A stretch of 64,000 nt of DNA from Roseococcus pinisoli (GTDB taxonomy: Bacteria > Pseudomonadota > Alphaproteobacteria > Acetobacterales > Acetobacteraceae). The notes under the pieces are model-generated. The model saw only the letters and a list, made by a program, of their open reading frames with translations, did no database searches and was not told where the DNA came from. This document shows positions 1 to 64,000 of this stretch, in pieces. The stretch is taken from contig NZ_JAHCDA010000002.1 of assembly GCF_018413645.1 (NCBI RefSeq), positions 496,001 through 560,000 on the forward strand, written 5' to 3'. Both the position numbers and the translations under genes were made by a program. The stretch's first letter is position 1. Each line of letters begins with the position of its first letter.

Positions 1-124
1 CCGCAAGTGGAATGGCCAGCTGGCGCGAGGCCCCGCCCGGGTTGCCCCAATGCGGGGTGATGCTGTTGCCGCAAGCGCTGAGCAGAAGCATCAGCGCGAG
101 GAGGAGGGGGCTACGCCAGGACAC
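1..124 (-). CDS. Lipoprotein of unknown function, N-terminal part only (cut by window edge)
   Basis: The minus strand from GTG at 124 encodes a typical lipoprotein export signal: a short basic start (M-S-W-R), a leucine-rich core (PLLLALMLLLSAC) and a lipobox L-S-A-C-G, so the mature protein should begin at Cys18 and be lipidated. About 41 residues are visible before the window ends. It follows pgeF on the same strand, at the end of a cluster that also contains lgt, the enzyme that lipidates such Cys residues. The GTG start is the only reasonable start in frame near the signal. The mature function cannot be judged. Confidence 0.55.
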   Translation of the reverse strand, partial: MSWRSPLLLALMLLLSACGNSITPHWGNPGGASRQLAIPLA

Positions 125-180
125 AGGAAACCATCGCCCCCAGGATCAGCATCAGCAGGAAAATGAAGAGGTAGGGCATC
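112..180 (-). CDS. Possible 22-residue hydrophobic mini-protein
   Basis: An ATG at 180 on the minus strand opens a 22-codon frame reading MPYLFIFLLMLILGAMVSCVLA then stop. It lies directly after the pgeF stop and overlaps the first codons of the lipoprotein gene. It is almost entirely hydrophobic and would form one membrane helix. It could be a real mini-protein, a translational coupler or chance. No clear ribosome binding site was found, so the call is weak. Confidence 0.2.
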
Positions 181-186
181 GGGCGC

Positions 187-921
187 TCATAGCACGATCG
201 CGGAAATCTGATGCCCCAGCGGTCCGCCGCCCGCGAGGGTCCGCCGGCGGTGGCTGAAGAACCGGGCATCGTCGGCCAGCGTGTCGAGGCCGATGGACGT
301 GGCCTTCACCCCCGCCGCCGTCAGGCGGGCGACGCCGTAGCCGGCGAGGTCGAAATGGAAATGCTCGGCGTCACGGCCCGGAGAAAAGAAGCGCGGGTCG
401 GCCACAGCGTCGCGCAGATCGGCGCGCACCTCGTAGCTGGCCTGGCTGATGCAGGGGCCGATGACGGCCTGGATCCGGTCCCGTGCTGCGCCCAGCGCCA
501 GCATGGCCTCGACCGTCGCCTCGAGCACGCCCGAGACCGCGCCCCGCCAACCGGCATGGGCGCCGCCAATCACGCCGGCCTCAGGGTCATGGAAGAGGGC
601 GGGCGCGCAATCGGCGGTGATGATGCCCAGGACCACGCCGGGCGCGCGCGTCACCATGCCGTCGGCCTCAGGCAGTTCGCCCCAGGGCTCATCCGCGACG
701 ACGACACAGGGACCATGCACCTGGCGGAGCGAGCGGAGCGCGCCGGGCTCCCCGCCCAGGGCGCGGGCCACGCGGGCGCGGTTCTCCGTCACATTCGCCG
801 GGGGGTCGTCGCCCCGCAGGCCGCAATTGAGCTCGGCATACGCGCCCGTCGAGACGCCGCCGCGCCGGGTGAAGAAGCCATGCCGCGCGGCGAGCGCCGG
901 GTGGGTGAGGAACTCCGCCAT
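187..921 (-). CDS. pgeF: Purine nucleoside phosphorylase, YfiH/PgeF (laccase-domain) family
   Basis: 244 residues, the usual length for the YfiH family. Members are multicopper-oxidase-like single-domain proteins now regarded as purine nucleoside phosphorylases/adenosine deaminases, and E. coli PgeF edits muropeptide precursors carrying a wrong amino acid. The family metal ligands can be placed at His69 (QVHGP), Cys105 (TADCAP) and His122 (AHAGWRG). An early G-G-V-S motif (FFTRRGGVS) is also typical. The ATG start shares one base with the stop of the methyltransferase gene upstream, so lgt, the methyltransferase and pgeF look translationally coupled. The cytoplasmic location is inferred from the lack of a signal peptide. 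Confidence 0.9.
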   Translation of the reverse strand: MAEFLTHPALAARHGFFTRRGGVSTGAYAELNCGLRGDDPPANVTENRARVARALGGEPGALRSLRQVHGPCVVVADEPWGELPEADGMVTRAPGVVLGIITADCAPALFHDPEAGVIGGAHAGWRGAVSGVLEATVEAMLALGAARDRIQAVIGPCISQASYEVRADLRDAVADPRFFSPGRDAEHFHFDLAGYGVARLTAAGVKATSIGLDTLADDARFFSHRRRTLAGGGPLGHQISAIVL

Positions 922-1895
922 CAGATCTCGAATCCGGCCGGTGTGGGGAGGGCAGGGTGGGCGAGGACCAGCGCTTTGAACAGCCGCCCCATGCCTTCCG
1001 GCGCGACGAGTCGCTGAGCCGAGGCCAGGATCGTGCCGGCGGAGGCGGGGCGGCTGCGGGCGAGCATGGCACTGCGCGCCATCAGGCCGAGGCGCTGGAG
1101 AAACAGGCCCATGGGCAGCGGGCCATGGGCGGCGGCGCCGGCCTTGCGGCCCGCCTCGGCCAGGGCCGCGAAATCCACATGGGCGGTGATATCGGCCTCG
1201 CCGGGGTCAGCAAGGGGATCGGCGGCCGCGTTGCCGCGCAGCGCCTGGAGCGAGTCGCCGAAGCCGCTGGCCTCCGGGCCGTAGTCGAGCATGAGGAGCG
1301 CCCCGCCCTGGGCGGCCAGCCGGGCGGCCAGTCCCCCGGCGATGGACCGCGCTGGCTCGCAAATCTCGCGGATCGCGCCTTCCGGCGCTTCCTCGGCATG
1401 GTCGCTGTCGCGCTCGACGAAGGCGCCATCCTGCACGAAGCGCTCCCGCCACCCTTCGGCCCGCCTCACGAACTGGCGGATCGGCAGCGCGTCGAAGAAC
1501 TCGTTGGCGAAGATGAGCGCGGGGCCGGGCGGCAGCGAACCGGCCTCATCGTGCCAGGCCGCGACGTGGGTCCCCAGCCGCCGCGCCTGCTCGGCCCTCA
1601 GGCCGGGGGAGGTCTCGACCAGGTGGACCTCCGCCGCGCTGGCGAAGGCCGGAACCATCTCCCCCACGGCGCGCAGGGCGTCGGCCATCAGCGTGCCGCG
1701 CCCCGGGCCGAGCTCGGCCAGCACCACGCGCTCCGGCGCGCCCATGGCCTGCCAGGTCACGGCGGCCCAAAGGCCCAGGCATTCGCCGAAGGCCTGGCTC
1801 ATCTCCGGAGCCGTGGTGAAGTCGCGGCCGATGCCCTCGCCGCGGGCGTAATAGGCGCCGGCGGCCCGCGCCATGAAGGCGTCGAGGCGTTCCAT
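921..1895 (-). CDS. SAM-dependent methyltransferase, MidA/NDUFAF7 family
   Basis: 324 residues of the COG1565/PF02636 family. The mitochondrial relative NDUFAF7 (MidA) methylates an arginine of a complex I subunit during assembly, and alphaproteobacteria carry close homologues. The family N-terminus is visible (residues 10-35, with YYARGEGIGRDFTTAPE), followed by the SAM-binding glycine motif ELGPGRGTL near residue 62 and a conserved FANEFFDALP block near 130. It overlaps the lgt stop by one base and the pgeF start by one base. Placement between lgt and pgeF is frequent in Rhodospirillales. A complex I role here is inferred from the family, and an NDUFA9-like gene occurs at 60.7 kb. Confidence 0.85.
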   Translation of the reverse strand: MERLDAFMARAAGAYYARGEGIGRDFTTAPEMSQAFGECLGLWAAVTWQAMGAPERVVLAELGPGRGTLMADALRAVGEMVPAFASAAEVHLVETSPGLRAEQARRLGTHVAAWHDEAGSLPPGPALIFANEFFDALPIRQFVRRAEGWRERFVQDGAFVERDSDHAEEAPEGAIREICEPARSIAGGLAARLAAQGGALLMLDYGPEASGFGDSLQALRGNAAADPLADPGEADITAHVDFAALAEAGRKAGAAAHGPLPMGLFLQRLGLMARSAMLARSRPASAGTILASAQRLVAPEGMGRLFKALVLAHPALPTPAGFEI

Positions 1896-2680
1896 CAGGA
1901 GGGGCGCCGGCTTCGCCAGATCAGGAAGGCGCCGATCAGGACCATCGGCAGTGAGAGCAGCTGGCCCATGGTGGCTCCGGCGAAGAGGAAGCCGAGATTG
2001 GCGTCCGGCTCGCGGAAGAACTCGCCGATGATGCGGGCCACGCCATAACCGGCGGCCATCGCCCCCAGGAGCAGGCCGGGCTTCGATCGGTTGGAGCGCA
2101 CGCTCCAGAGGGCCAGCATCAGGATGAAGAGGATGAGCCCCTCCATACCCGCCTGGTAAAGCTGGCTCGGATGGCGCGGGAGCTGCAGCCGGTCGCCCGG
2201 GAAGACCATGGCCCAGGGCACGTCGGAGGCGCGGCCCCAGAGCTCGCCGTTGATGAAGTTCGCGAGACGCCCGAAGAAAAGGCCGATCGGCGCCACCACG
2301 GCGACGCGATCCCCGAAGCCCAGGGTGCTGATCTTCTGCTGCCGGCAGAACAGGACGGTCGCGATCACGACGCCGAGCAGTCCGCCATGGAAGGACATGC
2401 CGCCCTGCCAGACCATCAGCGCCTCGAGCGGATGGAAGAGGTAGTGCCCCGGCCGGTAGAACAGCACGTAGCCCAGCCGCCCGCCCAGGATGATGCCGAG
2501 CGTGGCCCAGGTGACGAAATCGTCGACCTGCTCGGCCGTGGCGACCTTGGGATCGGCCACCACCAGCCGGCGCATGAGGCGCCAGCCGAGCACGATCCCC
2601 GCGATATAGGCGAGGGCATACCAGCGGATGGCCAGCGGGCCGATCTGGATCGCGACGGGGTCGATCTGCGGGAATTCCAT
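1895..2680 (-). CDS. lgt: Prolipoprotein diacylglyceryl transferase
   Basis: Lgt moves a diacylglyceryl group from phosphatidylglycerol to the lipobox Cys of prolipoproteins in the inner membrane. The 261-residue length and about seven hydrophobic segments fit. The Lgt signature is clear: FFGRLANFINGELWGR near residues 135-150, with the essential Arg, Asn and Glu, plus GGMSFHGGLLG near 95 and HPSQLYQ near 180. The ATG at 2680 opens with MEFPQIDPVAIQIGPLAIRW, the usual short periplasmic lead. It is the first gene of the lgt-methyltransferase-pgeF run, and a lipoprotein lies at its end. Confidence 0.95.
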   Translation of the reverse strand: MEFPQIDPVAIQIGPLAIRWYALAYIAGIVLGWRLMRRLVVADPKVATAEQVDDFVTWATLGIILGGRLGYVLFYRPGHYLFHPLEALMVWQGGMSFHGGLLGVVIATVLFCRQQKISTLGFGDRVAVVAPIGLFFGRLANFINGELWGRASDVPWAMVFPGDRLQLPRHPSQLYQAGMEGLILFILMLALWSVRSNRSKPGLLLGAMAAGYGVARIIGEFFREPDANLGFLFAGATMGQLLSLPMVLIGAFLIWRSRRPS

Positions 2681-2745
2681 GGCGGAGGCGTAGCCCGCCC
2701 CCGGCCGTCAGGGAAGCCGTCGCCCCGGGTGCGTGGAGTGCTCGC

Positions 2746-3579
2746 TCAGGGGGCGCGGAGCACCGCCGCGCAGGCCGCGGGAAGCTGCGGCCGCGGGGGC
2801 GGTGGGCCGGGCGGACGCAGCCGGGGGCGCCGCGCGTCCTCGCTCATCCACCAGTCTAGGCTGGCGTCGCAGCCGTCGCCGGCGGGAATGGCCGCACCCT
2901 CCCGGCAATCGGAAGAGCCGGCCGGGCAGCGCAGGCGGACGTGCATATGGCTGTCATGGCCGCGCCAGGGCCGCACGCGGTGCAGCCAGGCCTCGCCCCG
3001 ATGCATCGCGCAGAGGCTGCGCTTGATGCCGTGATTCACCAGCACGCGGTCCACGCCCGGCGTCTCGGCGGCGAGGCGGATCAGCCGCGCATGGGCCTCG
3101 GTGAAGCGCGCCGGGTCCACGCCGGACTGGTCGGGGAGGACGAGCGAGGTCTCGGGGATGTTCTCCCGCGCCGTGCGGCTGGAGGCCGGCTTGCGCCGCA
3201 GGTCCAGCCAGATGTCCACGTCCAGCCCCACCTGGTGGCTGAGATGGCCGCTGGACATCGGGCCGCCCCGCGGCTGGGCGAGGTCGCCGATCCAGAGGTC
3301 CTGGCCCGAGCGCCCGGCGAAGGACTGGATGAAGCGGATCAGGTCCGGATGGCCCCAGTTCCGGTTCCGCGACAGCCGGACCACCTGGTAGCCCGCGCCT
3401 TCCGGCGGCAGCGCCACCGCGCCCGCGATGCAGCCGAGCCCGGTGGTGCCGATGACGCGCGCCGGGCCGGATGACGGCGCTTGAACGGTCGACCAGCCCT
3501 GGGCCGAGGCGGGGCCGGCCAGGAAAAGGGCCATTGCCCCCGCCAGGGTGCGCAGGAACGTAAGGCGGGTCTCAGCCAC
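2746..3579 (-). CDS. mepA: Penicillin-insensitive murein endopeptidase
   Basis: MepA is a periplasmic LAS-type metallopeptidase that cuts D-Ala-meso-DAP cross-links in peptidoglycan. The zinc and catalytic motifs are present: HLSHQVGLDVDIW (His, Asp) in the middle and WRGHDSHMHVRLRCP (H-x-H) toward the C-terminus, with conserved cysteines around them. I start it at GTG 3579, which gives a clean signal peptide (MAETRLTFLRTLAGAMALFL, then AGPASA cleavage) and 277 residues; the frame is open further upstream, but that stretch is the hldE gene read in another frame. It overlaps the hldE end by 8 bases, so the two are probably co-transcribed. The C-terminus ends in a Pro/Arg-rich tail. Confidence 0.88.
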   Translation of the reverse strand: MAETRLTFLRTLAGAMALFLAGPASAQGWSTVQAPSSGPARVIGTTGLGCIAGAVALPPEGAGYQVVRLSRNRNWGHPDLIRFIQSFAGRSGQDLWIGDLAQPRGGPMSSGHLSHQVGLDVDIWLDLRRKPASSRTARENIPETSLVLPDQSGVDPARFTEAHARLIRLAAETPGVDRVLVNHGIKRSLCAMHRGEAWLHRVRPWRGHDSHMHVRLRCPAGSSDCREGAAIPAGDGCDASLDWWMSEDARRPRLRPPGPPPPRPQLPAACAAVLRAP

Positions 3580-4987
3580 GGGCGCGCTCCAGGAGGCCGG
3601 TCGTCGACCGGCCGGGCAACAGGTCCAGCAATTCCGTGCGCCCGCCCCAGGAAGCGACTTCCTTCGCGCCGACGACCTGGTCGATCCGGTAGTCGGCCCC
3701 CTTGAAGAGCCGGTCGGGCCGTAAGGCCAGGATCGCCTCCAGAGGCGTGTCCTCCTCGAAGGCGATGACGCCATCCACGGCAGCCAGCGCGGCGATTACC
3801 GCGGCGCGGTCGTCCAGGGGGTTCATCGGCCGGGTCGGGCCCTTCAGCCGCTTCACGGAGGCATCGGCATTCAGGGCGACGATCAGCCGGTCGCAATGCC
3901 CCCGTGCGGCGCGCAGCATTCGCGTATGGCCGGCATGCAGCACGTCGAAGACGCCATTGGCGAAACCGACGACGAGGCCCTGGTCCCGCCAGGATTGCAC
4001 CAGGCGCTGCGCGGCGGGCCAGCTCAGCACCTCACCGGTGGCGCCCTCCGCCTCGCGAAGCGCATGGTCCAGCTCGGCGGCCGAGCAGGTCGCGGTGCCG
4101 AGCTTGCCGACCACGACGCCGGCGGCGGCATTGGCCGCGCGCATGGCGACCTCCAGGTCGAGGCCGGCGGCGACTGAGAGGGCGAGGGTGGCGATGACGG
4201 TATCGCCGGCGCCCGAGACGTCGAAGACCTCGCGGGCCATGGTCGGCAGAGTGACGGCCGGCGCGTCGCGCCGCACCAGCATCATGCCCTTCTCGCTGCG
4301 GGTAGCCAGCACGGCCTCGACCGCCGTCTGCGCGAGGACGGTGCGGGCCGCGGCCTCGCACTGGGCGTCGGTGCCGGCGGGCATCCCCGCGGCTTCCGAA
4401 AGCTCGCGCGCATTGGGCGTGAGGCAGGCCGCCCCGGCATAGCGGGTGAAGTCGCGGCCCTTGGGATCGGCGATGACCGGGATGCCGCGCGCCCTGGCCG
4501 CGGCCATGGCCCCGGCGATCACCTCGGGCGTCAGCACACCCTTGCCGTAGTCGGAGAGAATCAGCGCCTCGGCCCCCGGCAGCGCCTGGGCAAGGATGGC
4601 GGCGATCGAGGCGGCCTCATCGGGCCTCGCCTCCGCCAGGACCTCGTCGTCCACCCGCACGATCTGCTGGCGGCCGGCGATGACGCGCAGCTTCACGGTG
4701 GTGCGGCGGGCAGGGTGCCGGAGCAGCCGCGCCGCACCGCCGAGCAGCGTCTCGAGCTCCTCGGCCTCGTCATCCTCGCCGACCAGGCCGATCAGCGCGG
4801 GGAGACCGCCGAGGGCGGCGATGTTGCGCGCCACGTTCCCCGCGCCGCCCGCCATGGACTGTGTGCGGCCGAGCCGCACGACAGGAACCGGCGCCTCAGG
4901 GGAAAGCCGGCTGGCATCCCCATAGAGAAAGCGGTCAAGCATGACGTCGCCGAGACAGACGATCCGGCGGCCGGAGAGATCGAGCAT
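3572..4987 (-). CDS. hldE: Bifunctional heptose-7-phosphate kinase / heptose-1-phosphate adenylyltransferase
   Basis: HldE makes ADP-heptose precursor for the LPS inner core. The 471 residues carry both domains. The N-terminal PfkB-type kinase spans about 1-320, with GGAGNVARNIAALGG near residue 47 and the catalytic DVSGAGDTVIA near 258. The C-terminal nucleotidyltransferase spans about 340-470, with the FANGVFDVLHAGHTRML motif. Fusion of RfaE1 and RfaE2 is the common arrangement. ATG 4987 is a good start, with the conserved kinase opening (LSGRRIVCLGDVMLDRF). It heads the hldE-mepA pair, which indicates an organism that makes heptose-containing LPS. Confidence 0.95.
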   Translation of the reverse strand: MLDLSGRRIVCLGDVMLDRFLYGDASRLSPEAPVPVVRLGRTQSMAGGAGNVARNIAALGGLPALIGLVGEDDEAEELETLLGGAARLLRHPARRTTVKLRVIAGRQQIVRVDDEVLAEARPDEAASIAAILAQALPGAEALILSDYGKGVLTPEVIAGAMAAARARGIPVIADPKGRDFTRYAGAACLTPNARELSEAAGMPAGTDAQCEAAARTVLAQTAVEAVLATRSEKGMMLVRRDAPAVTLPTMAREVFDVSGAGDTVIATLALSVAAGLDLEVAMRAANAAAGVVVGKLGTATCSAAELDHALREAEGATGEVLSWPAAQRLVQSWRDQGLVVGFANGVFDVLHAGHTRMLRAARGHCDRLIVALNADASVKRLKGPTRPMNPLDDRAAVIAALAAVDGVIAFEEDTPLEAILALRPDRLFKGADYRIDQVVGAKEVASWGGRTELLDLLPGRSTTGLLERARG

Positions 4988-5043
4988 CGGACGCTTCTAT
5001 ACCCGGTCGTCCGGGGATCGAAGAGCCAAGGATCGACGCCGTG

Positions 5044-5844
5044 TCAGTTCAGCGTCTCCCGAAGCCGAGTGACGGCGGCGGCCAGCGGCATGGGATCGAT
5101 CCGGGGCGTCGTCGGCAGCGTGGCCGTCTGATAGGCCGGGGCCAGGGCCGCGAGGACCGCCTCGATCGCCGTCAGGACGGGGCCGAGCTGCGCATCGCGC
5201 AGGGCAGGCGCCACGCGCGCGGTACGATCGGCCGCCGCCCGATAGAGGCCGTAGCCGTCGAGATAGGGCTCCAGGCGGTCGGGCTCGGCCGAGGCCAGGA
5301 CATACTGCTCCACCGCGCGGTCCGCCATGGCGGCGATGACCAGGGCCTGGACCTTCGGGATGGCGCCGGCGCCCGGCGCATGGGCCTCGGCGGCCAGCAC
5401 CGCAGCCAGGACGGTGGCGACCGCCTGCTCGACCTCAGGGGTGGGCGCGCGATCGAGGGCGAGGGTGGAGGCCCGCTCCATCTGCTCCCGGAAGCCCGTG
5501 ACGCGGAGGCGGGCCAGCACCTCCTCCAATTCGGCATAGACCTCGGAGATGGGGTGGGCGAACATCTCGCCGGCCGCCTGCGCCTCGCCGAGACGATAGA
5601 TATCGCGCCCGGCGGCGTAATGCGCGGCGATGACGTCCATGGCCACGAGGAATTCCACGGGGTCGCGGGCCGCGAGTTCGGGATCGATGCCGCCTTCACC
5701 GCCGCCGCCTTCGCCACCCTGGGCCACCGGCACCGCCGGAATCGCCGTCGCGGAGGGCGCCGGCTGCGCGCATGCCGCGCCACCGGCCAGCGTGAACACG
5801 CCCAGGCCAAGCCACATCCTGTTAGAAACCCGCCGCCCGATCAT
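5044..5844 (-). CDS. Exported protein of unknown function, possibly iron-related
   Basis: I choose ATG 5844 because AGGAGAG sits 6-7 bases upstream; this gives 266 residues. The N-terminus is a signal peptide (RMWLGLGVFTLAGGAACAQP) with cleavage after ACA or lipidation at the Cys; the GAAC sequence is a poor lipobox. A Gly/Glu-rich linker follows, then an all-helical, Ala-rich domain. I do not recognise the family. It is divergent from a PiuC-type Fe(II) hydroxylase, and the 43-bp interval holds a Fur-like palindrome that touches this gene's leader, so a role in iron homeostasis is suggested by context only. Confidence 0.6.
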   Translation of the reverse strand: MIGRRVSNRMWLGLGVFTLAGGAACAQPAPSATAIPAVPVAQGGEGGGGEGGIDPELAARDPVEFLVAMDVIAAHYAAGRDIYRLGEAQAAGEMFAHPISEVYAELEEVLARLRVTGFREQMERASTLALDRAPTPEVEQAVATVLAAVLAAEAHAPGAGAIPKVQALVIAAMADRAVEQYVLASAEPDRLEPYLDGYGLYRAAADRTARVAPALRDAQLGPVLTAIEAVLAALAPAYQTATLPTTPRIDPMPLAAAVTRLRETLN

Positions 5845-5859
5845 CCGCGCTCTCCTCAT

Positions 5860-5880
5860 TGATAATGCGTTGCATTAGCA
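5860..5880. promoter_or_regulatory. Fur-like palindrome between divergent genes
   Basis: The arms TGATAATGC and GCATTAGCA are separated by GTT; the inner 13 bases AATGCGTTGCATT are a perfect palindrome and only one outer pair mismatches. Length, symmetry and AT-rich arms resemble Fur-family operators (consensus core GATAATNATNATTATC). It lies between the starts of an exported protein and a PiuC-type hydroxylase, so one bound repressor could control both. That Fur binds is inference; Mur, Irr or another regulator is possible. Confidence 0.5.
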
Positions 5881-5887
5881 TGTGTAC

Positions 5888-6556
5888 ATGATTCTCTGTT
5901 TATCCCAAGTCGTCGGCCCGGCGCAGCGCGCCCAGATCGAGACCCTCCTGGCGGAGGCCGAGTTCGTGGACGGCGCTTCGACCGCCGGCTGGCACGCCAA
6001 GCTCGTGAAGACGAACCGGCAGGCGACCGCCAGCCATCCCGCCGCTCGCCAGGCCGCAGCAATGGTCTCGGCCGCCCTGCGCGAGCATGCGGTCTTCCGT
6101 GCCGCGGTGCAGCCGCGCCGCATCGCGCCGCCGCTCCTGGCCCGCTATGGCACGGGCGAATCCTACGGCACCCATGTGGACGACGCGCTGATGGGCAGCG
6201 ACCCGCTGCGCAGCGACGTCTCGGTGACGGTCTTCCTGGCCGATCCGGAGAGCTACGAGGGCGGCGAGCTGGTGATCGAGGATTCGTCGGGCGAGCAGGC
6301 CTTCAAGCTGGGGGCGGGCGATGCCATCGCCTATCCGGCGACCAGCTTGCATCGCGTGGCGCCCGTGACCTCGGGCGAGCGGCGCGTGGCCGTCACCTGG
6401 GTGCAGAGCCTGGTGCGCGACGCTGCCAAGCGCGAGATCCTCTTCGATCTCGACACCGCCCGGCAGCAGATCTTCGCCCGCGAGGGCAAGAGCCCCACCT
6501 TCGACCTGCTGGCCAAGAGCCACGCCAACCTGCTCCGCCGTTGGGCCGAGCCCTGA
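5888..6556 (+). CDS. PKHD-type Fe(II)/2-oxoglutarate hydroxylase, PiuC/YbiX family
   Basis: Members of this family (PiuC, YbiX) are cytoplasmic 2-oxoglutarate and Fe(II)-dependent dioxygenases, often encoded beside TonB siderophore receptors and induced by iron starvation; the substrate is not known. From ATG 5888 the protein has 222 residues, typical for the family; a GTG at 5882 would add two. The iron triad is His96 and Asp98 (GTHVDD) and His155 (SLHRV), and Arg165/166 (GERR) should hold 2-oxoglutarate. No TonB receptor is beside it here. It is divergent from an exported protein across a Fur-like palindrome, which agrees with iron control. Confidence 0.88.
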   Translation: MILCLSQVVGPAQRAQIETLLAEAEFVDGASTAGWHAKLVKTNRQATASHPAARQAAAMVSAALREHAVFRAAVQPRRIAPPLLARYGTGESYGTHVDDALMGSDPLRSDVSVTVFLADPESYEGGELVIEDSSGEQAFKLGAGDAIAYPATSLHRVAPVTSGERRVAVTWVQSLVRDAAKREILFDLDTARQQIFAREGKSPTFDLLAKSHANLLRRWAEP

Positions 6557-6563
6557 GGCCGGG

Positions 6564-7490
6564 TCAGCGCGGGGGATATAGATAGTTGGCGGGAAGGCCG
6601 AGCCGAAGGCAGGACTGAACGGCCGGGCTGGCGGGCAGCAGCAGGCCCTCGGCCAGGCGGGCGGCGGCCCGCACTACCGGCGCTTCCCACCGCCTCAACC
6701 CGTGCCGGCCGCCCAGGCCGAGCAGCCCGCGCACGCCATCCGGCAGGAGCTCGACCGCCGCACGCAGCAGCGCGCCCTGGATCAGCCGGAGCGGGCCGGG
6801 GAGAAGCGGGGCGCGGCGGAGGATATCCAGGAATTCGAAGACGATGGGGGAAGGCTCCAGCCGGCCGCGCATGTCGTCGAACAGGTCTTTCATCTCCGCC
6901 ATCGAGCCAGGCGCATCCAAGGCGCCGTAGAGCCGCGCCGCCGGCCGGGCCTCGGCCAGGAAACGGTCGACCTCCTCCAGCGACAGAGGAGAGGCATAGC
7001 GCCGGTAGGCTTCTATGAAGCCGAAACTCGCCGTGACCTGGACCCAGTTCAGCAGGGCCAGGTCGTTGGCGCGATAGGGCTGGCCCGCCGGTGTACGGCC
7101 CTCGACCGCCTCATGCCGACGCACGACACCGGCGATCATCGGCTCGGCCAGGCTGCGCGCTCCATAGACGGTGACCATGGCCGCGAGCCCCGTCCGTCGC
7201 AGCCGGAGCACCGGGTCGCCGCGAAAGGAGGAATGCTCCCAGACGCCCGTGCGCACGCGGGGCTCCGCCAGTTCGAGGAGCACGGCCGTCACGCCGCCGA
7301 TGAAGAGGGTGACGGGGTTCTTGAAGACCCGCCAGGACATGGAATCGGCCGGAACCAGCGCCGGCTCGCCGGGCGGTCGCGAGAAATCGATGGCGGGCCG
7401 GCCAGGCACCCGAAGCATCTCGCCGGCCGCGATGTCCAGGCGGCGCTGCACCGGGCGGAGCAGCGGCCACCGTGTGGCGAGGTCCGTCAT
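6564..7490 (-). CDS. Oxygenase MpaB-family (DUF2236) protein with an altered heme-ligand motif
   Basis: 308 residues of the DUF2236 family, related to latex-clearing protein and the fungal enzyme MpaB, which are b-type heme oxygenases. Visible family blocks are WRVFKNPVTLFIGG near residue 52, a helix with RSLAEPM and VRRHEAVEGR near 115-130, and YRANDLALLNWVQVT near 140-155. In most members I know, the last block reads W-V-H-x-T and its His ligates heme; here it is Gln (WVQVT). The enzyme may therefore bind heme differently or be inactive. It faces PiuC tail to tail with 7 bases between. No transmembrane segment is certain. Confidence 0.75.
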   Translation of the reverse strand: MTDLATRWPLLRPVQRRLDIAAGEMLRVPGRPAIDFSRPPGEPALVPADSMSWRVFKNPVTLFIGGVTAVLLELAEPRVRTGVWEHSSFRGDPVLRLRRTGLAAMVTVYGARSLAEPMIAGVVRRHEAVEGRTPAGQPYRANDLALLNWVQVTASFGFIEAYRRYASPLSLEEVDRFLAEARPAARLYGALDAPGSMAEMKDLFDDMRGRLEPSPIVFEFLDILRRAPLLPGPLRLIQGALLRAAVELLPDGVRGLLGLGGRHGLRRWEAPVVRAAARLAEGLLLPASPAVQSCLRLGLPANYLYPPR

Positions 7491-7545
7491 TCGCTCGGCT
7501 GTGGCCGGCCGATACCTTCGGCCTCACGCGTTTCCATGGTCGTTC

Positions 7546-7570
7546 CAACGGGGCGGGAACCGCCCCGTTG
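7546..7570 (-). terminator. Hairpin terminator of the CoA-ester operon
   Basis: A perfect 11-bp inverted repeat (CAACGGGGCGG, loop of three bases, CCGCCCCGTTG) lies 10 bases past the stop of the CitE-type lyase, on the minus strand. Its position at the end of the four-gene operon suggests transcription termination. It lacks a clear T tract, so it may work with Rho or as an mRNA end stabiliser. Confidence 0.6.
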
Positions 7571-7579
7571 CATGCGACG

Positions 7580-8440
7580 TCAGCGCGCCCGCGCCAGTAC
7601 CTTCCGCGCGCGTTCCACGACCGGCAGGTCGATCATCGCGCCCTCGAAGGCCACGGCACCGAGGCCCTGGATCAAGGCCTCGTCGAAGGCCTGGATCAGG
7701 CGTCGGGCGCGATCCACCTCGGCCGGCGAGGGGCCGTATTCCTCGTTGATGATGGGCACGTGCAGCGGATGGATGCAGGCGGTGCAGCCGAAGCCCAGCT
7801 GGCGGGACCGCTTCAGCGAGGCCCGGTAGCCCTCGAGATCCGAGAAATCGGCGAAGGCGCCCACGGAACCGAGCGGCAGGATGCCGGCACCGCGGGCAGC
7901 GGCCACCACCATCATGCCGAAGACATACATGCTGTCGGCGCCCGGCACGGCCTCCAGCTCGGTGGAGAGGTCCTCGCTGCCGATGCCGATCGCCGCCATC
8001 CGGGGATCGGCCAGCGCGATGGCCTGGAGCTGGCCCAGGGCCTGGGGTGTCTCCACCATGCCGATGAAGCGCGTATGGCCGCGCGGCAGGTCGAGCAGCA
8101 CCTCGCGGGCGGCGACGATCTCGCTCAGCAGCTTCACATGCTCCGGGCCCATGAGCTTGGGGAGCATGAGGGACGAGACTTCCGGCATCACGGCCGCGGC
8201 GATGTCGATGACGGACATCTCCATGGGCCGGTTGATGCGCACGCAGACCTCGACGCCGGCCTGCTTCAGCGTCCGCGCGGCGGCGGGCAGGGCGTCGCGC
8301 GCCGCCTGCTTCTCGCCCGGCGGGATGCTGTCCTCGAGGTCGAGGATGATGACGTCCGCCCCACGGGTATGCGCCTTGGCGACAAAGCGCTCGGAGGTCG
8401 TGGGGACGAAGAGCAGGGAACGCCAGTTGGGCGCGGACAT
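7580..8440 (-). CDS. CoA-ester lyase, HpcH/HpaI aldolase (CitE-like)
   Basis: 286 residues of the CitE-like TIM-barrel family, which cleaves hydroxyacyl-CoA esters such as citramalyl-CoA, malyl-CoA or methylmalyl-CoA to acetyl-CoA plus a 2-oxoacid. Seen: the N-terminal RSLLFVP, the Mg-binding Asp/Glu block VIILDLEDSIPPGEK near residue 30-45, CVRIN near 67 and the second Mg-binding block GMVETPQAL near 130. The gene abuts a class III CoA transferase (no gap) and a MaoC-type hydratase. The trio transferase, hydratase and lyase is what itaconate or mesaconate breakdown needs, so citramalyl-CoA is a plausible substrate; the exact substrate is inference. Confidence 0.85.
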   Translation of the reverse strand: MSAPNWRSLLFVPTTSERFVAKAHTRGADVIILDLEDSIPPGEKQAARDALPAAARTLKQAGVEVCVRINRPMEMSVIDIAAAVMPEVSSLMLPKLMGPEHVKLLSEIVAAREVLLDLPRGHTRFIGMVETPQALGQLQAIALADPRMAAIGIGSEDLSTELEAVPGADSMYVFGMMVVAAARGAGILPLGSVGAFADFSDLEGYRASLKRSRQLGFGCTACIHPLHVPIINEEYGPSPAEVDRARRLIQAFDEALIQGLGAVAFEGAMIDLPVVERARKVLARAR

Positions 8441-9643
8441 CTATTTCACTCCTTCGAAGGCGGCGCCGGAATCGAGCATGGCCGCGATGCGCGCCTCGTC
8501 CCAGCCGAGCTCGGCGAGGACCTCACGGGTATTCCGGCCGAGCTGCGGCGCGGGCAGGGTCTCCTCGCGCATGCCGCCGCTGAACCGGTTGGCGACGCTG
8601 GTGCGACGGATCCGGCCTTCGGTCGGATGCTCGTCGAAATTCCAGAAGCCGACCTCCTGCAGATGCGGGTCGTCCAGCAGGTCGTCGATGGTGCTGTAGG
8701 GCGCGACCGGCACGTCGGCGGCGGTGAAGATCTCGACCCATTCGGCCGTGGTCTTCGCCTTCAGCGCCTCGCAGCGGAGCTCGAAGAACTCGGCGGCATG
8801 GTGCGTGCGCGCGATGGGCGAGCAGAAGCGCGGATCTTCCTTGAGCTCCGGCCGGCCGATGGCGTCCAGGAAGGCGAAGGCCTGGGCGTTGTTGTTCGGA
8901 TGGGCCGTGATGTAGCCGTCCTTGGTGGGAAGGGGACGGTAATAGGGGCTGAGCAGGCGTCCATCGCCGGTCGGCCCCTCGGGCGGCTCGAAGGTGGCGG
9001 CGCCGAGGTGCTCCGTCATGACGAAGCTCGCCATGTTCTCGAACATGGGCACCTCGATGGCCTCGCCCAGGCCGGTCTTCTCGCGGCGGTAAAGGGCGAA
9101 GCCGATGCTCTGCGCGGCGATGAGGCCGGTCGTGTGGTCGGTCATCACCATGGGCACGAAGCGAGGCTCGCCGGTCGCGCGCTCGAAGGTGGCGGCCACG
9201 CCCGACATGGACTGGATCACGGGGTCGTAGGCAGGCCGGTTGAAGTAGCGGCCGCCGCGCCCGAAGGCGAGGATGCTGCAATGGATCAGCCGGGGATTGG
9301 CCGCCTGCAGCGAGGCGAAGTCCAGCCCCGCGCGCACCAGCCCCGAGGGGCGGACGTTGCTCACGAACACGTCCGCCTCGGCGATGAGGGCCTTCATCGC
9401 GGCCAGCCCCTCGGGCTGCTTGAAGTCGAGGCCGATGCTGCGCTTGTTGCGGTTGAAGTTGATGAACTTGCCGCTCATGGCCGGGGTGCGGCTGCCGGCC
9501 GCCAGGTAGCGCAGGATGTCGCCGCCCGGCGCCTCGACCTTGATGACCTCGGCGCCCTGGTCGGCCAGGGTCCGCGTGCAGATGGGGCCGACGACGACGG
9601 TGGTGAGGTCCACCACCTTCACGCCGGCAAGGGGGCCGCTCAT
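8441..9643 (-). CDS. Class III CoA transferase (CaiB/BaiF family)
   Basis: 400 residues of the family III CoA transferases, which move CoA between carboxylic acids through a glutamyl/aspartyl anhydride. The N-terminal signature LAGVKVVDLTTVVVGP, with GAEVIKVEAPGGD near residue 30-40, and the catalytic Asp region AYDPVIQSMSG near 155 are visible. It overlaps the hydratase stop by ATGA and ends directly before the CitE-like lyase, so the three proteins are likely made together. It should activate an organic acid, perhaps a C5 dicarboxylate imported with the Bug receptor of the operon, for hydration and cleavage. Confidence 0.88.
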   Translation of the reverse strand: MSGPLAGVKVVDLTTVVVGPICTRTLADQGAEVIKVEAPGGDILRYLAAGSRTPAMSGKFINFNRNKRSIGLDFKQPEGLAAMKALIAEADVFVSNVRPSGLVRAGLDFASLQAANPRLIHCSILAFGRGGRYFNRPAYDPVIQSMSGVAATFERATGEPRFVPMVMTDHTTGLIAAQSIGFALYRREKTGLGEAIEVPMFENMASFVMTEHLGAATFEPPEGPTGDGRLLSPYYRPLPTKDGYITAHPNNNAQAFAFLDAIGRPELKEDPRFCSPIARTHHAAEFFELRCEALKAKTTAEWVEIFTAADVPVAPYSTIDDLLDDPHLQEVGFWNFDEHPTEGRIRRTSVANRFSGGMREETLPAPQLGRNTREVLAELGWDEARIAAMLDSGAAFEGVK

Positions 9644-10509
9644 GTGAACTCCAGATCCATCTGCGCGCAGAGCTTACCCTCGCGATCCGCCACCCAGACG
9701 TTCATGCGGCAATCCTCGGTCAGGGCGTGGCCGGAGAGGGTGATGGTGTCGCCGACATAGATCGGCCGCGTCAGCCGCGCATCGACGGAGACCAGCCGAT
9801 GCGCCGGCGCGTTCTGGACGGCGGCGTCCAGCAGCAGCTGCATCGTCAGCCCGCCATTCTGCACCGTGTTGGGGTAGCCCTCCTCGGTGCGGGAATAGTC
9901 GGCATCGTAATGGATGCGATGGGCGTTCCAGGTCACGGCCGAGTAGCGGAAGACCAGCGGGCTCGGCAGGTGCTTCTCCACGGTCCAGGCCGCATCGGTC
10001 GGCGCGGGCGTGCCGGGATTGACCGGCGAGGTCGTGCCCGCCGGCACCGCCTCGCGATAGACGGCGTCGAACTCGTCGATCGCGATCACCTGGTTCCCCA
10101 CCTCATAGGTGTTGCGCATGGTGAGGACGCAGATGATGCCGGTGCGCGCCCGCTTGGGCTCGATGGCCGCGACCTCGGCCTTCTTCACCAGCGTGTCGCC
10201 CACATGCAGCCGGCCGGGCATGCGGACCCGGCGGCCGGCACCCATGCGGCGGGGCAGGGGGATGGGCGGCAGGATCACGCCCTTGTTCGGGTGTCCATCG
10301 GGGCCGATGTCGCTCTGCATCGCGCTTTCGCAGCAGAACATGCTGAACCAGTGCGGCGGCAGGTTCGTGCCGCGCGGGAAGGAGTCGGGATCGTAGTCCA
10401 GCATGGCCGCGATCCGGCGCAGCATGCTGGGCGAGACGTCGTCCTCCGAGACGCGGACATGGCCCAGCCAGTCGCGCTTCACGGCCTCGATTGCTTCGAA
10501 GAAATCCAT
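9640..10509 (-). CDS. MaoC-type enoyl-CoA hydratase with FAS1-like N-terminal domain (mesaconyl/itaconyl-CoA hydratase-like)
   Basis: 289 residues forming a double hot-dog. The N-terminal half (about 1-150) is the FAS1-like dehydratase domain; the C-terminal half has the hydratase catalytic block FRYSAVTWNAHRIHYD near residue 190-205, with Asn/His/Asp in expected places. Characterised relatives include mesaconyl-C4-CoA hydratase and itaconyl-CoA hydratase. The gene lies 2 bases after the Bug receptor stop and overlaps the CoA transferase by ATGA. The combination points to hydration of an unsaturated dicarboxylyl-CoA before cleavage by the CitE-like lyase; substrate identity is inferred. Confidence 0.82.
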   Translation of the reverse strand: MDFFEAIEAVKRDWLGHVRVSEDDVSPSMLRRIAAMLDYDPDSFPRGTNLPPHWFSMFCCESAMQSDIGPDGHPNKGVILPPIPLPRRMGAGRRVRMPGRLHVGDTLVKKAEVAAIEPKRARTGIICVLTMRNTYEVGNQVIAIDEFDAVYREAVPAGTTSPVNPGTPAPTDAAWTVEKHLPSPLVFRYSAVTWNAHRIHYDADYSRTEEGYPNTVQNGGLTMQLLLDAAVQNAPAHRLVSVDARLTRPIYVGDTITLSGHALTEDCRMNVWVADREGKLCAQMDLEFT

Positions 10510-10511
10510 GT

Positions 10512-11501
10512 TCAGTCGGCCACCAGGTTGAGACGTTGGATGAGGCTGCCCCAGCGGGCGGCATCGGCGCGGGTCACGCGGTAGAAGTCCTCGGGCGTGT
10601 TGCGGGGGGCGATGTCGGCGCCGACGCGCTCATATCCGGCCTTCACGCGAGGATCGTCCAGCGCATCGTTCAGCGCGGCCGAGATGCGCGCGACGGCTTC
10701 GGGCGGCGTGCCGGTGCGGACGGTGATACCGAAATGCGCCAGGCCGGTGAAGCCGGGCAGTGTCTCGGCGACCGTCGGCACGCCCGGCCAGGCGTCGCGC
10801 CGCTCGGCGCTGGTGATGCCCAGCGCGCGGACGCTGGCCACGTTCCGGACCGTCTCGGCCTCGGGCAGGCCCATGCAGCGGGCATGGATGCGGCCGGAGA
10901 GGAGGTCCGTCATGGCCTGGGTGCTCTGGCGGTAGGGCACGTGCACCATGTCGAGGCCGAGGCGCCCGCCGATATCCTCCATCAGCAGATGCGTGCTGGC
11001 GCCGACGCCGGCCGAGGCGAAGTTGAACTTGCCCGGGTTCTGACGGATCCAGCCGACGAGGGAGGGGAAGTCCTCGGCCGGGATGGAGCGGTGCACGACC
11101 AGCGCATGCGCCGTGGAGCAGAACTGGCCGATCGGCAGGAAGTCCTTCTCCCAATCATAGGTGAGGTTGCGGTAGAGCAGCGCGTTCAGCCCGCTATTCG
11201 TCCCCATCGTCGCGGTCATCATGGTGTAGCCGTCGGCCGGCGAGCGCACGAGCGCCTCGGCCGCGACATTGCCCGCGCCGCCGGGCCGGTTGTCCACGAC
11301 CACCGCCTGGCCGAGACGCTGCTGCAGGGCATCGGCCGTGACGCGGGAGACGATGTCGGTCTGCCCGCCGCCGCCATAGGGGACCAGCAGGCGAAGGGCG
11401 CGATCCGGGAAGGGGGCGGCGCGGCCGATTCGTGGTGTCGCCAGCAGGAGCGAGCCGCCCAGGGCGGCTCGGCGCGTGAGCGCCGTATCACGTTGGTTCA
11501 T
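10512..11501 (-). CDS. Bug-family solute-binding receptor (tripartite tricarboxylate transporter type)
   Basis: 329 residues from ATG 11501, which has AGGAAACGG just upstream. It has a Tat-like twin-Arg N-terminus (LTRRAALGGSLLLATPRIG, then RAAP) and the Bug fold signatures ALRLLVPYGGGGQTD near residue 35 and VVDNRPGGAGN near 70, which hold the carboxylate of organic-acid ligands. It is the first gene of the four-gene CoA-ester operon, so it probably binds that pathway's substrate in the periplasm. No TctA/TctB membrane partners are nearby, a common situation for Bug receptors, which may share a distant transporter or act as sensors. Confidence 0.88.
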   Translation of the reverse strand: MNQRDTALTRRAALGGSLLLATPRIGRAAPFPDRALRLLVPYGGGGQTDIVSRVTADALQQRLGQAVVVDNRPGGAGNVAAEALVRSPADGYTMMTATMGTNSGLNALLYRNLTYDWEKDFLPIGQFCSTAHALVVHRSIPAEDFPSLVGWIRQNPGKFNFASAGVGASTHLLMEDIGGRLGLDMVHVPYRQSTQAMTDLLSGRIHARCMGLPEAETVRNVASVRALGITSAERRDAWPGVPTVAETLPGFTGLAHFGITVRTGTPPEAVARISAALNDALDDPRVKAGYERVGADIAPRNTPEDFYRVTRADAARWGSLIQRLNLVAD

Positions 11502-11633
11502 CGGACCGTTTCCTGAAATTATCTTTGCAAACAATCTGTGCCGGAATGCCATTGCGGTCAAAGCGCACGGGCCGTCTGTTCAATCCCCGGGCGAGCCCGC
11601 AGGCTGCGGGCAAGAACCCAAGGAGGACGCCCC

Positions 11634-12179
11634 ATGGCCCGACTGCCCTATCTCAACCCGGAGGATCTGGCCGAGGCCGACCGGCCGCTGCTGAAGCGCA
11701 TGATCACGCTGCACCGCTGCCTGGTGAACAGCCCCGGCGCGGCGCGGGCCTTCAGCGGGCTCGGCCAGTACATCCGCTACGGCATGAAGCTTGATCCGCG
11801 GCTGCGCGAGCTCGCGATCCTGCAGGTGGGCTGGCTGGCGCGCTCGCCCTACGAATGGTCGCATCACGTGAAGATCGGCCACGACTTCGGCGTCACGGAC
11901 GAGGATGTCACGGCCCTCATCGCCGAGACGGACGGCAAGCCCAACGGGTTGGAGCCTCTGGCGAAACTGGTGCTGAAGGGCGCGCGCGAGGTCTATGCCG
12001 GCGGCATGTCGGCCGGGACCTTCGCCGAGCTGCAGCAGCATTTCGACAACGAGGCGATGGTGGACCTGACGGTCACGGCCGCCTTCTACTGCGCAGTGGT
12101 GCGCACCCTGGCGAGCCTCGCGATCGACGTGGAGCCCGAATACCAGCCCTATCTCGACAAGTTCCCTTTCCCGGCCTGA
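11634..12179 (+). CDS. Carboxymuconolactone decarboxylase-family protein without the AhpD cysteine pair
   Basis: 181 residues from ATG 11634, which has a strong AAGGAGG 7-8 bases upstream. The helical CMD fold is shown by the block RELAILQVGWLARSPYEWSHH near residue 65-85: the conserved Glu and His are there, but the CxxC of peroxidase-type AhpD proteins is missing. Many such CMD proteins are linked to catabolic clusters, and a few are decarboxylases or hydrolases; the reaction is unknown. It is divergent from the Bug receptor operon with 132 bases between starts, so it may serve the same pathway. A 12-bp hairpin follows its stop. Confidence 0.8.
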   Translation: MARLPYLNPEDLAEADRPLLKRMITLHRCLVNSPGAARAFSGLGQYIRYGMKLDPRLRELAILQVGWLARSPYEWSHHVKIGHDFGVTDEDVTALIAETDGKPNGLEPLAKLVLKGAREVYAGGMSAGTFAELQQHFDNEAMVDLTVTAAFYCAVVRTLASLAIDVEPEYQPYLDKFPFPA

Positions 12180-12184
12180 GCGGA

Positions 12185-12222
12185 GCGATCCGCCGCCCGG
12201 TCATTCCATGGCGGCGGATCGC
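12185..12222 (+). terminator. Hairpin after the CMD-family gene
   Basis: GCGATCCGCCGC (12185-12196) and GCGGCGGATCGC (12211-12222) pair perfectly over 12 bp with a 14-base loop, five bases after the CMD stop. It probably ends the CMD transcript. It also shows that an upstream ATG at 12208 for the next gene would lie inside a strong hairpin, which favours the later ATG at 12241. Confidence 0.6.
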
Positions 12223-12240
12223 GCTCTAAACCTTCCGGCC

Positions 12241-13773
12241 ATGGATCACCCCCGCCTCGCCGAAGCCGACCGGCTCCATCTTTCCGGCCGCCACGCCGAG
12301 GCGATCGGCGGCTATGAGGAGGTCCTCGCCGCCGATCCGGACTGCTTCGAGGCCTGGAACGGTCTGGGCCATGCCGCCGCCTCGCGCCAGGAGTATGGGC
12401 AGGCCATCCCCGCACTGCGGCGCGCGCTCAAGCTCCGTGGCGAAGAGGCGACGCTGCGGGTCAACCTCGGAAAGGCGCTCTTCGCGCTGGGTCATGTGAC
12501 CGAGGCGGTGCGCGAATATGCCCGCGCCTGGCGCGAGGGCGACGAGGCGACGCGCGCCGCGGCGCTCCGGAACCTCGCGGTGATCGCGCCGGGCGATCCG
12601 GTGCTGGGCAATGCCGCCATCCGGGAGATCCGGCGCTACTGGGCCGAGGCGGAGGCGGCGGCCGTCACGCCTCTCGCACCGGCGCGGCGGCCGGGCGCAA
12701 AGCTGCGGCTTGCCTATTACGGCGCCTTCTTCCACGAGAAGAACTGGATGAAGATGTATATGGGCGTCCTCAACGCCCATGACCGCGATCGCTTCGAGCT
12801 GCACCTTATCGCCGACGGCGCGCCGCCCAGCGTGGAGGCCGGCTATCGCGACCATCCCGAGGATCGGATCTGGGAGGTGGGCGGCCTGCCCAATGCGGAG
12901 CTGGCGGGGCACATCGCGGAAGCCGGGATCGACGTGCTCGTCGACCTGAACGGCTACAGCCACCAGGCACGACTGCCACTGCTGCTGCACCGCGCGGCCC
13001 CGGTGCAGATCGCCTGGAACGGCATGTACGGCACCACGGGATTTCCCGGCCTCGATGCCCTGATCGGCGACGGCTGGAGCATTCCGCCGGAGGAGGAGCA
13101 GTTCTGCAGCGAGCCCGTCCGCCGCGTTGCACACACCTATCTGCCCTTTGACTTCTTCTACTCCACGCCGCCCGTCACTCCGCCGCCCTGCCTGGAGGCA
13201 GGGCACGTCACCTTCGGCAGCCTCAACTCGGCCTACAAGCTGACCGACCCCACGATCGAGGCGTGGTCGGCCGTGCTGCGGGCCGTGCCGTCGGCGCGGC
13301 TTCTTATGCGCAACCGGGCGCTGGACCATGCCTCCAATCGGGCCGACCTGCTGGCGCGCTTTGCCATCCACGGGGTCCCGGCCGAGCGGATCGCGCTCGA
13401 GGGCAGCGGCACGCATGACGAATTCCTGGCGACCTACGGGCGGATCGACCTGGCGCTCGACAGCTTCCCCTATAACGGCGGCACCACCACGGCCGAGGCG
13501 CTGTGGCAGGGCGTCCCGGTGCTGACCATCAACGGCGATCGCTGGGCCGGGCGCACCAGCCGTTCGATCCTGATGGCCGCCGGGCTCGGCCGATACGTGG
13601 CGCCGGACATCGCCTCCTTCGTGGAGACGGCAGTGGCACTGACGCAGGATCCCCAGGGCCTGGCCGAACGCCGCGCGGGACAGCGGGCGGCGCTGGCGGC
13701 CAGCCCCGCCTGCGATCCAGCCTCGCTCTGCCGGGAACTGGAGACCATCTACCTGGAGCTCGCCACCCGGTAG
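12241..13773 (+). CDS. TPR-containing O-GlcNAc-transferase-like glycosyltransferase (GT41)
   Basis: 510 residues. The N-terminal part (about 1-110) has two to three TPR-like helical pairs (SGRHAEAIGGYEEVLAADPD, then repeats rich in Ala/Leu at the right spacing). The C-terminal catalytic domain is that of the SPINDLY/OGT family: DVLVDLNGYSHQARLPL near residue 225, the PVQIAWNGMYGTTG block near 255, LIGDGWSIPP, VTFGSLNSAYKLT near 325 and the UDP-binding ALDSFPYNGGTTTAEALW block near 410. Bacterial members modify protein Ser/Thr or other acceptors, and the acceptor here is unknown. It is convergent with a Bug receptor gene. No signal peptide was seen, so it should act in the cytoplasm. Confidence 0.85.
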   Translation: MDHPRLAEADRLHLSGRHAEAIGGYEEVLAADPDCFEAWNGLGHAAASRQEYGQAIPALRRALKLRGEEATLRVNLGKALFALGHVTEAVREYARAWREGDEATRAAALRNLAVIAPGDPVLGNAAIREIRRYWAEAEAAAVTPLAPARRPGAKLRLAYYGAFFHEKNWMKMYMGVLNAHDRDRFELHLIADGAPPSVEAGYRDHPEDRIWEVGGLPNAELAGHIAEAGIDVLVDLNGYSHQARLPLLLHRAAPVQIAWNGMYGTTGFPGLDALIGDGWSIPPEEEQFCSEPVRRVAHTYLPFDFFYSTPPVTPPPCLEAGHVTFGSLNSAYKLTDPTIEAWSAVLRAVPSARLLMRNRALDHASNRADLLARFAIHGVPAERIALEGSGTHDEFLATYGRIDLALDSFPYNGGTTTAEALWQGVPVLTINGDRWAGRTSRSILMAAGLGRYVAPDIASFVETAVALTQDPQGLAERRAGQRAALAASPACDPASLCRELETIYLELATR

Positions 13774-13786
13774 CTGAGGTTCCGCC

Positions 13787-14755
13787 TCAGCCGACGGTGA
13801 TCCTGGCCTCGCGCACGACGGTGCCCCAGCGCTGCATCTCGGCCGCGAGGAAGCTGCGGAACTCCTCGGGCGTGTTGCGGCGGGTGGCCATGTTCATGCC
13901 GTCCAGCCGTTCGACGAAATGCGGGTCGCCGAGCATGCCGTTCAGCTCGGTATTCAGGCGCCGGATCACCGGTTCCGGCGTGCCGGCCGGGGCGATCAGC
14001 CCGTTCCACACCACGGCCTCGAAATCCGGGATGAATTCCGACATGGCCGGCAGATTGGGGAGGGCAGCCAGACGGCCGGTGCCGTTATGCGCCAGCGCGC
14101 GCACCTGGCCGGCACGGAGGAAGGGCAGGATCGCCGCCCCATCCACAAAGGCATATTTGATCTGCCCGCCGATGAGGTCGCTCACCGCCGGCGCACCACC
14201 GCGATAGGGAACATGGTTGAGGGGCGCGCCGGTCCGCAGGCGGAAGAGCTCAAGCCCCAGATGCTGCATGGTGCCGTTGCCGGCGCTGGCGCATTCGACG
14301 CCCCCGGGCGTGCGCTTCACCAGCTCGATCAGCTCCGGGACCGTGCGTGCCTCCACCGAGGGATGGACGGTCAGCATGGTCGGCACCGTGGCCGCGAGGA
14401 AGATCGGCGTGAAATCCCGCACGGCGTCATAGGGAAGGCTGGGCAGGAGGAAGGGGTTCACCGCGAAGGCGGAAGTATCGTGCAGCAGCGTGTAGCCGTC
14501 ATTGGCCGCGCGGGCGACGGCGTTGGCGCCGATCGTCCCACCTCCGCCACCGCGGTTCTCGATGACGATGGGCTGGCCCAGTGCCTCGGAAAGGCGGGCA
14601 TAGAAGAGCCGGCCCACGGAATCCGAGCCGCCGCCCGCCGCATAGGGGATCACGATGCGGATCGGGCGTGTCGGATAGGATTGGGCGGTGGCCAGGCGCG
14701 GCGCGGCGAGGCTGGCGAGGCTCCCGAGGGCCGCTCGACGGCGGGTGATGTTCAT
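13787..14755 (-). CDS. Bug-family solute-binding receptor
   Basis: 322 residues from ATG 14755, with AGGAACG upstream. It has a twin-Arg signal (MNITRRRAALGSLASLAAPR, then LATAQ), followed by the Bug carboxylate-binding loops IRIVIPYAAGGGSDS near residue 35 and VIENRGGGGGT near 68. It stands alone, between a GT41 glycosyltransferase and an MFS transporter, with no TctAB genes close by. It resembles the other two Bug receptors in this window in design but not closely in sequence. The ligand is unknown, most probably an organic acid. Confidence 0.85.
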   Translation of the reverse strand: MNITRRRAALGSLASLAAPRLATAQSYPTRPIRIVIPYAAGGGSDSVGRLFYARLSEALGQPIVIENRGGGGGTIGANAVARAANDGYTLLHDTSAFAVNPFLLPSLPYDAVRDFTPIFLAATVPTMLTVHPSVEARTVPELIELVKRTPGGVECASAGNGTMQHLGLELFRLRTGAPLNHVPYRGGAPAVSDLIGGQIKYAFVDGAAILPFLRAGQVRALAHNGTGRLAALPNLPAMSEFIPDFEAVVWNGLIAPAGTPEPVIRRLNTELNGMLGDPHFVERLDGMNMATRRNTPEEFRSFLAAEMQRWGTVVREARITVG

Positions 14756-15059
14756 GGGCGCGTTCCTGAAACCCGCTCTTGGCGGCGGGGCTGGGAAGCG
14801 ATGCTCCGTGTCCGGGGGAGGGAGTGTCAACGAAGAACGAAGTAGCCGCGATATTATTAAGTATCCGAAAGGCCAATGCTGCCTGAGATACATGGGCTTG
14901 GTGGCGCGCATCTTGAGGCATGGCGGGCGCGGCACTCGGAAGGGCTAGCCAGGTCGGGAGGGCATTGACCTCAACCGGAGTTGAGGTTCTAGGAGGCATG
15001 TCGGCTTGCCCGTGCAGGCTCTCGCCTGGGTCAAGGGCGAGAATGTAAGTGGAGCTGAC
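14756..15059. other. Intergenic region between a Bug receptor and an MFS transporter
   Basis: About 300 bases without a convincing gene. The part to about 14940 is partly AT-rich (around 14850-14880) and could hold the Bug promoter on the minus strand. The part from 14965 holds the palindromic promoter described separately. AGGAGG at 14991-14996 is followed by a 16-codon frame (14998-15048) and by an in-frame TTG at 15006 for the transporter, so the true translation start here is uncertain. Confidence 0.6.
14965..14995 (+). promoter_or_regulatory. SoxR/MerR-like operator within a promoter
   Basis: ACCTCAACCGGAGTTGAGGT (14968-14987) is a perfect inverted repeat with arms ACCTCAAC and GTTGAGGT around CGGA. 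It closely resembles the SoxR box (arms ACCTCAAG and CTTGAGGT). TTGACC at 14965-14970 can serve as the -35 element overlapping the left arm, as in MerR-family promoters with a long spacer; the -10 element is not obvious. It precedes an MFS transporter gene, a usual SoxR/MerR target. No MerR-type regulator gene is in the window. Confidence 0.5.
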
Positions 15060-16496
15060 ATGAGTATTCCCAACGCCCAGGCCGATCGACATCCTGCCTC
15101 TTCTCCCGGGATGGGCTGGGGAGCGCTGCTGTCCGGGACAAACGGTGTGCGTTCGCTGGCGCTGGCCGGCGGCGTCGTCCTCCACGCGATCAATATCTAT
15201 ATCGCGACCACCATCCTTCCCTCCGTCGTCCAGGATATCGGCGGACTGGACCTCTACGCCTGGAACACGACGGTGTTCGTGGTGGCCTCCATCCTGGGCT
15301 CCGCGCTTTCGGCGAAGCTGCTTCAGGTGGCCGGGCCCCGGGGCGCCTATGCGACCGGGGCCGTGATCTTTGCCCTGGGCGCGCTGATCTGCGCGGTCTC
15401 GCCCTCGATGCCCGTCATGCTGTTCGGCCGGCTCATCCAGGGCCTCGGCGGAGGTTTCCTCTTCGCGCTGGCCTACGCGATGATCCGCGTCGTCTTCGAG
15501 CCGACGCTGTGGCCGCGCGCCATGGCGCTTGTCTCGGGCATGTGGGGCGTCGCGACGCTGGTCGGGCCGGCGGTCGGCGGCATCTTCGCCGAGCTCGGCA
15601 TCTGGCGGGCCGCCTTCTGGTCGCTGGCGCCGGCGGCCTTGCTCTTTGCCCTGCTGGCCGCAGCGGTGCTGCCAGGGCGCGACGCCGAGCCGGGCCGGAA
15701 GTCCTCGATACCCTTTCCGCAGATCCTCCTGCTGGTGGCGGCCGTCCTCGCCATCTCGGCCGGCAGCACCTCGCCGGATCTGCTGCGGAACGTTGCCGGG
15801 ATCGTCGCGGCGGGCCTTCTCTCCGCGCTGCTGGTCCTGGTGGAACGCCGTGCCGGGAAGAAGCTGCTGCCGCATGGCTCCCTCACGCCGGGCACGTCCA
15901 TCGCCGCGCTTTATGCGACCATGTGCCTGCTGGCCGTGACGGTCACGAGCGGCGAGATCTTCGTGCCGCTTTTCCTGCAGGTGCTGCATCAGCAACCGCC
16001 GCTGATGGCGGGCTATCTGGCCGCGCTGATGGCCGCGGGCTGGACCATCGGCTCGGTCACCAGCTCGGGCGTCGGGGGACGGAGCGTGGGCCGCATGATC
16101 CTGGCCGCGCCGATCCTGCAGGTCACGGGCATGCTCGTCCTGGCCATTCTTGCCCCGCGGGCGGGCAGCGGTTCCTGGGTGGAGCTGGCGCCGATCTGCG
16201 TGGCGCTTGTCGCCATCGGCCTGGGCGTGGGCCTGGCCTGGCCGCATCTGCTGACCGGCGTGCTGAAGGCGGCGCGGCCGAGCGAGCAGGAGCTTGCCGG
16301 GGCATCGATCACGACGGTTCAGCTCTTCGCGACCGCGATCGGCGCGGCGCTGGCGGGCATGGTGGTGAATGCCGGCGGGCTGATCGAGCCGGGGGGCGTG
16401 GCCGGCACGGCCAATGCCGCGCTTTGGCTCTTCGGCGCCTTCGCGCTCCCGCCCGCGATAGGCCTGTTCACCGCGCGGCGTGCCGCGCGGTTGTGA
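15060..16496 (+). CDS. MFS transporter, drug-efflux type
   Basis: 478 residues from ATG 15060 (GGAG five bases upstream); an in-frame TTG at 15006 with AGGAGG nine bases upstream would add 18 residues. The sequence has about 12-14 hydrophobic segments. Family features include FGRLIQGLGGGFLFALAYAMIR near residue 120 (motif related to multidrug exporters) and VGPAVGGIFAE near 160, the helix-5 glycine motif of antiporters. The upstream SoxR/MerR-like palindrome suggests induction by redox-active or toxic compounds. A LysR gene follows convergently, 190 bases away; it probably controls the other MFS gene. Confidence 0.82.
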   Translation: MSIPNAQADRHPASSPGMGWGALLSGTNGVRSLALAGGVVLHAINIYIATTILPSVVQDIGGLDLYAWNTTVFVVASILGSALSAKLLQVAGPRGAYATGAVIFALGALICAVSPSMPVMLFGRLIQGLGGGFLFALAYAMIRVVFEPTLWPRAMALVSGMWGVATLVGPAVGGIFAELGIWRAAFWSLAPAALLFALLAAAVLPGRDAEPGRKSSIPFPQILLLVAAVLAISAGSTSPDLLRNVAGIVAAGLLSALLVLVERRAGKKLLPHGSLTPGTSIAALYATMCLLAVTVTSGEIFVPLFLQVLHQQPPLMAGYLAALMAAGWTIGSVTSSGVGGRSVGRMILAAPILQVTGMLVLAILAPRAGSGSWVELAPICVALVAIGLGVGLAWPHLLTGVLKAARPSEQELAGASITTVQLFATAIGAALAGMVVNAGGLIEPGGVAGTANAALWLFGAFALPPAIGLFTARRAARL

Positions 16497-16686
16497 CGAT
16501 CAGGAGCAGGGCAGCGACGCTGCCGGGAGCTGTCGAGCGGCGCGCTGCGCACTGCTCCGCGCCGCCTTCGTGTACTTCGGTCCTATTCCTAAGTGAGCCA
16601 CGGCACGCTCCTATAGTCGGCCGTCGCACCGAGCGGCGGTCAGCCGCCGGCTAAGGCCAGGCAACGAACAAGCCAAGGCGTGCTCC

Positions 16687-17541
16687 CTACGAGCTCGGCC
16701 GATGCTCGCGGAAGCCGGTGGCCAGGGCGCGCAAGGCCTCTCGGGATGAAGCATCGGTGAGCGTGGAGAACATCACGATCTCGGTGGACGGCAGCGGCGG
16801 CAGGCCGAAGCGCTGGCTCACCTCGATCGTGCCGGGCGGGGCCAGACGGCAGGAGAAGGCCGAGATGGCGAGGCCCGCTGAAACGGCGGCCGACACCATC
16901 GATGACGTACCCCCCAGGAAAACCTCCACCCAGGGGATGGAAGCCGTGTCGAGCGCGCGGGCGGCGATGTCGCGCACGCCGCAGGCGGGGGCGAGTGCGG
17001 CCAGCCGCAACGGCTCGCCCTGGCGGTGATCGAATTGCGGGGCAGCGAACCAGCCGAAATGCTCTGCCCCTAGCACCTCGCCATCCCGCCGGTCGTCCTC
17101 GCGCCTGATGATGGCGGCGTCGAGCTCGCCCCGATCGAAGGCGTCCAGCAGCACGCGCGAATTGTCCATCTGCACCTCGATGGTCAGGCCGGGATCGTGG
17201 GCATTGAGCCGGGCCAGGAGGGTAGGGACCTCCGGCCCCGCGACATGGGCGGCGATGCCGAGGCTGAAGCGGCGGCGCCCTTCGGAAAGACCGGCGACGG
17301 CCCGGTCGTGAGCGGCAAGGAATTCGCGCGCGCCCACGAGGAACTGGGCGCCTGACGCCGAAAGGCGCACGGAGCGCGGCGTCCGTTCGATGAGCCGCTG
17401 GCCGAGCCGATCTTCAAGCCGCTTCAGCTTCACGCTGATGGCGCCCTGCGTCGTCCCGAGCGCCTCCGCGGCACGGGTGAAGCTCTGCAGATCGGCGATG
17501 GTGACGAAGGCCTGAACCGCCTCAACGTCCAGGGTGGCCAT
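16687..17541 (-). CDS. LysR-family transcriptional regulator
   Basis: 284 residues from ATG 17541. The N-terminal winged helix-turn-helix is clear: VEAVQAFVTIADLQSFTRAAE, then LGTTQGAISVKLKRLEDRLGQ (residues 6-50), followed by RTPRSVRLSASG. The rest is the periplasmic-binding-protein-like effector domain. It is divergent from an MFS efflux gene, and a perfect 6+6 palindrome lies 18 bases upstream of its start; this layout usually means self-repression and effector-dependent activation of the neighbour. The effector is not known. Confidence 0.9.
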   Translation of the reverse strand: MATLDVEAVQAFVTIADLQSFTRAAEALGTTQGAISVKLKRLEDRLGQRLIERTPRSVRLSASGAQFLVGAREFLAAHDRAVAGLSEGRRRFSLGIAAHVAGPEVPTLLARLNAHDPGLTIEVQMDNSRVLLDAFDRGELDAAIIRREDDRRDGEVLGAEHFGWFAAPQFDHRQGEPLRLAALAPACGVRDIAARALDTASIPWVEVFLGGTSSMVSAAVSAGLAISAFSCRLAPPGTIEVSQRFGLPPLPSTEIVMFSTLTDASSREALRALATGFREHRPSS

Positions 17542-17558
17542 GCAATCATCCGAATTTG

Positions 17559-17577
17559 TTGTCTTTGAAATAGACAA
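17559..17577. promoter_or_regulatory. Candidate LysR operator between lysR and MFS gene
   Basis: TTGTCT and AGACAA form a perfect inverted repeat around a 7-base spacer, and the AT-rich centre fits the T-N11-A form of LysR sites. It lies in the 146-base divergent interval of a LysR gene and an MFS gene. Binding by this particular LysR protein is inferred from position. Confidence 0.45.
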
Positions 17578-17687
17578 GCATCCAATTCAGTTGTGGTCAA
17601 GGCATCGCTATCTCCCGGTCCATCGAGCCAGCAGCGCGCCACGACCAGGTTTCGCTGTTGCCGTCCTCCATGGCGAAAGACCGGACC

Positions 17688-19217
17688 ATGACCTTGGCCG
17701 CAGCTACATCCACCGATCACCGGAGCGCCCTGGCGCTTGCGGCCGTTTGCCTCTCGGCGCTGATGTTCGGGCTGGAAATCTCCAGCGTACCGGCGATCCT
17801 GCCGACATTGGAGCAGGTGCTGCACGCGGATTTCAGGCAGCTTCAATGGATCATGAACGCCTACACCATCGGCGTGACGATGGTGCTGATGGCGACAGGC
17901 GCGCTGGCCGACCGCTTTGGGCGCAAAGCCGTCTTCGTCGTCAGTATCATCGCCTTCGGATTGGCGTCGCTGGCCTGCGGCATCACCGAAAGCGTCCCCG
18001 TGTTGATCGGCGCCCGCTTCCTTCAGGGTCTGAGCGGCGGCGCCATGCTGGTGTGCCAGATCGCCATTCTCTCGCATCAGTTCCGCACGGCCGGCGAGCG
18101 CGGCATGGCCTTCGGCTGGTGGGGTGTCGTTTCGGGCGTGGGGCTGGGGTTTGGCCCCATCATCGGAGGCGCCATCGTCGCGCTGTGGAGCTGGGAATGG
18201 GTGTTCCTCGTCCATGTGGCGCTCAGCCTCGTGACCTTGCTGCTGACGCTCGGAGGAGTGCGTGAATCACGCGATCCGGAAGCGACCCGTCTCGACCTCA
18301 TGGGGATGGTCACGCTGTCGGTGGCGGTTTTCTGCCTCGCCTTCTTCATCACCCAGGGGCCGGAGCTCGGCTTCGATAGCCCAACGGCCCTTTCGATCCT
18401 GGCTGTCGCGGCTGTGAGTTTCGGGGCCTTCATCATCGCGGAGAAAGTCACCTCGAGGCCCATGTTCGACTTCTCGGTGTTCCGCATCCGCTTGTTTTCC
18501 GGTGCGATTATCGGCTCGGTGGCGATGAACATCAGCTTCTGGCCCTTCATGATCTACCTGCCGATCTGGTTCCAGGCGGGGCTTGGCTATGACAGCGTCG
18601 CCGCCGGCCTGGGGCTGCTCGCCTACACCTTGCCGGCGCTGGTCGTGCCGCCGCTGGCTGAGCGCCTGTCGCTGCGCTATCAGCCTCGCCTCGTGATTCC
18701 GGCCGGATTGTTCACGATCGGCCTCGGCTTCATGCTGATGAAGCTCGGCAGCGGCGCCGAGAATGCGAACTGGCTGACCATGCTGCCGGGCTGCATCCTG
18801 GCAGGTATCGGGCTTGGGCTGACCAACACGCCGGTCACCAATACGACCACGGGCGCGGTTCCCGCCGCGCGTTCCGGCATGGCCTCGGGCATCGATATGA
18901 GTGCGCGCATGATCTCGCTGGCCCTCAACATCCCGGTCATGGGCTTCATCCTCGTCGAGGGCGTGCTGTCTTCGCTCCGGGCGAACCTTCCCCCCGATAC
19001 GGATGCCTCCACCCTTCGCTTCCTCGCGGAGAGGATCGCCGCCGGTACGGCCGGCTCGTCGGGACAGGAGGTATCGGACGCGGTCGTCCATCACGCCCTG
19101 GCTGACGGCTTCGGCCAGGTGATGCTCTATGGCGGCGTCAGCGTCTGGCTGCTGGCGGCGGTCAGCTTCGTGGTGTTCGGGCAGGGGAGAAAGGTCTCCC
19201 GCGATTGCACCGCCTGA
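17688..19217 (+). CDS. MFS transporter, DHA2 (14-TMS) drug-efflux family
   Basis: About 509 residues from ATG 17688; in-frame ATGs at 17658 and 17670 would lengthen it, and none has a strong ribosome site. The sequence has about 14 hydrophobic segments. Visible motifs: LQWIMNAYTIGVTMVLMATGALADRFGRK in two parts near residues 45-75 (motif A, DRFGRK), ARFLQGLSGGAMLV near 105 and GWWGVVSGVGLGFGPIIGG near 140 (antiporter motif C). It is divergent from a LysR regulator across a palindromic operator. Likely role: proton-driven export of toxic compounds across the inner membrane; the substrate is unknown. Confidence 0.85.
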   Translation: MTLAAATSTDHRSALALAAVCLSALMFGLEISSVPAILPTLEQVLHADFRQLQWIMNAYTIGVTMVLMATGALADRFGRKAVFVVSIIAFGLASLACGITESVPVLIGARFLQGLSGGAMLVCQIAILSHQFRTAGERGMAFGWWGVVSGVGLGFGPIIGGAIVALWSWEWVFLVHVALSLVTLLLTLGGVRESRDPEATRLDLMGMVTLSVAVFCLAFFITQGPELGFDSPTALSILAVAAVSFGAFIIAEKVTSRPMFDFSVFRIRLFSGAIIGSVAMNISFWPFMIYLPIWFQAGLGYDSVAAGLGLLAYTLPALVVPPLAERLSLRYQPRLVIPAGLFTIGLGFMLMKLGSGAENANWLTMLPGCILAGIGLGLTNTPVTNTTTGAVPAARSGMASGIDMSARMISLALNIPVMGFILVEGVLSSLRANLPPDTDASTLRFLAERIAAGTAGSSGQEVSDAVVHHALADGFGQVMLYGGVSVWLLAAVSFVVFGQGRKVSRDCTA

Positions 19218-19669
19218 GAACCGACGAAGGGGCCGGCGTTCCATCGCTGACCCCCAATGGGCCAATCATGGATGGCGGAGGAGGTGCGACCGGTTACAAA
19301 CGGTCGCTCGCGTCTCGTAGTGATGCGACCCTGCGGCACGCGAGGGTCGAACGAGACTTTCGCGCTAGCGTGAGGTGGATATTGCCTAGATTGACTGAAA
19401 GGTAGCGCTCTGAGGGGACCGCGAGGTCGACGTCAAAGAGACGTGCTTGCTAACGACAAATGGAGGCGGCGCAATCACTGGTCCTTGACGAGCACCGGCG
19501 CCACTACGGAGAACGCCATAGCTAAGAACCCCCACGCCGCTTGGGGGAGCGCCCAAATCAACGGGCCACCGTCGCTGATCGCGTGCGCCCAACAGCCGGT
19601 CTCGGGGTCGTGAGCTAGCGACGTCGCCCTCGTTGTGTGGCGGACGTGCAACCGCCGCTTTGACCAATT
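19218..19669. other. Gene-poor stretch left of the insertion sequence
   Basis: About 450 bases between the MFS gene and the IS. A GCGACCG/CGGTCGC hairpin (7 bp, loop of 8) lies near 19285-19306 and may end the MFS transcript. The minus-strand frame ending at 19475 reads through this stretch into the IS and ends with a hydrophobic helix (PLIWALPQAAWGFLAMAFSV); it could be the C-terminal remnant of a gene cut by the insertion, but no matching N-terminal part is seen right of the IS. Otherwise nothing is recognised. This is the likely left border zone of the accessory island. Confidence 0.4.
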
Positions 19670-19698
19670 TGGAGCGGCCCCCAATTCGACCGGACAGG
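19670..19698 (+). repeat. Left terminal inverted repeat of the IS
   Basis: It begins TGGAGCGGCCCCCA and matches the right end over most of 29 bases, with conserved outer TGGAG and inner ACCGGACA blocks. The terminal TG is usual for IS3-family ends. Confidence 0.8.
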
Positions 19699-19742
19699 CG
19701 GCATAGCCTGGAGGGCCTAGGTTCAAGCCTAGGCATGCGCCT

Positions 19743-20131
19743 ATGTCGAAGCCCATCGAGCGCGTTGAAATCATCACCGGCATCCAGCGCCGCCGACGCT
19801 ACACTGCCGAGGAAAAGGTGCGGTGGTCGAGCAGACCATGCAGCCCGGCATGACGGTCTCCACCGTCGCTCGGCTCCATGGCGTCTCCCCCAGCCTGCTG
19901 TTCCAATGGAGGCGGCACATGGCCGAGGGTGGTCAGGAGGCGGTCAGGGCCGACGAGGAGGTTGTCCCGATCAGTCGCGTCCGGGAACTCGAGAACCGCG
20001 TCCGCGAGCTCGAGCGCCTGCTCGGCCGCAAGACCATGGAAACCGAGATCCTGCGCGAGGCCCTCGAACAGGCACGCCCAAAAAAACTCGCGTTGCGCTT
20101 GCCGTCGCCGCCACCAGGCGGTTCCCGGTGA
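19743..20131 (+). pseudogene. IS3-family orfA (helix-turn-helix transposase subunit), frameshifted
   Basis: OrfA gives the DNA-binding half of the IS3-family transposase. It starts at ATG 19743 (MSKPIERVEIITG, then RRRRYTAEEK), but the frame closes at 19853; the remainder continues in another frame from 19823 (VEQTMQPGMTVSTVARLHG, then VSPSLLFQWRRHMAEG), including the helix-turn-helix and a leucine-zipper-like heptad region (VRELENRVRELERLLG). One base is missing around 19817-19823. Restoring it gives a normal orfA of about 130 residues. Either the IS is inactivated or the base is a sequencing error. Confidence 0.75.
20080..20086 (+). promoter_or_regulatory. A7 slippery site for programmed -1 frameshift
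   Basis: Seven adenines follow CCC near the end of orfA. Reading P-K-K and slipping back one base moves the ribosome from the orfA frame (…PKKLALRL) to the orfB frame (…PKKTRVALAV). This is the usual way IS3-family elements make the OrfAB transposase. Confidence 0.7.
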
Positions 20132-20979
20132 AGGCCGTGGCCAACACGATCGGCGTCGCCAGGTCGAACCTGGCCGACCAGCTCCGGCATCCCGAGCGGC
20201 CGCGGCGCGGCCCCTATCACCGCGCCGAGGACGAGGCCGTCCTGGCCGAGATCCGCACCATTACCGACGCGCGCCCGACCTACGGCTATCGCCGCGTCAC
20301 GGCGCTGCTCAACCGCGCGAGGCGCAGCTCCGGCGAACCACCGCTCAATCACAAGCGCATCTTCCGCCTCATGCGCCTCTCTTCAATGCTTCTTCAGCCC
20401 CACACCGGCAGGCGGCCGATCCGCGCCCACGAGGGCACCGTCGTCGCCCCCACCTCCAATCAGCGCTGGGCTTCCGACAGCCTTGAGATCCCCTGCTGGA
20501 ACGCCGAGGTCGTCCGCGTCGCCTTCGCCATCGACACCCATGACCGCGAGATCATCGCCTGGGTCGCCACCTCCGGGGGCGGCATCTCCGGCGAGATGAT
20601 CCGCGACATGATGCTCGACTGCGTCGAACGGCGCTTCGATGCACTCCGCGCCCCCCAGCCGGTCCAGTGGCTCGCCGACAACGGCTCCGCCTACACCGCT
20701 GGCGAGACCACCGACTTCGCCGCCGCGCTGAACCTCGTTCCATGCTTCACGCCGATCCACAGCCCCGAAAGCAACGGCGTCTGCGAAGCCTTCGTCAAAA
20801 CCCTCAAGCGCGACTATGCCCGCGTGAACCCCAGGCCGGACGCCATCTCCGTCCTGCAGCAGATCCCCACCTGGTTCGAGGACTACAACACCATCCACCC
20901 CCACTCCGGCTTGCGCATGCGCTCGCCGCGTGAGTTCATCGCTCAGCAGTCCACCAACCAAGCCCCATGTCCGGTTTGA
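20080..20979 (+). CDS. IS3-family orfB (DDE transposase catalytic part)
   Basis: OrfB is the integrase-like catalytic half, made as OrfAB by -1 frameshifting. About 299 residues from the slippery site. It has a helix-turn-helix-like part with RPTYGYRRVTALLNR near residue 65, and the rve core with the three acidic residues: Asp in WASDSLEI, Asp in LADNGSAYTA and Glu in HSPESNGVCEAF. The C-terminal NTIHPHSGLRMRSPREF block is typical of the IS2-like group. The frame is intact and ends at TGA 20979 within the right inverted repeat. The start is set at the frameshift site because OrfB is normally not initiated alone. Confidence 0.85.
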   Translation, partial: KKTRVALAVAATRRFPVKAVANTIGVARSNLADQLRHPERPRRGPYHRAEDEAVLAEIRTITDARPTYGYRRVTALLNRARRSSGEPPLNHKRIFRLMRLSSMLLQPHTGRRPIRAHEGTVVAPTSNQRWASDSLEIPCWNAEVVRVAFAIDTHDREIIAWVATSGGGISGEMIRDMMLDCVERRFDALRAPQPVQWLADNGSAYTAGETTDFAAALNLVPCFTPIHSPESNGVCEAFVKTLKRDYARVNPRPDAISVLQQIPTWFEDYNTIHPHSGLRMRSPREFIAQQSTNQAPCPV

Positions 20980-20993
20980 TGGGGGCCACTCCA
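20965..20993 (-). repeat. Right terminal inverted repeat of the IS
   Basis: Read on the minus strand it begins TGGAGTGGCCCCCATC and contains ACCGGACATGG, matching the left end. The orfB stop lies inside it. Confidence 0.8.
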
Positions 20994-21284
20994 GGGCAGC
21001 GCACCCACATTCGGGAGCTCACTCATCCAATCCGAAACCCGAGATAGGGCCGTTCCGAAGTACGATTGAGCACCCAAACGGCACTCGAATGCCGGGAATC
21101 AAGCCTTCGGCCTTCCACCCCGCTCAAACTCCGCATACAAATACTTTGCTTCAAGGGGGAGATGTTCGCCCAACCCTAGCCGTTGCGATCCAGCGTCGTT
21201 CGAGCGCCTGTGACCGAATTGCAGCCGGGCGGTGTGGGGTCGCACGTCCTCCAGGGCGGCACCAGTCGGGTGAGGGAGAGCAGG
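20994..21284. other. Leader region of the BREX operon
   Basis: About 290 bases between the IS end and the first BREX gene, with no gene recognised. It is less GC-rich than the core genome. TACAAA at 21136-21141 could be a -10 element, but no good -35 element is in place. AGGGAG at 21273-21278 is the ribosome site for the first gene. The operon promoter should be here or within the IS. No WYL-type BrxR regulator gene is encoded upstream. Confidence 0.4.
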
Positions 21285-21848
21285 TTGGGGTCGTCTGAAA
21301 TTGATTTTGACTGGCTACTGAAGCTGCGCGTCGCCGTCGCCCGGTGCGGCGAAATGGACCTTGCCCGCTGGTGGAACACGGAACGCCAACTCGGGACCGC
21401 CGGTGCAGCCGTACTCGCGAGAGGTTTCCCTCGTACCCACGACTTTGCGCAGGCGCGAAGCGTAATTGCAGTAGCACGCTCCCGGTGTGCCCAGGTGTTT
21501 GCGTCCCACGAAGCCGCAACCCTCTGGGACCTTCCGGAGGCCCTGGAGGATGCTTTTGACGCGAAGTGGGAAGGCTGGCTGGAGGACGCGACTTCCTGGA
21601 AGCCGTTCTTCGCAAGCGTTGCCGCCATTTCCTCTCCAGATCTGGTTGCAGCTCTACGGCAGCTAGACCTCGTTGAGACATCGGACGTGGTGGCTTTGAA
21701 TGCCGTATTGCCCATCGCTGGTGGTCGTGCAGTCGCTGTGCCGGGCCGCTTTTCCGGCGACCGCCGGGTTGTCGCTCAACTGGCGCTTGGCTTCTCTAAG
21801 GGGGCTCAGGGTTCGCCCGTGGTCCCGTACGCCAGGATCACAGACTGA
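21285..21848 (+). CDS. brxE: BREX protein, BrxE-like
   Basis: 187 residues from TTG 21285, chosen because AGGGAG lies six bases upstream; an in-frame GTG at 21270 is an alternative. The protein is helical, with an early block DWLLKLRVAVARCGEMDLAR, then WWNTERQLG, and no signal or membrane segment. Its place before brxA and its size match BrxE, the small protein that opens type 6 BREX operons; I rely on position, size and a resemblance from memory, not on a defined catalytic motif. Its stop overlaps the brxA start (TGATG), so the two are coupled. Its function in BREX is not known. Confidence 0.6.
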   Translation: MGSSEIDFDWLLKLRVAVARCGEMDLARWWNTERQLGTAGAAVLARGFPRTHDFAQARSVIAVARSRCAQVFASHEAATLWDLPEALEDAFDAKWEGWLEDATSWKPFFASVAAISSPDLVAALRQLDLVETSDVVALNAVLPIAGGRAVAVPGRFSGDRRVVAQLALGFSKGAQGSPVVPYARITD

Positions 21849-22612
21849 TGCCCTGGACGACCGCCTGGTCCAAGCGCCTGTTGAACAATCCCTTAGTCGA
21901 GGAGTTCTACGAGCTTTTCCTCGGCTGGTCCTTCGAGGGAACACTGGAGCAGAACCTCGAGAAGGGGCTCGCCGGCCGTTATGGAAATCTGGGCAAGCTG
22001 CGCGACGTCAGCGCCACGCTCTCCAGCCGCCTCCGTTCAGTGGAATCTGCTCGGGCATTGATAGTTCTGGCAAAGGCGGGCCAGCCGTTCACCGATTGGC
22101 GCGACTGCTACAGGCTCTGGGTCGGGGCCAGTGAAGAGCCATTTCGATCATTTGCTGTGGAGTGGCTATACGCCCAGCGTGCGGAAGGGCGCTATGCAGT
22201 CCGCGTTGAGGATGTTCAGCCATTCGTTGCAGAAATCTGGAAGGCGCGGCGTGCGTCGCGTTCACTCAACGACTATGGCCTGACCCGCACGGCGCGCGAT
22301 CTGATCCGAACCGCTACAAGCCTCGGGATGCTCGTTGGTGGCGGGCCCGCAAGGACCTTCGCTACCGTCGTGCTGTCTGACACGTCGCTCCTCTTCCATG
22401 CACACCTCATCACCGAAATCGAGGGCTCCACGGCAAGACTCGTCGACAGCCCGCTCTGGCGGCTCTCGTACATGTCGCCGGCCGACGTCCACGCAGCACT
22501 CCTTCGTCTGCATCAGTTCAAGCGGCTTCGGTACGACGTGGCAGGCAGCCTACAACAGGTCAGCCTGCCTCATCAGAGCACGCTCAAATTCGCCGAAGGT
22601 TTGGCAGCATGA
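21848..22612 (+). CDS. brxA: BREX protein BrxA (DUF1819 family)
   Basis: 254 residues. BrxA is a small helical, DNA-binding protein of type 1, 3, 5 and 6 BREX systems; it was once called a NusB-like antitermination factor. The family opening is seen (SKRLLNNPLVEEFYELFLGW), followed by RYGNLGKLRDVSATLSSRL near residue 42. It starts one base inside the brxE-like stop and overlaps the brxB start by ATGA, showing tight translational coupling. Its presence before brxB-brxC-pglX is the standard BREX order. Confidence 0.85.
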   Translation: MPWTTAWSKRLLNNPLVEEFYELFLGWSFEGTLEQNLEKGLAGRYGNLGKLRDVSATLSSRLRSVESARALIVLAKAGQPFTDWRDCYRLWVGASEEPFRSFAVEWLYAQRAEGRYAVRVEDVQPFVAEIWKARRASRSLNDYGLTRTARDLIRTATSLGMLVGGGPARTFATVVLSDTSLLFHAHLITEIEGSTARLVDSPLWRLSYMSPADVHAALLRLHQFKRLRYDVAGSLQQVSLPHQSTLKFAEGLAA

Positions 22613-23184
22613 TCGAGTTGGAGAGGCGTCTGCGGGATAGCCTTGAGCCCATCCTAGCGATGTCTGACCCGCGGGAGCGCATCAGCGCATACCACGATAT
22701 GCCTTACGCCATCTTCCGATACGACCCTGAGTTCGAGTTTGAACTTCGTGGGGCAGTCGCCCGTCTGCGCACTCGCCTGGAGAACGGCGGCAAGCGAGTT
22801 ACGTCCATCTCGCTTGCTCAGTGCCTGCACACTGCCATGGCGGCAGCTAGGCCACTAGAAGACTGGTTTGCAGTCGAGCGGGAAGCCGGCGTCGATGAAA
22901 CCGTTCAAACCATCACGAACCTTCTCGAAGATTATCAACCGCTTGTTAATATTGTCGCAGAGCGAATGCCGGAAAATGCCGATCCGACGAAAGATGTAGT
23001 CTTCATCGTTAGGACTGGGGCACTTTTTCCTGCATATCGGACATTCTCTCTACTTGAACAGCTAAAGGGCAGAGTAGCTGCCCCGACTGTGCTGTTCTAC
23101 CCGGGAGACCTCGACGGAGCAGCCGGCCTTCGCTTCATGGGGGTTTTGGATGCAGAACATAATTATCGCCCCAAGATCTTCTGA
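22609..23184 (+). CDS. brxB: BREX protein BrxB (DUF1788 family)
   Basis: 191 residues, the normal length of DUF1788 proteins. The conserved C-terminal half is clear: VVFIVRTGALFPAYRTFSLLEQL near residue 140-160, then PTVLFYPGDLDG and LRFMGVLDAEHNYRPKIF at the end. BrxB is essential for defence in tested type 1 systems, but its biochemical role is not settled; it is thought to join the BrxC/PglX/PglZ complex. It overlaps brxA by ATGA and precedes brxC by 14 bases. Confidence 0.9.
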   Translation: MIELERRLRDSLEPILAMSDPRERISAYHDMPYAIFRYDPEFEFELRGAVARLRTRLENGGKRVTSISLAQCLHTAMAAARPLEDWFAVEREAGVDETVQTITNLLEDYQPLVNIVAERMPENADPTKDVVFIVRTGALFPAYRTFSLLEQLKGRVAAPTVLFYPGDLDGAAGLRFMGVLDAEHNYRPKIF

Positions 23185-23198
23185 CGGATATCCAGCGC

Positions 23199-26100
23199 AT
23201 GAGCCAAATCTCGAGCCTGTTCGCCAGTGACATCGGTCGTCGTATCGAGGAAGTGATTAAGGTCGACCAGGACGCCGCCGAAGTAGTGGCCGGGGAGATT
23301 GAAGACTATATTGCAACGGATGCGATCAAGCGACACTTCCGCGACATTCTCGAACGCTATCTTGAAACACCACAGAAGCCCCACGAGGGAATAGCGATCT
23401 GGGTTTCGGGATTTTTCGGATCGGGAAAGTCTAGCTTCGCAAAAATGCTGGGCCTGTCTATCGGCAACAGGGATGTTCTCGGACTCGGAGCAGCCGAGCG
23501 CTTATCCAAGCGCGTTGGCGACAACAAGCTTACCGTGGTCTTGAAAGGCATCAACGAGCATATTCCAACTCATACGGTAATTTTCGACGTCTCTACCGAC
23601 CGGGGAATCCGGTCCGGCAACCAGATGATGACGGAGATCATGTACCGTCTCTTCTTGGAAAGTCTTGGCTATGCAAAGGATCTTGACCTGGCAGAGCTAG
23701 AGATTGACCTCGAGGCAAAGGGACGTCTCACCGAGTTTGAGGCGGCCTTCCAGAAGCTGCATGGAAAAGCGTGGAGCGCCGAAAAGGGGATGCTCGCGTT
23801 TGCGCTGGGTCAGGCAAGCGCAACGCTCAATCTGATGATGCCCGAAGTCTTTCCGCAGAAGGACTCTTGGGCTCGCGGTCGCCCAAAACTCGACATTACT
23901 CCCGGCCGCCTCGCTGACCGCATCGTCGAGCTAATGAAGCGGCGTAAGCCGGGCAACTCGTTGATGTTCGTCGTGGACGAGGTCGGCCAGTTTGTCGCGC
24001 GCGACGTGCAGAAGATGCTCGACCTGCAGGCGATTGTGCAGCAGCTCGGTGTGAAAGGGCGCGGCAAACACTGGATCGTGGTCACGTCACAGGAGAAGCT
24101 CAACGAGCTCGTCGGTGGCCTCGACGATAAGCGGATCGAGCTGGCCCGGCTAATGGATCGGTTCCCGCAGGAGCTGCAGGTTCACCTCGAGCCGTCAGAC
24201 ATCTCTGAGGTGACCAGTCAGCGGGTGCTGCGCAAGAACGCTGCGGCGGAAGCTGAGCTGGGGAGCCTCTTCGACGAGCACCGCGCCAGGCTCGCCCTAC
24301 ACTCGAGGCTCACCGCCGACATTACCCTTCCGGACCTGGGGCGGCAGGCTTTTGTGGACCTGTACCCGCTCCTGCCGTACCAAATTGTCCTAATCATCGA
24401 CATCGTCTCTGGTCTCCGCACACAGGGCGGCGCCAGCAAGCACGTAGGCGGTGCGAACCGAACGATCATCAAGCTCGCACAGCAGCTTCTCATCAACCCA
24501 TCAACAAAGCTTGCCGAAAAGCCAACCGGCACCCTCGTTCGGCTGGATCACGTCTATGATCTGATCGACGGCAACATTGCGTCCGACATCCGCGCCAAGA
24601 TCGCATCCATTCCGCAGCGGGTTTCGCACCCAGACGCGCAGGCGGTGGCGAAGGTCGTCTGTCTGCTTCAGTTCGTGAAGACAGTTCATCGCACACCCGA
24701 GAATATTGCCGCCGCCTTGCTTGATAAGGTCGACGGAGAATCTCGCCTGACCGCGGTCAAAGAGGCTCTAGCCGAGCTCGAGAAGGCGCTGATGGTGCGT
24801 CTGGGTGAGGGCGGCTATCGCATACCGACGCCCGCCGAAGATGATTGGGATCAGACGCGTACCGGGATCGACCTAAGGGGCGCAGATCGGAAGCGAATCC
24901 TCACCGAGATCTTGAGTGGCTTTTGGACTCCACAACCAGTTTTCAGCCTGGGTGATACCAAACAGTTTCGTGCTGGTTTGATGGTCAACGGCACGGAAGC
25001 CATTGCGGGCGATATCACCTTTAACTTGCAACTCGCCGACGATGCAGCGGAGGCCGCGAAGCTCGCGGACGAGCTTCGGCGCCGCAGTCAGCTCGAACAG
25101 AAGAGCGTCTTCTGGGTCGCGACGCTCGACGAAGATATCGAGCGTGAGGCGCGCGAGGCGTATCGCTCGTCCCAAATGATCGAGCGAAAGTCGCGCGGCG
25201 CGGTGACGGCGAACGAGACCACGCTGATCGCCGAAGAGAAGGTTCGCCAGAAGCGCCATCAGGACGAGTTGAGACGGCGCCTCCGGACAGCGTGTCTATC
25301 TGGCCAGGTCTTCTTCCGAGGCAACGACCGCTCCCCCGAACCGACAGTGACCGATGTCGGGAGGGCTGCATCGGCCGTACTCGGCCAGGCACTTCCAACA
25401 GTCTACGACCGTTTCCAGGAGGCCTCTGCCAAGGCTCCAGAAATCCGAAAGGGCCTGGACGCGCTGCTTACCGCGGCAAATCTCTCCGGCCTCCCCCCTG
25501 TCTTCGCGCAGCTCAATCTGCTGCGTGACGAGAGGGGAAAGCCTGTGTTCCGTACTGACTTCGCGCCGTTATCGGAGATCATGGGACAGATCGAAGCCAA
25601 GGCGAACTACGGCGAGCAGGCGACCGGCAAGTTTCTTGAGGATGAGTTCGCCAAGGCGCCGTTTGGCTGGGACCTCGAGGCTGTTCGTCTCTTTGCCATT
25701 TGCCTGCTGCGGGCCGGCCGTGTGGAGGCGGTGAGTAAGGGTCAGACGATCGAATCAGCAACCACCGTCCAGGCCAAAGAGTGCTTCACCAACAACAACC
25801 TGTTCCGCTCGGCTAACTTCCGCCCCAAAAAGGGTATCGACTTTGCTGTCCTTGCCGAAGCCGCGACGCATTTCAGCGACACCTTCGGCAACGAGATTCG
25901 GGAGCTGAGCGCCTCGACTCTCGCGGCTCAGCTTCGCACCGAAGTGGAGCGCCACGAGGAGCCGCTCGGCCGCGTCCTCGGGGTCCTGCGAGAGGCGCGC
26001 TTGCCCGGTACGGAGATGCTGGACAATGCGCTGAGCCAGATGCGGGCGATCCGAAAGGCAGGCGATGAAAGTGCAATCTCGACCTTCCTTGCCGGCCACC

Positions 26101-26735
26101 GATCCATCAAGGACGCCATCCACCGGGGGGCTGAGCTCGACAAGGTGCTGACCGAGCCAGCACTGCGCGATATCGAGCGGGCGAGAGCTGCACTCGCCCG
26201 GATGCCGGCACTCCGTGGAGAAGCCGACCTCGATCCCATGATCGCCACCCGCGGAACCGACCTGGCAGACCTCATCCAGCGTGAGACCTTCTTTCGCGAC
26301 CTGGCCACCATCGATCAGTCGGCCGCCGTGATCGATGCGGAGTTCCAACGCCGGCTCAGCGAAGCACTGGATGCTCGGGTTGGCGCGCACCTCACCGCAC
26401 TCGAAGTGCTGCATGCGACTCCGGGTTGGGAGCGTCTGGATGTGGCACAGCAAGAGGAAGTCTCGCGGTCCTTGCGCCTGGGTGCGGAGCGGGCCGGGGC
26501 ACCCGAGAATCTGGCTCATCTACGGTCGGAAACCGAGGCCTGCGCCGGGCGCCTGTCTGCGGCTATCTCAAGGGTCCATGAGCTGCTCGAAGGGGAGCGG
26601 CTGGCCTCGGTTTCCGTTGCGCCCTTCTTCGCGGGCGGCATCGAGACGGAAGAGCAACTTGACCAGGCCATCGCCGGATTGCGGGACGCATTCTCTCGGC
26701 TGATAGGCGAAGGCAAGAGGATCATCGTTCGATGA
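23199..26735 (+). CDS. brxC: BREX P-loop ATPase BrxC (PglY-like)
   Basis: 1178 residues, close to the usual 1,200. BrxC is a large cytoplasmic ATPase needed for both phage restriction and methylation by BREX. The Walker A motif is GFFGSGKSSFAKMLG (residues 71-85) and the Walker B motif LMFVVDEVGQF lies near residue 255. A long middle and C-terminal region (500-1178) is helical and rich in charged residues, with no enzyme motif. ATG 23199 gives the standard opening SQISSLFASDIGR. It ends 10 bases before pglX. Frame and key residues are intact. Confidence 0.93.
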   Translation: MSQISSLFASDIGRRIEEVIKVDQDAAEVVAGEIEDYIATDAIKRHFRDILERYLETPQKPHEGIAIWVSGFFGSGKSSFAKMLGLSIGNRDVLGLGAAERLSKRVGDNKLTVVLKGINEHIPTHTVIFDVSTDRGIRSGNQMMTEIMYRLFLESLGYAKDLDLAELEIDLEAKGRLTEFEAAFQKLHGKAWSAEKGMLAFALGQASATLNLMMPEVFPQKDSWARGRPKLDITPGRLADRIVELMKRRKPGNSLMFVVDEVGQFVARDVQKMLDLQAIVQQLGVKGRGKHWIVVTSQEKLNELVGGLDDKRIELARLMDRFPQELQVHLEPSDISEVTSQRVLRKNAAAEAELGSLFDEHRARLALHSRLTADITLPDLGRQAFVDLYPLLPYQIVLIIDIVSGLRTQGGASKHVGGANRTIIKLAQQLLINPSTKLAEKPTGTLVRLDHVYDLIDGNIASDIRAKIASIPQRVSHPDAQAVAKVVCLLQFVKTVHRTPENIAAALLDKVDGESRLTAVKEALAELEKALMVRLGEGGYRIPTPAEDDWDQTRTGIDLRGADRKRILTEILSGFWTPQPVFSLGDTKQFRAGLMVNGTEAIAGDITFNLQLADDAAEAAKLADELRRRSQLEQKSVFWVATLDEDIEREAREAYRSSQMIERKSRGAVTANETTLIAEEKVRQKRHQDELRRRLRTACLSGQVFFRGNDRSPEPTVTDVGRAASAVLGQALPTVYDRFQEASAKAPEIRKGLDALLTAANLSGLPPVFAQLNLLRDERGKPVFRTDFAPLSEIMGQIEAKANYGEQATGKFLEDEFAKAPFGWDLEAVRLFAICLLRAGRVEAVSKGQTIESATTVQAKECFTNNNLFRSANFRPKKGIDFAVLAEAATHFSDTFGNEIRELSASTLAAQLRTEVERHEEPLGRVLGVLREARLPGTEMLDNALSQMRAIRKAGDESAISTFLAGHRSIKDAIHRGAELDKVLTEPALRDIERARAALARMPALRGEADLDPMIATRGTDLADLIQRETFFRDLATIDQSAAVIDAEFQRRLSEALDARVGAHLTALEVLHATPGWERLDVAQQEEVSRSLRLGAERAGAPENLAHLRSETEACAGRLSAAISRVHELLEGERLASVSVAPFFAGGIETEEQLDQAIAGLRDAFSRLIGEGKRIIVR

Positions 26736-26745
26736 GCCGCAACTA

Positions 26746-28680
26746 GTGGACAAAGATACCAGGGGCGCGCTTCAGACCGCCACCCAGAGGGCCCGCAGGC
26801 TGCTTGAGGAGGAGTTCCGCGCGCAGCTTGAGGGCGACCACGATATCATGGCGAATGGGCAGGTGCCGCCGCGTGGCGGTCCGCATCTGTCGGCACGGCA
26901 GCAGACCCTGCGCGACCGCATCGTGGCTGCCATAGACCATAAGCGTGCAGCGGGCATGAAGCCTACAGAGGCAGTGGCGGACTACCTCCGCGACGCAGCC
27001 TTCACGACGCTGAACCGCTTTGTCGCACTCAAGATGCTGGAAGCGCGTCGGCTCGTGCAGGAGTGTGTCACGCGCGGTGATGCCTCATCTGGTTTTGCCG
27101 AATTCTGCGGGCTAGCGCCGGGCATGCGTCTGACGGATGGCGGGGGATACCGCCTCTATCTGGAGTGTGTGTTCGACGAGCTTTCGACCGAGGTGAAGGT
27201 TCTGTTCGACCGGCGCGATCCAGCTTCGGCGCTTTGGCCCAGGCGCCAAACCCTTGATGCGCTGTTGGCTGTGCTCAATGCAGAGGATCTAGCTGGCGTC
27301 TGGACTGAGGATGAGACGATCGGCTGGGTGTACCAGTATTTCAACGGCCAGGACGAACGCAGGCAGATGCGTGACGAGAGTCAGGCACCGCGCAACAGCC
27401 GCGAGCTTGCAGTCCGGAATCAGTTCTTTACGCCCCGCTATGTGGTGCAATTCCTCGTAGACAACACCCTTGGCCGCATGTGGCTAGAGATGAGAGGTGG
27501 CACCTCACGGCTGGTGGGACGCTGCGAGTACCTCGTTCGGCCAGAGGGCGATGGCTTCCGTGCCCGTCCGAAGAAGGATCCGCGCGATCTGCGGATCCTC
27601 GACCCTGCCTGCGGCTCCGGACATTTCCTCCTCTACGCCTTCGACCTCCTGTTGGAGATCTACGAAGAGGCCTGGGAGGAGCCGCAGGACGCACCCAGAA
27701 GCATCACCACTGGGCGGACGCTGCGCGAGGATTACGCGACGGTCGATGATCTCCAGCGCGCGCTGCCAACATTGATCCTTGAGCACAACCTCCACGGCGT
27801 GGACATAGATCCACGCTGCGCCCAGATCGCCGCACTTGCGCTTTGGCTTCGGGCACAGCGGGCATGGGGCAATGTTGGCCTGCGAGCAGCGGCACGTCCA
27901 CGCGTGCGTCGGACACACATCGTAGTGGCAGAGCCAATGCCAGGCGATCGGGTCATGATGGATGAATTTGCCGCACGCCTCGAGCCGCCGCTGTTGCGCG
28001 ATTTGTTTCGTAGGATGGTGGGCGAAATGCGTCTGGCCGGGGAGTTGGGCGCGCTGCTGCGGGTGGAGGACGCGATTGCCGAGGACCTACGGCAAGCGCG
28101 CTCAGCCTTCGTTTCGCAACAGCAAGCGCCGAGCGTGTTTCTTCCTGGCCTAGAGCCGACACAGCGGCAGCCCTCGTTGAATCTCTCCGGGATCGATGAC
28201 GACGATTTCTTCCATGAGGCTGAGGCCCGCATGGCGGATGCGCTCCAGGCTTTTGCGGAGGTCGCAACTGGTGCCGCAGCGACACGCCGGCGCCTCTTCG
28301 CCGATGACGCGACACAGGGGGTCGCGCTTATCGAACTGCTTCGGGGACGGTTCGACGTGGTGTTGATGAACCCCCCCTTTGGCTCTGGCAGCCTTCCTGC
28401 GAAAGCGGCGTTCGATCGAGCCTATCCGCGAACCAAAATCGACATGTATGCAGCTTTTGTCGAGCGAGGCATTCAACTTCTGCAGCCACGCGGCTTACTC
28501 GGCGCCATAACGTCGCGCACTGGATTTTTCCTGTCGACCTTTCAGCGGTGGCGGGAAGAAGTATTGCTTCGCGATGCAACACCGACCGTTTTTGCCGATC
28601 TCGGCTTTGGCGTGCTCGATAACGCAATGGTCGAAGTGGCGGCATACTGCCTCGAAAGACGCGGGGAGACCGCGCCATGA
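26746..28680 (+). CDS. pglX: BREX adenine methyltransferase PglX, N-terminal (catalytic) half of a split gene
   Basis: 644 residues from GTG 26746. PglX methylates the host genome at N6-adenine to mark self DNA. The first 100 residues match the PglX lead (ATQRARRLLEEEFRAQLEG). The SAM motif I is DPACGSGHF (from about residue 286) and the catalytic N6-adenine motif IV is NPPF (from about residue 542). Single-chain PglX proteins are about 1,200 residues; this one stops after the methyltransferase core (AAYCLERRGETAP) at TGA 28680, which overlaps the ATG of the second half. It has the active site but not the target-recognition half, so it probably needs the next protein. Confidence 0.9.
   Translation: MDKDTRGALQTATQRARRLLEEEFRAQLEGDHDIMANGQVPPRGGPHLSARQQTLRDRIVAAIDHKRAAGMKPTEAVADYLRDAAFTTLNRFVALKMLEARRLVQECVTRGDASSGFAEFCGLAPGMRLTDGGGYRLYLECVFDELSTEVKVLFDRRDPASALWPRRQTLDALLAVLNAEDLAGVWTEDETIGWVYQYFNGQDERRQMRDESQAPRNSRELAVRNQFFTPRYVVQFLVDNTLGRMWLEMRGGTSRLVGRCEYLVRPEGDGFRARPKKDPRDLRILDPACGSGHFLLYAFDLLLEIYEEAWEEPQDAPRSITTGRTLREDYATVDDLQRALPTLILEHNLHGVDIDPRCAQIAALALWLRAQRAWGNVGLRAAARPRVRRTHIVVAEPMPGDRVMMDEFAARLEPPLLRDLFRRMVGEMRLAGELGALLRVEDAIAEDLRQARSAFVSQQQAPSVFLPGLEPTQRQPSLNLSGIDDDDFFHEAEARMADALQAFAEVATGAAATRRRLFADDATQGVALIELLRGRFDVVLMNPPFGSGSLPAKAAFDRAYPRTKIDMYAAFVERGIQLLQPRGLLGAITSRTGFFLSTFQRWREEVLLRDATPTVFADLGFGVLDNAMVEVAAYCLERRGETAP
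28663..28679 (+). promoter_or_regulatory. Ribosome binding site and ATGA junction that restart the second PglX half
   Basis: GGGGAG at 28663-28668 sits eight bases before ATG 28677, inside the end of the first pglX gene. The ATG overlaps the stop as ATGA. Good spacing and complementarity indicate true initiation and coupling, not a chance frameshift, although a ribosomal slip cannot be excluded. Confidence 0.65.
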
Positions 28681-31379
28681 AAACGATCTTTCTTCGTGCC
28701 CTCGAGGCTGATGACAAAGCTACTGCCTTGCGCGCGGCGATCGATGCGCCTCGCGTCGGAACCGCGCGGTTTGAGATGGCCACCGAGAGTTTCTCGGCTG
28801 TGCCAGGCTCCCCGTTTTCGTACTGGGTTAGCGACGAAGTTCGGGGGTGTTTCACTAAATTTCCAGCTTTTGAGAATGAGAGACGGTTCGCACGGCAAGG
28901 CGGCGTCAACGGCGACGACTTCCGGTGGCTACGCCTTTGGTTCGAAGCTGGCGCCGCGCAGAAGCGAGGCAAGTTTTTCCCTATCGCCAAGGGCGGTAAG
29001 TTCTCGCCGTTTTACGCGGATCTTCTGCTTCAGGGTTGGTGGGATCCGAGACGAAACACTTTCTGGGCGTTCACCGGGCTTCCTCATAGGCCATCTCTCA
29101 AGCCAGCGTCGTTCGAGTTTTACTTTCGTGCCGGCCTCACCTGGCCGCGGAGGACAGATGGCCTTTCGCTAAGAGTAATGCCCCTGGGATGCCTCTTTGC
29201 AGACAAGGGTCCTGCTGCGTTCGTCGACGGCGACGACGTTGATGAACTGTTGGCGCTTGCAGCCATCACTAACAGTCAGGCGTTTTCTCTGCTCGTGTCG
29301 ATGCAGCTTGCTCGCACGGAGCTTGCACAGTCGTTTGAGGTCGGCCTTATCCAGAACACGCCTGTTCCTGTTCTTAACTCAGATGAGCGCTCTCAGCTGG
29401 CATCGCTTGCCAAACGCTCATGGTCTCTTACGCGGGCCGTGGACGCTCGTGCAGAGACATCGCACGCGTTCATCGTGCCCGCGTTGCTGCAAGTTAGCGG
29501 TAGTGATTTAGATGCCCGCGCGAGGGCTTATGCTGATCGTCTCGGCGACATTGAGGTCGAGCTTAAATCGAACCAAGCGCAGATCGATGCAATATGCTTT
29601 CGAATATACGAAATCGACAAAGCTGACCGAGGCGCCGTGAAGACCGGCATTGTCGCGCGCGCTGAAGTGGCAGGCGATGCTGTCGACGGCGACGTTGATG
29701 AAGACGCGCTTGATGCGGACAGTGAAGCGGACGCTGGCACTGGTACCTCGGCCCTCATCATCGAGTTGATGTCATGGGCGATGGGTGTCGCACTTGGTCG
29801 ATTTGACCTTCGTCTCGCAACCGGCGTGCGTCCGCTTCCCATCGAGCCTGAGCCATTTGACCCACTTCCGACGGGTTCGCCCGGGATGCTGGTGCGCGAG
29901 GACGGATTGCCTTGCGAGCGGGCCCCTCAGGGTTACCCAATCAACCCAGCGTTTGGTGAGATCCTGGTCGACGATGCGGGCCACCCGCGTGATCTGACAG
30001 CGGCCCTACAGGCTGTTTTCCGTCAGGTCTTTGCCACAGAGGCCGAAGCGCGATGGGAGGAGGCGGTTCAGTTTCTCACCCTAAACGGCCAGGGCTTCCA
30101 ACGATGGCTTGCCGTCGATTTCTTTGACTGCCACCTGAAGCGTTACTCGAAGAGCCGGCGGAGGGCGCCGATTTACTGGCAGCTCAGCGTTCCCTCAGGG
30201 CAGTACAGCGTCTGGCTTTACGCACACCAGGTCACGCGAAATACCTTGTTCGATCTGCAGAAGGACGTGGTTGCGCCGAAGCTTGCCCACGAGGAAAATC
30301 GGCTGGCCGACCTGCGCGCGGAGGCTGTGACGGACCTCTCTGCTGCAAAGCGCCGCAAAGTTGAGGCGCAAGAGCGGCATGTCGAGGAATTGCGCGTCAT
30401 TCTCGAAGAAGTTCGTCGAGTGGCTCCGCTATGGAGCCCGTTCCTTGATGACGGTGTAGCTCTGGCGATGGCGCCGCTGTGGCGGCTGGTTCCACAGCAC
30501 AGAGCCTGGCAGCGCGAGCTCAAATCCCGATGGGATGATCTCATCGACGAGAAATACGAATGGGCGCGAATGGCCATGCATCTTTGGCCAGAGCGTGTGG
30601 TGCCGAAATGCACGACGGATCGCAGCCTCGCTATTGCACATGAGCTTGAGGATGCCTTCTGGGTCGAAGGTCTCGATCGCCGCTGGCGGCAGCGAGGCTC
30701 TATCGATTCGACAATACGATACCTGGAGGAGGGCCTCCTCTCGGAATCCCTTCGCGCTACAGTGATGGACCTCCAGCGTTTCGCGCGGCAGCACATCGCC
30801 ACGCAGAGCGAAGCAGGATGGTGGATGGACCTGAAGTCAGGTCGGCACGACGACACTCCGCTGGCGCTGGCCCTGTGGCCAGAACGTGTCCTGCAGAGGG
30901 CTCGCACTCAGCCAAGCTTGCTTAGCGGCCTTGGACTCCCGCTCCCGGCACGCGGCTTCGATGACCGCGCTCTCGCCGCTCTGCTCAGGCGGTACCGGCC
31001 TCGGCATAGCGAGGTAGACCTGGAAGTGCTCGAGGCCTTCTGTGCCACCTTCGGGAACGCCGCGGCCTGGGAAACGCGGTGGGCTGATTTCGACATCGGT
31101 CGACTGGACGAGCAGCCCCTTGCACGCTTCCTGTACCCGCGTCGCGTCCTGGCCCGGGCGCTCACCGACCATGCCTTTGCCGCGGGCCATGACCTGGCGC
31201 GATGGTTCTGGCTCAACGCGCCTGCTGGTCCACGCCGACTCAAAGAACCCGAGGAAGAGGTCAGGATCGCTCTTGCGGAGCGTGATAGGCCCGCGATGAA
31301 GGCTGCGCTCAAGGCCTTCCTTGAAGCACCCGTGGCGCCGGGCTCGGCGCGGCGGGAACGGAGGGCAAGATCAGCATGA
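28677..31379 (+). CDS. BREX PglX, C-terminal half of a split gene (target-recognition and extension)
   Basis: 900 residues with no methyltransferase motifs. The first 330 residues look like the target-recognition part of PglX that normally follows the catalytic core (MKTIFLRALEADDKATALRA continues the PglX sequence logically). An Asp/Glu-rich linker (about 332-355, GDAVDGDVDEDALDADSEAD) follows. The C-terminal 300 residues hold three related blocks near 632, 729 and 815 with L-(W/Y)-P-x-R-V, and a charged coiled-coil-like stretch near 545-580. Together the two halves total 1,544 residues, longer than usual PglX. It overlaps pglZ by ATGA. Confidence 0.75.
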   Translation: MKTIFLRALEADDKATALRAAIDAPRVGTARFEMATESFSAVPGSPFSYWVSDEVRGCFTKFPAFENERRFARQGGVNGDDFRWLRLWFEAGAAQKRGKFFPIAKGGKFSPFYADLLLQGWWDPRRNTFWAFTGLPHRPSLKPASFEFYFRAGLTWPRRTDGLSLRVMPLGCLFADKGPAAFVDGDDVDELLALAAITNSQAFSLLVSMQLARTELAQSFEVGLIQNTPVPVLNSDERSQLASLAKRSWSLTRAVDARAETSHAFIVPALLQVSGSDLDARARAYADRLGDIEVELKSNQAQIDAICFRIYEIDKADRGAVKTGIVARAEVAGDAVDGDVDEDALDADSEADAGTGTSALIIELMSWAMGVALGRFDLRLATGVRPLPIEPEPFDPLPTGSPGMLVREDGLPCERAPQGYPINPAFGEILVDDAGHPRDLTAALQAVFRQVFATEAEARWEEAVQFLTLNGQGFQRWLAVDFFDCHLKRYSKSRRRAPIYWQLSVPSGQYSVWLYAHQVTRNTLFDLQKDVVAPKLAHEENRLADLRAEAVTDLSAAKRRKVEAQERHVEELRVILEEVRRVAPLWSPFLDDGVALAMAPLWRLVPQHRAWQRELKSRWDDLIDEKYEWARMAMHLWPERVVPKCTTDRSLAIAHELEDAFWVEGLDRRWRQRGSIDSTIRYLEEGLLSESLRATVMDLQRFARQHIATQSEAGWWMDLKSGRHDDTPLALALWPERVLQRARTQPSLLSGLGLPLPARGFDDRALAALLRRYRPRHSEVDLEVLEAFCATFGNAAAWETRWADFDIGRLDEQPLARFLYPRRVLARALTDHAFAAGHDLARWFWLNAPAGPRRLKEPEEEVRIALAERDRPAMKAALKAFLEAPVAPGSARRERRARSA

Positions 31380-33952
31380 TGGCCGCACCAGTCACGCCCC
31401 CATCACATCCTTTGCATGCCTACATCGCTGGGCAGATCGCAGGGTACCTGAAGGATCGCCGCATCGTGGTCATCTACGACCCGCGCGAGGAGTTGCGGCC
31501 TTTCTTTTCCGAGCTCTCGGGCAACGCCCCGCCAGGGATCCTCGTGGCAGTGCTGGTCGGCACACGCCCTGCGAAGCTCTGCGTGTTCGACGGCTCCTTC
31601 TTTCAGGTTCGCCTGGCTGTCGAGCCGATCACCGAAGGCGAGACACCGGAAGAGACCGTCATCTACGTCCCTGGTTGCGATCGGGATGACGATGGATCAC
31701 TGCTCATGGAACTGGAAAAGGCGGGTACCTGTTACCGCCCGCCCGCGCTGCGGCAGTTTGCCCGCAACGTGCTGCGCCGGCGCACAACCGATGTGGCCAT
31801 CGACGCGATGCTCCGGGCTGAGACGCTTACCTATTCAGATCTGGCGCGCATGGCAGCCGATGAAGGTGAGGTCGGCCTGCCACCGCTTCTCAGGGGCATG
31901 TTTGGCGGAGCCGATAGCCAGACGATCCTGGCCAGCTGGATTGCGGAAACGGGACGCGACGCTGAGATCGAGACGAAGGGCGCCGTGGGCGAACTGCGCG
32001 ACATCATCCGCGCGAAGATTGGCTTGGTGGTGCCTGACGACGCTGCACTTCCTCGCATGAGGGCAATCACGGCACGCCACCTTCTTGCCAACGAGTTCCG
32101 TCTCGATCTGGCGGGCGAAGCGCCTTCCGGGGGCCCGCTAGGGCAGGTTCAGGGGCTTGAGTCGAAAGACCAGGAGAAGACCGTCCGGGAGGTGGCGCGA
32201 CGCCTTCGTGAGCGGCACCCAGAAACCTACATTGGGCTCGCCGACCGAGTTGAAGGGGAACTCGGGCTGCTCGCAGAGACATTCCAGGGCGCGGCTCTGG
32301 GCGCTATCGACACGTTCCGCTTTGAAGAGCGATCCGTCCTTGCCGCCTGCTTCGCGCTGGTCGCTTCTGATCGGTTCGAGGAGGCGCGCGCTCTTTTGGA
32401 CGGCCGCGAGCACAGTTTCTGGATCGATCGCGATGTGCTGCGGAAAACGCTCTGGGAAGCGTGTCGGTTGATGATCGAGCTCGGCCTCGCCGCCATGCGG
32501 GCCGGGGTGACAATTGCAGCGACGAACGATCGATCTGCCGACTGGGTCCAGCGGTATGTGGAGGCCGACCAGGGCTGGTATCGCCTGGACCGCGCGCAGC
32601 GACGCCTCGAAACCATCGCTCCCGAGGTGGAGGAGGAGATGGACGAACGCGCATTGGCTCGTGTCCGGGCGATCTATGACGACGTTGTCCGCCGCATGGC
32701 AGAGGGTTTCCTCAAGGCGCTCGATAAAGACGGATGGATGGTTCCCGACACCCTGCACCAGACCCGCATCTGGTCTGAGGTCGTCGTGTCCTGCGCGCGC
32801 CCGGTCGCCTACGTTCTGGTTGACGCGATGCGCTACGAGATCGGCATTGAGCTGTTCGAGCGCATCGAGCGGTTCGGAGAAGTACGAATCCGGCCAGCGA
32901 TCGCGGCGCTTCCTTCCATTACCCCTGTTGGAATGGCGGCCCTTCTGCCGGGCGCTTCTGCAGATTTTTCGATCGTTACGCAGGGTGCCAGGTTTGGCGC
33001 CAAGGTGGGCGGATCATTTTTGCCGGACCTTTCCTCGCGGCAGGCATTAGCCCGAGCTCAGGTCCCATGCTTGGTCGATCTGTCGCTCGATGAGGCGCTG
33101 TCGGGCAACGCGAAGAGCCTCCAGAAGAAGATCGCCGACGCCAAGGTGGTCATCATACGCTCGGCCGAGATCGACGGCGCTGGCGAGAACTCGAGCACTC
33201 TCTACGCACGCGCCATTATGGAGCGTGCCGTCGAGGACATCGCGCGATGCCTCCAGCGTCTCGCCGCATCCGGCATCCAGGATGTGGTGGTTGCCGCGGA
33301 CCACGGCCACCTGTTCTTCGCTGCCGACCGTGAGGCGGCCATGCGTCTGGAAGCGCCGGGCGGCGACACTGTTGACCTACACCGCCGCTGTTGGATCGGT
33401 CGTGGCGGCGCCACACCTCCAGGCAGCATCCGAGTTCAGGGCGCCAGGCTGGGCTACGCGACCGACCTCGACGTCGTGGTGCCCGCGAGCACGTCGGTCT
33501 TCAAGGCGGGCGGCAGCCTTGCCTACCATCATGGGGGTGCATCGCTGCAGGAGCTGGTCATTCCCGTTCTAACCGTGAAGCTGAAGGCCCGTGCACCAGC
33601 GTTGACCGAGAAGAACGCAGTGACCGTCACGCACGACTTTGATGCGGTAACAAACCGGATTTTCTCTCTCCACATTGAGCTCGGAAGCGGAGGCAAGGGT
33701 CTATTCGACGCCGCGCGGACCGTTAGACCAGTGGTGCTGGCAGGTGAACGTATCGTCGCTAAGGCGGGAGTCGCGGTTGGTGCGGTGCTTGAAGATGGAC
33801 GTCTCACCCTTGAGCCCGGGAAGCGTGCGAACGTCGGCTTCATCCTGACCGACGACACCGTCACCTCGGTACGCATCCAAATACTAGACGCCGAAACAGA
33901 CGCGGTTCTTTACACGTCTGCCAAGGAAGTTCCCGTACGGCTTGGAGTTTGA
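31376..33952 (+). CDS. pglZ: BREX alkaline-phosphatase-superfamily protein PglZ
   Basis: 858 residues. PglZ is the common marker of all BREX systems; its C-terminal domain has the alkaline phosphatase fold, and relatives show metal-dependent phosphodiesterase or nuclease activity. The metal-site blocks are visible: YVLVDAMRYEIG near residue 480 and VVAADHGHLFF near 640 (Asp-His-Gly-His). The region before residue 450 is helical, and the last 200 residues are a beta-rich tail. Start ATG 31376 overlaps the stop of the second pglX gene (ATGATG; the ATG at 31379 is possible too). It ends three bases before brxL. Confidence 0.92.
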   Translation: MMAAPVTPPSHPLHAYIAGQIAGYLKDRRIVVIYDPREELRPFFSELSGNAPPGILVAVLVGTRPAKLCVFDGSFFQVRLAVEPITEGETPEETVIYVPGCDRDDDGSLLMELEKAGTCYRPPALRQFARNVLRRRTTDVAIDAMLRAETLTYSDLARMAADEGEVGLPPLLRGMFGGADSQTILASWIAETGRDAEIETKGAVGELRDIIRAKIGLVVPDDAALPRMRAITARHLLANEFRLDLAGEAPSGGPLGQVQGLESKDQEKTVREVARRLRERHPETYIGLADRVEGELGLLAETFQGAALGAIDTFRFEERSVLAACFALVASDRFEEARALLDGREHSFWIDRDVLRKTLWEACRLMIELGLAAMRAGVTIAATNDRSADWVQRYVEADQGWYRLDRAQRRLETIAPEVEEEMDERALARVRAIYDDVVRRMAEGFLKALDKDGWMVPDTLHQTRIWSEVVVSCARPVAYVLVDAMRYEIGIELFERIERFGEVRIRPAIAALPSITPVGMAALLPGASADFSIVTQGARFGAKVGGSFLPDLSSRQALARAQVPCLVDLSLDEALSGNAKSLQKKIADAKVVIIRSAEIDGAGENSSTLYARAIMERAVEDIARCLQRLAASGIQDVVVAADHGHLFFAADREAAMRLEAPGGDTVDLHRRCWIGRGGATPPGSIRVQGARLGYATDLDVVVPASTSVFKAGGSLAYHHGGASLQELVIPVLTVKLKARAPALTEKNAVTVTHDFDAVTNRIFSLHIELGSGGKGLFDAARTVRPVVLAGERIVAKAGVAVGAVLEDGRLTLEPGKRANVGFILTDDTVTSVRIQILDAETDAVLYTSAKEVPVRLGV

Positions 33953-33955
33953 TGA

Positions 33956-35989
33956 ATGAGTACGCCAATAAGGGACGAGCTCGACAACAAGGTCAATCGC
34001 ATCTTCGCCGGGAAGGTGGTGCGGAAGGATCTGGTTCGGCGCGTCAAGGTCGGCGCCAACGTCCCGGTTTTCGTCCTCGAATTTCTACTTGGAAAATATT
34101 GTGCCTCATCGGATGAGCTAGCCATCCAGATGGGTTTACAGGTCGTCAATCAGACACTAGCCGAGAACTATATTCGGCCTGACGAATCGATGAAGGCGCA
34201 AAGCAAAGTCAAGGAAAAGGGGCGCTGGACATTTATCGATAAGGTCAAGGTTCGACTGACCGATTCCGACTATTGGGCGGATGTGACAAATTTTGGGAAC
34301 CGGAACGTCCATATTCCTGACCAGTATGTCCGGGATTATGAACGCCTGCTCACCGGTGGCATCTGGGCGCAGGTCGATATGCGCTTCGAGTACGATGAGG
34401 AAGGCAAGGGGAAGAATCCCTTTTGGATCGACAAGCTGACGCCCATTCAGGTCGCCACCTTCGCCCTTGAGGACTACCAGCGGCTGCGTCGCGAGTTCAC
34501 CACCGACGAGTGGATCGACCTGATGCTGCGCAGCATGGGTTACGAGCCCAATGGCATGACGCGAAGGCTCAAGTTCTTGTTTCTGACCAGGCTGATTCCG
34601 CTGTGTGAGCGCAACTATAACCTAGTGGAGCTCGGGCCTCGTGGGACAGGCAAGAGCTACGTGATTCAGGAAGTATCTCCCTACGCGGCACTCATGACCG
34701 GCCCCACTACGGTGGCCAATCTATTCGGTCATATGGGTGGTCGGACCAAGGGGCTGGTGCAAATCTGGGACGTCGTCGGTTTTGATGAGGTCGCTGACCT
34801 GGAGAAGATGCCGAAGGAAGTCATCACGACGATGAAGACCTACTGCGAGTCTGGGTCTTTTCAGCGAGGTCAGGAGGCAGCTTCCGGCGAGGCAAGTGTT
34901 GCGATGTTTGGCAACACCAATCAACCCATCGAAGTGATGGTTCAATCCGGTCATCTTTTTGAGCCAATGCCGTCTGTCATCCGAGACGACATGGCGTTCA
35001 TCGACCGCCTACATTTCTATCTCCCAGGATGGGAGATCCCGAAAATGCGGAACGATCTGTTCACAGATCACTACGGCTTTGTAGTCGACTACCTCGCTGA
35101 GGCGCTTCGAGATCTTCGCAAGCATAACTTCACGGAGGTGGTTGACCGACACTTCGGGATGGGATCTCACCTGGTCACCCGCGACCGCAAGGCCGTCAAG
35201 AAGACCGTTTCGGGTTTGATGAAAATCCTTCATCCGCATGGGGATGCCACAAAGGACGAGATCGCAGAGCTACTCGAATTCGCGATGGAGGGCCGGCGCA
35301 GGGTGAAAGAGCAGCTCAAAAAGATGGGCTCGTTCGAATATTACCATACTTCGTTCAGCTACACGGATAGCGACACGGGCGAAGAGCGATTCGTGGGTGT
35401 CCCCGAGCAAGGCGGGCGCAATCTCATATCTTCAGAGCCGATGCCACCGGGCACCGTTTACACGGCGAGCGTCGGTCAAGATGGGACCGTCGGTATGTTT
35501 CGCGTTGAAGTGTCAGTCGCAGCGGGTGGGGGCAAGTTGCGCACTGCCGGCGGAGTAAACGGAGCCACCAAGGAATCGGTCAGCCGAGCGTTCGGGTACA
35601 TGCTTGCGAGGAAAAACGAACTGGGAATCGGCAAGGAAATCGATGTGTCGGACCTTCACGTGGAGGTCATCGATTTGCTGAACAATCGAGTTGAGGGGGA
35701 GATCGGGCTAGCCTTCCTCATCGCGGCCTTCTCCGCACTCAAGAAGGCGCCCGTCACCGCGGCGTTGCTAGTTCTCGGCGACCTCAGCATCCAAGGGAAC
35801 ATCAAGGGCGTGAGGTCCTTGGTAGAGCCGCTCCAAGTCGCCATGGACAATGGGGCGAAGCGCGCCCTGATCCCGATCGAGAACAAGAGAAGCTATCTCG
35901 AGGTCAGCGGCGATGTGATGGAGCACGTCGATCCAATTTTTTTCGGGGATCCAAAGACAGCTGCCTTCAAGGCTTTGGGCTTGAACTGA
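33956..35989 (+). CDS. brxL: BREX AAA+ protein BrxL (Lon-like)
   Basis: 677 residues, standard for BrxL, the effector-type AAA+ protein of type 1 and type 4 BREX; it forms rings on DNA and is needed for phage restriction. The AAA+ part has Walker A ELGPRGTGKSYVIQ near residue 226-238 and a Walker B-like block VVGFDEVADLEKMP near 273. The C-terminal part (about 480-677) resembles the Lon protease domain (GDLSIQGNIKGVRS near 608, NGAKRALIPIENK near 632), but the Lon Ser-Lys dyad is not found: NRVEGEIGLAFL stands where DGPSAG is expected. It closes the operon. Confidence 0.93.
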   Translation: MSTPIRDELDNKVNRIFAGKVVRKDLVRRVKVGANVPVFVLEFLLGKYCASSDELAIQMGLQVVNQTLAENYIRPDESMKAQSKVKEKGRWTFIDKVKVRLTDSDYWADVTNFGNRNVHIPDQYVRDYERLLTGGIWAQVDMRFEYDEEGKGKNPFWIDKLTPIQVATFALEDYQRLRREFTTDEWIDLMLRSMGYEPNGMTRRLKFLFLTRLIPLCERNYNLVELGPRGTGKSYVIQEVSPYAALMTGPTTVANLFGHMGGRTKGLVQIWDVVGFDEVADLEKMPKEVITTMKTYCESGSFQRGQEAASGEASVAMFGNTNQPIEVMVQSGHLFEPMPSVIRDDMAFIDRLHFYLPGWEIPKMRNDLFTDHYGFVVDYLAEALRDLRKHNFTEVVDRHFGMGSHLVTRDRKAVKKTVSGLMKILHPHGDATKDEIAELLEFAMEGRRRVKEQLKKMGSFEYYHTSFSYTDSDTGEERFVGVPEQGGRNLISSEPMPPGTVYTASVGQDGTVGMFRVEVSVAAGGGKLRTAGGVNGATKESVSRAFGYMLARKNELGIGKEIDVSDLHVEVIDLLNNRVEGEIGLAFLIAAFSALKKAPVTAALLVLGDLSIQGNIKGVRSLVEPLQVAMDNGAKRALIPIENKRSYLEVSGDVMEHVDPIFFGDPKTAAFKALGLN

Positions 35990-36300
35990 CCGGCTATGCA
36001 ATCAGCAGGTTAGAATCGACGCTGGCGCATATCCGATTCGTGCTCCGGCCGCTCTTGGGAACCACTCGAATATTCGAACCGGGGCAAGTTCCGATCGCGC
36101 GGAAACCGGCCTATTACCTAGGTTTTTGAGTTCCGTACTAAAGCGCCCAAGTCAGGAGGTCCGGAGAGAAAGGGCCTCGGGAGAGCGATTTTCGGCCGTC
36201 TCCGCGTCCGGCCAGTCAACAGCTCTGCCCAGAAAACCCCAGGAAACCTGCCGCTCAGCGCGGCGTCCGATCAGGCGGAGAGTGCGGCTCGTAGGGGAAC
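35990..36300. other. Intergenic region between brxL and tRNA-Ser
   Basis: About 310 bases, no gene recognised. It contains a short AT-rich part near 36110-36130 and otherwise mixed sequence. No integrase or remnant of one was seen, and I did not find a second copy of the tRNA 3' end as an attachment repeat. This is the right border zone of the accessory island. Confidence 0.4.
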
Positions 36301-36390
36301 TGGCGGACAGGGTGGGATTCGAACCCACGGTGGGGTCACCCCCACGCCGGTTTTCAAGACCGGAGCCTTAAACCGCTCGGCCACCTGTCC
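36301..36390 (-). tRNA. tRNA-Ser (anticodon TGA)
   Basis: A 90-base class II tRNA on the minus strand. Acceptor arms GGACAGG and CCTGTCC pair, the CCA end is encoded, and the T arm holds GGTTCGAATCC. The anticodon loop is CTTGAAA on a CCGGT/ACCGG stem, so the anticodon is TGA, reading UCA-type serine codons. The long variable arm (GTGGGGGTGACCCCAC) is typical of tRNA-Ser. Its 3' end faces the BREX region; tRNA 3' ends are common integration sites. Confidence 0.95.
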
Positions 36391-36431
36391 CCGTCATCCA
36401 GCATGTCGCGAAACATTGCGTCGGGCGCAAG

Positions 36432-36463
36432 CCCTTGGGGGACGGCAGCGCGTCCCCCAGGGG
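36432..36463 (-). terminator. Hairpin terminator of the MmgE/PrpD gene
   Basis: CCCTTGGGGGACG and CGTCCCCCAGGGG form a 13-bp stem with one G-U pair and a six-base loop. It lies 4 bases past the MmgE/PrpD stop on the minus strand. No T tract follows. Confidence 0.6.
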
Positions 36464-36466
36464 TCG

Positions 36467-37867
36467 TTACTCGCCGGCCAGGCGGGTTTCCGTGCGAGGC
36501 ACGCCCAGGCGCATCAGGGCGTTCACGTCGGCCGCGCCCGCCAGGCTGACCACGGCATCGGCGAGCTGCGTCGCCTGGGCCGTGCCCAGCACCGCATCGG
36601 CCAGGCCGTGGAACTTGGCGCGCAGCTCGTCCTCGGTGAGGAAGTTCGCCGGCTCGCCCTTGGGCACCACCACCATCTTCGTGAAGACCTGACCGCGCGC
36701 GCGGATCGTCAGCTTGCCGGACATATAGGCCGGGAACTCGGCCTGCACCTCCGGGTCCTCCACGCAATCGACCTTGGGCATGAGGGCGCGCAGCTCCGGC
36801 GCGTTCATTTTCGGATAGCTGTCCCAGCCGAAATGCCCATGCGCCAGGGCGCAGGCCACCACGAAGGGCCCGCTGAACTGCCCGTCGACCACGTTCTGGG
36901 GGTTCTGCTTATAGGCGAGGGGGGCACCCACGAGCAGCATACCCTTGTTGGGCAGGCCCATCGTGACCGATTCGATCTCCTCGGCCTTCAGGCCGTGCTC
37001 GGCCCGCAGCGCTAGCGCGGCATCCACATTGGCATGACCGTAGCGGCAGGAGGGATAGGGCTTCACCGCCGTCTCCATCAGCTCGAACTCGGTGCCGAGA
37101 TTGCGGACCGCGCGCTCCGGCACCGGGTTCGGCGCATAGGCGCGCAGGAAGCCGGCCTTGCCCTCCAGCGCCTCGGCCGCGCCCCGGAAGCCCTCTCGCG
37201 CCAGCAGCGCGGCCGAGAGGCCGGCCATGGCCGCCCAGCCCACCTGGAAGCGCTTCGTCCAGGCGCCGTTCTTCAGGAACTGCAGGCTGCCGGCCGACTG
37301 GCTGAGCGCGATGCCGAAGGCGTCCTCGATCTGCGCGGCCGTGAGGCCGAAGATCCGCCCCGCGGCGGCAGCACCGCCGAAGACGCCGCAGGTCGCAGTC
37401 GGGTGGTAGCCGCGGTCGTAATGATCGCCGCCCGGCAGGGCGACGGCGAGGCGGTTGGTGACCTCGTAGCCGGCGACGATCGCCGCGATCACATCCTTGC
37501 CCGAGGCGCCGGTCATCTCGGCGGCGGCCAGCGCGGCCGGGATCACGGGCGCGCCCGGATGCAGCGTGCCGGCCGCATGGGTGTCGTCGAAATCGAGGCT
37601 ATGGGCGAAGGCGCCGTTCAGGAGGGCCGCGCCCATGGGGGACCAGCGGCTGGCCTCGCCGAAGACGGCGTGGTTGCCGTGCGAGAGGCCCATGCTGCGC
37701 GCCGCCGCCATGAGCGGCTGGCTGCTCTCCGCATCGTGCCGTCCGCGGACGATGTTGCCGAGGAGGTCCAGGATCAGGAATCGCGTGCGAGTCTCGACGT
37801 CGGACGGCAGGTCCTCGTGGCGAATCGTCGCGGCGTAGCGGGCGAACTGGGCGGTGACATCGGTCAT
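36467..37867 (-). CDS. MmgE/PrpD-family protein
   Basis: 466 residues from ATG 37867, with GGAGGT eight bases upstream. The family includes 2-methylcitrate dehydratase PrpD and cis-aconitate decarboxylase; most bacterial members have no assigned substrate. Visible blocks: AHSLDFDDTHAAGTLHPGAPV near residues 85-105 (in two parts, with the conserved DFDDTH), GYEVTNRLAVALP near 130, HPTATCGVFGGAAAA near 150 and KPYPSCRYGHANVDAAL near 295. It stands alone between tRNA-Ser and a lytic transglycosylase. No prpB or prpC genes are near, so a role in propionate breakdown is not supported here. Confidence 0.85.
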   Translation of the reverse strand: MTDVTAQFARYAATIRHEDLPSDVETRTRFLILDLLGNIVRGRHDAESSQPLMAAARSMGLSHGNHAVFGEASRWSPMGAALLNGAFAHSLDFDDTHAAGTLHPGAPVIPAALAAAEMTGASGKDVIAAIVAGYEVTNRLAVALPGGDHYDRGYHPTATCGVFGGAAAAGRIFGLTAAQIEDAFGIALSQSAGSLQFLKNGAWTKRFQVGWAAMAGLSAALLAREGFRGAAEALEGKAGFLRAYAPNPVPERAVRNLGTEFELMETAVKPYPSCRYGHANVDAALALRAEHGLKAEEIESVTMGLPNKGMLLVGAPLAYKQNPQNVVDGQFSGPFVVACALAHGHFGWDSYPKMNAPELRALMPKVDCVEDPEVQAEFPAYMSGKLTIRARGQVFTKMVVVPKGEPANFLTEDELRAKFHGLADAVLGTAQATQLADAVVSLAGAADVNALMRLGVPRTETRLAGE

Positions 37868-37985
37868 GACGCGACCTCCTTCGAATTTGATTTTCGGCAG
37901 TAAATCAGAGGCGACGGCCGCACACCAGCGCGTCTCCGGTTCTTCCGCGTTGCAGCGACGGGCGGGAAGTGCCACTTAGGCCGGC

Positions 37986-38966
37986 ATGTTCACGCGACGT
38001 TTCCTGCCAGCCTGTTCCCTGGGACTGGCGGCGACCCCGGCCCTGGTCCGGAACGCACGAGGGCAGGGGAGCTTCTCCTCTTTCCTGGACGGCGTCAGAA
38101 CCGAAGCCCGCCGCAACGGCGTCAGCGCCAATATCCTGAACCAGGCCTTTGCCAACCTGCAGCCGAATGATCGCGTGCTGGAGCTGGACCGCCGTCAGGC
38201 CGAGTTCACGCAGACCTGGCCGCAGTATCGGGACGCGCGCCTCTCCCAGACCCGGATCGATGCCGGTCGCCGCGCCTATGCCGAGAATCGCGCGCTGCTC
38301 CAGGCCATCGAGGCGCGCTTCCGAGTGTCGTCCCGCATCGTCGTCGCCATCTGGGGCATGGAGACGAACTACGGCAGCTTCACCGGCAACTTCAACGTCA
38401 TCGAGGCGCTGGCCACCCTCGCCTGGGAGGGCCGCCGCGCCACCTTCTTCCGGGCCGAGCTGATGGCCGCCCTGCGGATCCTCGACGCCGGGCATGTCCG
38501 CGTCGACCGCATGCGCGGCAGCTATGCCGGCGCCATGGGCCAGCCCCAGTTCATGCCGACCAGCTTCGAGCGGATGGCCGTCGACTTCGACGGCGATGGC
38601 CGCCGCGACATCTGGGACAACAAGGCCGACGCGCTTGGCTCTATCGCCAACTATCTGGCGCGGTCCGGCTCCGGATGGCGCGAGGGCGAGATCTGGGGCT
38701 TCGAGGTCCAGCTGCCCGGGCGCTTTGACACCACCCAGGCCGATCATCGCCAGATGCGCGCCGTCGCCGAATGGGCACGGATGGGCGTTACCAGGACGCG
38801 CGGCAGCCTGCCCCAGGGTGGGGACTGGGCGATCGTGATCCCCGGCCTGTCCCGCGGCGACACCCAGGCCTTCATGGTGGGCCAGAACTTCATGCAGATC
38901 CGGCGCTACAACCCGTCGAACTTCTACGCGACGGCGGTCGGTCTGCTGTCGGACAGGGTGGCGTGA
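37986..38966 (+). CDS. Lytic murein transglycosylase, MltB family
   Basis: 326 residues. MltB-type enzymes cut the glycan strands of peptidoglycan with formation of 1,6-anhydro-MurNAc. A twin-Arg-containing signal (MFTRRFLPACSLGLAATPAL) precedes the mature enzyme; the Cys lies in a poor lipobox context, so export without lipid is likely. The catalytic Glu is in IVVAIWGMETNYGSF near residue 130, and the family block GSYAGAMGQPQFMPTSF near 178 is clear. It overlaps the rlpA start by GTGA, forming an operon with cell-wall genes rlpA and dacC. Confidence 0.92.
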   Translation: MFTRRFLPACSLGLAATPALVRNARGQGSFSSFLDGVRTEARRNGVSANILNQAFANLQPNDRVLELDRRQAEFTQTWPQYRDARLSQTRIDAGRRAYAENRALLQAIEARFRVSSRIVVAIWGMETNYGSFTGNFNVIEALATLAWEGRRATFFRAELMAALRILDAGHVRVDRMRGSYAGAMGQPQFMPTSFERMAVDFDGDGRRDIWDNKADALGSIANYLARSGSGWREGEIWGFEVQLPGRFDTTQADHRQMRAVAEWARMGVTRTRGSLPQGGDWAIVIPGLSRGDTQAFMVGQNFMQIRRYNPSNFYATAVGLLSDRVA

Positions 38967-39826
38967 AGCACGCCTTTCTGGCGATCCTCCTGCTGGCCGG
39001 ATGCTCGCGCACGCCGGCCGAGGCTCCTCAACCGCGTTACAATCTGGGCGAGCCCTACCGCGCCGGGGGCCTCTGGTCCTATCCGCGCGAGGAGTTCGAT
39101 CGCCAGGAGACGGGAATCGCCGCCGTCCTGCCCACGGGGGCCCGCGGGCTCACGGCGAATGGCGAGCTCCGCGACGACCGCGGGATGCTGGCCGCGCATC
39201 GTACCTTGCAGCTGCCGGCCATCGTCACCGTCACCAATCTGGAGAATGGCCGCTCCCTGCGGCTGCGCGTGAACGATCGCGGCCCGACGATGGTAGGCCG
39301 GGTGATCGGCGTCACGCCGCGCGCCGCCGAGCTGCTGGGCGCCCGCGGGCCGTTCCGTGTCCGCGTCGTCGTGGACGGCCAGGCCTCCCGCGCCGCCATC
39401 GACGGGCTGGCCGGCCAGCATGTCCTGCCGATCCAGGCCGCCCCCGTGGGGCGGGTGGATCGGGAAGGACTCGCGCCGCCCCCTGGCGCCCGCGGCTCCG
39501 CCGGGCCCGCCATCGCCGTGCGCGCCGCGGCCGAGGAAGCGGCGCCCACCGCGCGGCCGCCGGAACGCCTGCCGGAACAGGTCGTCCAGGGGCCGGTCTA
39601 TTCGGCCGGCTCCATCTGGCTGGAGGCCGGGCAGTTCTTCCGGCGCGATCTGGCCCAGGCCCAGGCCGCCCGCATCGGCGGCCGTGCCGAGCCTTTCGGT
39701 CCTCCGGGCCGCCAGCAGCAATGGCGGGTGCGCTCCGGTCCTTATTCCACCATCGCCGAGGGCGACGCCGCCCTGGCACGGGCGCTCGCCGCCGGACAGC
39801 CTGACCTTCGGCTTGCCGTCGACTAG
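38963..39826 (+). CDS. rlpA: Septal ring lytic transglycosylase RlpA family lipoprotein with SPOR domain
   Basis: 287 residues from GTG 38963, which overlaps the mltB-like stop. The lipoprotein signal MKHAFLAILLLAGCSR has the lipobox L-A-G-C at residue 14. The double-psi beta-barrel domain follows, with TGIAAVLPTG, then ANGELRDDRGMLAAHRTLQLP near residue 65 and VNDRGPTMVGRVIGVTPRAA near 105 (catalytic Asp/His). The C-terminal 75 residues form a SPOR domain (IWLEAGQFFRRDLAQAQAAR), which binds denuded septal glycan. RlpA probably acts at the division septum. Confidence 0.88.
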   Translation: MKHAFLAILLLAGCSRTPAEAPQPRYNLGEPYRAGGLWSYPREEFDRQETGIAAVLPTGARGLTANGELRDDRGMLAAHRTLQLPAIVTVTNLENGRSLRLRVNDRGPTMVGRVIGVTPRAAELLGARGPFRVRVVVDGQASRAAIDGLAGQHVLPIQAAPVGRVDREGLAPPPGARGSAGPAIAVRAAAEEAAPTARPPERLPEQVVQGPVYSAGSIWLEAGQFFRRDLAQAQAARIGGRAEPFGPPGRQQQWRVRSGPYSTIAEGDAALARALAAGQPDLRLAVD

Positions 39827-39875
39827 GCCTCCGGCGTATGGCCTTCCCGTGCCCGCTTCCAAGAGGGATTCCCAC

Positions 39876-41093
39876 ATGCTCCGCCGTACCCTGATCGGGG
39901 CTTCCGCGACCTTCGGACTCGCTGCACCCGCTCTCGCCCAACCCCGCCACAACGCCGCGCCGGCGAACCGCGCCCAGCCTCGCCAGCCGCCCGCCCCGTC
40001 CGCGCCGCCTGCCAATTCGCCCATCGGGCCCGTCGACACCATCGCGCGCAACGTGGTGCTGATCGATTTCGAGACGGGGGCAACCCTGCTCAGCAAGGGC
40101 GGGGACGAGCGCATGCCGCCCGCCTCCATGTCCAAGCTCATGACCATGTATGTGGTCTTCGAGTACATCAAGGCGGGCCGGATCCGTGCCGACCAGCTCA
40201 TGCATGTCAGCGACAACGCCTGGCGCATGGGCGGTTCGCGCATGTTCCTCGAGCGTGCTTCCTCGGTCTCGGTGGATGACCTGTCGCGCGGCGTCATCAT
40301 CCAGTCGGGCAACGACGCCTGCGTCACGCTGGCCGAGGGCATCTCGGGGTCGGAGCGCGCCTTCGTCGATGTCATGCAGACCATGGCCGGCAATATCGGG
40401 CTGACCTCCAGCACCTTCCGCAACGCCACCGGCTGGCCCGACCCCGAGCACCGGATGACGCCGCGGGACCTCGCGACGCTGGCGCGGCGGGTCATCCTGG
40501 ATCATCCCGAATCCTACCGCCTCTACGGCGAGCGCAGCTTCCGCTGGAACAACATCACCCAGGAGAACCGGAATCCGATGCTCGGCCGCGTGAACGGCGC
40601 CGACGGGCTGAAGACCGGCCACACGGAGGAGGCGGGCTACTGCCTGACCGCCAGTGTGAAGCGGGGGGACCGGCGGCTGATCCTGGTCGTCGGCGGCCTG
40701 CCGACGATGCGGGCGCGCCAGGAGGAGTCGGAGCGGCTGGTGGAATGGGGCTTCCGGGAGTTCGACAACGTCGTGCTCTTCCGGGCGGCGGACACGATCG
40801 ACCAGGTACCGGTCTATCTCGGCGACAGCGCCACGGTGCCGCTGGTCGGCGGGCGTGAGGTGGTGGCCACCGTGCCACGCGGCTGGCGCGAGACGCTGGA
40901 GGCCAAGATCCATTTCGACGCCCCGGTACCCGCGCCGGTGGTGAAGGGGCAGGAGCTCGGCCGGCTCGACATCTCGGGCCGCGGCGTGCCGCCGATGACG
41001 TTGCCGCTCTATGCGGGAGCGGATGTGGATCGCCTGGGCGTGGTGTCGCGCATCCCGGCCGTGATCGCGCGCATGATCGGCGGCGGGACTTGA
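39876..41093 (+). CDS. dacC: D-alanyl-D-alanine carboxypeptidase (PBP5/6 type)
   Basis: 405 residues from ATG 39876. The enzyme trims the terminal D-Ala of peptidoglycan stem peptides in the periplasm. A signal peptide (MLRRTLIGASATFGLAAPAL, then AQ) and a Pro/Ala-rich linker precede the serine peptidase domain with all three active-site motifs: S84-M-S-K87, S144-G-N146 and K246-T-G248. The C-terminal PBP5 beta domain and an amphipathic end (RIPAVIARMIGGG) for membrane contact are present. The symbol dacC/dacA is by family; these paralogues cannot be told apart here. The stop overlaps the tmk start. Confidence 0.92.
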   Translation: MLRRTLIGASATFGLAAPALAQPRHNAAPANRAQPRQPPAPSAPPANSPIGPVDTIARNVVLIDFETGATLLSKGGDERMPPASMSKLMTMYVVFEYIKAGRIRADQLMHVSDNAWRMGGSRMFLERASSVSVDDLSRGVIIQSGNDACVTLAEGISGSERAFVDVMQTMAGNIGLTSSTFRNATGWPDPEHRMTPRDLATLARRVILDHPESYRLYGERSFRWNNITQENRNPMLGRVNGADGLKTGHTEEAGYCLTASVKRGDRRLILVVGGLPTMRARQEESERLVEWGFREFDNVVLFRAADTIDQVPVYLGDSATVPLVGGREVVATVPRGWRETLEAKIHFDAPVPAPVVKGQELGRLDISGRGVPPMTLPLYAGADVDRLGVVSRIPAVIARMIGGGT

Positions 41094-41707
41094 TTCCCAA
41101 GTTTGTCAGCCTAGAGGGTGGCGAAGGCTCAGGAAAATCGACCCAGGTAAAAATTCTTAGTAATTTCTTGGCCAGCAATGGGTATTCCGTACTAAGAACG
41201 CGCGAGCCGGGCGGATCGTCCGGCGCCGAGGCGGTGCGAACGCTGCTCCTCTCGCGTTCCTGGGATCCGCTGGCCGAGATGGCGCTGCATTTCGCCGCCC
41301 GCCGCGAACACTGGTCCCGCAGCATTCGCCCCAGCCTGGAGGCCGGGAGCTGGGTGGTGTGCGATCGCTTCTTCGACAGCACCCTGGCCTATCAGGTGGG
41401 CGGGCAGGGCGCCCCGCGCGAGGTCTGGGATCAGCTGCGCGCCGCCCTGCTGGGCAAGGTCGCGCCCGACCTGACCCTGCTGCTGGACGTCCCTGTCGAG
41501 GTCGGCCTCGCCCGCGCCACAGCCCGAGGGGACACCAATCGCTACGAGACGCTGGGGAGCGAGTTCCACCGCCGCGTCAGGCAGACATTCCTCGATCAGG
41601 CGAAGGCGGAGCCCGGCCGCTTCGCCGTCATCGACGCGACCCAGCCCCTGGCGAAGGTCAGTGCGGATATCCGCGACACCTGCCGGGCAAGGCTCGGCCT
41701 GCCGTGA
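41090..41707 (+). CDS. tmk: Thymidylate kinase
   Basis: 205 residues. Tmk phosphorylates dTMP to dTDP for DNA synthesis. The P-loop is GGEGSGKST near residue 10-18, the DR(F/Y) motif is CDRFFDSTLAYQ near 92 and the lid region with ARGDTNRYET is near 143. The start is TTG 41090, overlapping the dacC stop by three bases; the TTG is supported by the conserved opening IPKFVSLEGGEG. A local AT-rich stretch (41140-41185) marks the start region. It overlaps holB, its usual partner, by GTGA. Confidence 0.94.
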   Translation: MIPKFVSLEGGEGSGKSTQVKILSNFLASNGYSVLRTREPGGSSGAEAVRTLLLSRSWDPLAEMALHFAARREHWSRSIRPSLEAGSWVVCDRFFDSTLAYQVGGQGAPREVWDQLRAALLGKVAPDLTLLLDVPVEVGLARATARGDTNRYETLGSEFHRRVRQTFLDQAKAEPGRFAVIDATQPLAKVSADIRDTCRARLGLP

Positions 41708-42708
41708 TCCCGCCGCCGCCCCGCGCCAACCCGACCCTTTTCGGTCATGCAGAGGCCGCCGCGAGCCTGGCGGCCGCAGCACGTTCCGGCCGGCTGGCCC
41801 ATGCCTGGCTCTTCACCGGCCCGCCTGGCATCGGCAAGGCGACGTTGGCCTATCGCTTCGCCCGCTGGCTGCTCGCGGGGCAACCGCGCGAGGCCCAGGG
41901 TGCGCCGCCGCTGCAGCTGGCGGAAGATCATCCCATCCTCCGCCGCGTCGCCGCCGGCAGCCATGCCGACCTGATGGTGCTGGAGCCGCAGCAGGAGCCG
42001 GGCAAGCGCCACATCATCAAGGTGGAGGAAGCCAGGGCGGCGCGCTCCTTCCTCAACTTCACCGCGGCCGAGGGCGGCTGGCGCGTCGTGGTAATGGACG
42101 AGGTGGAGGCCATGGAGGCCGCCTCGGCCAATACGATCCTGAAGACGCTCGAGGAGCCGCCGCCGCGGACCGTCCTTCTCCTGGTCACCTCAGCGCCGGG
42201 CCGCCTACTGCCGACCATTCGCAGCCGCTGCCGCCGGCTGGAGCTGACCGGCCTCCCGAATCCGATCATGGACACGCTCCTCGCCGATTGGCTCCCCGAG
42301 ATGCCGCGGGCCGAGCGGGATGCGCTGGCCGTCCTGGCCGAGGGATCGCCCGGGCGGGCGCTAGAGCTCGCGGCGGGCGAGGGGGTTGAACTGGCCCGTC
42401 TCGCCGAGGCGACCTTGAGCAGCATCCCGGCGGGCGAGCGCGCCCATGCGCTCGCCGACCGCATCGCCGGACGCGAGGCGGCCCTGGCCTTTCCGGCCTT
42501 TTTCAACCTCCTGCTGCGGCACCTTTCCCAGGCGGTGCGCGAAGCGGCCCGGGGCGGATCCGCGCCGGCCTGGCTGGGCGCGCGGCCGCTCGCGGCCTGG
42601 GCGGAAGCCTCCGAGGCCGTCCGGAAGCTCATCCAGGACACGGAGCGCCTCTCGCTCGATCGCCGGCAGGCCGTTCTGGTGGCCATGGACACCTTGCGAG
42701 GTCGCTAG
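41704..42708 (+). CDS. holB: DNA polymerase III subunit delta prime
   Basis: 334 residues from GTG 41704 (GTGA overlap with tmk). Delta prime is part of the clamp loader. Seen: HAWLFTGPPGIGKATLAYRFA near residue 35-55 (P-loop in a form common in delta prime), VVVMDEVEAMEAASANTILK near 120-140, LEEPPPRTVLLLVTSAPGRL near 145 and the SRC motif TIRSRCRRLEL near 168. The usual zinc-binding cysteines are not obvious, as often in alphaproteobacteria. The gene sits in the tmk-holB-metG-tatD order typical of this class. Confidence 0.92.
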   Translation: MIPPPPRANPTLFGHAEAAASLAAAARSGRLAHAWLFTGPPGIGKATLAYRFARWLLAGQPREAQGAPPLQLAEDHPILRRVAAGSHADLMVLEPQQEPGKRHIIKVEEARAARSFLNFTAAEGGWRVVVMDEVEAMEAASANTILKTLEEPPPRTVLLLVTSAPGRLLPTIRSRCRRLELTGLPNPIMDTLLADWLPEMPRAERDALAVLAEGSPGRALELAAGEGVELARLAEATLSSIPAGERAHALADRIAGREAALAFPAFFNLLLRHLSQAVREAARGGSAPAWLGARPLAAWAEASEAVRKLIQDTERLSLDRRQAVLVAMDTLRGR

Positions 42709-42729
42709 AGCCGGCCCATAGGTCGGCTC

Positions 42730-44253
42730 ATGCCGATCTATCTCACCACGCCCATCTATTATGTGAACGACAAGCCGCATATCGGCCACGCCTACACCAG
42801 CCTGGCGACCGACGTGCTGGCCCGCTGGCACCGGATGTCCGGGCGCGAGGTCTATTTCCTCACCGGCACCGATGAGCATGGGCAGAAGGTCGAGAAGGCC
42901 GCCCGGGATGCCGGTCAGGATCCGCAGGAATTCACCGACCGCGTGAGCCAGGCCTTCCGGGACCTGACCGTCACCATGGGCTTCTCCAACGACGCCTTCA
43001 TCCGCACCACCGAGAAGCGGCACTACGAGGCCTGCCAGGCGCTCTGGAAGCGGCTGCAGGAGCGCGGCCATATCTATCTCGGCGCCTATGAGGGCTGGTA
43101 CGCCGTCCGCGACGAGGCCTTCTACGGCCCGGACGAGCTGGTCGAGCGCGATGGCGTGAAATACGCGCCCTCCGGCGCGCCGGTGGAGTGGGTGAGGGAG
43201 CCTTCCTACTTCTTCAAGCTCTCCGAATGGACCGATAAGCTCCTGGAGTTCTACGAGGCCAATCCCGACTTCATCGCGCCGCCGAGCCGGCGGAACGAGG
43301 TGATCAGCTTCGTGAAGTCGGGCCTTGCCGACCTTTCGATCTCGCGCACCTCCTTCAAGTGGGGCGTGCCGGTGCCCGGCGACGACGACCACGTGATGTA
43401 TGTCTGGCTGGATGCGCTGACCAACTACATCACCGCCGTCGGCTACCCCGACGAGAAGGCCGAGCTCTGGCGCTTCTGGCCCGCCAACGTGCATTTCGTC
43501 GGCAAGGATATCCTGCGCTTCCATGCCATCTACTGGCCGGCCTTCCTGATGGCGGCCGGGCTTCAGCCCCCGGCGCGCGTCTTCGCCCATGGCTGGTGGA
43601 CCAACGAAGGCCAGAAGATCAGCAAGTCTCTGGGCAATGTGATCGACCCCATCGCCCTGGTGGAGGAATACGGGCTCGACCCGATCCGTTACTTCCTGCT
43701 GCGCGAGGTGCCCTTCGGCCAGGACGGCGATTTCTCCCGCACGGCGCTGGGCCACCGCCTGAATGGCGAGCTGGCCGACGTGCTGGGCAATCTGGCGAAC
43801 CGCACGCTGTCGCTCATCCAGCGGAACTGCGAGGGCAAGCTGCCGACGCTTCCGCCCGTCCGCGACGTCGACACGACGCTGATCGCGCCCCTGGCCGATC
43901 TTCCGGTTTCGGTCGGCAAGCTGCTGGAAGCGCAGGAATATCATTTGGCGCTGGAAGAGATCTTCCGCCAGATCCGCGGCGCCAACGGCTATATCACCGT
44001 CCAGGCCCCCTGGGCGCTGAAGAAGACGGACCCCACCCGCATGACCGAGGTGCTGCGGCACCTCCACACGGCGCTTCGCGCCTATGCGACGATCCTCCAG
44101 CCCTTCATGCCGGCGACCATGGGGGCGCTGCTGGACCAGCTCGGCGTGCCTTCCGACGCCCGCGGCCTCGAGGCACTGGCGACGCCGCTGCCGGACGGCA
44201 TCGACCTGCCGCCGCCGTCGCCGCTGTTCCGGAAGATCGAGATCGCTGCCTGA
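42730..44253 (+). CDS. metG: Methionyl-tRNA synthetase
   Basis: 507 residues, a short MetRS without the C-terminal tRNA-binding EMAP-like domain. It charges tRNA-Met. The HIGH motif appears as PHIGHAYTSLATDVLARW near residue 17 and the KMSKS motif as KISKSLGN near 297. The Rossmann catalytic domain is uninterrupted, and the zinc-knuckle region lacks the four-cysteine set, as in MetG2-type enzymes. The opening MPIYLTTPIYYVNDKPHIGH supports ATG 42730. It follows holB by 21 bases and precedes the TatD gene by 8. Confidence 0.95.
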   Translation: MPIYLTTPIYYVNDKPHIGHAYTSLATDVLARWHRMSGREVYFLTGTDEHGQKVEKAARDAGQDPQEFTDRVSQAFRDLTVTMGFSNDAFIRTTEKRHYEACQALWKRLQERGHIYLGAYEGWYAVRDEAFYGPDELVERDGVKYAPSGAPVEWVREPSYFFKLSEWTDKLLEFYEANPDFIAPPSRRNEVISFVKSGLADLSISRTSFKWGVPVPGDDDHVMYVWLDALTNYITAVGYPDEKAELWRFWPANVHFVGKDILRFHAIYWPAFLMAAGLQPPARVFAHGWWTNEGQKISKSLGNVIDPIALVEEYGLDPIRYFLLREVPFGQDGDFSRTALGHRLNGELADVLGNLANRTLSLIQRNCEGKLPTLPPVRDVDTTLIAPLADLPVSVGKLLEAQEYHLALEEIFRQIRGANGYITVQAPWALKKTDPTRMTEVLRHLHTALRAYATILQPFMPATMGALLDQLGVPSDARGLEALATPLPDGIDLPPPSPLFRKIEIAA

Positions 44254-44261
44254 GCCGACCG

Positions 44262-45032
44262 ATGATCATCGATAGCCACTGCCATCTCGACTATTTCAGC
44301 GACACCGAGGTCGAGGAGATCCTGGCGCGCGCCGAAGCCGCCGGCGTCGGCCGCATGGTGACCATCGGCACCTCGATGCCGCAGTCGGAGGCCGTGCTGC
44401 GGCTCGTCGACCGGTTCCCGCAGGTCTGGGGCACCATCGGCGTCCACCCGCACCAGGCCAGCCAGGAGCCCATGCCCACGGTCGAGGAGCTGGTTGCCCT
44501 GGCGCGGCACCCGCGCATCATCGGCATCGGCGAGAGCGGGCTCGACTACTTCTACGACAAGTCGCCGCGCGACGTTCAGCAGGAGGGCTTCCGCCGCCAC
44601 TGCCGCGCCGCGCGCGAGGCCGGCCTGCCGCTGGCCATTCACGCCCGGGATGCCGATACCGATATCGCGTCGATCCTGGCCGAGGAGCGGGAAGGGGGCG
44701 ACTTCTCCTTCCTCCTGCACTGCTTCAGCTCCTCCGCCTGGCTGGCCGACCGCGCGATCGAGATGGGCGGCTATATCTCCTTCTCCGGAATCCTGACCTT
44801 CCCGAAGTCGACGGAGCTTCGGGACGTCGCGGCCCGACTGCCGGAGGATCGGCTGCTGCTGGAGACGGATTCGCCCTATCTCGCGCCCGTGCCGCTGCGC
44901 GGCAAGCGCTGCGAGCCCGCCTATACGGCCCATACCGCCAAGGTGCTGGCCGATTGCCGCGGCGTCAGCCTCGAGCGCATCGGCGAGATCACCACCGCCA
45001 ATTTTCATCGTCTGTTCACCAAGGCCGCATGA
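44262..45032 (+). CDS. TatD-family metal-dependent hydrolase (YcfH type)
   Basis: 256 residues from ATG 44262. TatD proteins are TIM-barrel metallo-DNases/hydrolases. Metal-binding motifs: IDSHCHLDYF at residues 3-12 (H-x-H), GIGESGLDYFYDKS near 88, LPLAIHARDAD near 122, FLLHCFSSSAWLA near 148 and LLLETDSPYLAPVPLRGK near 200. Its placement between metG and an MBL-fold hydrolase with ATGA overlap is strongly conserved in alphaproteobacteria. The cellular substrate is not certain. Confidence 0.92.
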   Translation: MIIDSHCHLDYFSDTEVEEILARAEAAGVGRMVTIGTSMPQSEAVLRLVDRFPQVWGTIGVHPHQASQEPMPTVEELVALARHPRIIGIGESGLDYFYDKSPRDVQQEGFRRHCRAAREAGLPLAIHARDADTDIASILAEEREGGDFSFLLHCFSSSAWLADRAIEMGGYISFSGILTFPKSTELRDVAARLPEDRLLLETDSPYLAPVPLRGKRCEPAYTAHTAKVLADCRGVSLERIGEITTANFHRLFTKAA

Positions 45033-45820
45033 GCCTGCGGATCAGGCTTCTCGGCACCGGTCCGTCCCAGGGCGTGCCGGCGGTCGGGGGCGCGGATGGC
45101 GCGGGGAACTGGGGCGACTGCGACCCGGCCGAGCCGCGCAACCGGCGCCGCCGCACCTCGGCGCTGATCGAGGCGCCGGACGGCACGCGGCTGCTGGTCG
45201 ATGCCGGCCCCGATCTGCGTGGGCAGCTTCTTGATAACCGAATCAGTGGCTTCGACGCCGTCCTGCTGACGCATGCCCATGCGGATCACATCGCCGGCAT
45301 CGACGAATTGCGGGCGGTGAACCGCTCCATCGGCCGGATCCTGCCGGTTTTCGGGACGGAAAAGACGCTGGGCGAGGCGCGGCAGCGCTTCGACTACGCC
45401 TTCCGGCCGGCCACCACGGGCTTCTTCCGGCCGGCGCTGGAAGGCCGGATCGTCGCGCCAGGCGAGACATTCCGGCTCGGTCCGATGGATATCGAGCTCT
45501 TCGACCAGGACCACACCGTCATGCGGACGCTGGGCCTGCGCATCGGCAGCTTCGCCTATACGACCGACGTGATCCGCTTTCCGGCCGAGAGCTTCGAGCG
45601 GCTGCGCGGGCTCGACACCTGGGTGGTGGGCTGCCTCACGACCGGAACCAATCCCGTGCACGCCAATCTCGACCAGGTGCTGGAATGGGTCGCGGAGCTG
45701 CGGCCGCGCCGGACGATCCTGACGCATCAGGGCGACCGGATGGACTTCGCGACCGTCACGGCCAGGCTGCCGGCCGGTGTCGAGATGGGCATCGATGGCC
45801 TCGTCCTGGAGCTGCCTTGA
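45029..45820 (+). CDS. MBL-fold metallo-hydrolase (PhnP-like phosphodiesterase family)
   Basis: 263 residues; ATG 45029 overlaps the TatD stop. The metallo-beta-lactamase motif is LLTHAHADHIAGIDELR near residue 80 (H-x-H-x-D-H), with an upstream TRLLVDAGPDLR near 52 and the later ILTHQGDRMDF near 232. The early GTGPSQGVP and the GDCDPAEPRNRRRRTS region match PhnP-type cyclic phosphate phosphodiesterases. The motif NPVHANLDQ deviates a little from the usual P-H-P-T-H-L. The function in this operon (tmk to tatD) is unknown; small nucleotide repair or RNA-related roles have been proposed for relatives. Confidence 0.85.
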   Translation: MSLRIRLLGTGPSQGVPAVGGADGAGNWGDCDPAEPRNRRRRTSALIEAPDGTRLLVDAGPDLRGQLLDNRISGFDAVLLTHAHADHIAGIDELRAVNRSIGRILPVFGTEKTLGEARQRFDYAFRPATTGFFRPALEGRIVAPGETFRLGPMDIELFDQDHTVMRTLGLRIGSFAYTTDVIRFPAESFERLRGLDTWVVGCLTTGTNPVHANLDQVLEWVAELRPRRTILTHQGDRMDFATVTARLPAGVEMGIDGLVLELP

Positions 45821-45942
45821 CGTTCTTTCCCCAGAGACCGCTTAGAAATCCACAGCTTTTTCCCCATCTCTGATTTTTCCATAATAAATCTTATGCGGTA
45901 ATTAGGCCTGTGGAAAACTCACTGGACAACTTGGAGACTTCC

Positions 45943-46725
45943 ATGACCGACGCCCCCTCCATCGACGCCCTTCTCTCGGTCATGGTGCAGCTGCGCGATC
46001 CGGAGACCGGCTGCCCCTGGGACGTGGCGCAGGATTTCTCGACGATCGCGCCCTTCACGGTGGAGGAAGCCTACGAGGTCGCGGACGCGATCCGTCGTGG
46101 GCCGGAGCCGTCCATGCTGGTGGACGAGCTCGGCGACCTGCTCCTCCAGGTCGTCTATCATTCCCGCCTGGCCGAAGAGCGCGGCTGGTTCCGCTTCGAG
46201 GATGTGGCGGCCGCGGTCACGGCCAAGATGATCCGTCGGCACCCCCACGTCTTCGGCGACGCGGATGCCTCGCAGGCCACGGATATCTGGGAGGGTCAGA
46301 AGGCAGCTGAGCGCGCCGCCCGGGCCGAGACCGGCGCGCTGGCCGGCATCGCCACCGGCCTGCCCAGCCTCACCCGGGCCAGCAAGATCGCCAAGCGCGC
46401 CGCGCGCGTGGGCTTCGATTGGCCGGACGCCGCCTCCGTGCTGGGCAAGCTCGACGAGGAAACCGCCGAACTGCGGGCCGAGCTGGAGGAGGCCAACCCT
46501 GCCCGGCTGGCGGACGAGGTCGGAGATCTGCTTTTCGTCCTGGCCAACCTCGCCCGGAAGCTGGATCTGGACCCGGAGGTCTGCCTCGAGGGCGCCAACC
46601 GCAAGTTCGAGCGCCGCTTCGGCGCGGTCGAGGCCTCGCTGGCGACGCAGGGCCGCGCACCCGCGGATGCGACGCTGGAGGAGATGGAGGAGGCCTGGCG
46701 CGAAGCCAAGCGGAAAGGACTTTGA
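45943..46725 (+). CDS. mazG: Nucleoside triphosphate pyrophosphohydrolase
   Basis: 260 residues from ATG 45943 (GGAG eight bases upstream); GTG 45910 would add 11. MazG hydrolyses non-canonical and canonical NTPs to NMP and PPi. Two MazG domains are visible: the first with GCPWDVAQDFSTIAPFTVEE, then AYEVADAI and DELGDLLLQVVYHSRLAEE near residues 25-85 (E-E-x-x-E and E-x-x-D Mg ligands), the second with EETAELRAELEEA and DEVGDLLFVLANLAR near 180-205. The upstream 120 bases are AT-rich and likely hold its own promoter. Confidence 0.93.
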   Translation: MTDAPSIDALLSVMVQLRDPETGCPWDVAQDFSTIAPFTVEEAYEVADAIRRGPEPSMLVDELGDLLLQVVYHSRLAEERGWFRFEDVAAAVTAKMIRRHPHVFGDADASQATDIWEGQKAAERAARAETGALAGIATGLPSLTRASKIAKRAARVGFDWPDAASVLGKLDEETAELRAELEEANPARLADEVGDLLFVLANLARKLDLDPEVCLEGANRKFERRFGAVEASLATQGRAPADATLEEMEEAWREAKRKGL

Positions 46726-46759
46726 TCCTTTAGGCTAATTTTCCAGAATTGACAGCACC

Positions 46760-46771
46760 GGATAATTATCC
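46760..46771. repeat. Perfect 12-bp palindrome between convergent genes
   Basis: GGATAATTATCC is fully self-complementary and lies just at the pirin stop, between mazG and pirin, which face each other. It is AT-rich and could be an operator-like or terminator-like site, but there is no gene start next to it, so its role is unclear. Confidence 0.35.
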
Positions 46772-47682
46772 TAAATCCGCGGCAGTGGTATAAATTCCTT
46801 GTCGTCGCCAGGGACCGGGCCGAAACGGCCAGCCTCCCAATCGTCCTTCGCCTGGTTGATCCGGTCGCGGCTGGAAGACACGAAATTCCAGAAGATGTGG
46901 CGGGGACCGTCCATCACCGCCCCGCCCAGGAGAAGGAGGCGCGCCCCCTGCCCGCCGCCCTCGGCCGCCTCCAGGGCGCGGATCGCCAGCGCGTCGCCGG
47001 CGCGGAAGACGAGCATCCGCCCGGCTTCGAAACACTGGCCCGCGACCTCGACCGTGCCGGAGACGACATAGGCGCCGCGCTCCTCATGCCCGTCCGGCAG
47101 TGGCCAGGCGGCGCCTGGCCGGAGCTCCACATCGGCGTAGAAGAGCGGCCACCAGGTCTCGACCGGCGCCCGCGCGCCCCAGGCCTCCCCGGCCACGAGG
47201 CGGACCCGGGCGCCGGCCTCTTCCAGCACCGGCAGGCCTTCAGCCGGGTAATGGGTGAAGGTCGGGCCCATCTCCTCCCGGTCCTTGGGCAGCGCCGCCC
47301 AGGACTGGATGCCAAACAGCTTGTTCGGATGGGAGCGCAGCTCGGTCGCCGTCCGCTCCGAATGGGCGATCCCCTGCCCGGCCGTCATCCAGTTCAGCGC
47401 CCCTGGCCGGATGGCCTGTGCGCTGCCGAGGGTATCGCGGTGGAAGACCTCGCCCTCGAAGAGATAGGTCACCGTCGAAAGGCCGATATGAGGGTGCGGC
47501 CGCACGTCCAGGCCCCGACCGGTCAGGAACTCGCCCGGCCCCATCTGATCGAAGAAGATGAAGGGGCCGATCATCTGCCGCTCCTTCGTCGGCAGGGCAC
47601 GGCGGACCTCGAAGCCGCCCACGTCATGCGAACGCGGGAGGATCAGGGTCTCGATCGAGGGCGGGAGGGCGGCGTTTTCCAT
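46771..47682 (-). CDS. Pirin-family protein
   Basis: 303 residues of the bicupin pirin family. Some members are quercetin 2,3-dioxygenases, others act as cofactors of regulators. The N-terminal cupin has the metal ligands RPHPHIGLSTVTYLFEGE near residue 62 (His, His) and GIAHSERT near 105 (His, Glu). The C-terminal pirin domain begins near 170. The 303-residue length is typical. It is convergent with mazG. The C-terminal part with KDDWEAGRFGPVPGDDKEFIPLP is the usual family ending. The substrate is not known. Confidence 0.88.
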   Translation of the reverse strand: MENAALPPSIETLILPRSHDVGGFEVRRALPTKERQMIGPFIFFDQMGPGEFLTGRGLDVRPHPHIGLSTVTYLFEGEVFHRDTLGSAQAIRPGALNWMTAGQGIAHSERTATELRSHPNKLFGIQSWAALPKDREEMGPTFTHYPAEGLPVLEEAGARVRLVAGEAWGARAPVETWWPLFYADVELRPGAAWPLPDGHEERGAYVVSGTVEVAGQCFEAGRMLVFRAGDALAIRALEAAEGGGQGARLLLLGGAVMDGPRHIFWNFVSSSRDRINQAKDDWEAGRFGPVPGDDKEFIPLPRI

Positions 47683-47738
47683 GCCCTCAGCATGAGAGGT
47701 CGGGCCGCCGAATTCCAGTGACCCAGGAGCCCTGGCTG

Positions 47739-48506
47739 CTATCTGGCCGCCGGTGCGCTCTGTCCGGGCCAGAGGCCGCCCGAGGCGGGCCGGTCCTTCG
47801 CGGGGAAGAGGTCAGCACCATAGCCTGCCGCCAGCGGGATCCGCAGATTGACGCCGCCGGCGCCGTCCGGCTCCGGCTGGGGCGTCACGGTCACGATCGG
47901 CGTGATGCGGGCGGCGGCGATGGCCTCGGCGACAGTGCCGGAGCGTGCCAGGCGCAGCAGGTTGAGGCGTGTCGCGAAGACCAGGGTGCGGCGGCCGGAA
48001 TCGGCCTCCTCGACCGCCTCGCCCGGCCGCATCCAGACCGCTTCCACGGCCTCGTGCCCGTCATGCACGGCGATCTGGCCCTCCGGCGCCTCGGCGACGA
48101 AGAAATGGGTGTCGAAGCGCTTGGGGCTGTGGGCCGGCGTGATCCAATGCGCGAAATGGGTCAGCAGGCCATGGGCGGGCGCCACGCCCCGGTCCCGCAG
48201 AAGGGCGTGGAACTCCGTCTCAGCCGTCGTGACGGGCGCGGGGGGATGGGCGAGCAGCACCCCCGTCTCCTCCCAGGCCTCGCGGATGGCGCCCACGCGG
48301 AAGGCGCCGAGCGGATCGCCCGGCGGGGCCAGCAGCGCATCCGCCTCCTCGACCCGGCCGCCCGGGAAGACCAGGGCGCCGGAGGCGAAGGCCACTTCCC
48401 GCGCCCGGCAGATCAGCAGGACCTCCAGCCCGGCCGCGCCGTCGCGCAGGAGGATGATGGTCGCGGCGGGGCGGGGAATCGCGGGGGTGCTGGCCGGTGT
48501 GCTCAT
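47739..48506 (-). CDS. Nudix hydrolase, NUDT19/CoA-diphosphatase-like with insertion in the Nudix box
   Basis: 255 residues from ATG 48506. The Nudix box is split: GGRVEEAD (Gly and first Glu), then an insertion of about 15 residues (LLAPPGDPLGAF), then REAWEETGVLL near residues 85-95. Such an insertion is typical of the RP2/NUDT19 group, whose mammalian member hydrolyses CoA and acyl-CoA; bacterial substrates are mostly untested. An early CRAREVAFASGALVFPGG block supports the family. It lies downstream of a Bug receptor on the same strand with 33 bases between. Confidence 0.85.
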   Translation of the reverse strand: MSTPASTPAIPRPAATIILLRDGAAGLEVLLICRAREVAFASGALVFPGGRVEEADALLAPPGDPLGAFRVGAIREAWEETGVLLAHPPAPVTTAETEFHALLRDRGVAPAHGLLTHFAHWITPAHSPKRFDTHFFVAEAPEGQIAVHDGHEAVEAVWMRPGEAVEEADSGRRTLVFATRLNLLRLARSGTVAEAIAAARITPIVTVTPQPEPDGAGGVNLRIPLAAGYGADLFPAKDRPASGGLWPGQSAPAAR

Positions 48507-48539
48507 GAACCGCAATGAAGCGCAGACCGGCCGCTCCGG

Positions 48540-49523
48540 CTACTGCGAGCGGATATTCCCCTCGCTGATGATCGGCGCCCAGGTCTCATGGTCGCGGCGG
48601 ATGAAGTCGGCGAAGTTCTCCGGCGAGCCGCCCACCATGCGCCCGGCCTGCTGGCGGAAGACGGCCTCCGCCACTTCGGGCATGGCCGCGATCTTGCCGA
48701 AGACCTCGTTGATCCGCAGCACCATGCCGCGCTCCATGCCGGCCGGCGCCACGATCCCGTGCCAGACCGAGCAGTTGAAGCCCGGCAGTTCGGCCGCCAG
48801 CGGCGGGATGCCGGGCAGCAGCGGCGTGCCGTCGGGCCAGCTGACCGCGACTGCCCTCGCCCGCCCGTCCCGCACCATGTTCAGTGCGGAGGAGACCGTC
48901 GGGAAGCCGAACTGCGCATCGCCCCGCACCAGGGCCGTCACCATCTCGGCGCCCGAGCGATAGGGCACGTGCACCATCCGGATGCCGGCCCGCTTCAGGA
49001 AGAGCTCCATGAAGAGGTGGCTGCCATTGCCGTTGCCCGCCGAGGAAAAGGTGAAGCCTTCCGGCCGCTCCTTCGCCGCGGCGATGATCTCGGCCGCGCT
49101 GCGATAGGGAACGTCGGGATGGGCGATCAGCGCCCCCGGGAGGCTGACCAGGTGGATGATGGGGGCGAAGGCCGTCATCGGGTCGTAGCCCAGGCCGGGG
49201 TTCATCTCCTTGGCGATGCAGTTTGCGCCCACATCGGCCATCATCAGCGTCAGCCCGTCGGGCCGCTGCTGGGCCGTGAAGGCGCCGGCGATGGCCCCGC
49301 CCGCGCCGGGCCGGTTCTCCACCACCAGCGACTGGCCATTGGCGTGATCGGGGAAACGGGCGGCGACGGTGCGGCTCAGCGTGTCGATCGCGCCGCCCGC
49401 GCCGAAGGGTACGATCAGCCTGATGGGGCGGTCGGGCCAGCCCGGCTGCGCCAGGGCGGGTGCGGCCAGTACCGCTGCGCCACCTGCCAGGGCGGCGCGG
49501 CGCGTCATGGAATTCGGCCTCAT
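48540..49523 (-). CDS. Bug-family solute-binding receptor
   Basis: 327 residues, or 322 from the internal Met of MRPNSMTRRAAL. It has a twin-Arg signal (MTRRAALAGGAAVLAAPALA, then Q) and the Bug loops IRLIVPFGAGGAIDTLSR near residue 34 and VVENRPGAGGAIAG near 68. A helical block with MVHVPYRSGAEMV near 185 completes the pattern. The third orphan Bug receptor of the window; no TctAB genes are nearby. It is upstream of the Nudix gene on the same strand and divergent from a DUF1028 gene. The ligand is unknown. Confidence 0.86.
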   Translation of the reverse strand: MRPNSMTRRAALAGGAAVLAAPALAQPGWPDRPIRLIVPFGAGGAIDTLSRTVAARFPDHANGQSLVVENRPGAGGAIAGAFTAQQRPDGLTLMMADVGANCIAKEMNPGLGYDPMTAFAPIIHLVSLPGALIAHPDVPYRSAAEIIAAAKERPEGFTFSSAGNGNGSHLFMELFLKRAGIRMVHVPYRSGAEMVTALVRGDAQFGFPTVSSALNMVRDGRARAVAVSWPDGTPLLPGIPPLAAELPGFNCSVWHGIVAPAGMERGMVLRINEVFGKIAAMPEVAEAVFRQQAGRMVGGSPENFADFIRRDHETWAPIISEGNIRSQ

Positions 49524-49631
49524 GGAACGTCTCCCTTATCCTTGTTATTGCCCTTGGCTTTGCCCCTGCCCGGCGTCCCGTGCAAGTTTCGGCTGTACGC
49601 GTCGCGCCGCTCGAATCGGAAAGGACCCGCC

Positions 49632-50351
49632 TTGACCTGGTCGCTGCTCGCCCACGAGCCTGAAACCGGCACCTTCGCCGTCGCCGTCACCACCTGCGCC
49701 CTGGCCGTCGGTGCCTCCTGCCCCTTCGTTCGAAGGGGCGTCGGCGCCGTCTCCACCCAGTCGATCACGAACCGCTACCTGGGCCCCGCCGTGCTCGACG
49801 CCATGGCGCGCGGCCTCTCGCCCAGCGCCGCGATCGAGGGCGCGCTGGTGGGGGATGACGGCAAGCACATGCGCCAGGTTCATGCGATCGATAGCCACGG
49901 GCGCAGCGCGGCCTGGACGGGCAACAACTGCGTGGAATGGTGCGGCTCGCGCTCCGGCTCCGGCTGGTCGGTGGCGGGCAACATGCTCGCGGGGCCGGAA
50001 GTGGTCTCCGACACGGCTGCGAGCTTCATCGCCCGTCAGGACCTGGCGCTCCCGGAGCGGATGCTGAACGCCCTGCAGGCCGGCGAGACCCTGGGCGGCG
50101 ACAAGCGAGGCCGGCAGTCGGCCGCGCTGAAGCTCATCACCAATGAGGATTTCCCGGACATCGACCTGCGGGTCGACGACCATGGCGCGCCGCTGGACGA
50201 GCTGGAGCGCCTGCTGAAGGTGTGGCGCATCTCCCGCGCGCCCATGCTGCGGCTGTCCCCGCGCCGCTCGCACCCCTCGGGCAGCACCGATCTCGATGCG
50301 ATCGAGGCCGGTTGGCAGCGCCAGGGGCTGGACATCAAGTTCCGCCGCTGA
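49632..50351 (+). CDS. DUF1028 protein (Ntn-hydrolase-like)
   Basis: 239 residues from TTG 49632, with AAAGGA seven bases upstream. DUF1028 proteins have an Ntn-hydrolase-type fold and are often encoded near amino-acid or organic-acid transporters; the activity is not established. Seen: TWSLLAHEPETGTFAVAV at the start, SCPFVRRGVGAVSTQS near residue 30-45, GWSVAGNMLAGPEV near 115, and a C-terminal tail that may bind ligand. The stretch between the Bug receptor start and this start holds the divergent promoters. Confidence 0.82.
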   Translation: MTWSLLAHEPETGTFAVAVTTCALAVGASCPFVRRGVGAVSTQSITNRYLGPAVLDAMARGLSPSAAIEGALVGDDGKHMRQVHAIDSHGRSAAWTGNNCVEWCGSRSGSGWSVAGNMLAGPEVVSDTAASFIARQDLALPERMLNALQAGETLGGDKRGRQSAALKLITNEDFPDIDLRVDDHGAPLDELERLLKVWRISRAPMLRLSPRRSHPSGSTDLDAIEAGWQRQGLDIKFRR

Positions 50352-50406
50352 GGCTCTGCCGGGGCGGTCAGGAAAAGGCGGGAGGCTGAGCTTCCCGCCG
50401 GAGAGC

Positions 50407-50425
50407 CGAGGGGCTTCGCCCCTCG
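50407..50425 (+). terminator. Compact hairpin downstream of DUF1028
   Basis: CGAGGGGC, TTC loop, GCCCCTCG: eight perfect pairs in the interval of two convergent genes. It probably stops transcription from DUF1028. A second hairpin (50457-50480) follows. Confidence 0.55.
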
Positions 50426-50456
50426 ATGCCATCTCCCGCGAAAGGTGAAGGGATAT

Positions 50457-50480
50457 CCCGGCCCCCAATGCGGGGCCGGG
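50457..50480 (-). terminator. Hairpin between convergent genes DUF1028 and DUF6481
   Basis: CCCGGCCCC and GGGGCCGGG pair perfectly around a six-base loop, eight bases past the DUF6481 stop. It can serve both strands. No T tract is present. Confidence 0.55.
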
Positions 50481-50487
50481 CGGCGCC

Positions 50488-50853
50488 TCAGCGGCGCTTC
50501 TTCTTCTCGGCGATTCGCGCGTCGCGCTCCGCCTTCTGGGCCGCGAGCATCGCGGCGGTGCGCCGGCGCGCCTCCTGGGCGGCATTGGCAGCGGCGGCCA
50601 GGGCGGCGGCCTTCTTCGCGGCCTCCTCGGCGGCCTTCTCGGCGGCGAGGGCCTCGGCCTTCTCCACCGCGCGCTGGGCCGCGGCGGCCTCGCGCTGGCG
50701 GCGTTGTTCGCCGAGGGCCTTCTGGGCCTCCAGGCGGGCAATCACCGCGGGGTCATCGGCCGGCGGACGGGCCTTGAACCGGTCGAGGAGCTTCTGACGC
50801 GCGGTGCTGGCGTCGTTGCGGCGTTCGTTGAACGTATCTTTTCGGGCGGGCAT
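50488..50853 (-). CDS. DUF6481-family small, highly charged helical protein
   Basis: 121 residues from ATG 50853. The protein opens with PARKDTFNERRNDASTARQK, then LLDRFKARPPADDPAVIARL, matching the DUF6481 pattern (FNDRR near the start, then a K/R and Ala-rich body). Residues 40-115 form one long Ala/Glu/Lys/Arg helix, likely a coiled coil, ending in KKKRR. The function is unknown; it is cytoplasmic by composition. It faces DUF1028 and is divergent from a FAD dehydrogenase gene. Confidence 0.75.
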   Translation of the reverse strand: MPARKDTFNERRNDASTARQKLLDRFKARPPADDPAVIARLEAQKALGEQRRQREAAAAQRAVEKAEALAAEKAAEEAAKKAAALAAAANAAQEARRRTAAMLAAQKAERDARIAEKKKRR

Positions 50854-50925
50854 GCGGCGCGTCCTAGCAAAGCTGATCGAGGGTCGCGAGATGGAGGAAA
50901 TGCATGGCGTCTCTTGACGCGGAGC

Positions 50926-52602
50926 ATGGCGCCGGACGACTTCACGCGGATGCTGCGCCTCCATGAAATACGCCTGCCGCTCGATCACCCCCCGGAAGCG
51001 CTCGACGCGGCGCTGGCGGAGCGTCTCGGCGCGCCCGCCCAAGGCTTCACGATCGTTCGCCGCGGGTATGACGCCCGGAATCCGAAGCGAATCGTCCTGT
51101 CCTACACGCTCGACGTGGAGGTACCCGGGGAAGAGGCGCTGCTCGCCCGCGGCAGCCCCACGATCCGCCCGGCGCCGGACATGCGCTACCGCTTCGTGGC
51201 CGAGGCAGCCGGACGGATGGAGGAACGGCCGGTCGTCATCGGCACCGGTCCCTGCGGTCTCTTCGCCGGGCTGATCCTGGCGCAATCCGGCTTCCGCCCG
51301 ATCATCCTCGACCGCGGCAAACAGGTCCGCGAGCGGACCAAGGACACCTGGGACCTCTGGCGCCGTGGGGTCCTGCACCCGGAGAGCAACGTCCAATTCG
51401 GCGAGGGCGGCGCCGGCACCTTCTCCGACGGCAAGCTCCATTCCCAGATCCGCGACCCCTTCCACTTCGGCCGCAAGGTGCTCGAGGAATTCGTGAAGGC
51501 CGGCGCACCGGAGGAGATCCTCTACGTCAGCAAGCCGCATATCGGCACCTTCCGCCTCGTGCAGATGGTCGAGGCCATGCGGGAGACCATTGAGGGCCTG
51601 GGCGGCGAGTACCGATTCGGCCAGCGCGTGGACGGCCTGGAGATCGAGGCCGGATCGGACGGGGCCCGCCGCCTCGCCGGCGTCGTCCTGCATACCGGCG
51701 AGCGCATCGCGACGCGCCATGCCGTGCTGGCCATCGGCCATTCGGCACGCGACACCTTCGCCATGCTGCACGAGCGGGGCGTCGCGATGACGGCCAAGCC
51801 CTTCTCCATCGGCGTGCGCATCGAGCATCCCCAGTCGCTGATTGACCGCCAGCGCTTCGGGCCCCATGCCGGCCACCCGTTGCTCGGCGCGGCGGATTAC
51901 CGGCTGGTACATCACGCGAGCAACGGCCGCTCGGTCTATTCCTTCTGCATGTGCCCGGGCGGGACGGTCGTCGCCGCTGCCTCTGAGGCAGGGCGGCTCG
52001 TGACCAATGGCATGAGCCAGTATTCGCGCAACGAACGGAATGCCAATGCGGGCATCGTCGTCGGCATCACGCCGGAGGACTATCCGGGCGGCCCGCTGGC
52101 CGGCGTCGCCTTCCAGCGCCATTGGGAGGAGCGTGCCTTCGTGGCCGGCGGCAGCAGCTATGCCGCGCCCGCCCAGCGCGTGGGCGATTTCCTCGCCGGG
52201 CGGGCCTCGACCCATCTCGGGGATGTCGCGCCCTCCTATCGACCGGGCGTGACGCCGACCGACCTTTCGACCTGCCTGCCCGACTTCGTCGCCGAGGCCA
52301 TCCGGGAGGCCCTGCCCGCCTTCGACCGCGACCTGCCGGGTTTTGCCCTGGCCGACGCCGTCATGACGGGCGTGGAAACCCGCACCTCCTCGCCCGTGCG
52401 CATCGAGCGGGGCGAGGATTGCCAGAGCCTGAGCCTCCGCGGCCTGTTTCCCGCCGGCGAAGGCGCGGGTTATGCGGGCGGCATCCTCTCGGCCGGGGTG
52501 GACGGGATCCGCGTGGCGGAAGCGGTCGCGCTGGCGATGACCGATGGCGGTCCCGTGCGCAGCAGCGGGCGGCCCGCCGAAAGCAGCGTGCCTTACGGCT
52601 GA
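50926..52602 (+). CDS. FAD-dependent dehydrogenase of the COG2509 family
   Basis: 558 residues from ATG 50926; ATG 50950 is an equal alternative and neither has a strong ribosome site. The first 90 residues are a basic ferredoxin-like lead (LRLHEIRLPLDHPPE, then IVRRGYDARNPKRI), the normal N-terminal domain of the family. The Rossmann FAD-binding motif is VVIGTGPCGLFAGLILAQSG near residue 105, followed by GEGGAGTFSDGKLHSQI near 165, a strong family signature. The C-terminal TSSPVRIERGEDCQSLS, then PAGEGAGYAGGILSAG, contacts FAD. The physiological substrate is unknown. Confidence 0.88.
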   Translation: MAPDDFTRMLRLHEIRLPLDHPPEALDAALAERLGAPAQGFTIVRRGYDARNPKRIVLSYTLDVEVPGEEALLARGSPTIRPAPDMRYRFVAEAAGRMEERPVVIGTGPCGLFAGLILAQSGFRPIILDRGKQVRERTKDTWDLWRRGVLHPESNVQFGEGGAGTFSDGKLHSQIRDPFHFGRKVLEEFVKAGAPEEILYVSKPHIGTFRLVQMVEAMRETIEGLGGEYRFGQRVDGLEIEAGSDGARRLAGVVLHTGERIATRHAVLAIGHSARDTFAMLHERGVAMTAKPFSIGVRIEHPQSLIDRQRFGPHAGHPLLGAADYRLVHHASNGRSVYSFCMCPGGTVVAAASEAGRLVTNGMSQYSRNERNANAGIVVGITPEDYPGGPLAGVAFQRHWEERAFVAGGSSYAAPAQRVGDFLAGRASTHLGDVAPSYRPGVTPTDLSTCLPDFVAEAIREALPAFDRDLPGFALADAVMTGVETRTSSPVRIERGEDCQSLSLRGLFPAGEGAGYAGGILSAGVDGIRVAEAVALAMTDGGPVRSSGRPAESSVPYG

Positions 52603-52609
52603 GGAGCCC

Positions 52610-53695
52610 TTACGGGCGGGCCTCGTCGCGCCGCCAGGCGACCAGGCCGAAGAGCCCGACCAGGATCTCGCGCGTGCGGCGGATCAGCGCGGCATTGAGC
52701 GCGGTGGCCGGCGGCACGCCGATCAGGGCGCAGGCGGCGACGATGGCTCCCTCCTGCACCAGGGCGGCGCCGGGCAGCAGGAAGCCCGCGCTGCGCACCA
52801 CCTGGGCGAAGCTCTCGATGACCAGCGCCTCCGCGAAGCTCACCGGGAAGCCGATGATCCACAGGAGCAGGAACATCTCGACGCTGCCCATCATCCAGTT
52901 GCCGAGATGCACCAGGGTGGAGAGAGCCAGGGCCTTCCGGTCTTCATGCAGGCGCAGGATGGTGGCCTGGAAGCGGTCCAGCCAATCGGGCTGCAGCCGT
53001 GGCCACCGCTTCGCGAGGCGCTCCAGCACGCGGCGCAGCAGGCCCAGCGCCCAGGGCCGCTGAAGCGCCACCAGCGCGCAGGCCATCAGGGCGGCGACCG
53101 CGGTTCCGATCCAGAAGCCTGTCGCCTCCGAGGCGCGTCCCAACGCGAGGAAGGTCCCGAGGCCGATCAGGGTGAAGAGCGTCTGCGAGACCGCCTCGAG
53201 CGTGATGCCGAGTGTCGCCGTCCCGGCCGCGAGGCCCGAGGGAATGCCGTCGCGGATCATCAACCGGGTCACGGCCGCCTGTCCGACCACGACCCCTGCC
53301 GGGAGCAGGGAATCGCACGCCTCCCGGTACCAGCGGAGCAGGAACATCCGCCGGAAGGTCGGGCGCACGGCTCGCGGCAAAAGGATCATCCAGCCGAGGC
53401 TGGTGAAGGCCAACTGCGGAATATGCGAGGCGAGCGAGGCCGCCAGGGCCAGCGGAAAAGCCGCCAGGACCGTCCAGAGGCTCGCGAGGTCGCGGGCGTT
53501 GAGAGCCACGATGGCGGCCAGCACGACCCCGCCCAGGATGAGCCCATTGCGCAGCCCGCTCCGCACGGAGGGCGCTTCCTTGGCCGCATCTGAAGGCGGC
53601 GTCAGTCGTTGATCGTCGGGAATTTCAGGAACCTGGCTTTTCGTCGGGCGGCATATAGGCGCTTTGGGAGGGGCGCGCCATGTCGGGCGCGCCAC
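52610..53695 (-). CDS. Integral membrane protein, LPG-synthase-like (HpnL/UPF0104 family)
   Basis: Up to 361 residues from ATG 53695; the first 45 residues are polar and may not all be translated. Eight or so membrane helices follow, with the family blocks NGLILGGVVLAAIVALNARD near residue 50, REACDSLLPAGVVVGQAAVTRL near 128 (in two parts; the conserved SLLPAG) and FLLPGAALVQEGAIVAACAL near 300. Related proteins include the flippase-like part of MprF and HpnL of hopanoid clusters; this protein may thus move lipids or hopanoids. No hopanoid genes are adjacent, so the exact role is open. Confidence 0.8.
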   Translation of the reverse strand: MARPTWRAPPKAPICRPTKSQVPEIPDDQRLTPPSDAAKEAPSVRSGLRNGLILGGVVLAAIVALNARDLASLWTVLAAFPLALAASLASHIPQLAFTSLGWMILLPRAVRPTFRRMFLLRWYREACDSLLPAGVVVGQAAVTRLMIRDGIPSGLAAGTATLGITLEAVSQTLFTLIGLGTFLALGRASEATGFWIGTAVAALMACALVALQRPWALGLLRRVLERLAKRWPRLQPDWLDRFQATILRLHEDRKALALSTLVHLGNWMMGSVEMFLLLWIIGFPVSFAEALVIESFAQVVRSAGFLLPGAALVQEGAIVAACALIGVPPATALNAALIRRTREILVGLFGLVAWRRDEARP

Positions 53696-53718
53696 GCCTC
53701 AGGCCCCGGAATGCAGCT

Positions 53719-54387
53719 TCAGAAATCCAGGTCCGCGTAGTGGGCCGGCGGCTCCATGCCGGTCACCCGGTCGACGAGCAGCGTGCGGAAGGACGGGCGC
53801 GACTTCACCCGGCTGTACCAGTCGCGCGCGGCCGTGTTCAGCGACCAGTCGATGTCGTTCGCATAGTCGAGCGCGGAAAGATGCGCCGCCGCTGCGAAAT
53901 CGGCGAGGCTGAGATGCGGCCCAGCGAGCCAGGTCCGCCGCTCAGCGAGCCAGCCGATCACTTCCATGTGCGTCTTGAGATTGGCGTAGCCGGCGCGGAT
54001 CGCGGCACCGTCCGGATTGCCGTGGCCGAGCTGGCGCTTCATGTGCCGCTCCCACAGCAAGTTGCGGTAGACCTGCTGGCCGAAATGATTGTCGAACCAG
54101 CCGAGGAGCCGACGCACCTCCGCGCGCTCGGACAGGGTCCGGCCGAAGAGCGGAACGTCGGGATAGGCTTCGTCCAGATACTCGCAGATGGCGTAGCTCT
54201 CGGCGAGGACGAGCCCGTTCTCCTCCACCAGCACCGGCACGGTGCAGGCGGGATTCATAGCAAGGAATTCGGGCCTTCGTTCCCATACCCGTTCGACGCG
54301 GAGTTCGAAGGGAATCCGCTTCTCGGTCAGAGCAAGGCGAACCTTTCGCGAAAAGGGCGAAAGCGGCAGATGGTATAGGATTCTCAC
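53719..54387 (-). CDS. Glutathione S-transferase family protein
   Basis: 222 residues. The N-terminal thioredoxin fold has ILYHLPLSPFSRKVRLALTE in residues 3-22, with Ser instead of Cys at the active position, MNPACTVPVLVEENG near 43-57 (cis-Pro) and LAESYAICEYLDEAYP near 61-76 (gamma-glutamyl contact). The C-terminal helical domain starts near 90 and includes LSLADFAAAAHLSALDY near 160 (N-capping box). The mode is close to the beta/omega-like bacterial GSTs that detoxify or act in stress; the substrate is unknown. It lies upstream of the membrane protein on the same strand. Confidence 0.88.
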   Translation of the reverse strand: MRILYHLPLSPFSRKVRLALTEKRIPFELRVERVWERRPEFLAMNPACTVPVLVEENGLVLAESYAICEYLDEAYPDVPLFGRTLSERAEVRRLLGWFDNHFGQQVYRNLLWERHMKRQLGHGNPDGAAIRAGYANLKTHMEVIGWLAERRTWLAGPHLSLADFAAAAHLSALDYANDIDWSLNTAARDWYSRVKSRPSFRTLLVDRVTGMEPPAHYADLDF

Positions 54388-54566
54388 GCTGCCCCTATGC
54401 CATCCGCCGGCGATTCACGGAAGCCGAGGCCGGCCCGCGAAGTCCCTGCATGGCCGTGTTTTCATCGGTCGCCCACGAGCGATCGCCGAGCCTCATGAAG
54501 AGGCAATACGTCATGCGCGAGGGGTGGCCCGCTCCGCCCTGGATCAGGACGGGGCGGGCCCTTCCC

Positions 54567-57500
54567 TCACTCCGCCGCCGCCGCGACTTCCGTCATCGGC
54601 CGTGCCAGGTACTTCGCGTATTCCTTCGGCACGACGTGCCAGAAGGCCTCCCGCTCCGTGTCCCAGTCATTGAGGATACGGGCCGCATGACGGCTTCCGG
54701 TTTCCGTCACGTGGCGCTGGATCAGCGCCCGCAGCTCACCTTCCCAATGAGCCGAGGCCAGGCGCTGCCATTGCAGCGTCTCGGGATTCACCCGGACCTC
54801 GAAGGTGCGGGCCGGATCGTAGACGAAGGCCGCGCCGCCGGTGAAACCGGCGCCGAAATTGTCGCCGACCTCGCCCAGGATCACCACCGTGCCGCCGGTC
54901 ATATACTCGCAGGCATTCGTCCCCACGCCCTCGACGACGGTGATCGCGCCCGAATTGCGAACGGCGAAGCGCTCGCCGGCCCGACCCGCGGCGAAGAGCG
55001 CGCCGGCCGTCGCGCCGTAGAGGCAGGTGTTGCCGATGATGGAATTCTCGTTCCAGACCAGGCCCGACGACGGCGCGGGACGCACGACGATGGTCGCGCC
55101 CGACAGGCCCTTGCCGACATAGTCGTTGCTGTCGCCATAGACCTCGAGCTTCAGCCCCTTCACGCCGAAGGCGCCCAGCGACTGCCCGGCGCTGCCGCGC
55201 AGGCGGACGGTCAGATGCCCTTCCTGCAGGCCGGTCATCCCGTACTGCCGGACGATGCGCGAGGAGACCTTCGTGCCGATGGCCCGGTGCGTGTTGCGGA
55301 TGTTGTAGGCAAGCTGGATCTTCTCGCCCCGGTCGAAGAGCGGCGCCGCGTCGCGGATCATGTCCGCGTCCAGCGTCTCCGGCACCTCGTTGCGGCCCTC
55401 CAGCGTGCAGTAGGGCTTGTGCGGTCCGGCATCGGCCTTCACCAGCAGCTGGTTGAGGTCGAGGTCGTCCAGGTCGTCGGCGCCACGGCTGACCTGCTTG
55501 AGCAGATCGGTACGGCCGATGATCTCCTCGATCTTGCGGAAGCCCAGCGAGGCCAGGATCTCGCGTACTTCCTCCGCCACGAAGCTGAAGAGGGTGATGA
55601 CCTTCTCGGGCGAGCCCGTGAACTTCTCCCGCAGCGCCTCGTCCTGCGTGCAGACGCCGACCGGGCAGGTATTGGCGTGGCACTGCCGCACCATGATGCA
55701 GCCCATCGCCACCAGCGAGGCCGTGCCGATGCCGAATTCCTCGGCGCCCAGCATGGCCGCGACCACAATGTCGCGCCCGGTCTTGAGGCCGCCATCGGTG
55801 CGCAGCTTCACCCGATGCCGCAGCCGGTTCAGCATCAGCACCTGATGCGTCTCGGTCAGCCCCATCTCCCAGGGCAGACCCACATATTTGATGGAGCTGA
55901 CCGGCGAGGCGCCCGTGCCGCCCGAATGGCCGGAGACGAGGATCGCATCGGCCTTCGCCTTGGCGACGCCGGCCGCGATGGTGCCGATGCCCGATCGGGC
56001 CACCAGCTTCACGCAGACCGTCGCATCCGGGTTGATCTGCTTCAGGTCGTAGATGAGCTGCGCGAGATCCTCGATGGAGTAGATGTCGTGATGCGGCGGA
56101 GGCGAGATCAGCGTGACGCCCGGCGTCGAATGCCGCAGCTTCGCGATCAGCGCCGTCACCTTGAAGCCCGGCAGCTGGCCGCCCTCACCCGGCTTGGCGC
56201 CCTGGGCCACCTTGATCTCGATCTCACGGCAATTGTTCAGGTACTCGGCCGTGACTCCGAAGCGGCCCGAAGCGATCTGCTTCACCGCGGAATTCGCGTT
56301 GTCGCCATTCGGGCGCGGCTTCGCGCGCTCCGGATCCTCGCCGCCCTCGCCGCTGTCGCTGCGCGCGCCGATGCGGTTCATGGCGATCGACAGCGTCTCA
56401 TGCGCCTCGGGGCTGAGGGCGCCGAGCGAAATGCCGGGCGCCAGCAGGCGCTTGCGGATCTCCGTGATGCTCTCGACCTCCTCGAGCGGAACCGGCTTCA
56501 CGTTCTCCATGCGGAAATCGAGCAGGTCGCGCAGCGCCACCGGCGGCTGCTTGCGCACGGCCTCGGTGTAGCGCTTGAAGGTCTGGTAGCTGTCGGTGTC
56601 CACGGCCTTCTGGAGCGTGTGGATCAGCGTGCCGCCGAAGGCATGCGCCTCGCCGCGATGGCGCAGCTTGTAGAGGCCGCCGATGGGCAGTGTCATGACC
56701 TCGGTGTTGAAGGCGCGCGAGTGCAGCGCGAGGATGCGCCGCGACAGGCCCGCCAGGCCGATGCCCGAGATGCGCGAGGCGATACCCGGGAAGAACTCGG
56801 CCACCAGCGCGCGGGAAAGGCCGATCGCCTCGAAGTTCATGCCGCCGCGATAGGAGGAGATGACCGAGATGCCCATCTTGGACATCACCTTCAGCAGGCC
56901 CTTGTCCACCGCCTTCTTGTAGCGGGCGATGGCCGCATCCAGCGTCATGTCGCCGAAGAGGCCGCGGCGCTGGCGGTCGGCGATGGAGGCTTCGGCCAGA
57001 TAGGCGTTGACCGTCGTGGCGCCGGCACCGACCAGCACGGCGAAGTAATGCACGTCGAGGCATTCCGCGCAGCGCACGTTGAGGCTGGTGAAGGTGCGCA
57101 GCGAGGTCTTCACGAGATGCGTATGCACCGCCGCGACGGCCAGGATCATCGGGATGTCGCAGCGGTCGCGATCCAGCGCCTCATCAGTCAGGATGACGTG
57201 CTGGCAGCCGCTGCGGACACCGTCCTCCGCCTCGCGCCGGATGCGCGCCAGGGCCTTGCGGAGCCCCGCCTCGCCCTCGGCGGCGTCGAAGGTGCAATCC
57301 ACCTCGCAGACGCTGTCGCCCATGTAGTCGCGCATCGCCGCGAACTGGGCGGTCGAGAGCACGGGGCTATCCAGCATCAGCATGTCGCACTGGGTCGGAT
57401 CCTCGTCGAGGATATTCCCGAGGTTGCCGAGCCGCGTCTTGAGCGACATCACCCGCGTCTCGCGCAGGCTGTCGATCGGCGGGTTGGTCACCTGGCTGAA

Positions 57501-59090
57501 GCTCTGCCGGAAATAGTGATGCAGCGCGCGGTACTGGCTGGAGAGCACGGCGAGCGGCGTGTCGTCGCCCATGCTGCCGATGGCCTCCTGCGCCTCCTCC
57601 ACCATGGGGTGCAGGATCTGCTCCAGCTCCTCGAGCGTGTAGCCCATGGCGAGCTGGGCGCGGCGCAGCCCCTCGCCCGTCAGGGCCTCCTGCTCTGCCG
57701 CGCGCGACTTCACGATGTCGTCGATGCGCGTCGTGCGGCCGACCCACTGGCCGAAGGGGTGGCGGGCGGAGAGCGTGTCCTTGAGCTCCGCGTCGCCGTA
57801 GAAGCGGCCCTCGTCGAGGTCGACGCCGATGCATTCGCCCGGGCCGACGCGGCCCTTCGCGGCGATCGCATCCTCGGCGATCTTCACCATGCCCGTCTCG
57901 GAGCCGACGAAGAGCAGGCCGGTATGCGTGACCGTGTAGCGCAGCGGGCGCAGGCCGTTGCGGTCGAGGCCGGCCACCACCCAGCGGCCGTCCGTCGCGC
58001 AGAGGCCGGCCGGGCCGTCCCAGGGCTCCATCACGGCGTTGCAATAGAGGAACAGGTCGTGATGCGCGGCCGGCATGGTCGCGTTGCTGCCGAGGGATTC
58101 GGGGATCAGCATGGCCTTGGCCATGGGCGCGTCGCGTCCACCGCGCACCATCAGCTCGAAGACATTGTCGAGGCAGGCGGTGTCGCTGTTGCCGGCCTGG
58201 ATGACGGGCTTGATCTCGTCGAGATGCGCATCGAGCAACGGATGGGACAGGCGCGTCTCATGCGCCTTCATCCAGTTCACGTTGCCGGAGAGCGTGTTGA
58301 TCTCGCCGTTATGCGCGATCATGCGGAAAGGCTGCGCCAGGCGCCAGGTCGGGAAGGTGTTGGTGCTGTAGCGCTGGTGGAAGATGGCGAAGCGCGAGAC
58401 GAATCGCGGATCCAGCAGGTCCGGATAGAATTCGGTCAGTGCCTCTGCCAGGAACATGCCCTTGTAGACGATGCTGCGGGCGGACAGGGAGCAGAGGTAG
58501 AGCTCCGGGATCTGCGCCGCGATGGCCTCCTTCTCGATGCGCCGGCGAATAACATAGAGGTCGCGCTCCATCGTCTCGCCGTCGCGCTGCTCCGGATCGT
58601 AGATCAGGATCTGCTCGATCTCGGGGCGGGTCGCATTGGCCTTCTCGCCGATCACCGAGACGTCGATCGGCACCTGGCGCCAGCCGTAGATGCCGTAGTT
58701 GCTCGCGAGGATCTCGGTCTCGACGATCTGGCGGCAGCGCTCCTGCGCGCCGAAATCGGTCTTCGGCAGGAAGACCTGGCCGACCGCGATGCGGCCGGGC
58801 CGCAGCTTGTCGCCGCCGTCCCGCACGGCCTGGGCGAAGAATTCCTGCGGGATCTCGAGGTTGATGCCCGCGCCGTCGCCGGTCTTGCCGTCGGCATCCA
58901 CGGCGCCGCGGTGCCAGACCGCCTTGAGCGCGTCGATGCCCGCCTCGACCACTGCGCGCGACGGCTTGCCGTCCAGCGCCGCGACGAGGCCGACGCCGCA
59001 GGCGTCATGCTCCATCGTGTCGATGCCGGCGCTCTCGAGGAGCGCCTTGTTGGCCTCATAGGCCTCGACGAATTGCTTGCCGCTTTCCAT
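54567..59090 (-). CDS. gltB: Glutamate synthase large subunit
   Basis: 1507 residues from ATG 59090, with GGAG eight bases upstream; an in-frame GTG at 59099 overlaps the gltD stop. GltB takes the amide of glutamine and adds it to 2-oxoglutarate. The N-terminal amidotransferase begins at the nucleophile Cys31 (HDACGVGLV) after a short propeptide. The central and FMN-binding synthase domains span about 430-1190, with the 3Fe-4S cysteines in CIMVRQCHANTCPVGVC near 1130. The last 270 residues form the beta-helix. All parts are intact. It is downstream of gltD, the order found in many alphaproteobacteria. Confidence 0.97.
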   Translation of the reverse strand: MESGKQFVEAYEANKALLESAGIDTMEHDACGVGLVAALDGKPSRAVVEAGIDALKAVWHRGAVDADGKTGDGAGINLEIPQEFFAQAVRDGGDKLRPGRIAVGQVFLPKTDFGAQERCRQIVETEILASNYGIYGWRQVPIDVSVIGEKANATRPEIEQILIYDPEQRDGETMERDLYVIRRRIEKEAIAAQIPELYLCSLSARSIVYKGMFLAEALTEFYPDLLDPRFVSRFAIFHQRYSTNTFPTWRLAQPFRMIAHNGEINTLSGNVNWMKAHETRLSHPLLDAHLDEIKPVIQAGNSDTACLDNVFELMVRGGRDAPMAKAMLIPESLGSNATMPAAHHDLFLYCNAVMEPWDGPAGLCATDGRWVVAGLDRNGLRPLRYTVTHTGLLFVGSETGMVKIAEDAIAAKGRVGPGECIGVDLDEGRFYGDAELKDTLSARHPFGQWVGRTTRIDDIVKSRAAEQEALTGEGLRRAQLAMGYTLEELEQILHPMVEEAQEAIGSMGDDTPLAVLSSQYRALHHYFRQSFSQVTNPPIDSLRETRVMSLKTRLGNLGNILDEDPTQCDMLMLDSPVLSTAQFAAMRDYMGDSVCEVDCTFDAAEGEAGLRKALARIRREAEDGVRSGCQHVILTDEALDRDRCDIPMILAVAAVHTHLVKTSLRTFTSLNVRCAECLDVHYFAVLVGAGATTVNAYLAEASIADRQRRGLFGDMTLDAAIARYKKAVDKGLLKVMSKMGISVISSYRGGMNFEAIGLSRALVAEFFPGIASRISGIGLAGLSRRILALHSRAFNTEVMTLPIGGLYKLRHRGEAHAFGGTLIHTLQKAVDTDSYQTFKRYTEAVRKQPPVALRDLLDFRMENVKPVPLEEVESITEIRKRLLAPGISLGALSPEAHETLSIAMNRIGARSDSGEGGEDPERAKPRPNGDNANSAVKQIASGRFGVTAEYLNNCREIEIKVAQGAKPGEGGQLPGFKVTALIAKLRHSTPGVTLISPPPHHDIYSIEDLAQLIYDLKQINPDATVCVKLVARSGIGTIAAGVAKAKADAILVSGHSGGTGASPVSSIKYVGLPWEMGLTETHQVLMLNRLRHRVKLRTDGGLKTGRDIVVAAMLGAEEFGIGTASLVAMGCIMVRQCHANTCPVGVCTQDEALREKFTGSPEKVITLFSFVAEEVREILASLGFRKIEEIIGRTDLLKQVSRGADDLDDLDLNQLLVKADAGPHKPYCTLEGRNEVPETLDADMIRDAAPLFDRGEKIQLAYNIRNTHRAIGTKVSSRIVRQYGMTGLQEGHLTVRLRGSAGQSLGAFGVKGLKLEVYGDSNDYVGKGLSGATIVVRPAPSSGLVWNENSIIGNTCLYGATAGALFAAGRAGERFAVRNSGAITVVEGVGTNACEYMTGGTVVILGEVGDNFGAGFTGGAAFVYDPARTFEVRVNPETLQWQRLASAHWEGELRALIQRHVTETGSRHAARILNDWDTEREAFWHVVPKEYAKYLARPMTEVAAAAE

Positions 59091-59095
59091 GGGGA

Positions 59096-60532
59096 TCACT
59101 CCGCCGCCTGGGCCAGCTGGGCCTTGGACTTGATATAGGTCTCGATCTGCTCCGCTGCATCGCGCCCGTCCCGGATGCCCCAGACGACGAGCGAGGCGCC
59201 GCGCACGATGTCACCGCCGGCGAAGACGCCCGGCAGGTCGGTCATGAAGGTCCGATGATGGACCTTCAGCGTACCCCAGCGCGAAACCGGCAGTTCCGGC
59301 TCGCCGAAGGCTCGCGGCAGATCCTCGGGATCGAAGCCGAGCGCCTTGATGACCAGGCTCGCGGGCTCGACGAAATGGCTACCCTCGATGGGCGCGACCT
59401 GCTGGCGGCCGGTGGCGTCCGGCAGGCCGAGATGCATCTTCACGGTCCGCACGCCGGTGACTTCCTCGCCGCCGAGGAAGGCCTCGGGCGCGGAAAGCCA
59501 GAGGAAGCGCACGCCCTCCTCCTCGGCATTGTGCACCTCGCGCATGGAGCCGGGCATGTTCGCCCGGTCACGGCGGTAGAGGCAGGTGACGGACTTGGCA
59601 CCCTGTCGGACCGCCGTGCGCACGCAATCCATGGCCGTGTCGCCGCCGCCGATGACCACGACCTCGCGGTCGGCCGCGTCCAGCGCGCCGCCGTCGAATT
59701 CCGGCACGGCATCGCCCAGGCCCTTGCGGTTCGAGGCGGTGAGATAGTCGAGCGCGGGCACGACGCCACGCAGCTCCGCGCCCGGAAGATCGATGTCGCG
59801 GGCCTTGTAGACGCCGGTCGCGATGAAGACGGCGTCATGGCGGGCGCGCAGTTCGGCGAGGCTCACATCCTGGCCGACCGCGACGTTGAGGTGGAACTGG
59901 ATGCCGCCGGCCGCGTACTGCTCCCAGCGGCGCAGCACGATCTCCTTCTCCAGCTTGAAGTTGGGGATGCCGTAGATCATCAGGCCGCCGACCCGGTCGT
60001 AGCGGTCGTAGACATGGACCTGGAAGCCGCGCACGCGCAGCCGTTCGGCCGCCGCGAGGCCGGCCGGGCCGGCGCCGATGATGCCGACGCTATAGGGCAG
60101 CTCCCGCGTCGGCGTGGGGGGCTTCACCCAGCCCTGCTCCCACGCCGTATCGACGATGAAGCGCTCCACCGAGCCGATGGTGACGCTCTCGAAGCCCTTC
60201 TCGATGACGCAATTGCCTTCGCAGAGACGGTCCTGCGGGCAGACGCGGCCGCAGATCTCCGGGAAGGTGTTGGTGGCGGCGGCGACCTCATAGGCCTCCT
60301 CCATCCGCCCCTCGGCGGTGAGCTTCAGCCAGTCGGGGATGTTGTTGTTGAGCGGGCAATGCACCTGGCAGAAGGGCACGCCGCACTGGCTGCAGCGGCT
60401 GGCCTGCTCGGAGGCCTTGGCCGGCTCGAAGCGGGCATAGATTTCGTCGAAATCCTCGCGTCGCCGGGAAGCGGATCGCTTCTCCGGCGTCTGCTGCTGA
60501 AGGCGGACGAATTGCAACATGCGTTCAGCCAT
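59096..60532 (-). CDS. gltD: Glutamate synthase small subunit
   Basis: 478 residues from ATG 60532 (GAGGTG six bases upstream). GltD brings electrons from NADPH through FAD and 4Fe-4S clusters to GltB. The N-terminal cluster cysteines are RCSQCGVPFCQVHCPLNNN near residue 46 and ICGRVCPQDRLCEGNC near 90. The FAD-binding motif is GIIGAGPAGLAAAERL near 150 and the NADPH motif VVIGGGDTAMDCVRTAV near 290. It ends 5 bases before the gltB ATG, and the two form one operon. The upstream region (60533-60700) should hold the promoter; it is AT-rich near 60640-60700. Confidence 0.96.
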   Translation of the reverse strand: MAERMLQFVRLQQQTPEKRSASRRREDFDEIYARFEPAKASEQASRCSQCGVPFCQVHCPLNNNIPDWLKLTAEGRMEEAYEVAAATNTFPEICGRVCPQDRLCEGNCVIEKGFESVTIGSVERFIVDTAWEQGWVKPPTPTRELPYSVGIIGAGPAGLAAAERLRVRGFQVHVYDRYDRVGGLMIYGIPNFKLEKEIVLRRWEQYAAGGIQFHLNVAVGQDVSLAELRARHDAVFIATGVYKARDIDLPGAELRGVVPALDYLTASNRKGLGDAVPEFDGGALDAADREVVVIGGGDTAMDCVRTAVRQGAKSVTCLYRRDRANMPGSMREVHNAEEEGVRFLWLSAPEAFLGGEEVTGVRTVKMHLGLPDATGRQQVAPIEGSHFVEPASLVIKALGFDPEDLPRAFGEPELPVSRWGTLKVHHRTFMTDLPGVFAGGDIVRGASLVVWGIRDGRDAAEQIETYIKSKAQLAQAAE

Positions 60533-60700
60533 GAGGGCACCTCGACAGTTCGACAGCCTCCGCGAGGCGTCGCTGAACTGCACCTAACGGAGGTTTTCGG
60601 CCTCCGCCAGCCCAAAAACGGCATTAATGACAGTTTTGCTGACCTATATTTTCATCTTTCGCTTCTAGTTGAGAGTCGTTCGCGACTTCGTGTGAAAATT

Positions 60701-60719
60701 AAGGTCCGTATTGGACCTT
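60701..60719 (-). terminator. Rho-independent terminator of the NDUFA9-like gene
   Basis: AAGGTCC and GGACCTT pair perfectly around five bases directly at the stop codon of the NDUFA9-like gene. On the minus strand the stem is followed by AATTTT, giving a T-rich tail. This is one of the clearest intrinsic terminators in the window and isolates gltD from the upstream gene. Confidence 0.65.
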
Positions 60720-61651
60720 CACATCGCCGGGCGCACCCGACGCGACCCGCCCGGCTTGAAGTGAGCCAGGTAGAAGGGCACCAGCGCCTCCACCGCCGAA
60801 GGCGCGATTCCGAGGTCCTTCAGCGTCAGCGCATCCGGCGACACGACGTTGTCGCGTCCCAGCAGCCGGAGCTGGTCGCGCGTCAGCGGCGGATTGGGTA
60901 GGAACTCGCCGATCCGCGCCTGGATCGCCGCCACGCAGGAGGGGATGTTCACCAGGCGCCGATTGCGCCCCGTCTCCTTCGCGACGAAGGCCATCAGTTC
61001 GCGGAAGGTCCAGACCTTGGGCCCGCCGAGCTCGTAGACCTTCCCTTCCGTCGAGGGATCGGCCAGCGCGGCCATCACCGCATCCGCGACGTCGCCCACG
61101 AAGACCGGCTGGAACTTCGTCGTGCCGTGGATCACCGGCATGAAGGGCAGGACCATCGACAGCTGGGCGAAGCGGTTGAAGAAGTGATCGGCCTCGCCGA
61201 AGACGACGGAAGGCCGCAGGATCGTGGCCCCGGGATAGGCCGCCAGCAGCTCGGCCTCGCCTTCGGCCTTGCTGCGCGCATAGGCGCTGGCGCTCGAGGC
61301 ATCGGCGCCGATCGCGGAGAGATGCACCAGTCGTTCGACGCCGGCTGCGGCCGCGAGGCGACCGATGCGGCCCGGCGCCGCCGCCTGAACCGCCGCGAAG
61401 TCACCATGCAGGAGGCCGACGCAGTTCACGACGATCGACGCGCCTTCGACGGCACGGGCCACGGCGGCCTCATCCGTCACATCCGCGGCCAGCCCCGCGA
61501 TCTGGCCCACCCGGCCCATCGTGTGCATGCCCTGCGCGCCCATGGGGTCGCGCGTCGCGACGCGCACCACGTAGTCCTCGCGGGCCAGCCTCTGCACCAC
61601 CTGGCGGCCGATGAAGCCATTGCCGCCGAACACCGTCGCCACCTTGCGCAT
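60719..61651 (-). CDS. Complex I NDUFA9-family NAD(P)-binding protein
   Basis: 310 residues from ATG 61651 (GGAGGG nine bases upstream; GTG 61654 adds one). This atypical short-chain dehydrogenase binds NAD(P) at TVFGGNGFIGRQVVQRL near residue 7-23. Further family blocks: VVNCVGLLHG near 75, VHLSAIGADASSASAYARSK near 110-130 (Tyr-x-x-x-Lys), FQPVFVGDVADAVMAAL near 180 and VYELGGPKVWTFRELM near 205. NDUFA9 is an accessory subunit of mitochondrial complex I, and alphaproteobacteria have homologues of unproven function. It is a single gene with its own terminator. Confidence 0.85.
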   Translation of the reverse strand: MRKVATVFGGNGFIGRQVVQRLAREDYVVRVATRDPMGAQGMHTMGRVGQIAGLAADVTDEAAVARAVEGASIVVNCVGLLHGDFAAVQAAAPGRIGRLAAAAGVERLVHLSAIGADASSASAYARSKAEGEAELLAAYPGATILRPSVVFGEADHFFNRFAQLSMVLPFMPVIHGTTKFQPVFVGDVADAVMAALADPSTEGKVYELGGPKVWTFRELMAFVAKETGRNRRLVNIPSCVAAIQARIGEFLPNPPLTRDQLRLLGRDNVVSPDALTLKDLGIAPSAVEALVPFYLAHFKPGGSRRVRPAM

Positions 61652-61792
61652 CACAAAAGTCCCTCCGTCCGCCGGATGACATACGTGGCCGGCGGTGCCC
61701 CGCCAAGCGCCTGAAATAAAACCTTGCTACCCCCGGGTTGACGACCCGCCGAGGCACCGGTAATTCCCCACTCACTTCGCCGCTAGTGATTG

Positions 61793-61877
61793 CCCAGGTG
61801 GTGGAATGGTAGACGCGCTGGCTTCAGGTGCCAGTGACCGCAAGGTCGTGGAGGTTCGAGTCCTCTCCTGGGCACCA
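61793..61877 (+). tRNA. tRNA-Leu (anticodon CAG)
   Basis: 85 bases including the encoded CCA. Acceptor arms GCCCAGG and CCTGGGC pair. The anticodon loop TTCAGGT on a CTGGC/GCCAG stem gives anticodon CAG, reading CUG leucine codons, the commonest Leu codon in high-GC genomes. The long variable arm (TGACCGCAAGGTCG) and T arm with GGTTCGAGTCC fit a class II tRNA. Confidence 0.96.
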
Positions 61878-62206
61878 TCTGCTTGATCGCAGATGGTACA
61901 GTAAAAAGAGAGAGGCGATTTTCTCAGATCCGAATTTATCTTGAGAAGATGCCTGCCCGGCGGCGGGATAGCCGCGTACGCCCCCTCCCCTTCAGATGCA
62001 GCCTATTGCCGTCAGCGGCTTGCAGCGACCCATGTCGGCCGATTCGAACTCACGGCGTGCCGCATGAGTTCGGGGACGCGGGGCCGAAATCGCACCTGCC
62101 TGCATTCACGACTCGCGGGCTGCGCATATTTGCCTGCCGCCGGGCCATTGCCCGGCTCCCCCTAAATCCATCCCGCGGCCGAGGCCTTATGTCACGGCGT
62201 GCGAAG
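61878..62206. other. Intergenic stretch with hairpins after tRNA-Leu
   Basis: About 330 bases without a convincing gene. It contains a folded element at 62045-62072 (arms CGAACTCA and TGAGTTCG around an inner CGGC/GCCG stem) and a GCCGGGC-CATT-GCCCGGC hairpin at 62139-62156, which lies past the stop of the minus-strand cupin gene and may be its terminator. Short frames here encode Arg/Cys-rich peptides without any family pattern. Confidence 0.5.
62139..62156 (-). terminator. Hairpin past the cupin gene
   Basis: GCCGGGC and GCCCGGC pair perfectly around CATT, about 50 bases downstream of the cupin stop on the minus strand. No T tract follows, so this is only a probable terminator. Confidence 0.4.
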
Positions 62207-62704
62207 TCAGTTCACCACACGGCGCCATAGCCGCGTGGCGCGGCTCGGCTGATGGATCGTCCAGGATTTGCGTACGTATTGCGGCACGGTCCAGGTCGCG
62301 TTGGTGCCGGCACGGAAGAACACGGTGTCGCCCGGGCGTGCGGTGAAGGTGCTGCCCATGTAGTCCAGCGTGACCTCGCCCTCGTGGATATAGATGGCTT
62401 CGTCCACGGCGAAGCGCCAATTGAACGTGGAGGGACCGTGCGCGGCGAAGATGCCCGACTGCACGCTGCCATTGGCCGTCGTCGAATAAGCGACGGCCTC
62501 AAATCGCGGGTCGCCGCTCATCACGGTGGCTGGCGCCGCCAGGTCTCGCACCAGCGGCCGCGCCACTGCCTCTGTGGAGGCTGCGGGCATATGCGCGACG
62601 TAATGCCAGGCCGATGCGGCGTGCCCCGCGACCCAAGCGGTTGCCAACCCCGCCGCGAACGCAGCCACCGCCACAGTCTTTATGCCGAATTTACCTGCTG
62701 CCAA
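62207..62704 (-). CDS. Membrane-anchored or exported cupin-domain protein
   Basis: 165 residues. The N-terminus (GKFGIKTVAVAAFAAGLATA, then WVAGHAASA) is a signal peptide or membrane anchor. A single cupin domain of the ureidoglycine-aminohydrolase-like type (DUF861 group) follows: FNWRFAVDEAIYIHEGEVTL near residue 93 to 112, then FTARPGDTVFFRAGTNATW near 120. The classic His-His-Glu metal set is reduced to Glu/His in DEAIYIHEGEV, so metal binding is uncertain. An exported cupin of this kind may sense or bind a small ligand. It is flanked by long non-coding stretches on both sides. Confidence 0.72.
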   Translation of the reverse strand: MAAGKFGIKTVAVAAFAAGLATAWVAGHAASAWHYVAHMPAASTEAVARPLVRDLAAPATVMSGDPRFEAVAYSTTANGSVQSGIFAAHGPSTFNWRFAVDEAIYIHEGEVTLDYMGSTFTARPGDTVFFRAGTNATWTVPQYVRKSWTIHQPSRATRLWRRVVN

Positions 62705-63230
62705 CGCGCCTCTCCCTAAATGATGCTGTGGTTCGCCCCCCCCCTACGGACACCGCGCGAACAACGCCGTCGCGCTGCCGCCGATAATCACCCCCGCGCC
62801 TATGCTGGCCACAATGATTGCCGCGCCACGTCGTCAAGGAACGAGGAAGACGATGGCAGGACATTCGAAATGTACCGGAACTGCAGACCAGAACCTGGTC
62901 TGCTTGGCGCTGGGATCATGAGAAGAACAAATCAGCGAATCTGTGTAGCTGACCTCAAACATCACGATCAAGATCGCAGGCAAAGTCCTTCTCCGTCACG
63001 ATCAACAGCTGCATGTGGACCTGAACGTCGCAGATACGGATTGAATGGGGGGTGGATTTGTCGCGCCACCGCGAGGCGGAGAATTACGATGGTCGCCCTT
63101 CCAAGGAGGCTTTTATCGAGGGAGCTGCAGCAATCTTGGAATTGATTTCCTGAAGTTGGCCTCGTAAGCACCTGAAAATGCTATCCCGCCTTTCCTGGGC
63201 ACCATTCTCTAAACGGTCGAGGTTCCCGAC
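62705..63230. other. Long stretch without a recognisable gene
   Basis: About 525 bases between the cupin gene and the RNase D gene. The base composition (more A and T near 62930-63000) and stop pattern look non-coding; a plus-strand frame at 62720-63145 is open but shows no protein pattern. A perfect inverted repeat GCAGACCA/TGGTCTGC with a five-base loop lies at 62883-62903. The promoter of the RNase D gene must be at the right end. Confidence 0.45.
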
Positions 63231-63869
63231 ATGGCGAAGACCCTGTTCACCCCCTCCGGGGCCATCCACCTGCATGTCCAGGATCTCCCCCCGGATGTGA
63301 GCCTCGGCCCGGTCGTGGCCGTCGATACCGAGACGATGGGCCTGGACCCTCGCCGCGACCGCCTCTGCCTGGTCCAGCTCTCCTCGGGCGATGGCGTGGC
63401 GCATCTCGTCCAGATCGTCCCCGGCGGCGGGCCTTCGCCCAACCTCAAGGCACTGCTTGAGGATTCGGAGGTGGTGAAGCTCTTCCACTTCGCCCGGTTC
63501 GACGTCGCCGCCCTGTACCGCGGAATCGGCGCGACTGTGGCACCCGTCCGCTGCACCAAGATCGCCTCCAAGCTGGTCCGCACCTATACGGACCGGCACG
63601 GGCTCAAGGATCTCTGCCGGGACCTGCTCGGCGTCGACATCAGCAAGCAGCAGCAGACCAGCGATTGGGGCGCGCCGAACCTCACGCCCGAGCAATGCGC
63701 CTATGCCGCCAGCGATGTCCTGCATCTCCACGCCCTCTGGGCGCGGCTGGAGGGGCTGCTGCAGCGCGAGGGGCGGCTCGAACTGGCAGAGGATTGCTTC
63801 CGCTTCCTGCCGGCGCGCGGGAAGCTGGATCTGATGGGCTACGTCGACCCCGATATCTTCTCCCACTGA
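63231..63869 (+). CDS. Ribonuclease D-like 3'-5' exonuclease, short form without HRDC domain
   Basis: 212 residues, only the DEDD exonuclease domain; classical RNase D is about 370 residues with C-terminal HRDC domains. Exo I is VAVDTETMGLDP near residue 30 (Asp32, Glu34), Exo II FHFARFDVAALY near 87 and Exo III YAASDVLHLHALW near 163, which gives the four acidic residues and Tyr. Such short forms are widespread in alphaproteobacteria and probably process tRNA or other RNA 3' ends. A GC hairpin (63882-63896) follows the stop. Confidence 0.9.
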   Translation: MAKTLFTPSGAIHLHVQDLPPDVSLGPVVAVDTETMGLDPRRDRLCLVQLSSGDGVAHLVQIVPGGGPSPNLKALLEDSEVVKLFHFARFDVAALYRGIGATVAPVRCTKIASKLVRTYTDRHGLKDLCRDLLGVDISKQQQTSDWGAPNLTPEQCAYAASDVLHLHALWARLEGLLQREGRLELAEDCFRFLPARGKLDLMGYVDPDIFSH

Positions 63870-63881
63870 AAACGCGCTGCG

Positions 63882-63896
63882 CGGGGCCGCGCCCCG
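63882..63896. terminator. Hairpin between RNase D gene and the convergent partial gene
   Basis: CGGGGC and GCCCCG pair around CGC, 12 bases after the RNase D stop and two bases from the stop of the minus-strand gene, so it may serve both directions. The T tract is missing. Confidence 0.45.
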
Positions 63897-63897
63897 T

Positions 63898-64000
63898 TCA
63901 CATCGCCTTCACCGCGAACCGGACCTTATTCTCCTCCGAGACGTTGATCATGCTTTCCTCGCCGTACCTGGTCTGAAGCTGCTTATGGCCGCCATTGGCC
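63898..64000 (-). CDS. C-terminal end of an unidentified protein (cut by window edge)
   Basis: The minus strand reads an open frame to TGA at 63898-63900 with the sequence ANGGHKQLQTRYGEES, then MINVSEENKVRFAVKAM. About 33 residues are visible. The codon use is that of a real gene and the stop is followed by a hairpin, so it is probably a true C-terminus. The family cannot be recognised from this fragment. Confidence 0.5.
   Translation of the reverse strand, partial: ANGGHKQLQTRYGEESMINVSEENKVRFAVKAM

Follow-up and report, generated by a model that had tools for sequence, protein, structure and literature searches.

The described systems closest to the locus analysed here are BREX types 6 and 1. 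In type 6, as found in Aulosira laxa plasmid3 and Pseudanabaena galeata pPg_02, brxE is the first gene, the order is brxE-A-B-C-pglX-pglZ, the operon ends in brxD-brxHI, and pglX is in one piece in the five loci seen. In type 1, as found in E. coli, Acinetobacter and Paracoccus, the order is brxA-B-C-pglX-pglZ-brxL, no brxE was seen, a WYL regulator is present in some loci, and PglX usually has a built-in recognition domain, although two loci described below (L056 and L057) show that this is not strict. PMC12839542 quotes the rule that BrxE is restricted to type 6 and PMC12707154 describes the BREX recognition domain as an integral part of the methylase. The BREX genes at 21285..35989 of the window (the full 64,000-nt stretch analysed) contradict both rules: this operon has the type 1 order plus brxE, and its pglX consists of two ORFs joined by an ATGA overlap.

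We suggest that the window operon is probably the BREX of an old and coherent sub-lineage, referred to here as W, that is marked by BrxE and makes PglX as two polypeptides with an exchangeable recognition half. The first-pass annotation had described eight same-direction genes with ATGA or few-base junctions, opening with a brxE-like gene, closing like type 1 and lacking brxD, brxHI and a WYL regulator. This description is borne out: the ORF read-out reproduces its coordinates for all eight plus-strand genes, and PADLOC and NCBIfam scores support their identities (Table 1). brxE and brxA overlap by one base (TGATG), ATGA overlaps connect brxA to brxB, pglX-N to pglX-C and pglX-C to pglZ, and gaps of 14, 10 and 3 bases separate brxB from brxC, brxC from pglX-N and pglZ from brxL, respectively. 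PglZ and BrxC/PglY, the pair by which the BREX superfamily is recognized, are represented by a PglZ and a BrxC that both score above cut-off. BrxC contains GFFGSGKS, which we take to be the P-loop, PglX-N contains DPACGSGHF and NPPF, presumably the methyltransferase motifs, and PglZ contains DAMRYE, DHGHLF and HHGG; BrxL matches the solved BrxL 8emc over residues 7-676 of 677 (E 4.5e-187, 627 bits). The PADLOC models PDLC02559, PDLC02526, PDLC02532 and PDLC02476 cover the window proteins over their full or almost full length (PDLC02532 covers residues 3-700 of 900), and so sequences of this kind had been gathered by 2023; these clusters are named merely PglZ, PglX and BrxC, with no sub-lineage name. 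Between 19001 and 38500, phmmer searches with seeds taken from two loci, one of type 6 and one of type 1, found no match to brxD, brxHI or the WYL regulator at E<=1e-4, and a search of the window's whole genome found none to brxD, weak evidence by the search tool's own grading. A promoter and terminator scan of 20900-36300 gave fewer sites than the shuffle means.

Table 1. Genes of the window operon and the features that border it
Feature	Coordinates	Strand	Evidence and remarks
brxE	21285..21848	+	TTG start at 21285 agrees with homologues; longest open frame from 21183
brxA	21848..22612	+	PADLOC PDLC02454, 260 bits
brxB	22609..23184	+	PF08747, 67 bits; PADLOC PDLC02459, 205 bits
brxC, AAA+ ATPase	23199..26735	+	NF033441, 799 bits (cut-off 400); best PADLOC score 1939 bits
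pglX-N, predicted N6-adenine methyltransferase half	26746..28680	+	PADLOC PDLC02526, 1081 bits, 637 of 640 positions; Eco57I PF07669
pglX-C, putative target recognition half	28677..31379	+	PADLOC PDLC02532, 656 bits
pglZ	31376..33952	+	PF08665, 61 bits (cut-off 25); PDLC02559, 1221 bits; PDB PglZ 9zn5, E 3.8e-20
brxL, Lon-type	33956..35989	+	TIGR02653, 993 bits (cut-off 628); best PADLOC score 961 bits
tRNA-Ser (tga)	36301..36390	-	ARAGORN; right border of the operon-bearing variable block; outside the system
Transposase, orfB-type frame	19633..20979	+	rve, HTH_Tnp_1; just upstream of the operon; outside the system

Homology between the window and the BREX-free genome G175 stops at 36299, and homology to the BREX of Roseomonas ponticola starts at 20994. 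The upstream transposase, presumably IS3-like, also has an orfA-type HTH frame at 19823-20131, and no inverted repeats of 12 bases flank this element. In a search for att sites, the tRNA-Ser region had no exact copy of at least 14 bases elsewhere in the window and two of 12 bases. A search of viral contigs with PglZ returned no relative, and one of plasmids with BrxE no match.

The protein encoded by the first gene scores 137 bits on the NCBIfam family model BrxE_fam NF033447 (cut-off 40), and a profile comparison matches it to true type 6 BrxE over 87 columns (hhalign probability 90.7, E 1.2e-6); it was also placed in an alignment of 11 sequences. The likeness across lineages is confined to about the first 95 residues; the PADLOC BrxE model gives 26 bits over 68 residues for the window protein and 23 for that of L008, and misses the clade X BrxE of L031, and a PDB sequence search found no match up to E 1. 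By these profile matches the opening gene encodes a divergent BrxE homologue. Type-specific models label the operon only in part, as the first-pass annotation had anticipated: BrxE reaches 31 bits on the BREX-6 equivalog NF033448 (cut-off 80), PglZ reaches 264 of 400 bits on BREX-6 (NF033443), 134 of 270 on BREX-1 type A and 91 of 400 on type B, and PglX-N reaches 393 of 500 on BREX-1. BrxE is over cut-off in all 13 genomes found by BrxC alone, that of G604 lying in a separate X locus. Given that BrxE accompanies the BrxC/PglZ core and is seen with three different effectors, we suggest that it most likely acts in the sensing and modifying core and not with the effector; because brxE is kept with the core while the effector varies, its function is open to testing.

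A brxE-A-B-C front is shared by 14 loci from Alphaproteobacteria, Nonomuraea, Planctomycetota and myxobacterial fragments (the W loci). brxE is the first gene in all 14 W loci covering that end, and the nine loci whose tail is covered all end in brxL without a brxD or brxHI match in the locus search, so that the brxE...brxL order of the window recurs in other genomes. W is supported at 100/100 in each of the PglZ, BrxC and BrxL trees. In the BrxC tree W, clade X and type 6 stand together against type 1 (99/100, starred), with the pairing of X and type 6 uniting two long branches; in the PglZ trees the same three are grouped at 81/80 in the first and 92/98 in the second, built without L058 and L024, neither value being starred, and type 6 and W form separate 100/100 clades. 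Sampling comprised 11 to 14 type 1 rows and, for BrxC lineages beyond types 1, 6, W and X, four rows, type 5 not being sampled on purpose. L019 was rejected as a W locus, being a degraded W remnant in a genome that has a separate X locus beside it, and is in no tree; the Hymenobacter locus L023, with many short frames, was not used. A separate deep clade whose gene layout is shared across several phyla argues for a settled sub-lineage and against a fresh hybrid, and by these trees W is a deep branch of its own near type 6, outside the standard type descriptions.

These results bear on the claim of the first-pass annotation that the operon mixes types 1 and 6. The BrxE front, the BrxL end and the partial labels stand, but a fresh joining is not supported, the W core being a separate deep clade (100/100). 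A true mosaic, in which a type 6 front running from brxE through pglZ acquired a type 1 brxL by recombination, would fit the midpoint-rooted BrxL tree, in which W and the type 1 Lon-type BrxL adjoin (100/98), the grouping of W BrxC and PglZ with those of type 6 and X, and the fact that the best type-specific PglZ model is that of BREX-6. This model, however, gives W PglZ only 264 bits of the 400 required and a true type 6 PglZ 1059, W BrxC and PglZ stand at a large distance from true type 6, and for brxL a loss in type 6 is no less simple than a gain in W. Moreover, W BrxL also forms a deep clade of its own (100/100); any joining would thus be old and subsequently inherited as a unit. We consider a mosaic unlikely and reject its simple form, since the W core is its own deep clade far from type 6 proper.

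Alternatively, the operon could be a usual type 1 BREX preceded by a stray BrxE-like gene. The genes after brxE equal the type 1 content, the one-piece W PglX proteins of L008 and L013 exceed the cut-off of 500 bits for BREX-1 PglX (580 and 567 bits), pglX is split in two type 1 loci too, and types 5 and 6 are classed as type 1 subtypes in PMC12839542. Against this, brxE comes first in the 14 W loci covering that end, and among 299 Pseudomonadota genomes BrxC is over cut-off in 11 and BrxE only in that of the window, leaving ten BrxC-positive genomes without it. The outcome that the first-pass annotation had named against itself was a PglZ and BrxC inside type 1 and no BrxE homology, whereas both proteins fall outside the type 1 rows that were sampled. 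With brxE recurrently first, this led us to reject the plain type 1 reading, which we regard as quite improbable. In the preferred reading of W as a sub-lineage, brxE marks an old core lineage with an exchanged effector, and only the effector looks common to type 1. Typing BREX by the effector gene alone misassigns such loci.

The first-pass annotation listed the two-gene pglX without interpretation, and this is the more informative feature. In all nine split W and X loci pglX is cut at the same position, with a start codon overlapping or nearby, some 20 residues ahead of the mapped hinge that joins the methylase and recognition parts in one-piece PglX, the junctions of which were compared by alignment. 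In an alignment with methyltransferase 8c45 (1225 residues), residue 638 of the 644 of window PglX-N falls opposite residue 610; with PglX of L025 (E. coli plasmid), residue 639 falls opposite 612. Mapped on this type 1 PglX (1222 residues), every PglX-N stops at 610-612 and no PglX-C alignment begins before residue 621. In E. coli BrxX 9ewz, the stretch matched by residues 37-292 of window PglX-C is 647-893, and about 200 C-terminal residues run past the end of the PglX-C of L009 in an alignment of the two. Type 1 pglX is in one piece in 11 of 13 informative loci (L028 and L052, cut by the stretch end, are not informative). The exceptions are L056, with an intact PglX-N ORF (1-636 of L025), a PglX-C ORF (640-1216) and three other ORFs between them, and L057, where pglX is in pieces up to the contig end; the cut in the type 1 split loci lies at the hinge, some 25 residues further on than the cut in W. 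As the halves in L056 are separate and intact, separate PglX halves arose elsewhere too, and the pglX split extends beyond the brxE lineage. Although interruption and phase variation of pglX are reported in PMC9716671 and PMC11341690, it is very improbable that the break reflects a recent disabling mutation or an assembly error, with the system decaying, or a phase-variable off state, given one cut point in nine loci from separate assemblies with the start always overlapping or nearby, low dN/dS on either side of the cut, the existence in PADLOC of two stand-alone models, of 640 and 682 positions, one per half, and the intact halves of L056.

Mapped on the BrxC tree, the split state needs five changes (29 of 40 rows; L012, L033, L034, L038, L052, L056, L057 and L058-L061 are out, L038 because it has both states). 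On the PglX-N tree it also needs five (26 rows, without L012), at least four of them forced by starred branches, and on the PglX-C trees one (25 and 24 rows, without L012 and L006, and one also without L015); the PglX trees include six type 1 and five type 6 rows. The single change is found in 82% of bootstrap trees for PglX-C (moderate support) and 68% for the recognition domain alone; PglX-C without its first 100 residues gives two changes, the share of bootstrap trees with a single change falling to 20%, and the opposite groupings survived AU tests (p 0.089, 0.243 and 0.491 with 18 chosen rows; 0.167 in the PglX-C/PglX-N tree set). With one to two changes versus five, on these trees the split appears to follow the recognition half and not the catalytic half or BrxC. 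Between the window and R. ponticola, dS is 0.08 for brxC, 0.16 for pglZ, 2.2-3.9 for PglX-C residues 1-480 and 0.30 beyond, and dN/dS is 0.12 for PglX-N and 0.19 for the end of PglX-C, indicating purifying selection on both halves; the value of 0.93 for brxL was set aside because the last ~39 codons of the R. ponticola frame do not match the window. The window recognition domain is 53% identical to that of Nonomuraea (BrxC 56%) and 38% identical to that of R. ponticola (BrxC 99%). L038 has pglX twice in tandem, once as a split pair and once in one piece; the two are 84-100% alike per 50 residues over the first 450 and mostly 24-50% in the recognition stretch. Because the recognition domain is nearer to that of Nonomuraea than to that of R. 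ponticola despite the 99% identical BrxC, PglX-C is apparently a swappable, HsdS-like recognition cassette.

Alongside the gene content, sub-lineage, recurrent split point and recognition-block replacement, which are established at the sequence level, we infer all biochemistry of the window operon by analogy, largely with type 1 work. In this model, (i) PglX-N and PglX-C, translated via the ATGA overlap, would meet close to where the methylase domain ends, PglX-N binding SAM and methylating and PglX-C, bearing the recognition domain, choosing the site in the manner of HsdM and HsdS, (ii) a BrxB-BrxC-PglX-PglZ complex would methylate host adenine at a short asymmetric site and detect unmethylated sites on incoming DNA, and (iii) this complex would recruit PglZ and the BrxL motor, and phage replication would be stopped. 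A swap of the PglX-C recognition block would change the site protected and attacked. A wider proposal, for which we hold the case to be evenly balanced, is that an ancient BREX lineage has BrxE as a core subunit and plug-in parts everywhere outside the core, with three effectors and a stand-alone PglX-C that moves between BREX loci of different phyla and changes the target in one step like HsdS, separate PglX halves having arisen independently in type 1 too. Where PglX is naturally in two parts, catalysis and site choice can be studied apart in a simple system, and recognition rules can be read out directly from PglX-C genes that lie in tandem or have been replaced.

Among known systems, W shares with type 6 a leading brxE, the order up to pglZ and the grouping of PglZ and BrxC, but ends in brxL and falls below the BREX-6 cut-offs for BrxE, PglX and PglZ. 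It shares the order from brxA to brxL and a Lon-type BrxL with type 1, the PglZ and BrxC of which are in a different clade. Clade X (L029-L031 and L034) also has brxE, a pglX split at the same point and brxL; its BrxC is 29-32% identical to that of the window, and its BrxL has a different C-terminal domain from that of W and passes TIGR02688 and not TIGR02653. Type I restriction-modification systems, the specificity subunits of which are the structural match of the C-terminal part of PglX according to PMC11341690, resemble the window pglX-N/pglX-C pair in that HsdM and HsdS place methylase and recognition on separate coupled genes, whereas the window operon is without HsdR and its PglX-C has one recognition domain and would work with BrxB, BrxC and PglZ.

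The eight-gene operon described in the first-pass annotation is confirmed (see the table); it codes for products that are recognised by PADLOC, Pfam and NCBIfam models as BrxA, BrxB, BrxC, two PglX halves, PglZ and BrxL, and its first gene scores over the NCBIfam BrxE family model without passing the BREX-6 BrxE equivalog. A GEMDxAxWWN stretch is invariant in the alignment of this BrxE with ten relatives, and over approximately the first 95 residues its profile matches those of BrxE from true type 6 (hhalign probability 90.7, E 1.2e-6) and of the BrxE of X, a second clade with brxE and brxL (94.6, E 7.2e-8). None of the window proteins passes a type-specific NCBIfam model for PglZ, PglX or BrxE and, thus, the first-pass annotation correctly stated that the locus is labelled just partly by type rules. 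The other half of its interpretation, a mosaic of a type 6-like front (brxE) and a type 1 end (brxL), is not borne out in the sense of a fresh joining: the core of W, the clade of loci with brxE-brxA-brxB-brxC of the window kind, is a 100/100 clade of its own for PglZ and BrxC.

In the PglZ tree (35 rows, with type 2 as the outgroup), X and type 6 likewise form 100/100 clades, and W, X and type 6 are set apart together by a branch with support of 81/80 (92/98 without two long rows). In the BrxC tree (40 rows), the three group with 99/100 (starred) and X groups with type 6 with 95/94, a node flagged as the meeting of two long branches. In the BrxL tree (24 rows, midpoint root), W (100/100) adjoins the Lon-type BrxL of type 1 loci and X joins the second group of type 1 BrxL, a placement that likewise drew a long-branch warning. 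Type 1 is represented by 11 to 14 rows in these trees, and type 5 was not deliberately sampled. The BrxL of the X locus L031 passes TIGR02688 and matches the Lon-type model at positions 3-486 only and, thus, has a different C-terminal domain; by resemblance only, it may be the HKD type of PMC12839542. The common core of W, X and type 6, set against their differing effectors, indicates that brxE follows the core and not one effector. Judged from these sequence comparisons, we suggest that the window operon belongs to an old BrxE-marked BREX lineage with an exchangeable effector and, in many of its loci, a separate and apparently exchangeable PglX recognition subunit.

The BrxC scan of genome contigs with a 10 kb flank gave 14 loci in 13 genomes. 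Scan loci, window, contig mates and L038 (from a draw in the phylum of the W locus L014) make up the W set, and brxE-brxA-brxB-brxC of the window kind was found in 14 loci in 14 genomes; the scanned genome G604 has a W remnant only, with brxE absent from the stretch read. The brxE...brxL order recurs elsewhere: brxL is present in all nine of the 14 W loci whose tail could be read, and type 6 brxD or brxHI has no match in any of these nine. The L038 brxL is cut by the stretch end, and in R. ponticola just the first brxL codons precede the contig end, with a possible insertion in this gene. The hosts of W include Filomicrobium, Bradyrhizobium, Microvirga, Rhodopseudomonas, a Rhizobium MAG, Nonomuraea and Planctomycetota MAGs, and myxobacterial MAGs are the source of two W fragment sets. 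Three genomes from the family of the window and one Thiohalocapsa MAG carry X loci, with brxE in 4/4 loci and split pglX and brxL in 3/3 where the stretch covered them. Five loci (L036, L037, L039, L040, L041) belong to true type 6: they contain brxD-brxHI, and brxL has no match in them.

The BrxE-marked locus is rare. In the family of the window, BrxE is over cut-off in 4 of 200 genomes (its own included; the other three are X), and in its phylum in 1 of 398 (its own genome). The corresponding counts are 2 of 200 for the order of Nonomuraea (the centre, which is W, and one type 6), 2 of 297 for the order of Bradyrhizobium (two W loci that were known already) and 4 of 246 for the phylum of L014 (one type 6 and three W), where one of the three W genomes also carries a fragment of a type 6-like brxE at the end of a contig. 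The same search gave zero matches in 14 control genomes. BrxC is over cut-off in 11 of 299 Pseudomonadota genomes, and none of the other ten BrxC-positive genomes has BrxE over cut-off; the BrxE match in G303 (21.5 bits) is under it.

The variable block that holds the operon corresponds to a different, shorter stretch in G175, a genome of the same genus in which BrxE was not found, and L076, also from this genus, has a further insert next to the same tRNA-Ser. From these differing inserts, the tRNA-Ser site seems to be a hot spot for integration in the genus. No integrase of phage or island kind was found among six block frames examined by Pfam.

Coordinates of features in the window and in related loci
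Sequence	Position	Feature
Window	4240-13892; 36299-40897	Collinear with G175
Window	13893-36298	Variable block; ~2.7 kb of other DNA in G175
Window	20994	Start of DNA common to R. ponticola BREX; IS3-like element stops just short of it
Window	21285-35989	BREX operon, eight genes, all in the same direction
Window	30750-31379	pglX-C C-terminus, extension of ~200 residues containing repeated LWPERV-like units; extension also in R. ponticola, not in L009
Window	36301-36390	tRNA-Ser (tga); end at 36301 coincides with right edge of variable block; BREX block here, short block in G175
L076	6672-16335	~9 kb between tRNA-Ser and the flank that adjoins the tRNA in the window
L007 (R. ponticola)	10576-10693	brxL; window homology ends ~68 codons in, ~117 unmatched bases to contig end
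L023 (Hymenobacter plasmid)	254-14259	BREX locus with many short frames; decayed or poorly sequenced
L028 (Nostoc plasmid, type 1)	2855-9603	DarT and ADP-ribosylglycohydrolase annotated between pglX and pglZ
L029 (X)	6479-8647	Additional gene that separates pglX-C from pglZ
L038 (W)	7327-15010	Tandem pglX forms in one operon, differing in recognition parts
L056 (type 1)	6510-13585	Three further ORFs separate the pglX halves
L057 (type 1)	1-2992	First pglX piece to 632, then related ORF up to contig end

pglX is in two genes in the window and eight more loci (6 W and 3 X in total), cut past the last PglX-N methylase motif (...VEAAAYCLE or similar). All nine PglX-N end at 610-612 of the one-piece PglX of L025, an E. 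coli plasmid type 1 locus, PglX-C alignments on that protein start at 621 or later, and residue 37 of PglX-C corresponds to 647 of E. coli BrxX (9ewz). PMC11842806 places a flexible methylase/recognition hinge at 638-675, which sets the cut ~20 residues upstream of it; the N-terminal start of PglX-C is probably the closing segment of the methylase domain. The start of pglX-C lies within an ATGA overlap in six loci, in TGATG in L010, in TAATG in L030 and, in R. ponticola, in GTGA or at an ATG a few codons earlier. Four W loci (L008, L013, L014, L015) have a one-piece pglX, and pglX is incomplete in L006 and L012. L038 has a split and a one-piece pglX in tandem with near-identical first parts, perhaps giving two specificities in a single BREX locus.

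The split state in W and X requires five changes on the BrxC tree (29 rows), five on the PglX-N tree (26 rows; at least four forced) and one on the PglX-C trees (25 and 24 rows; 82% of bootstrap trees); the recognition domain alone gives one change (68%), and trimming the first 100 residues gives two. No single opposite grouping was rejected by AU tests. Given that changes are fewest on the PglX-C trees, the split would most simply have had a single origin in the recognition part and then moved with it. Between the window and R. ponticola, BrxA, BrxB, BrxC and PglZ are 96-99% identical, BrxE 90% and PglX-N 88%; identity in PglX-C is 22-58% per 50 columns over approximately the first 480 residues and 84-96% beyond. 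Synonymous divergence is 2.2-3.9 in this block of ~480 residues, versus 0.08 in brxC, 0.11 in brxA, 0.16 in pglZ, 0.54-0.67 in pglX-N and 0.30 behind the block, which points to replacement and not to fast selection. dN/dS is <0.3 for every pglX part in this pair and, thus, both halves are maintained as genes. Although BrxC is 99% identical, the window recognition domain shares 38% with that of R. ponticola, no higher than with Bradyrhizobium (39%) or Microvirga (38%); it shares 53% with Nonomuraea (BrxC 56%), 43% with the X locus L030 (BrxC 29%) and 25-32% with five one-piece W PglX. X shows the same contrast, L029 and L031 sharing 75% in PglX-N and 48% in PglX-C. The extra gene of L029 has a start that we take to resemble a DUF262/GmrS-type protein; L025 has an annotated DUF262 gene.

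PMC12839542 places types 5 and 6 within type 1, cites BrxE as found exclusively in type 6 and restricts BrxL to types 1 and 4; PMC12707154 describes the BREX methylase as having the recognition domain built in. Neither brxE with brxL in one operon nor a two-subunit PglX is described in the consulted passages of the accessible brxE/BREX literature. Separate PADLOC models fit the PglZ of W (PDLC02559), X (PDLC02561) and type 6 (PDLC02548) and, thus, the sequences are already known although no description of the sub-lineage was found within that scope.

Separate PglX halves also occur in two type 1 loci. In L056, intact ORFs align to 1-636 and 640-1216 of L025 PglX, and the three ORFs between them resemble an AlbA/Schlafen-type, an AAA ATPase and a TOPRIM protein; in L057 a first piece (to 632) precedes a related ORF that reaches the contig end, and eleven other type 1 loci have a one-piece pglX (L028 and L052 left out of this count). 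The type 1 cut is at the hinge, i.e. later than the cut in W and X, and lies in another clade, so that separate PglX halves probably arose independently at least twice.
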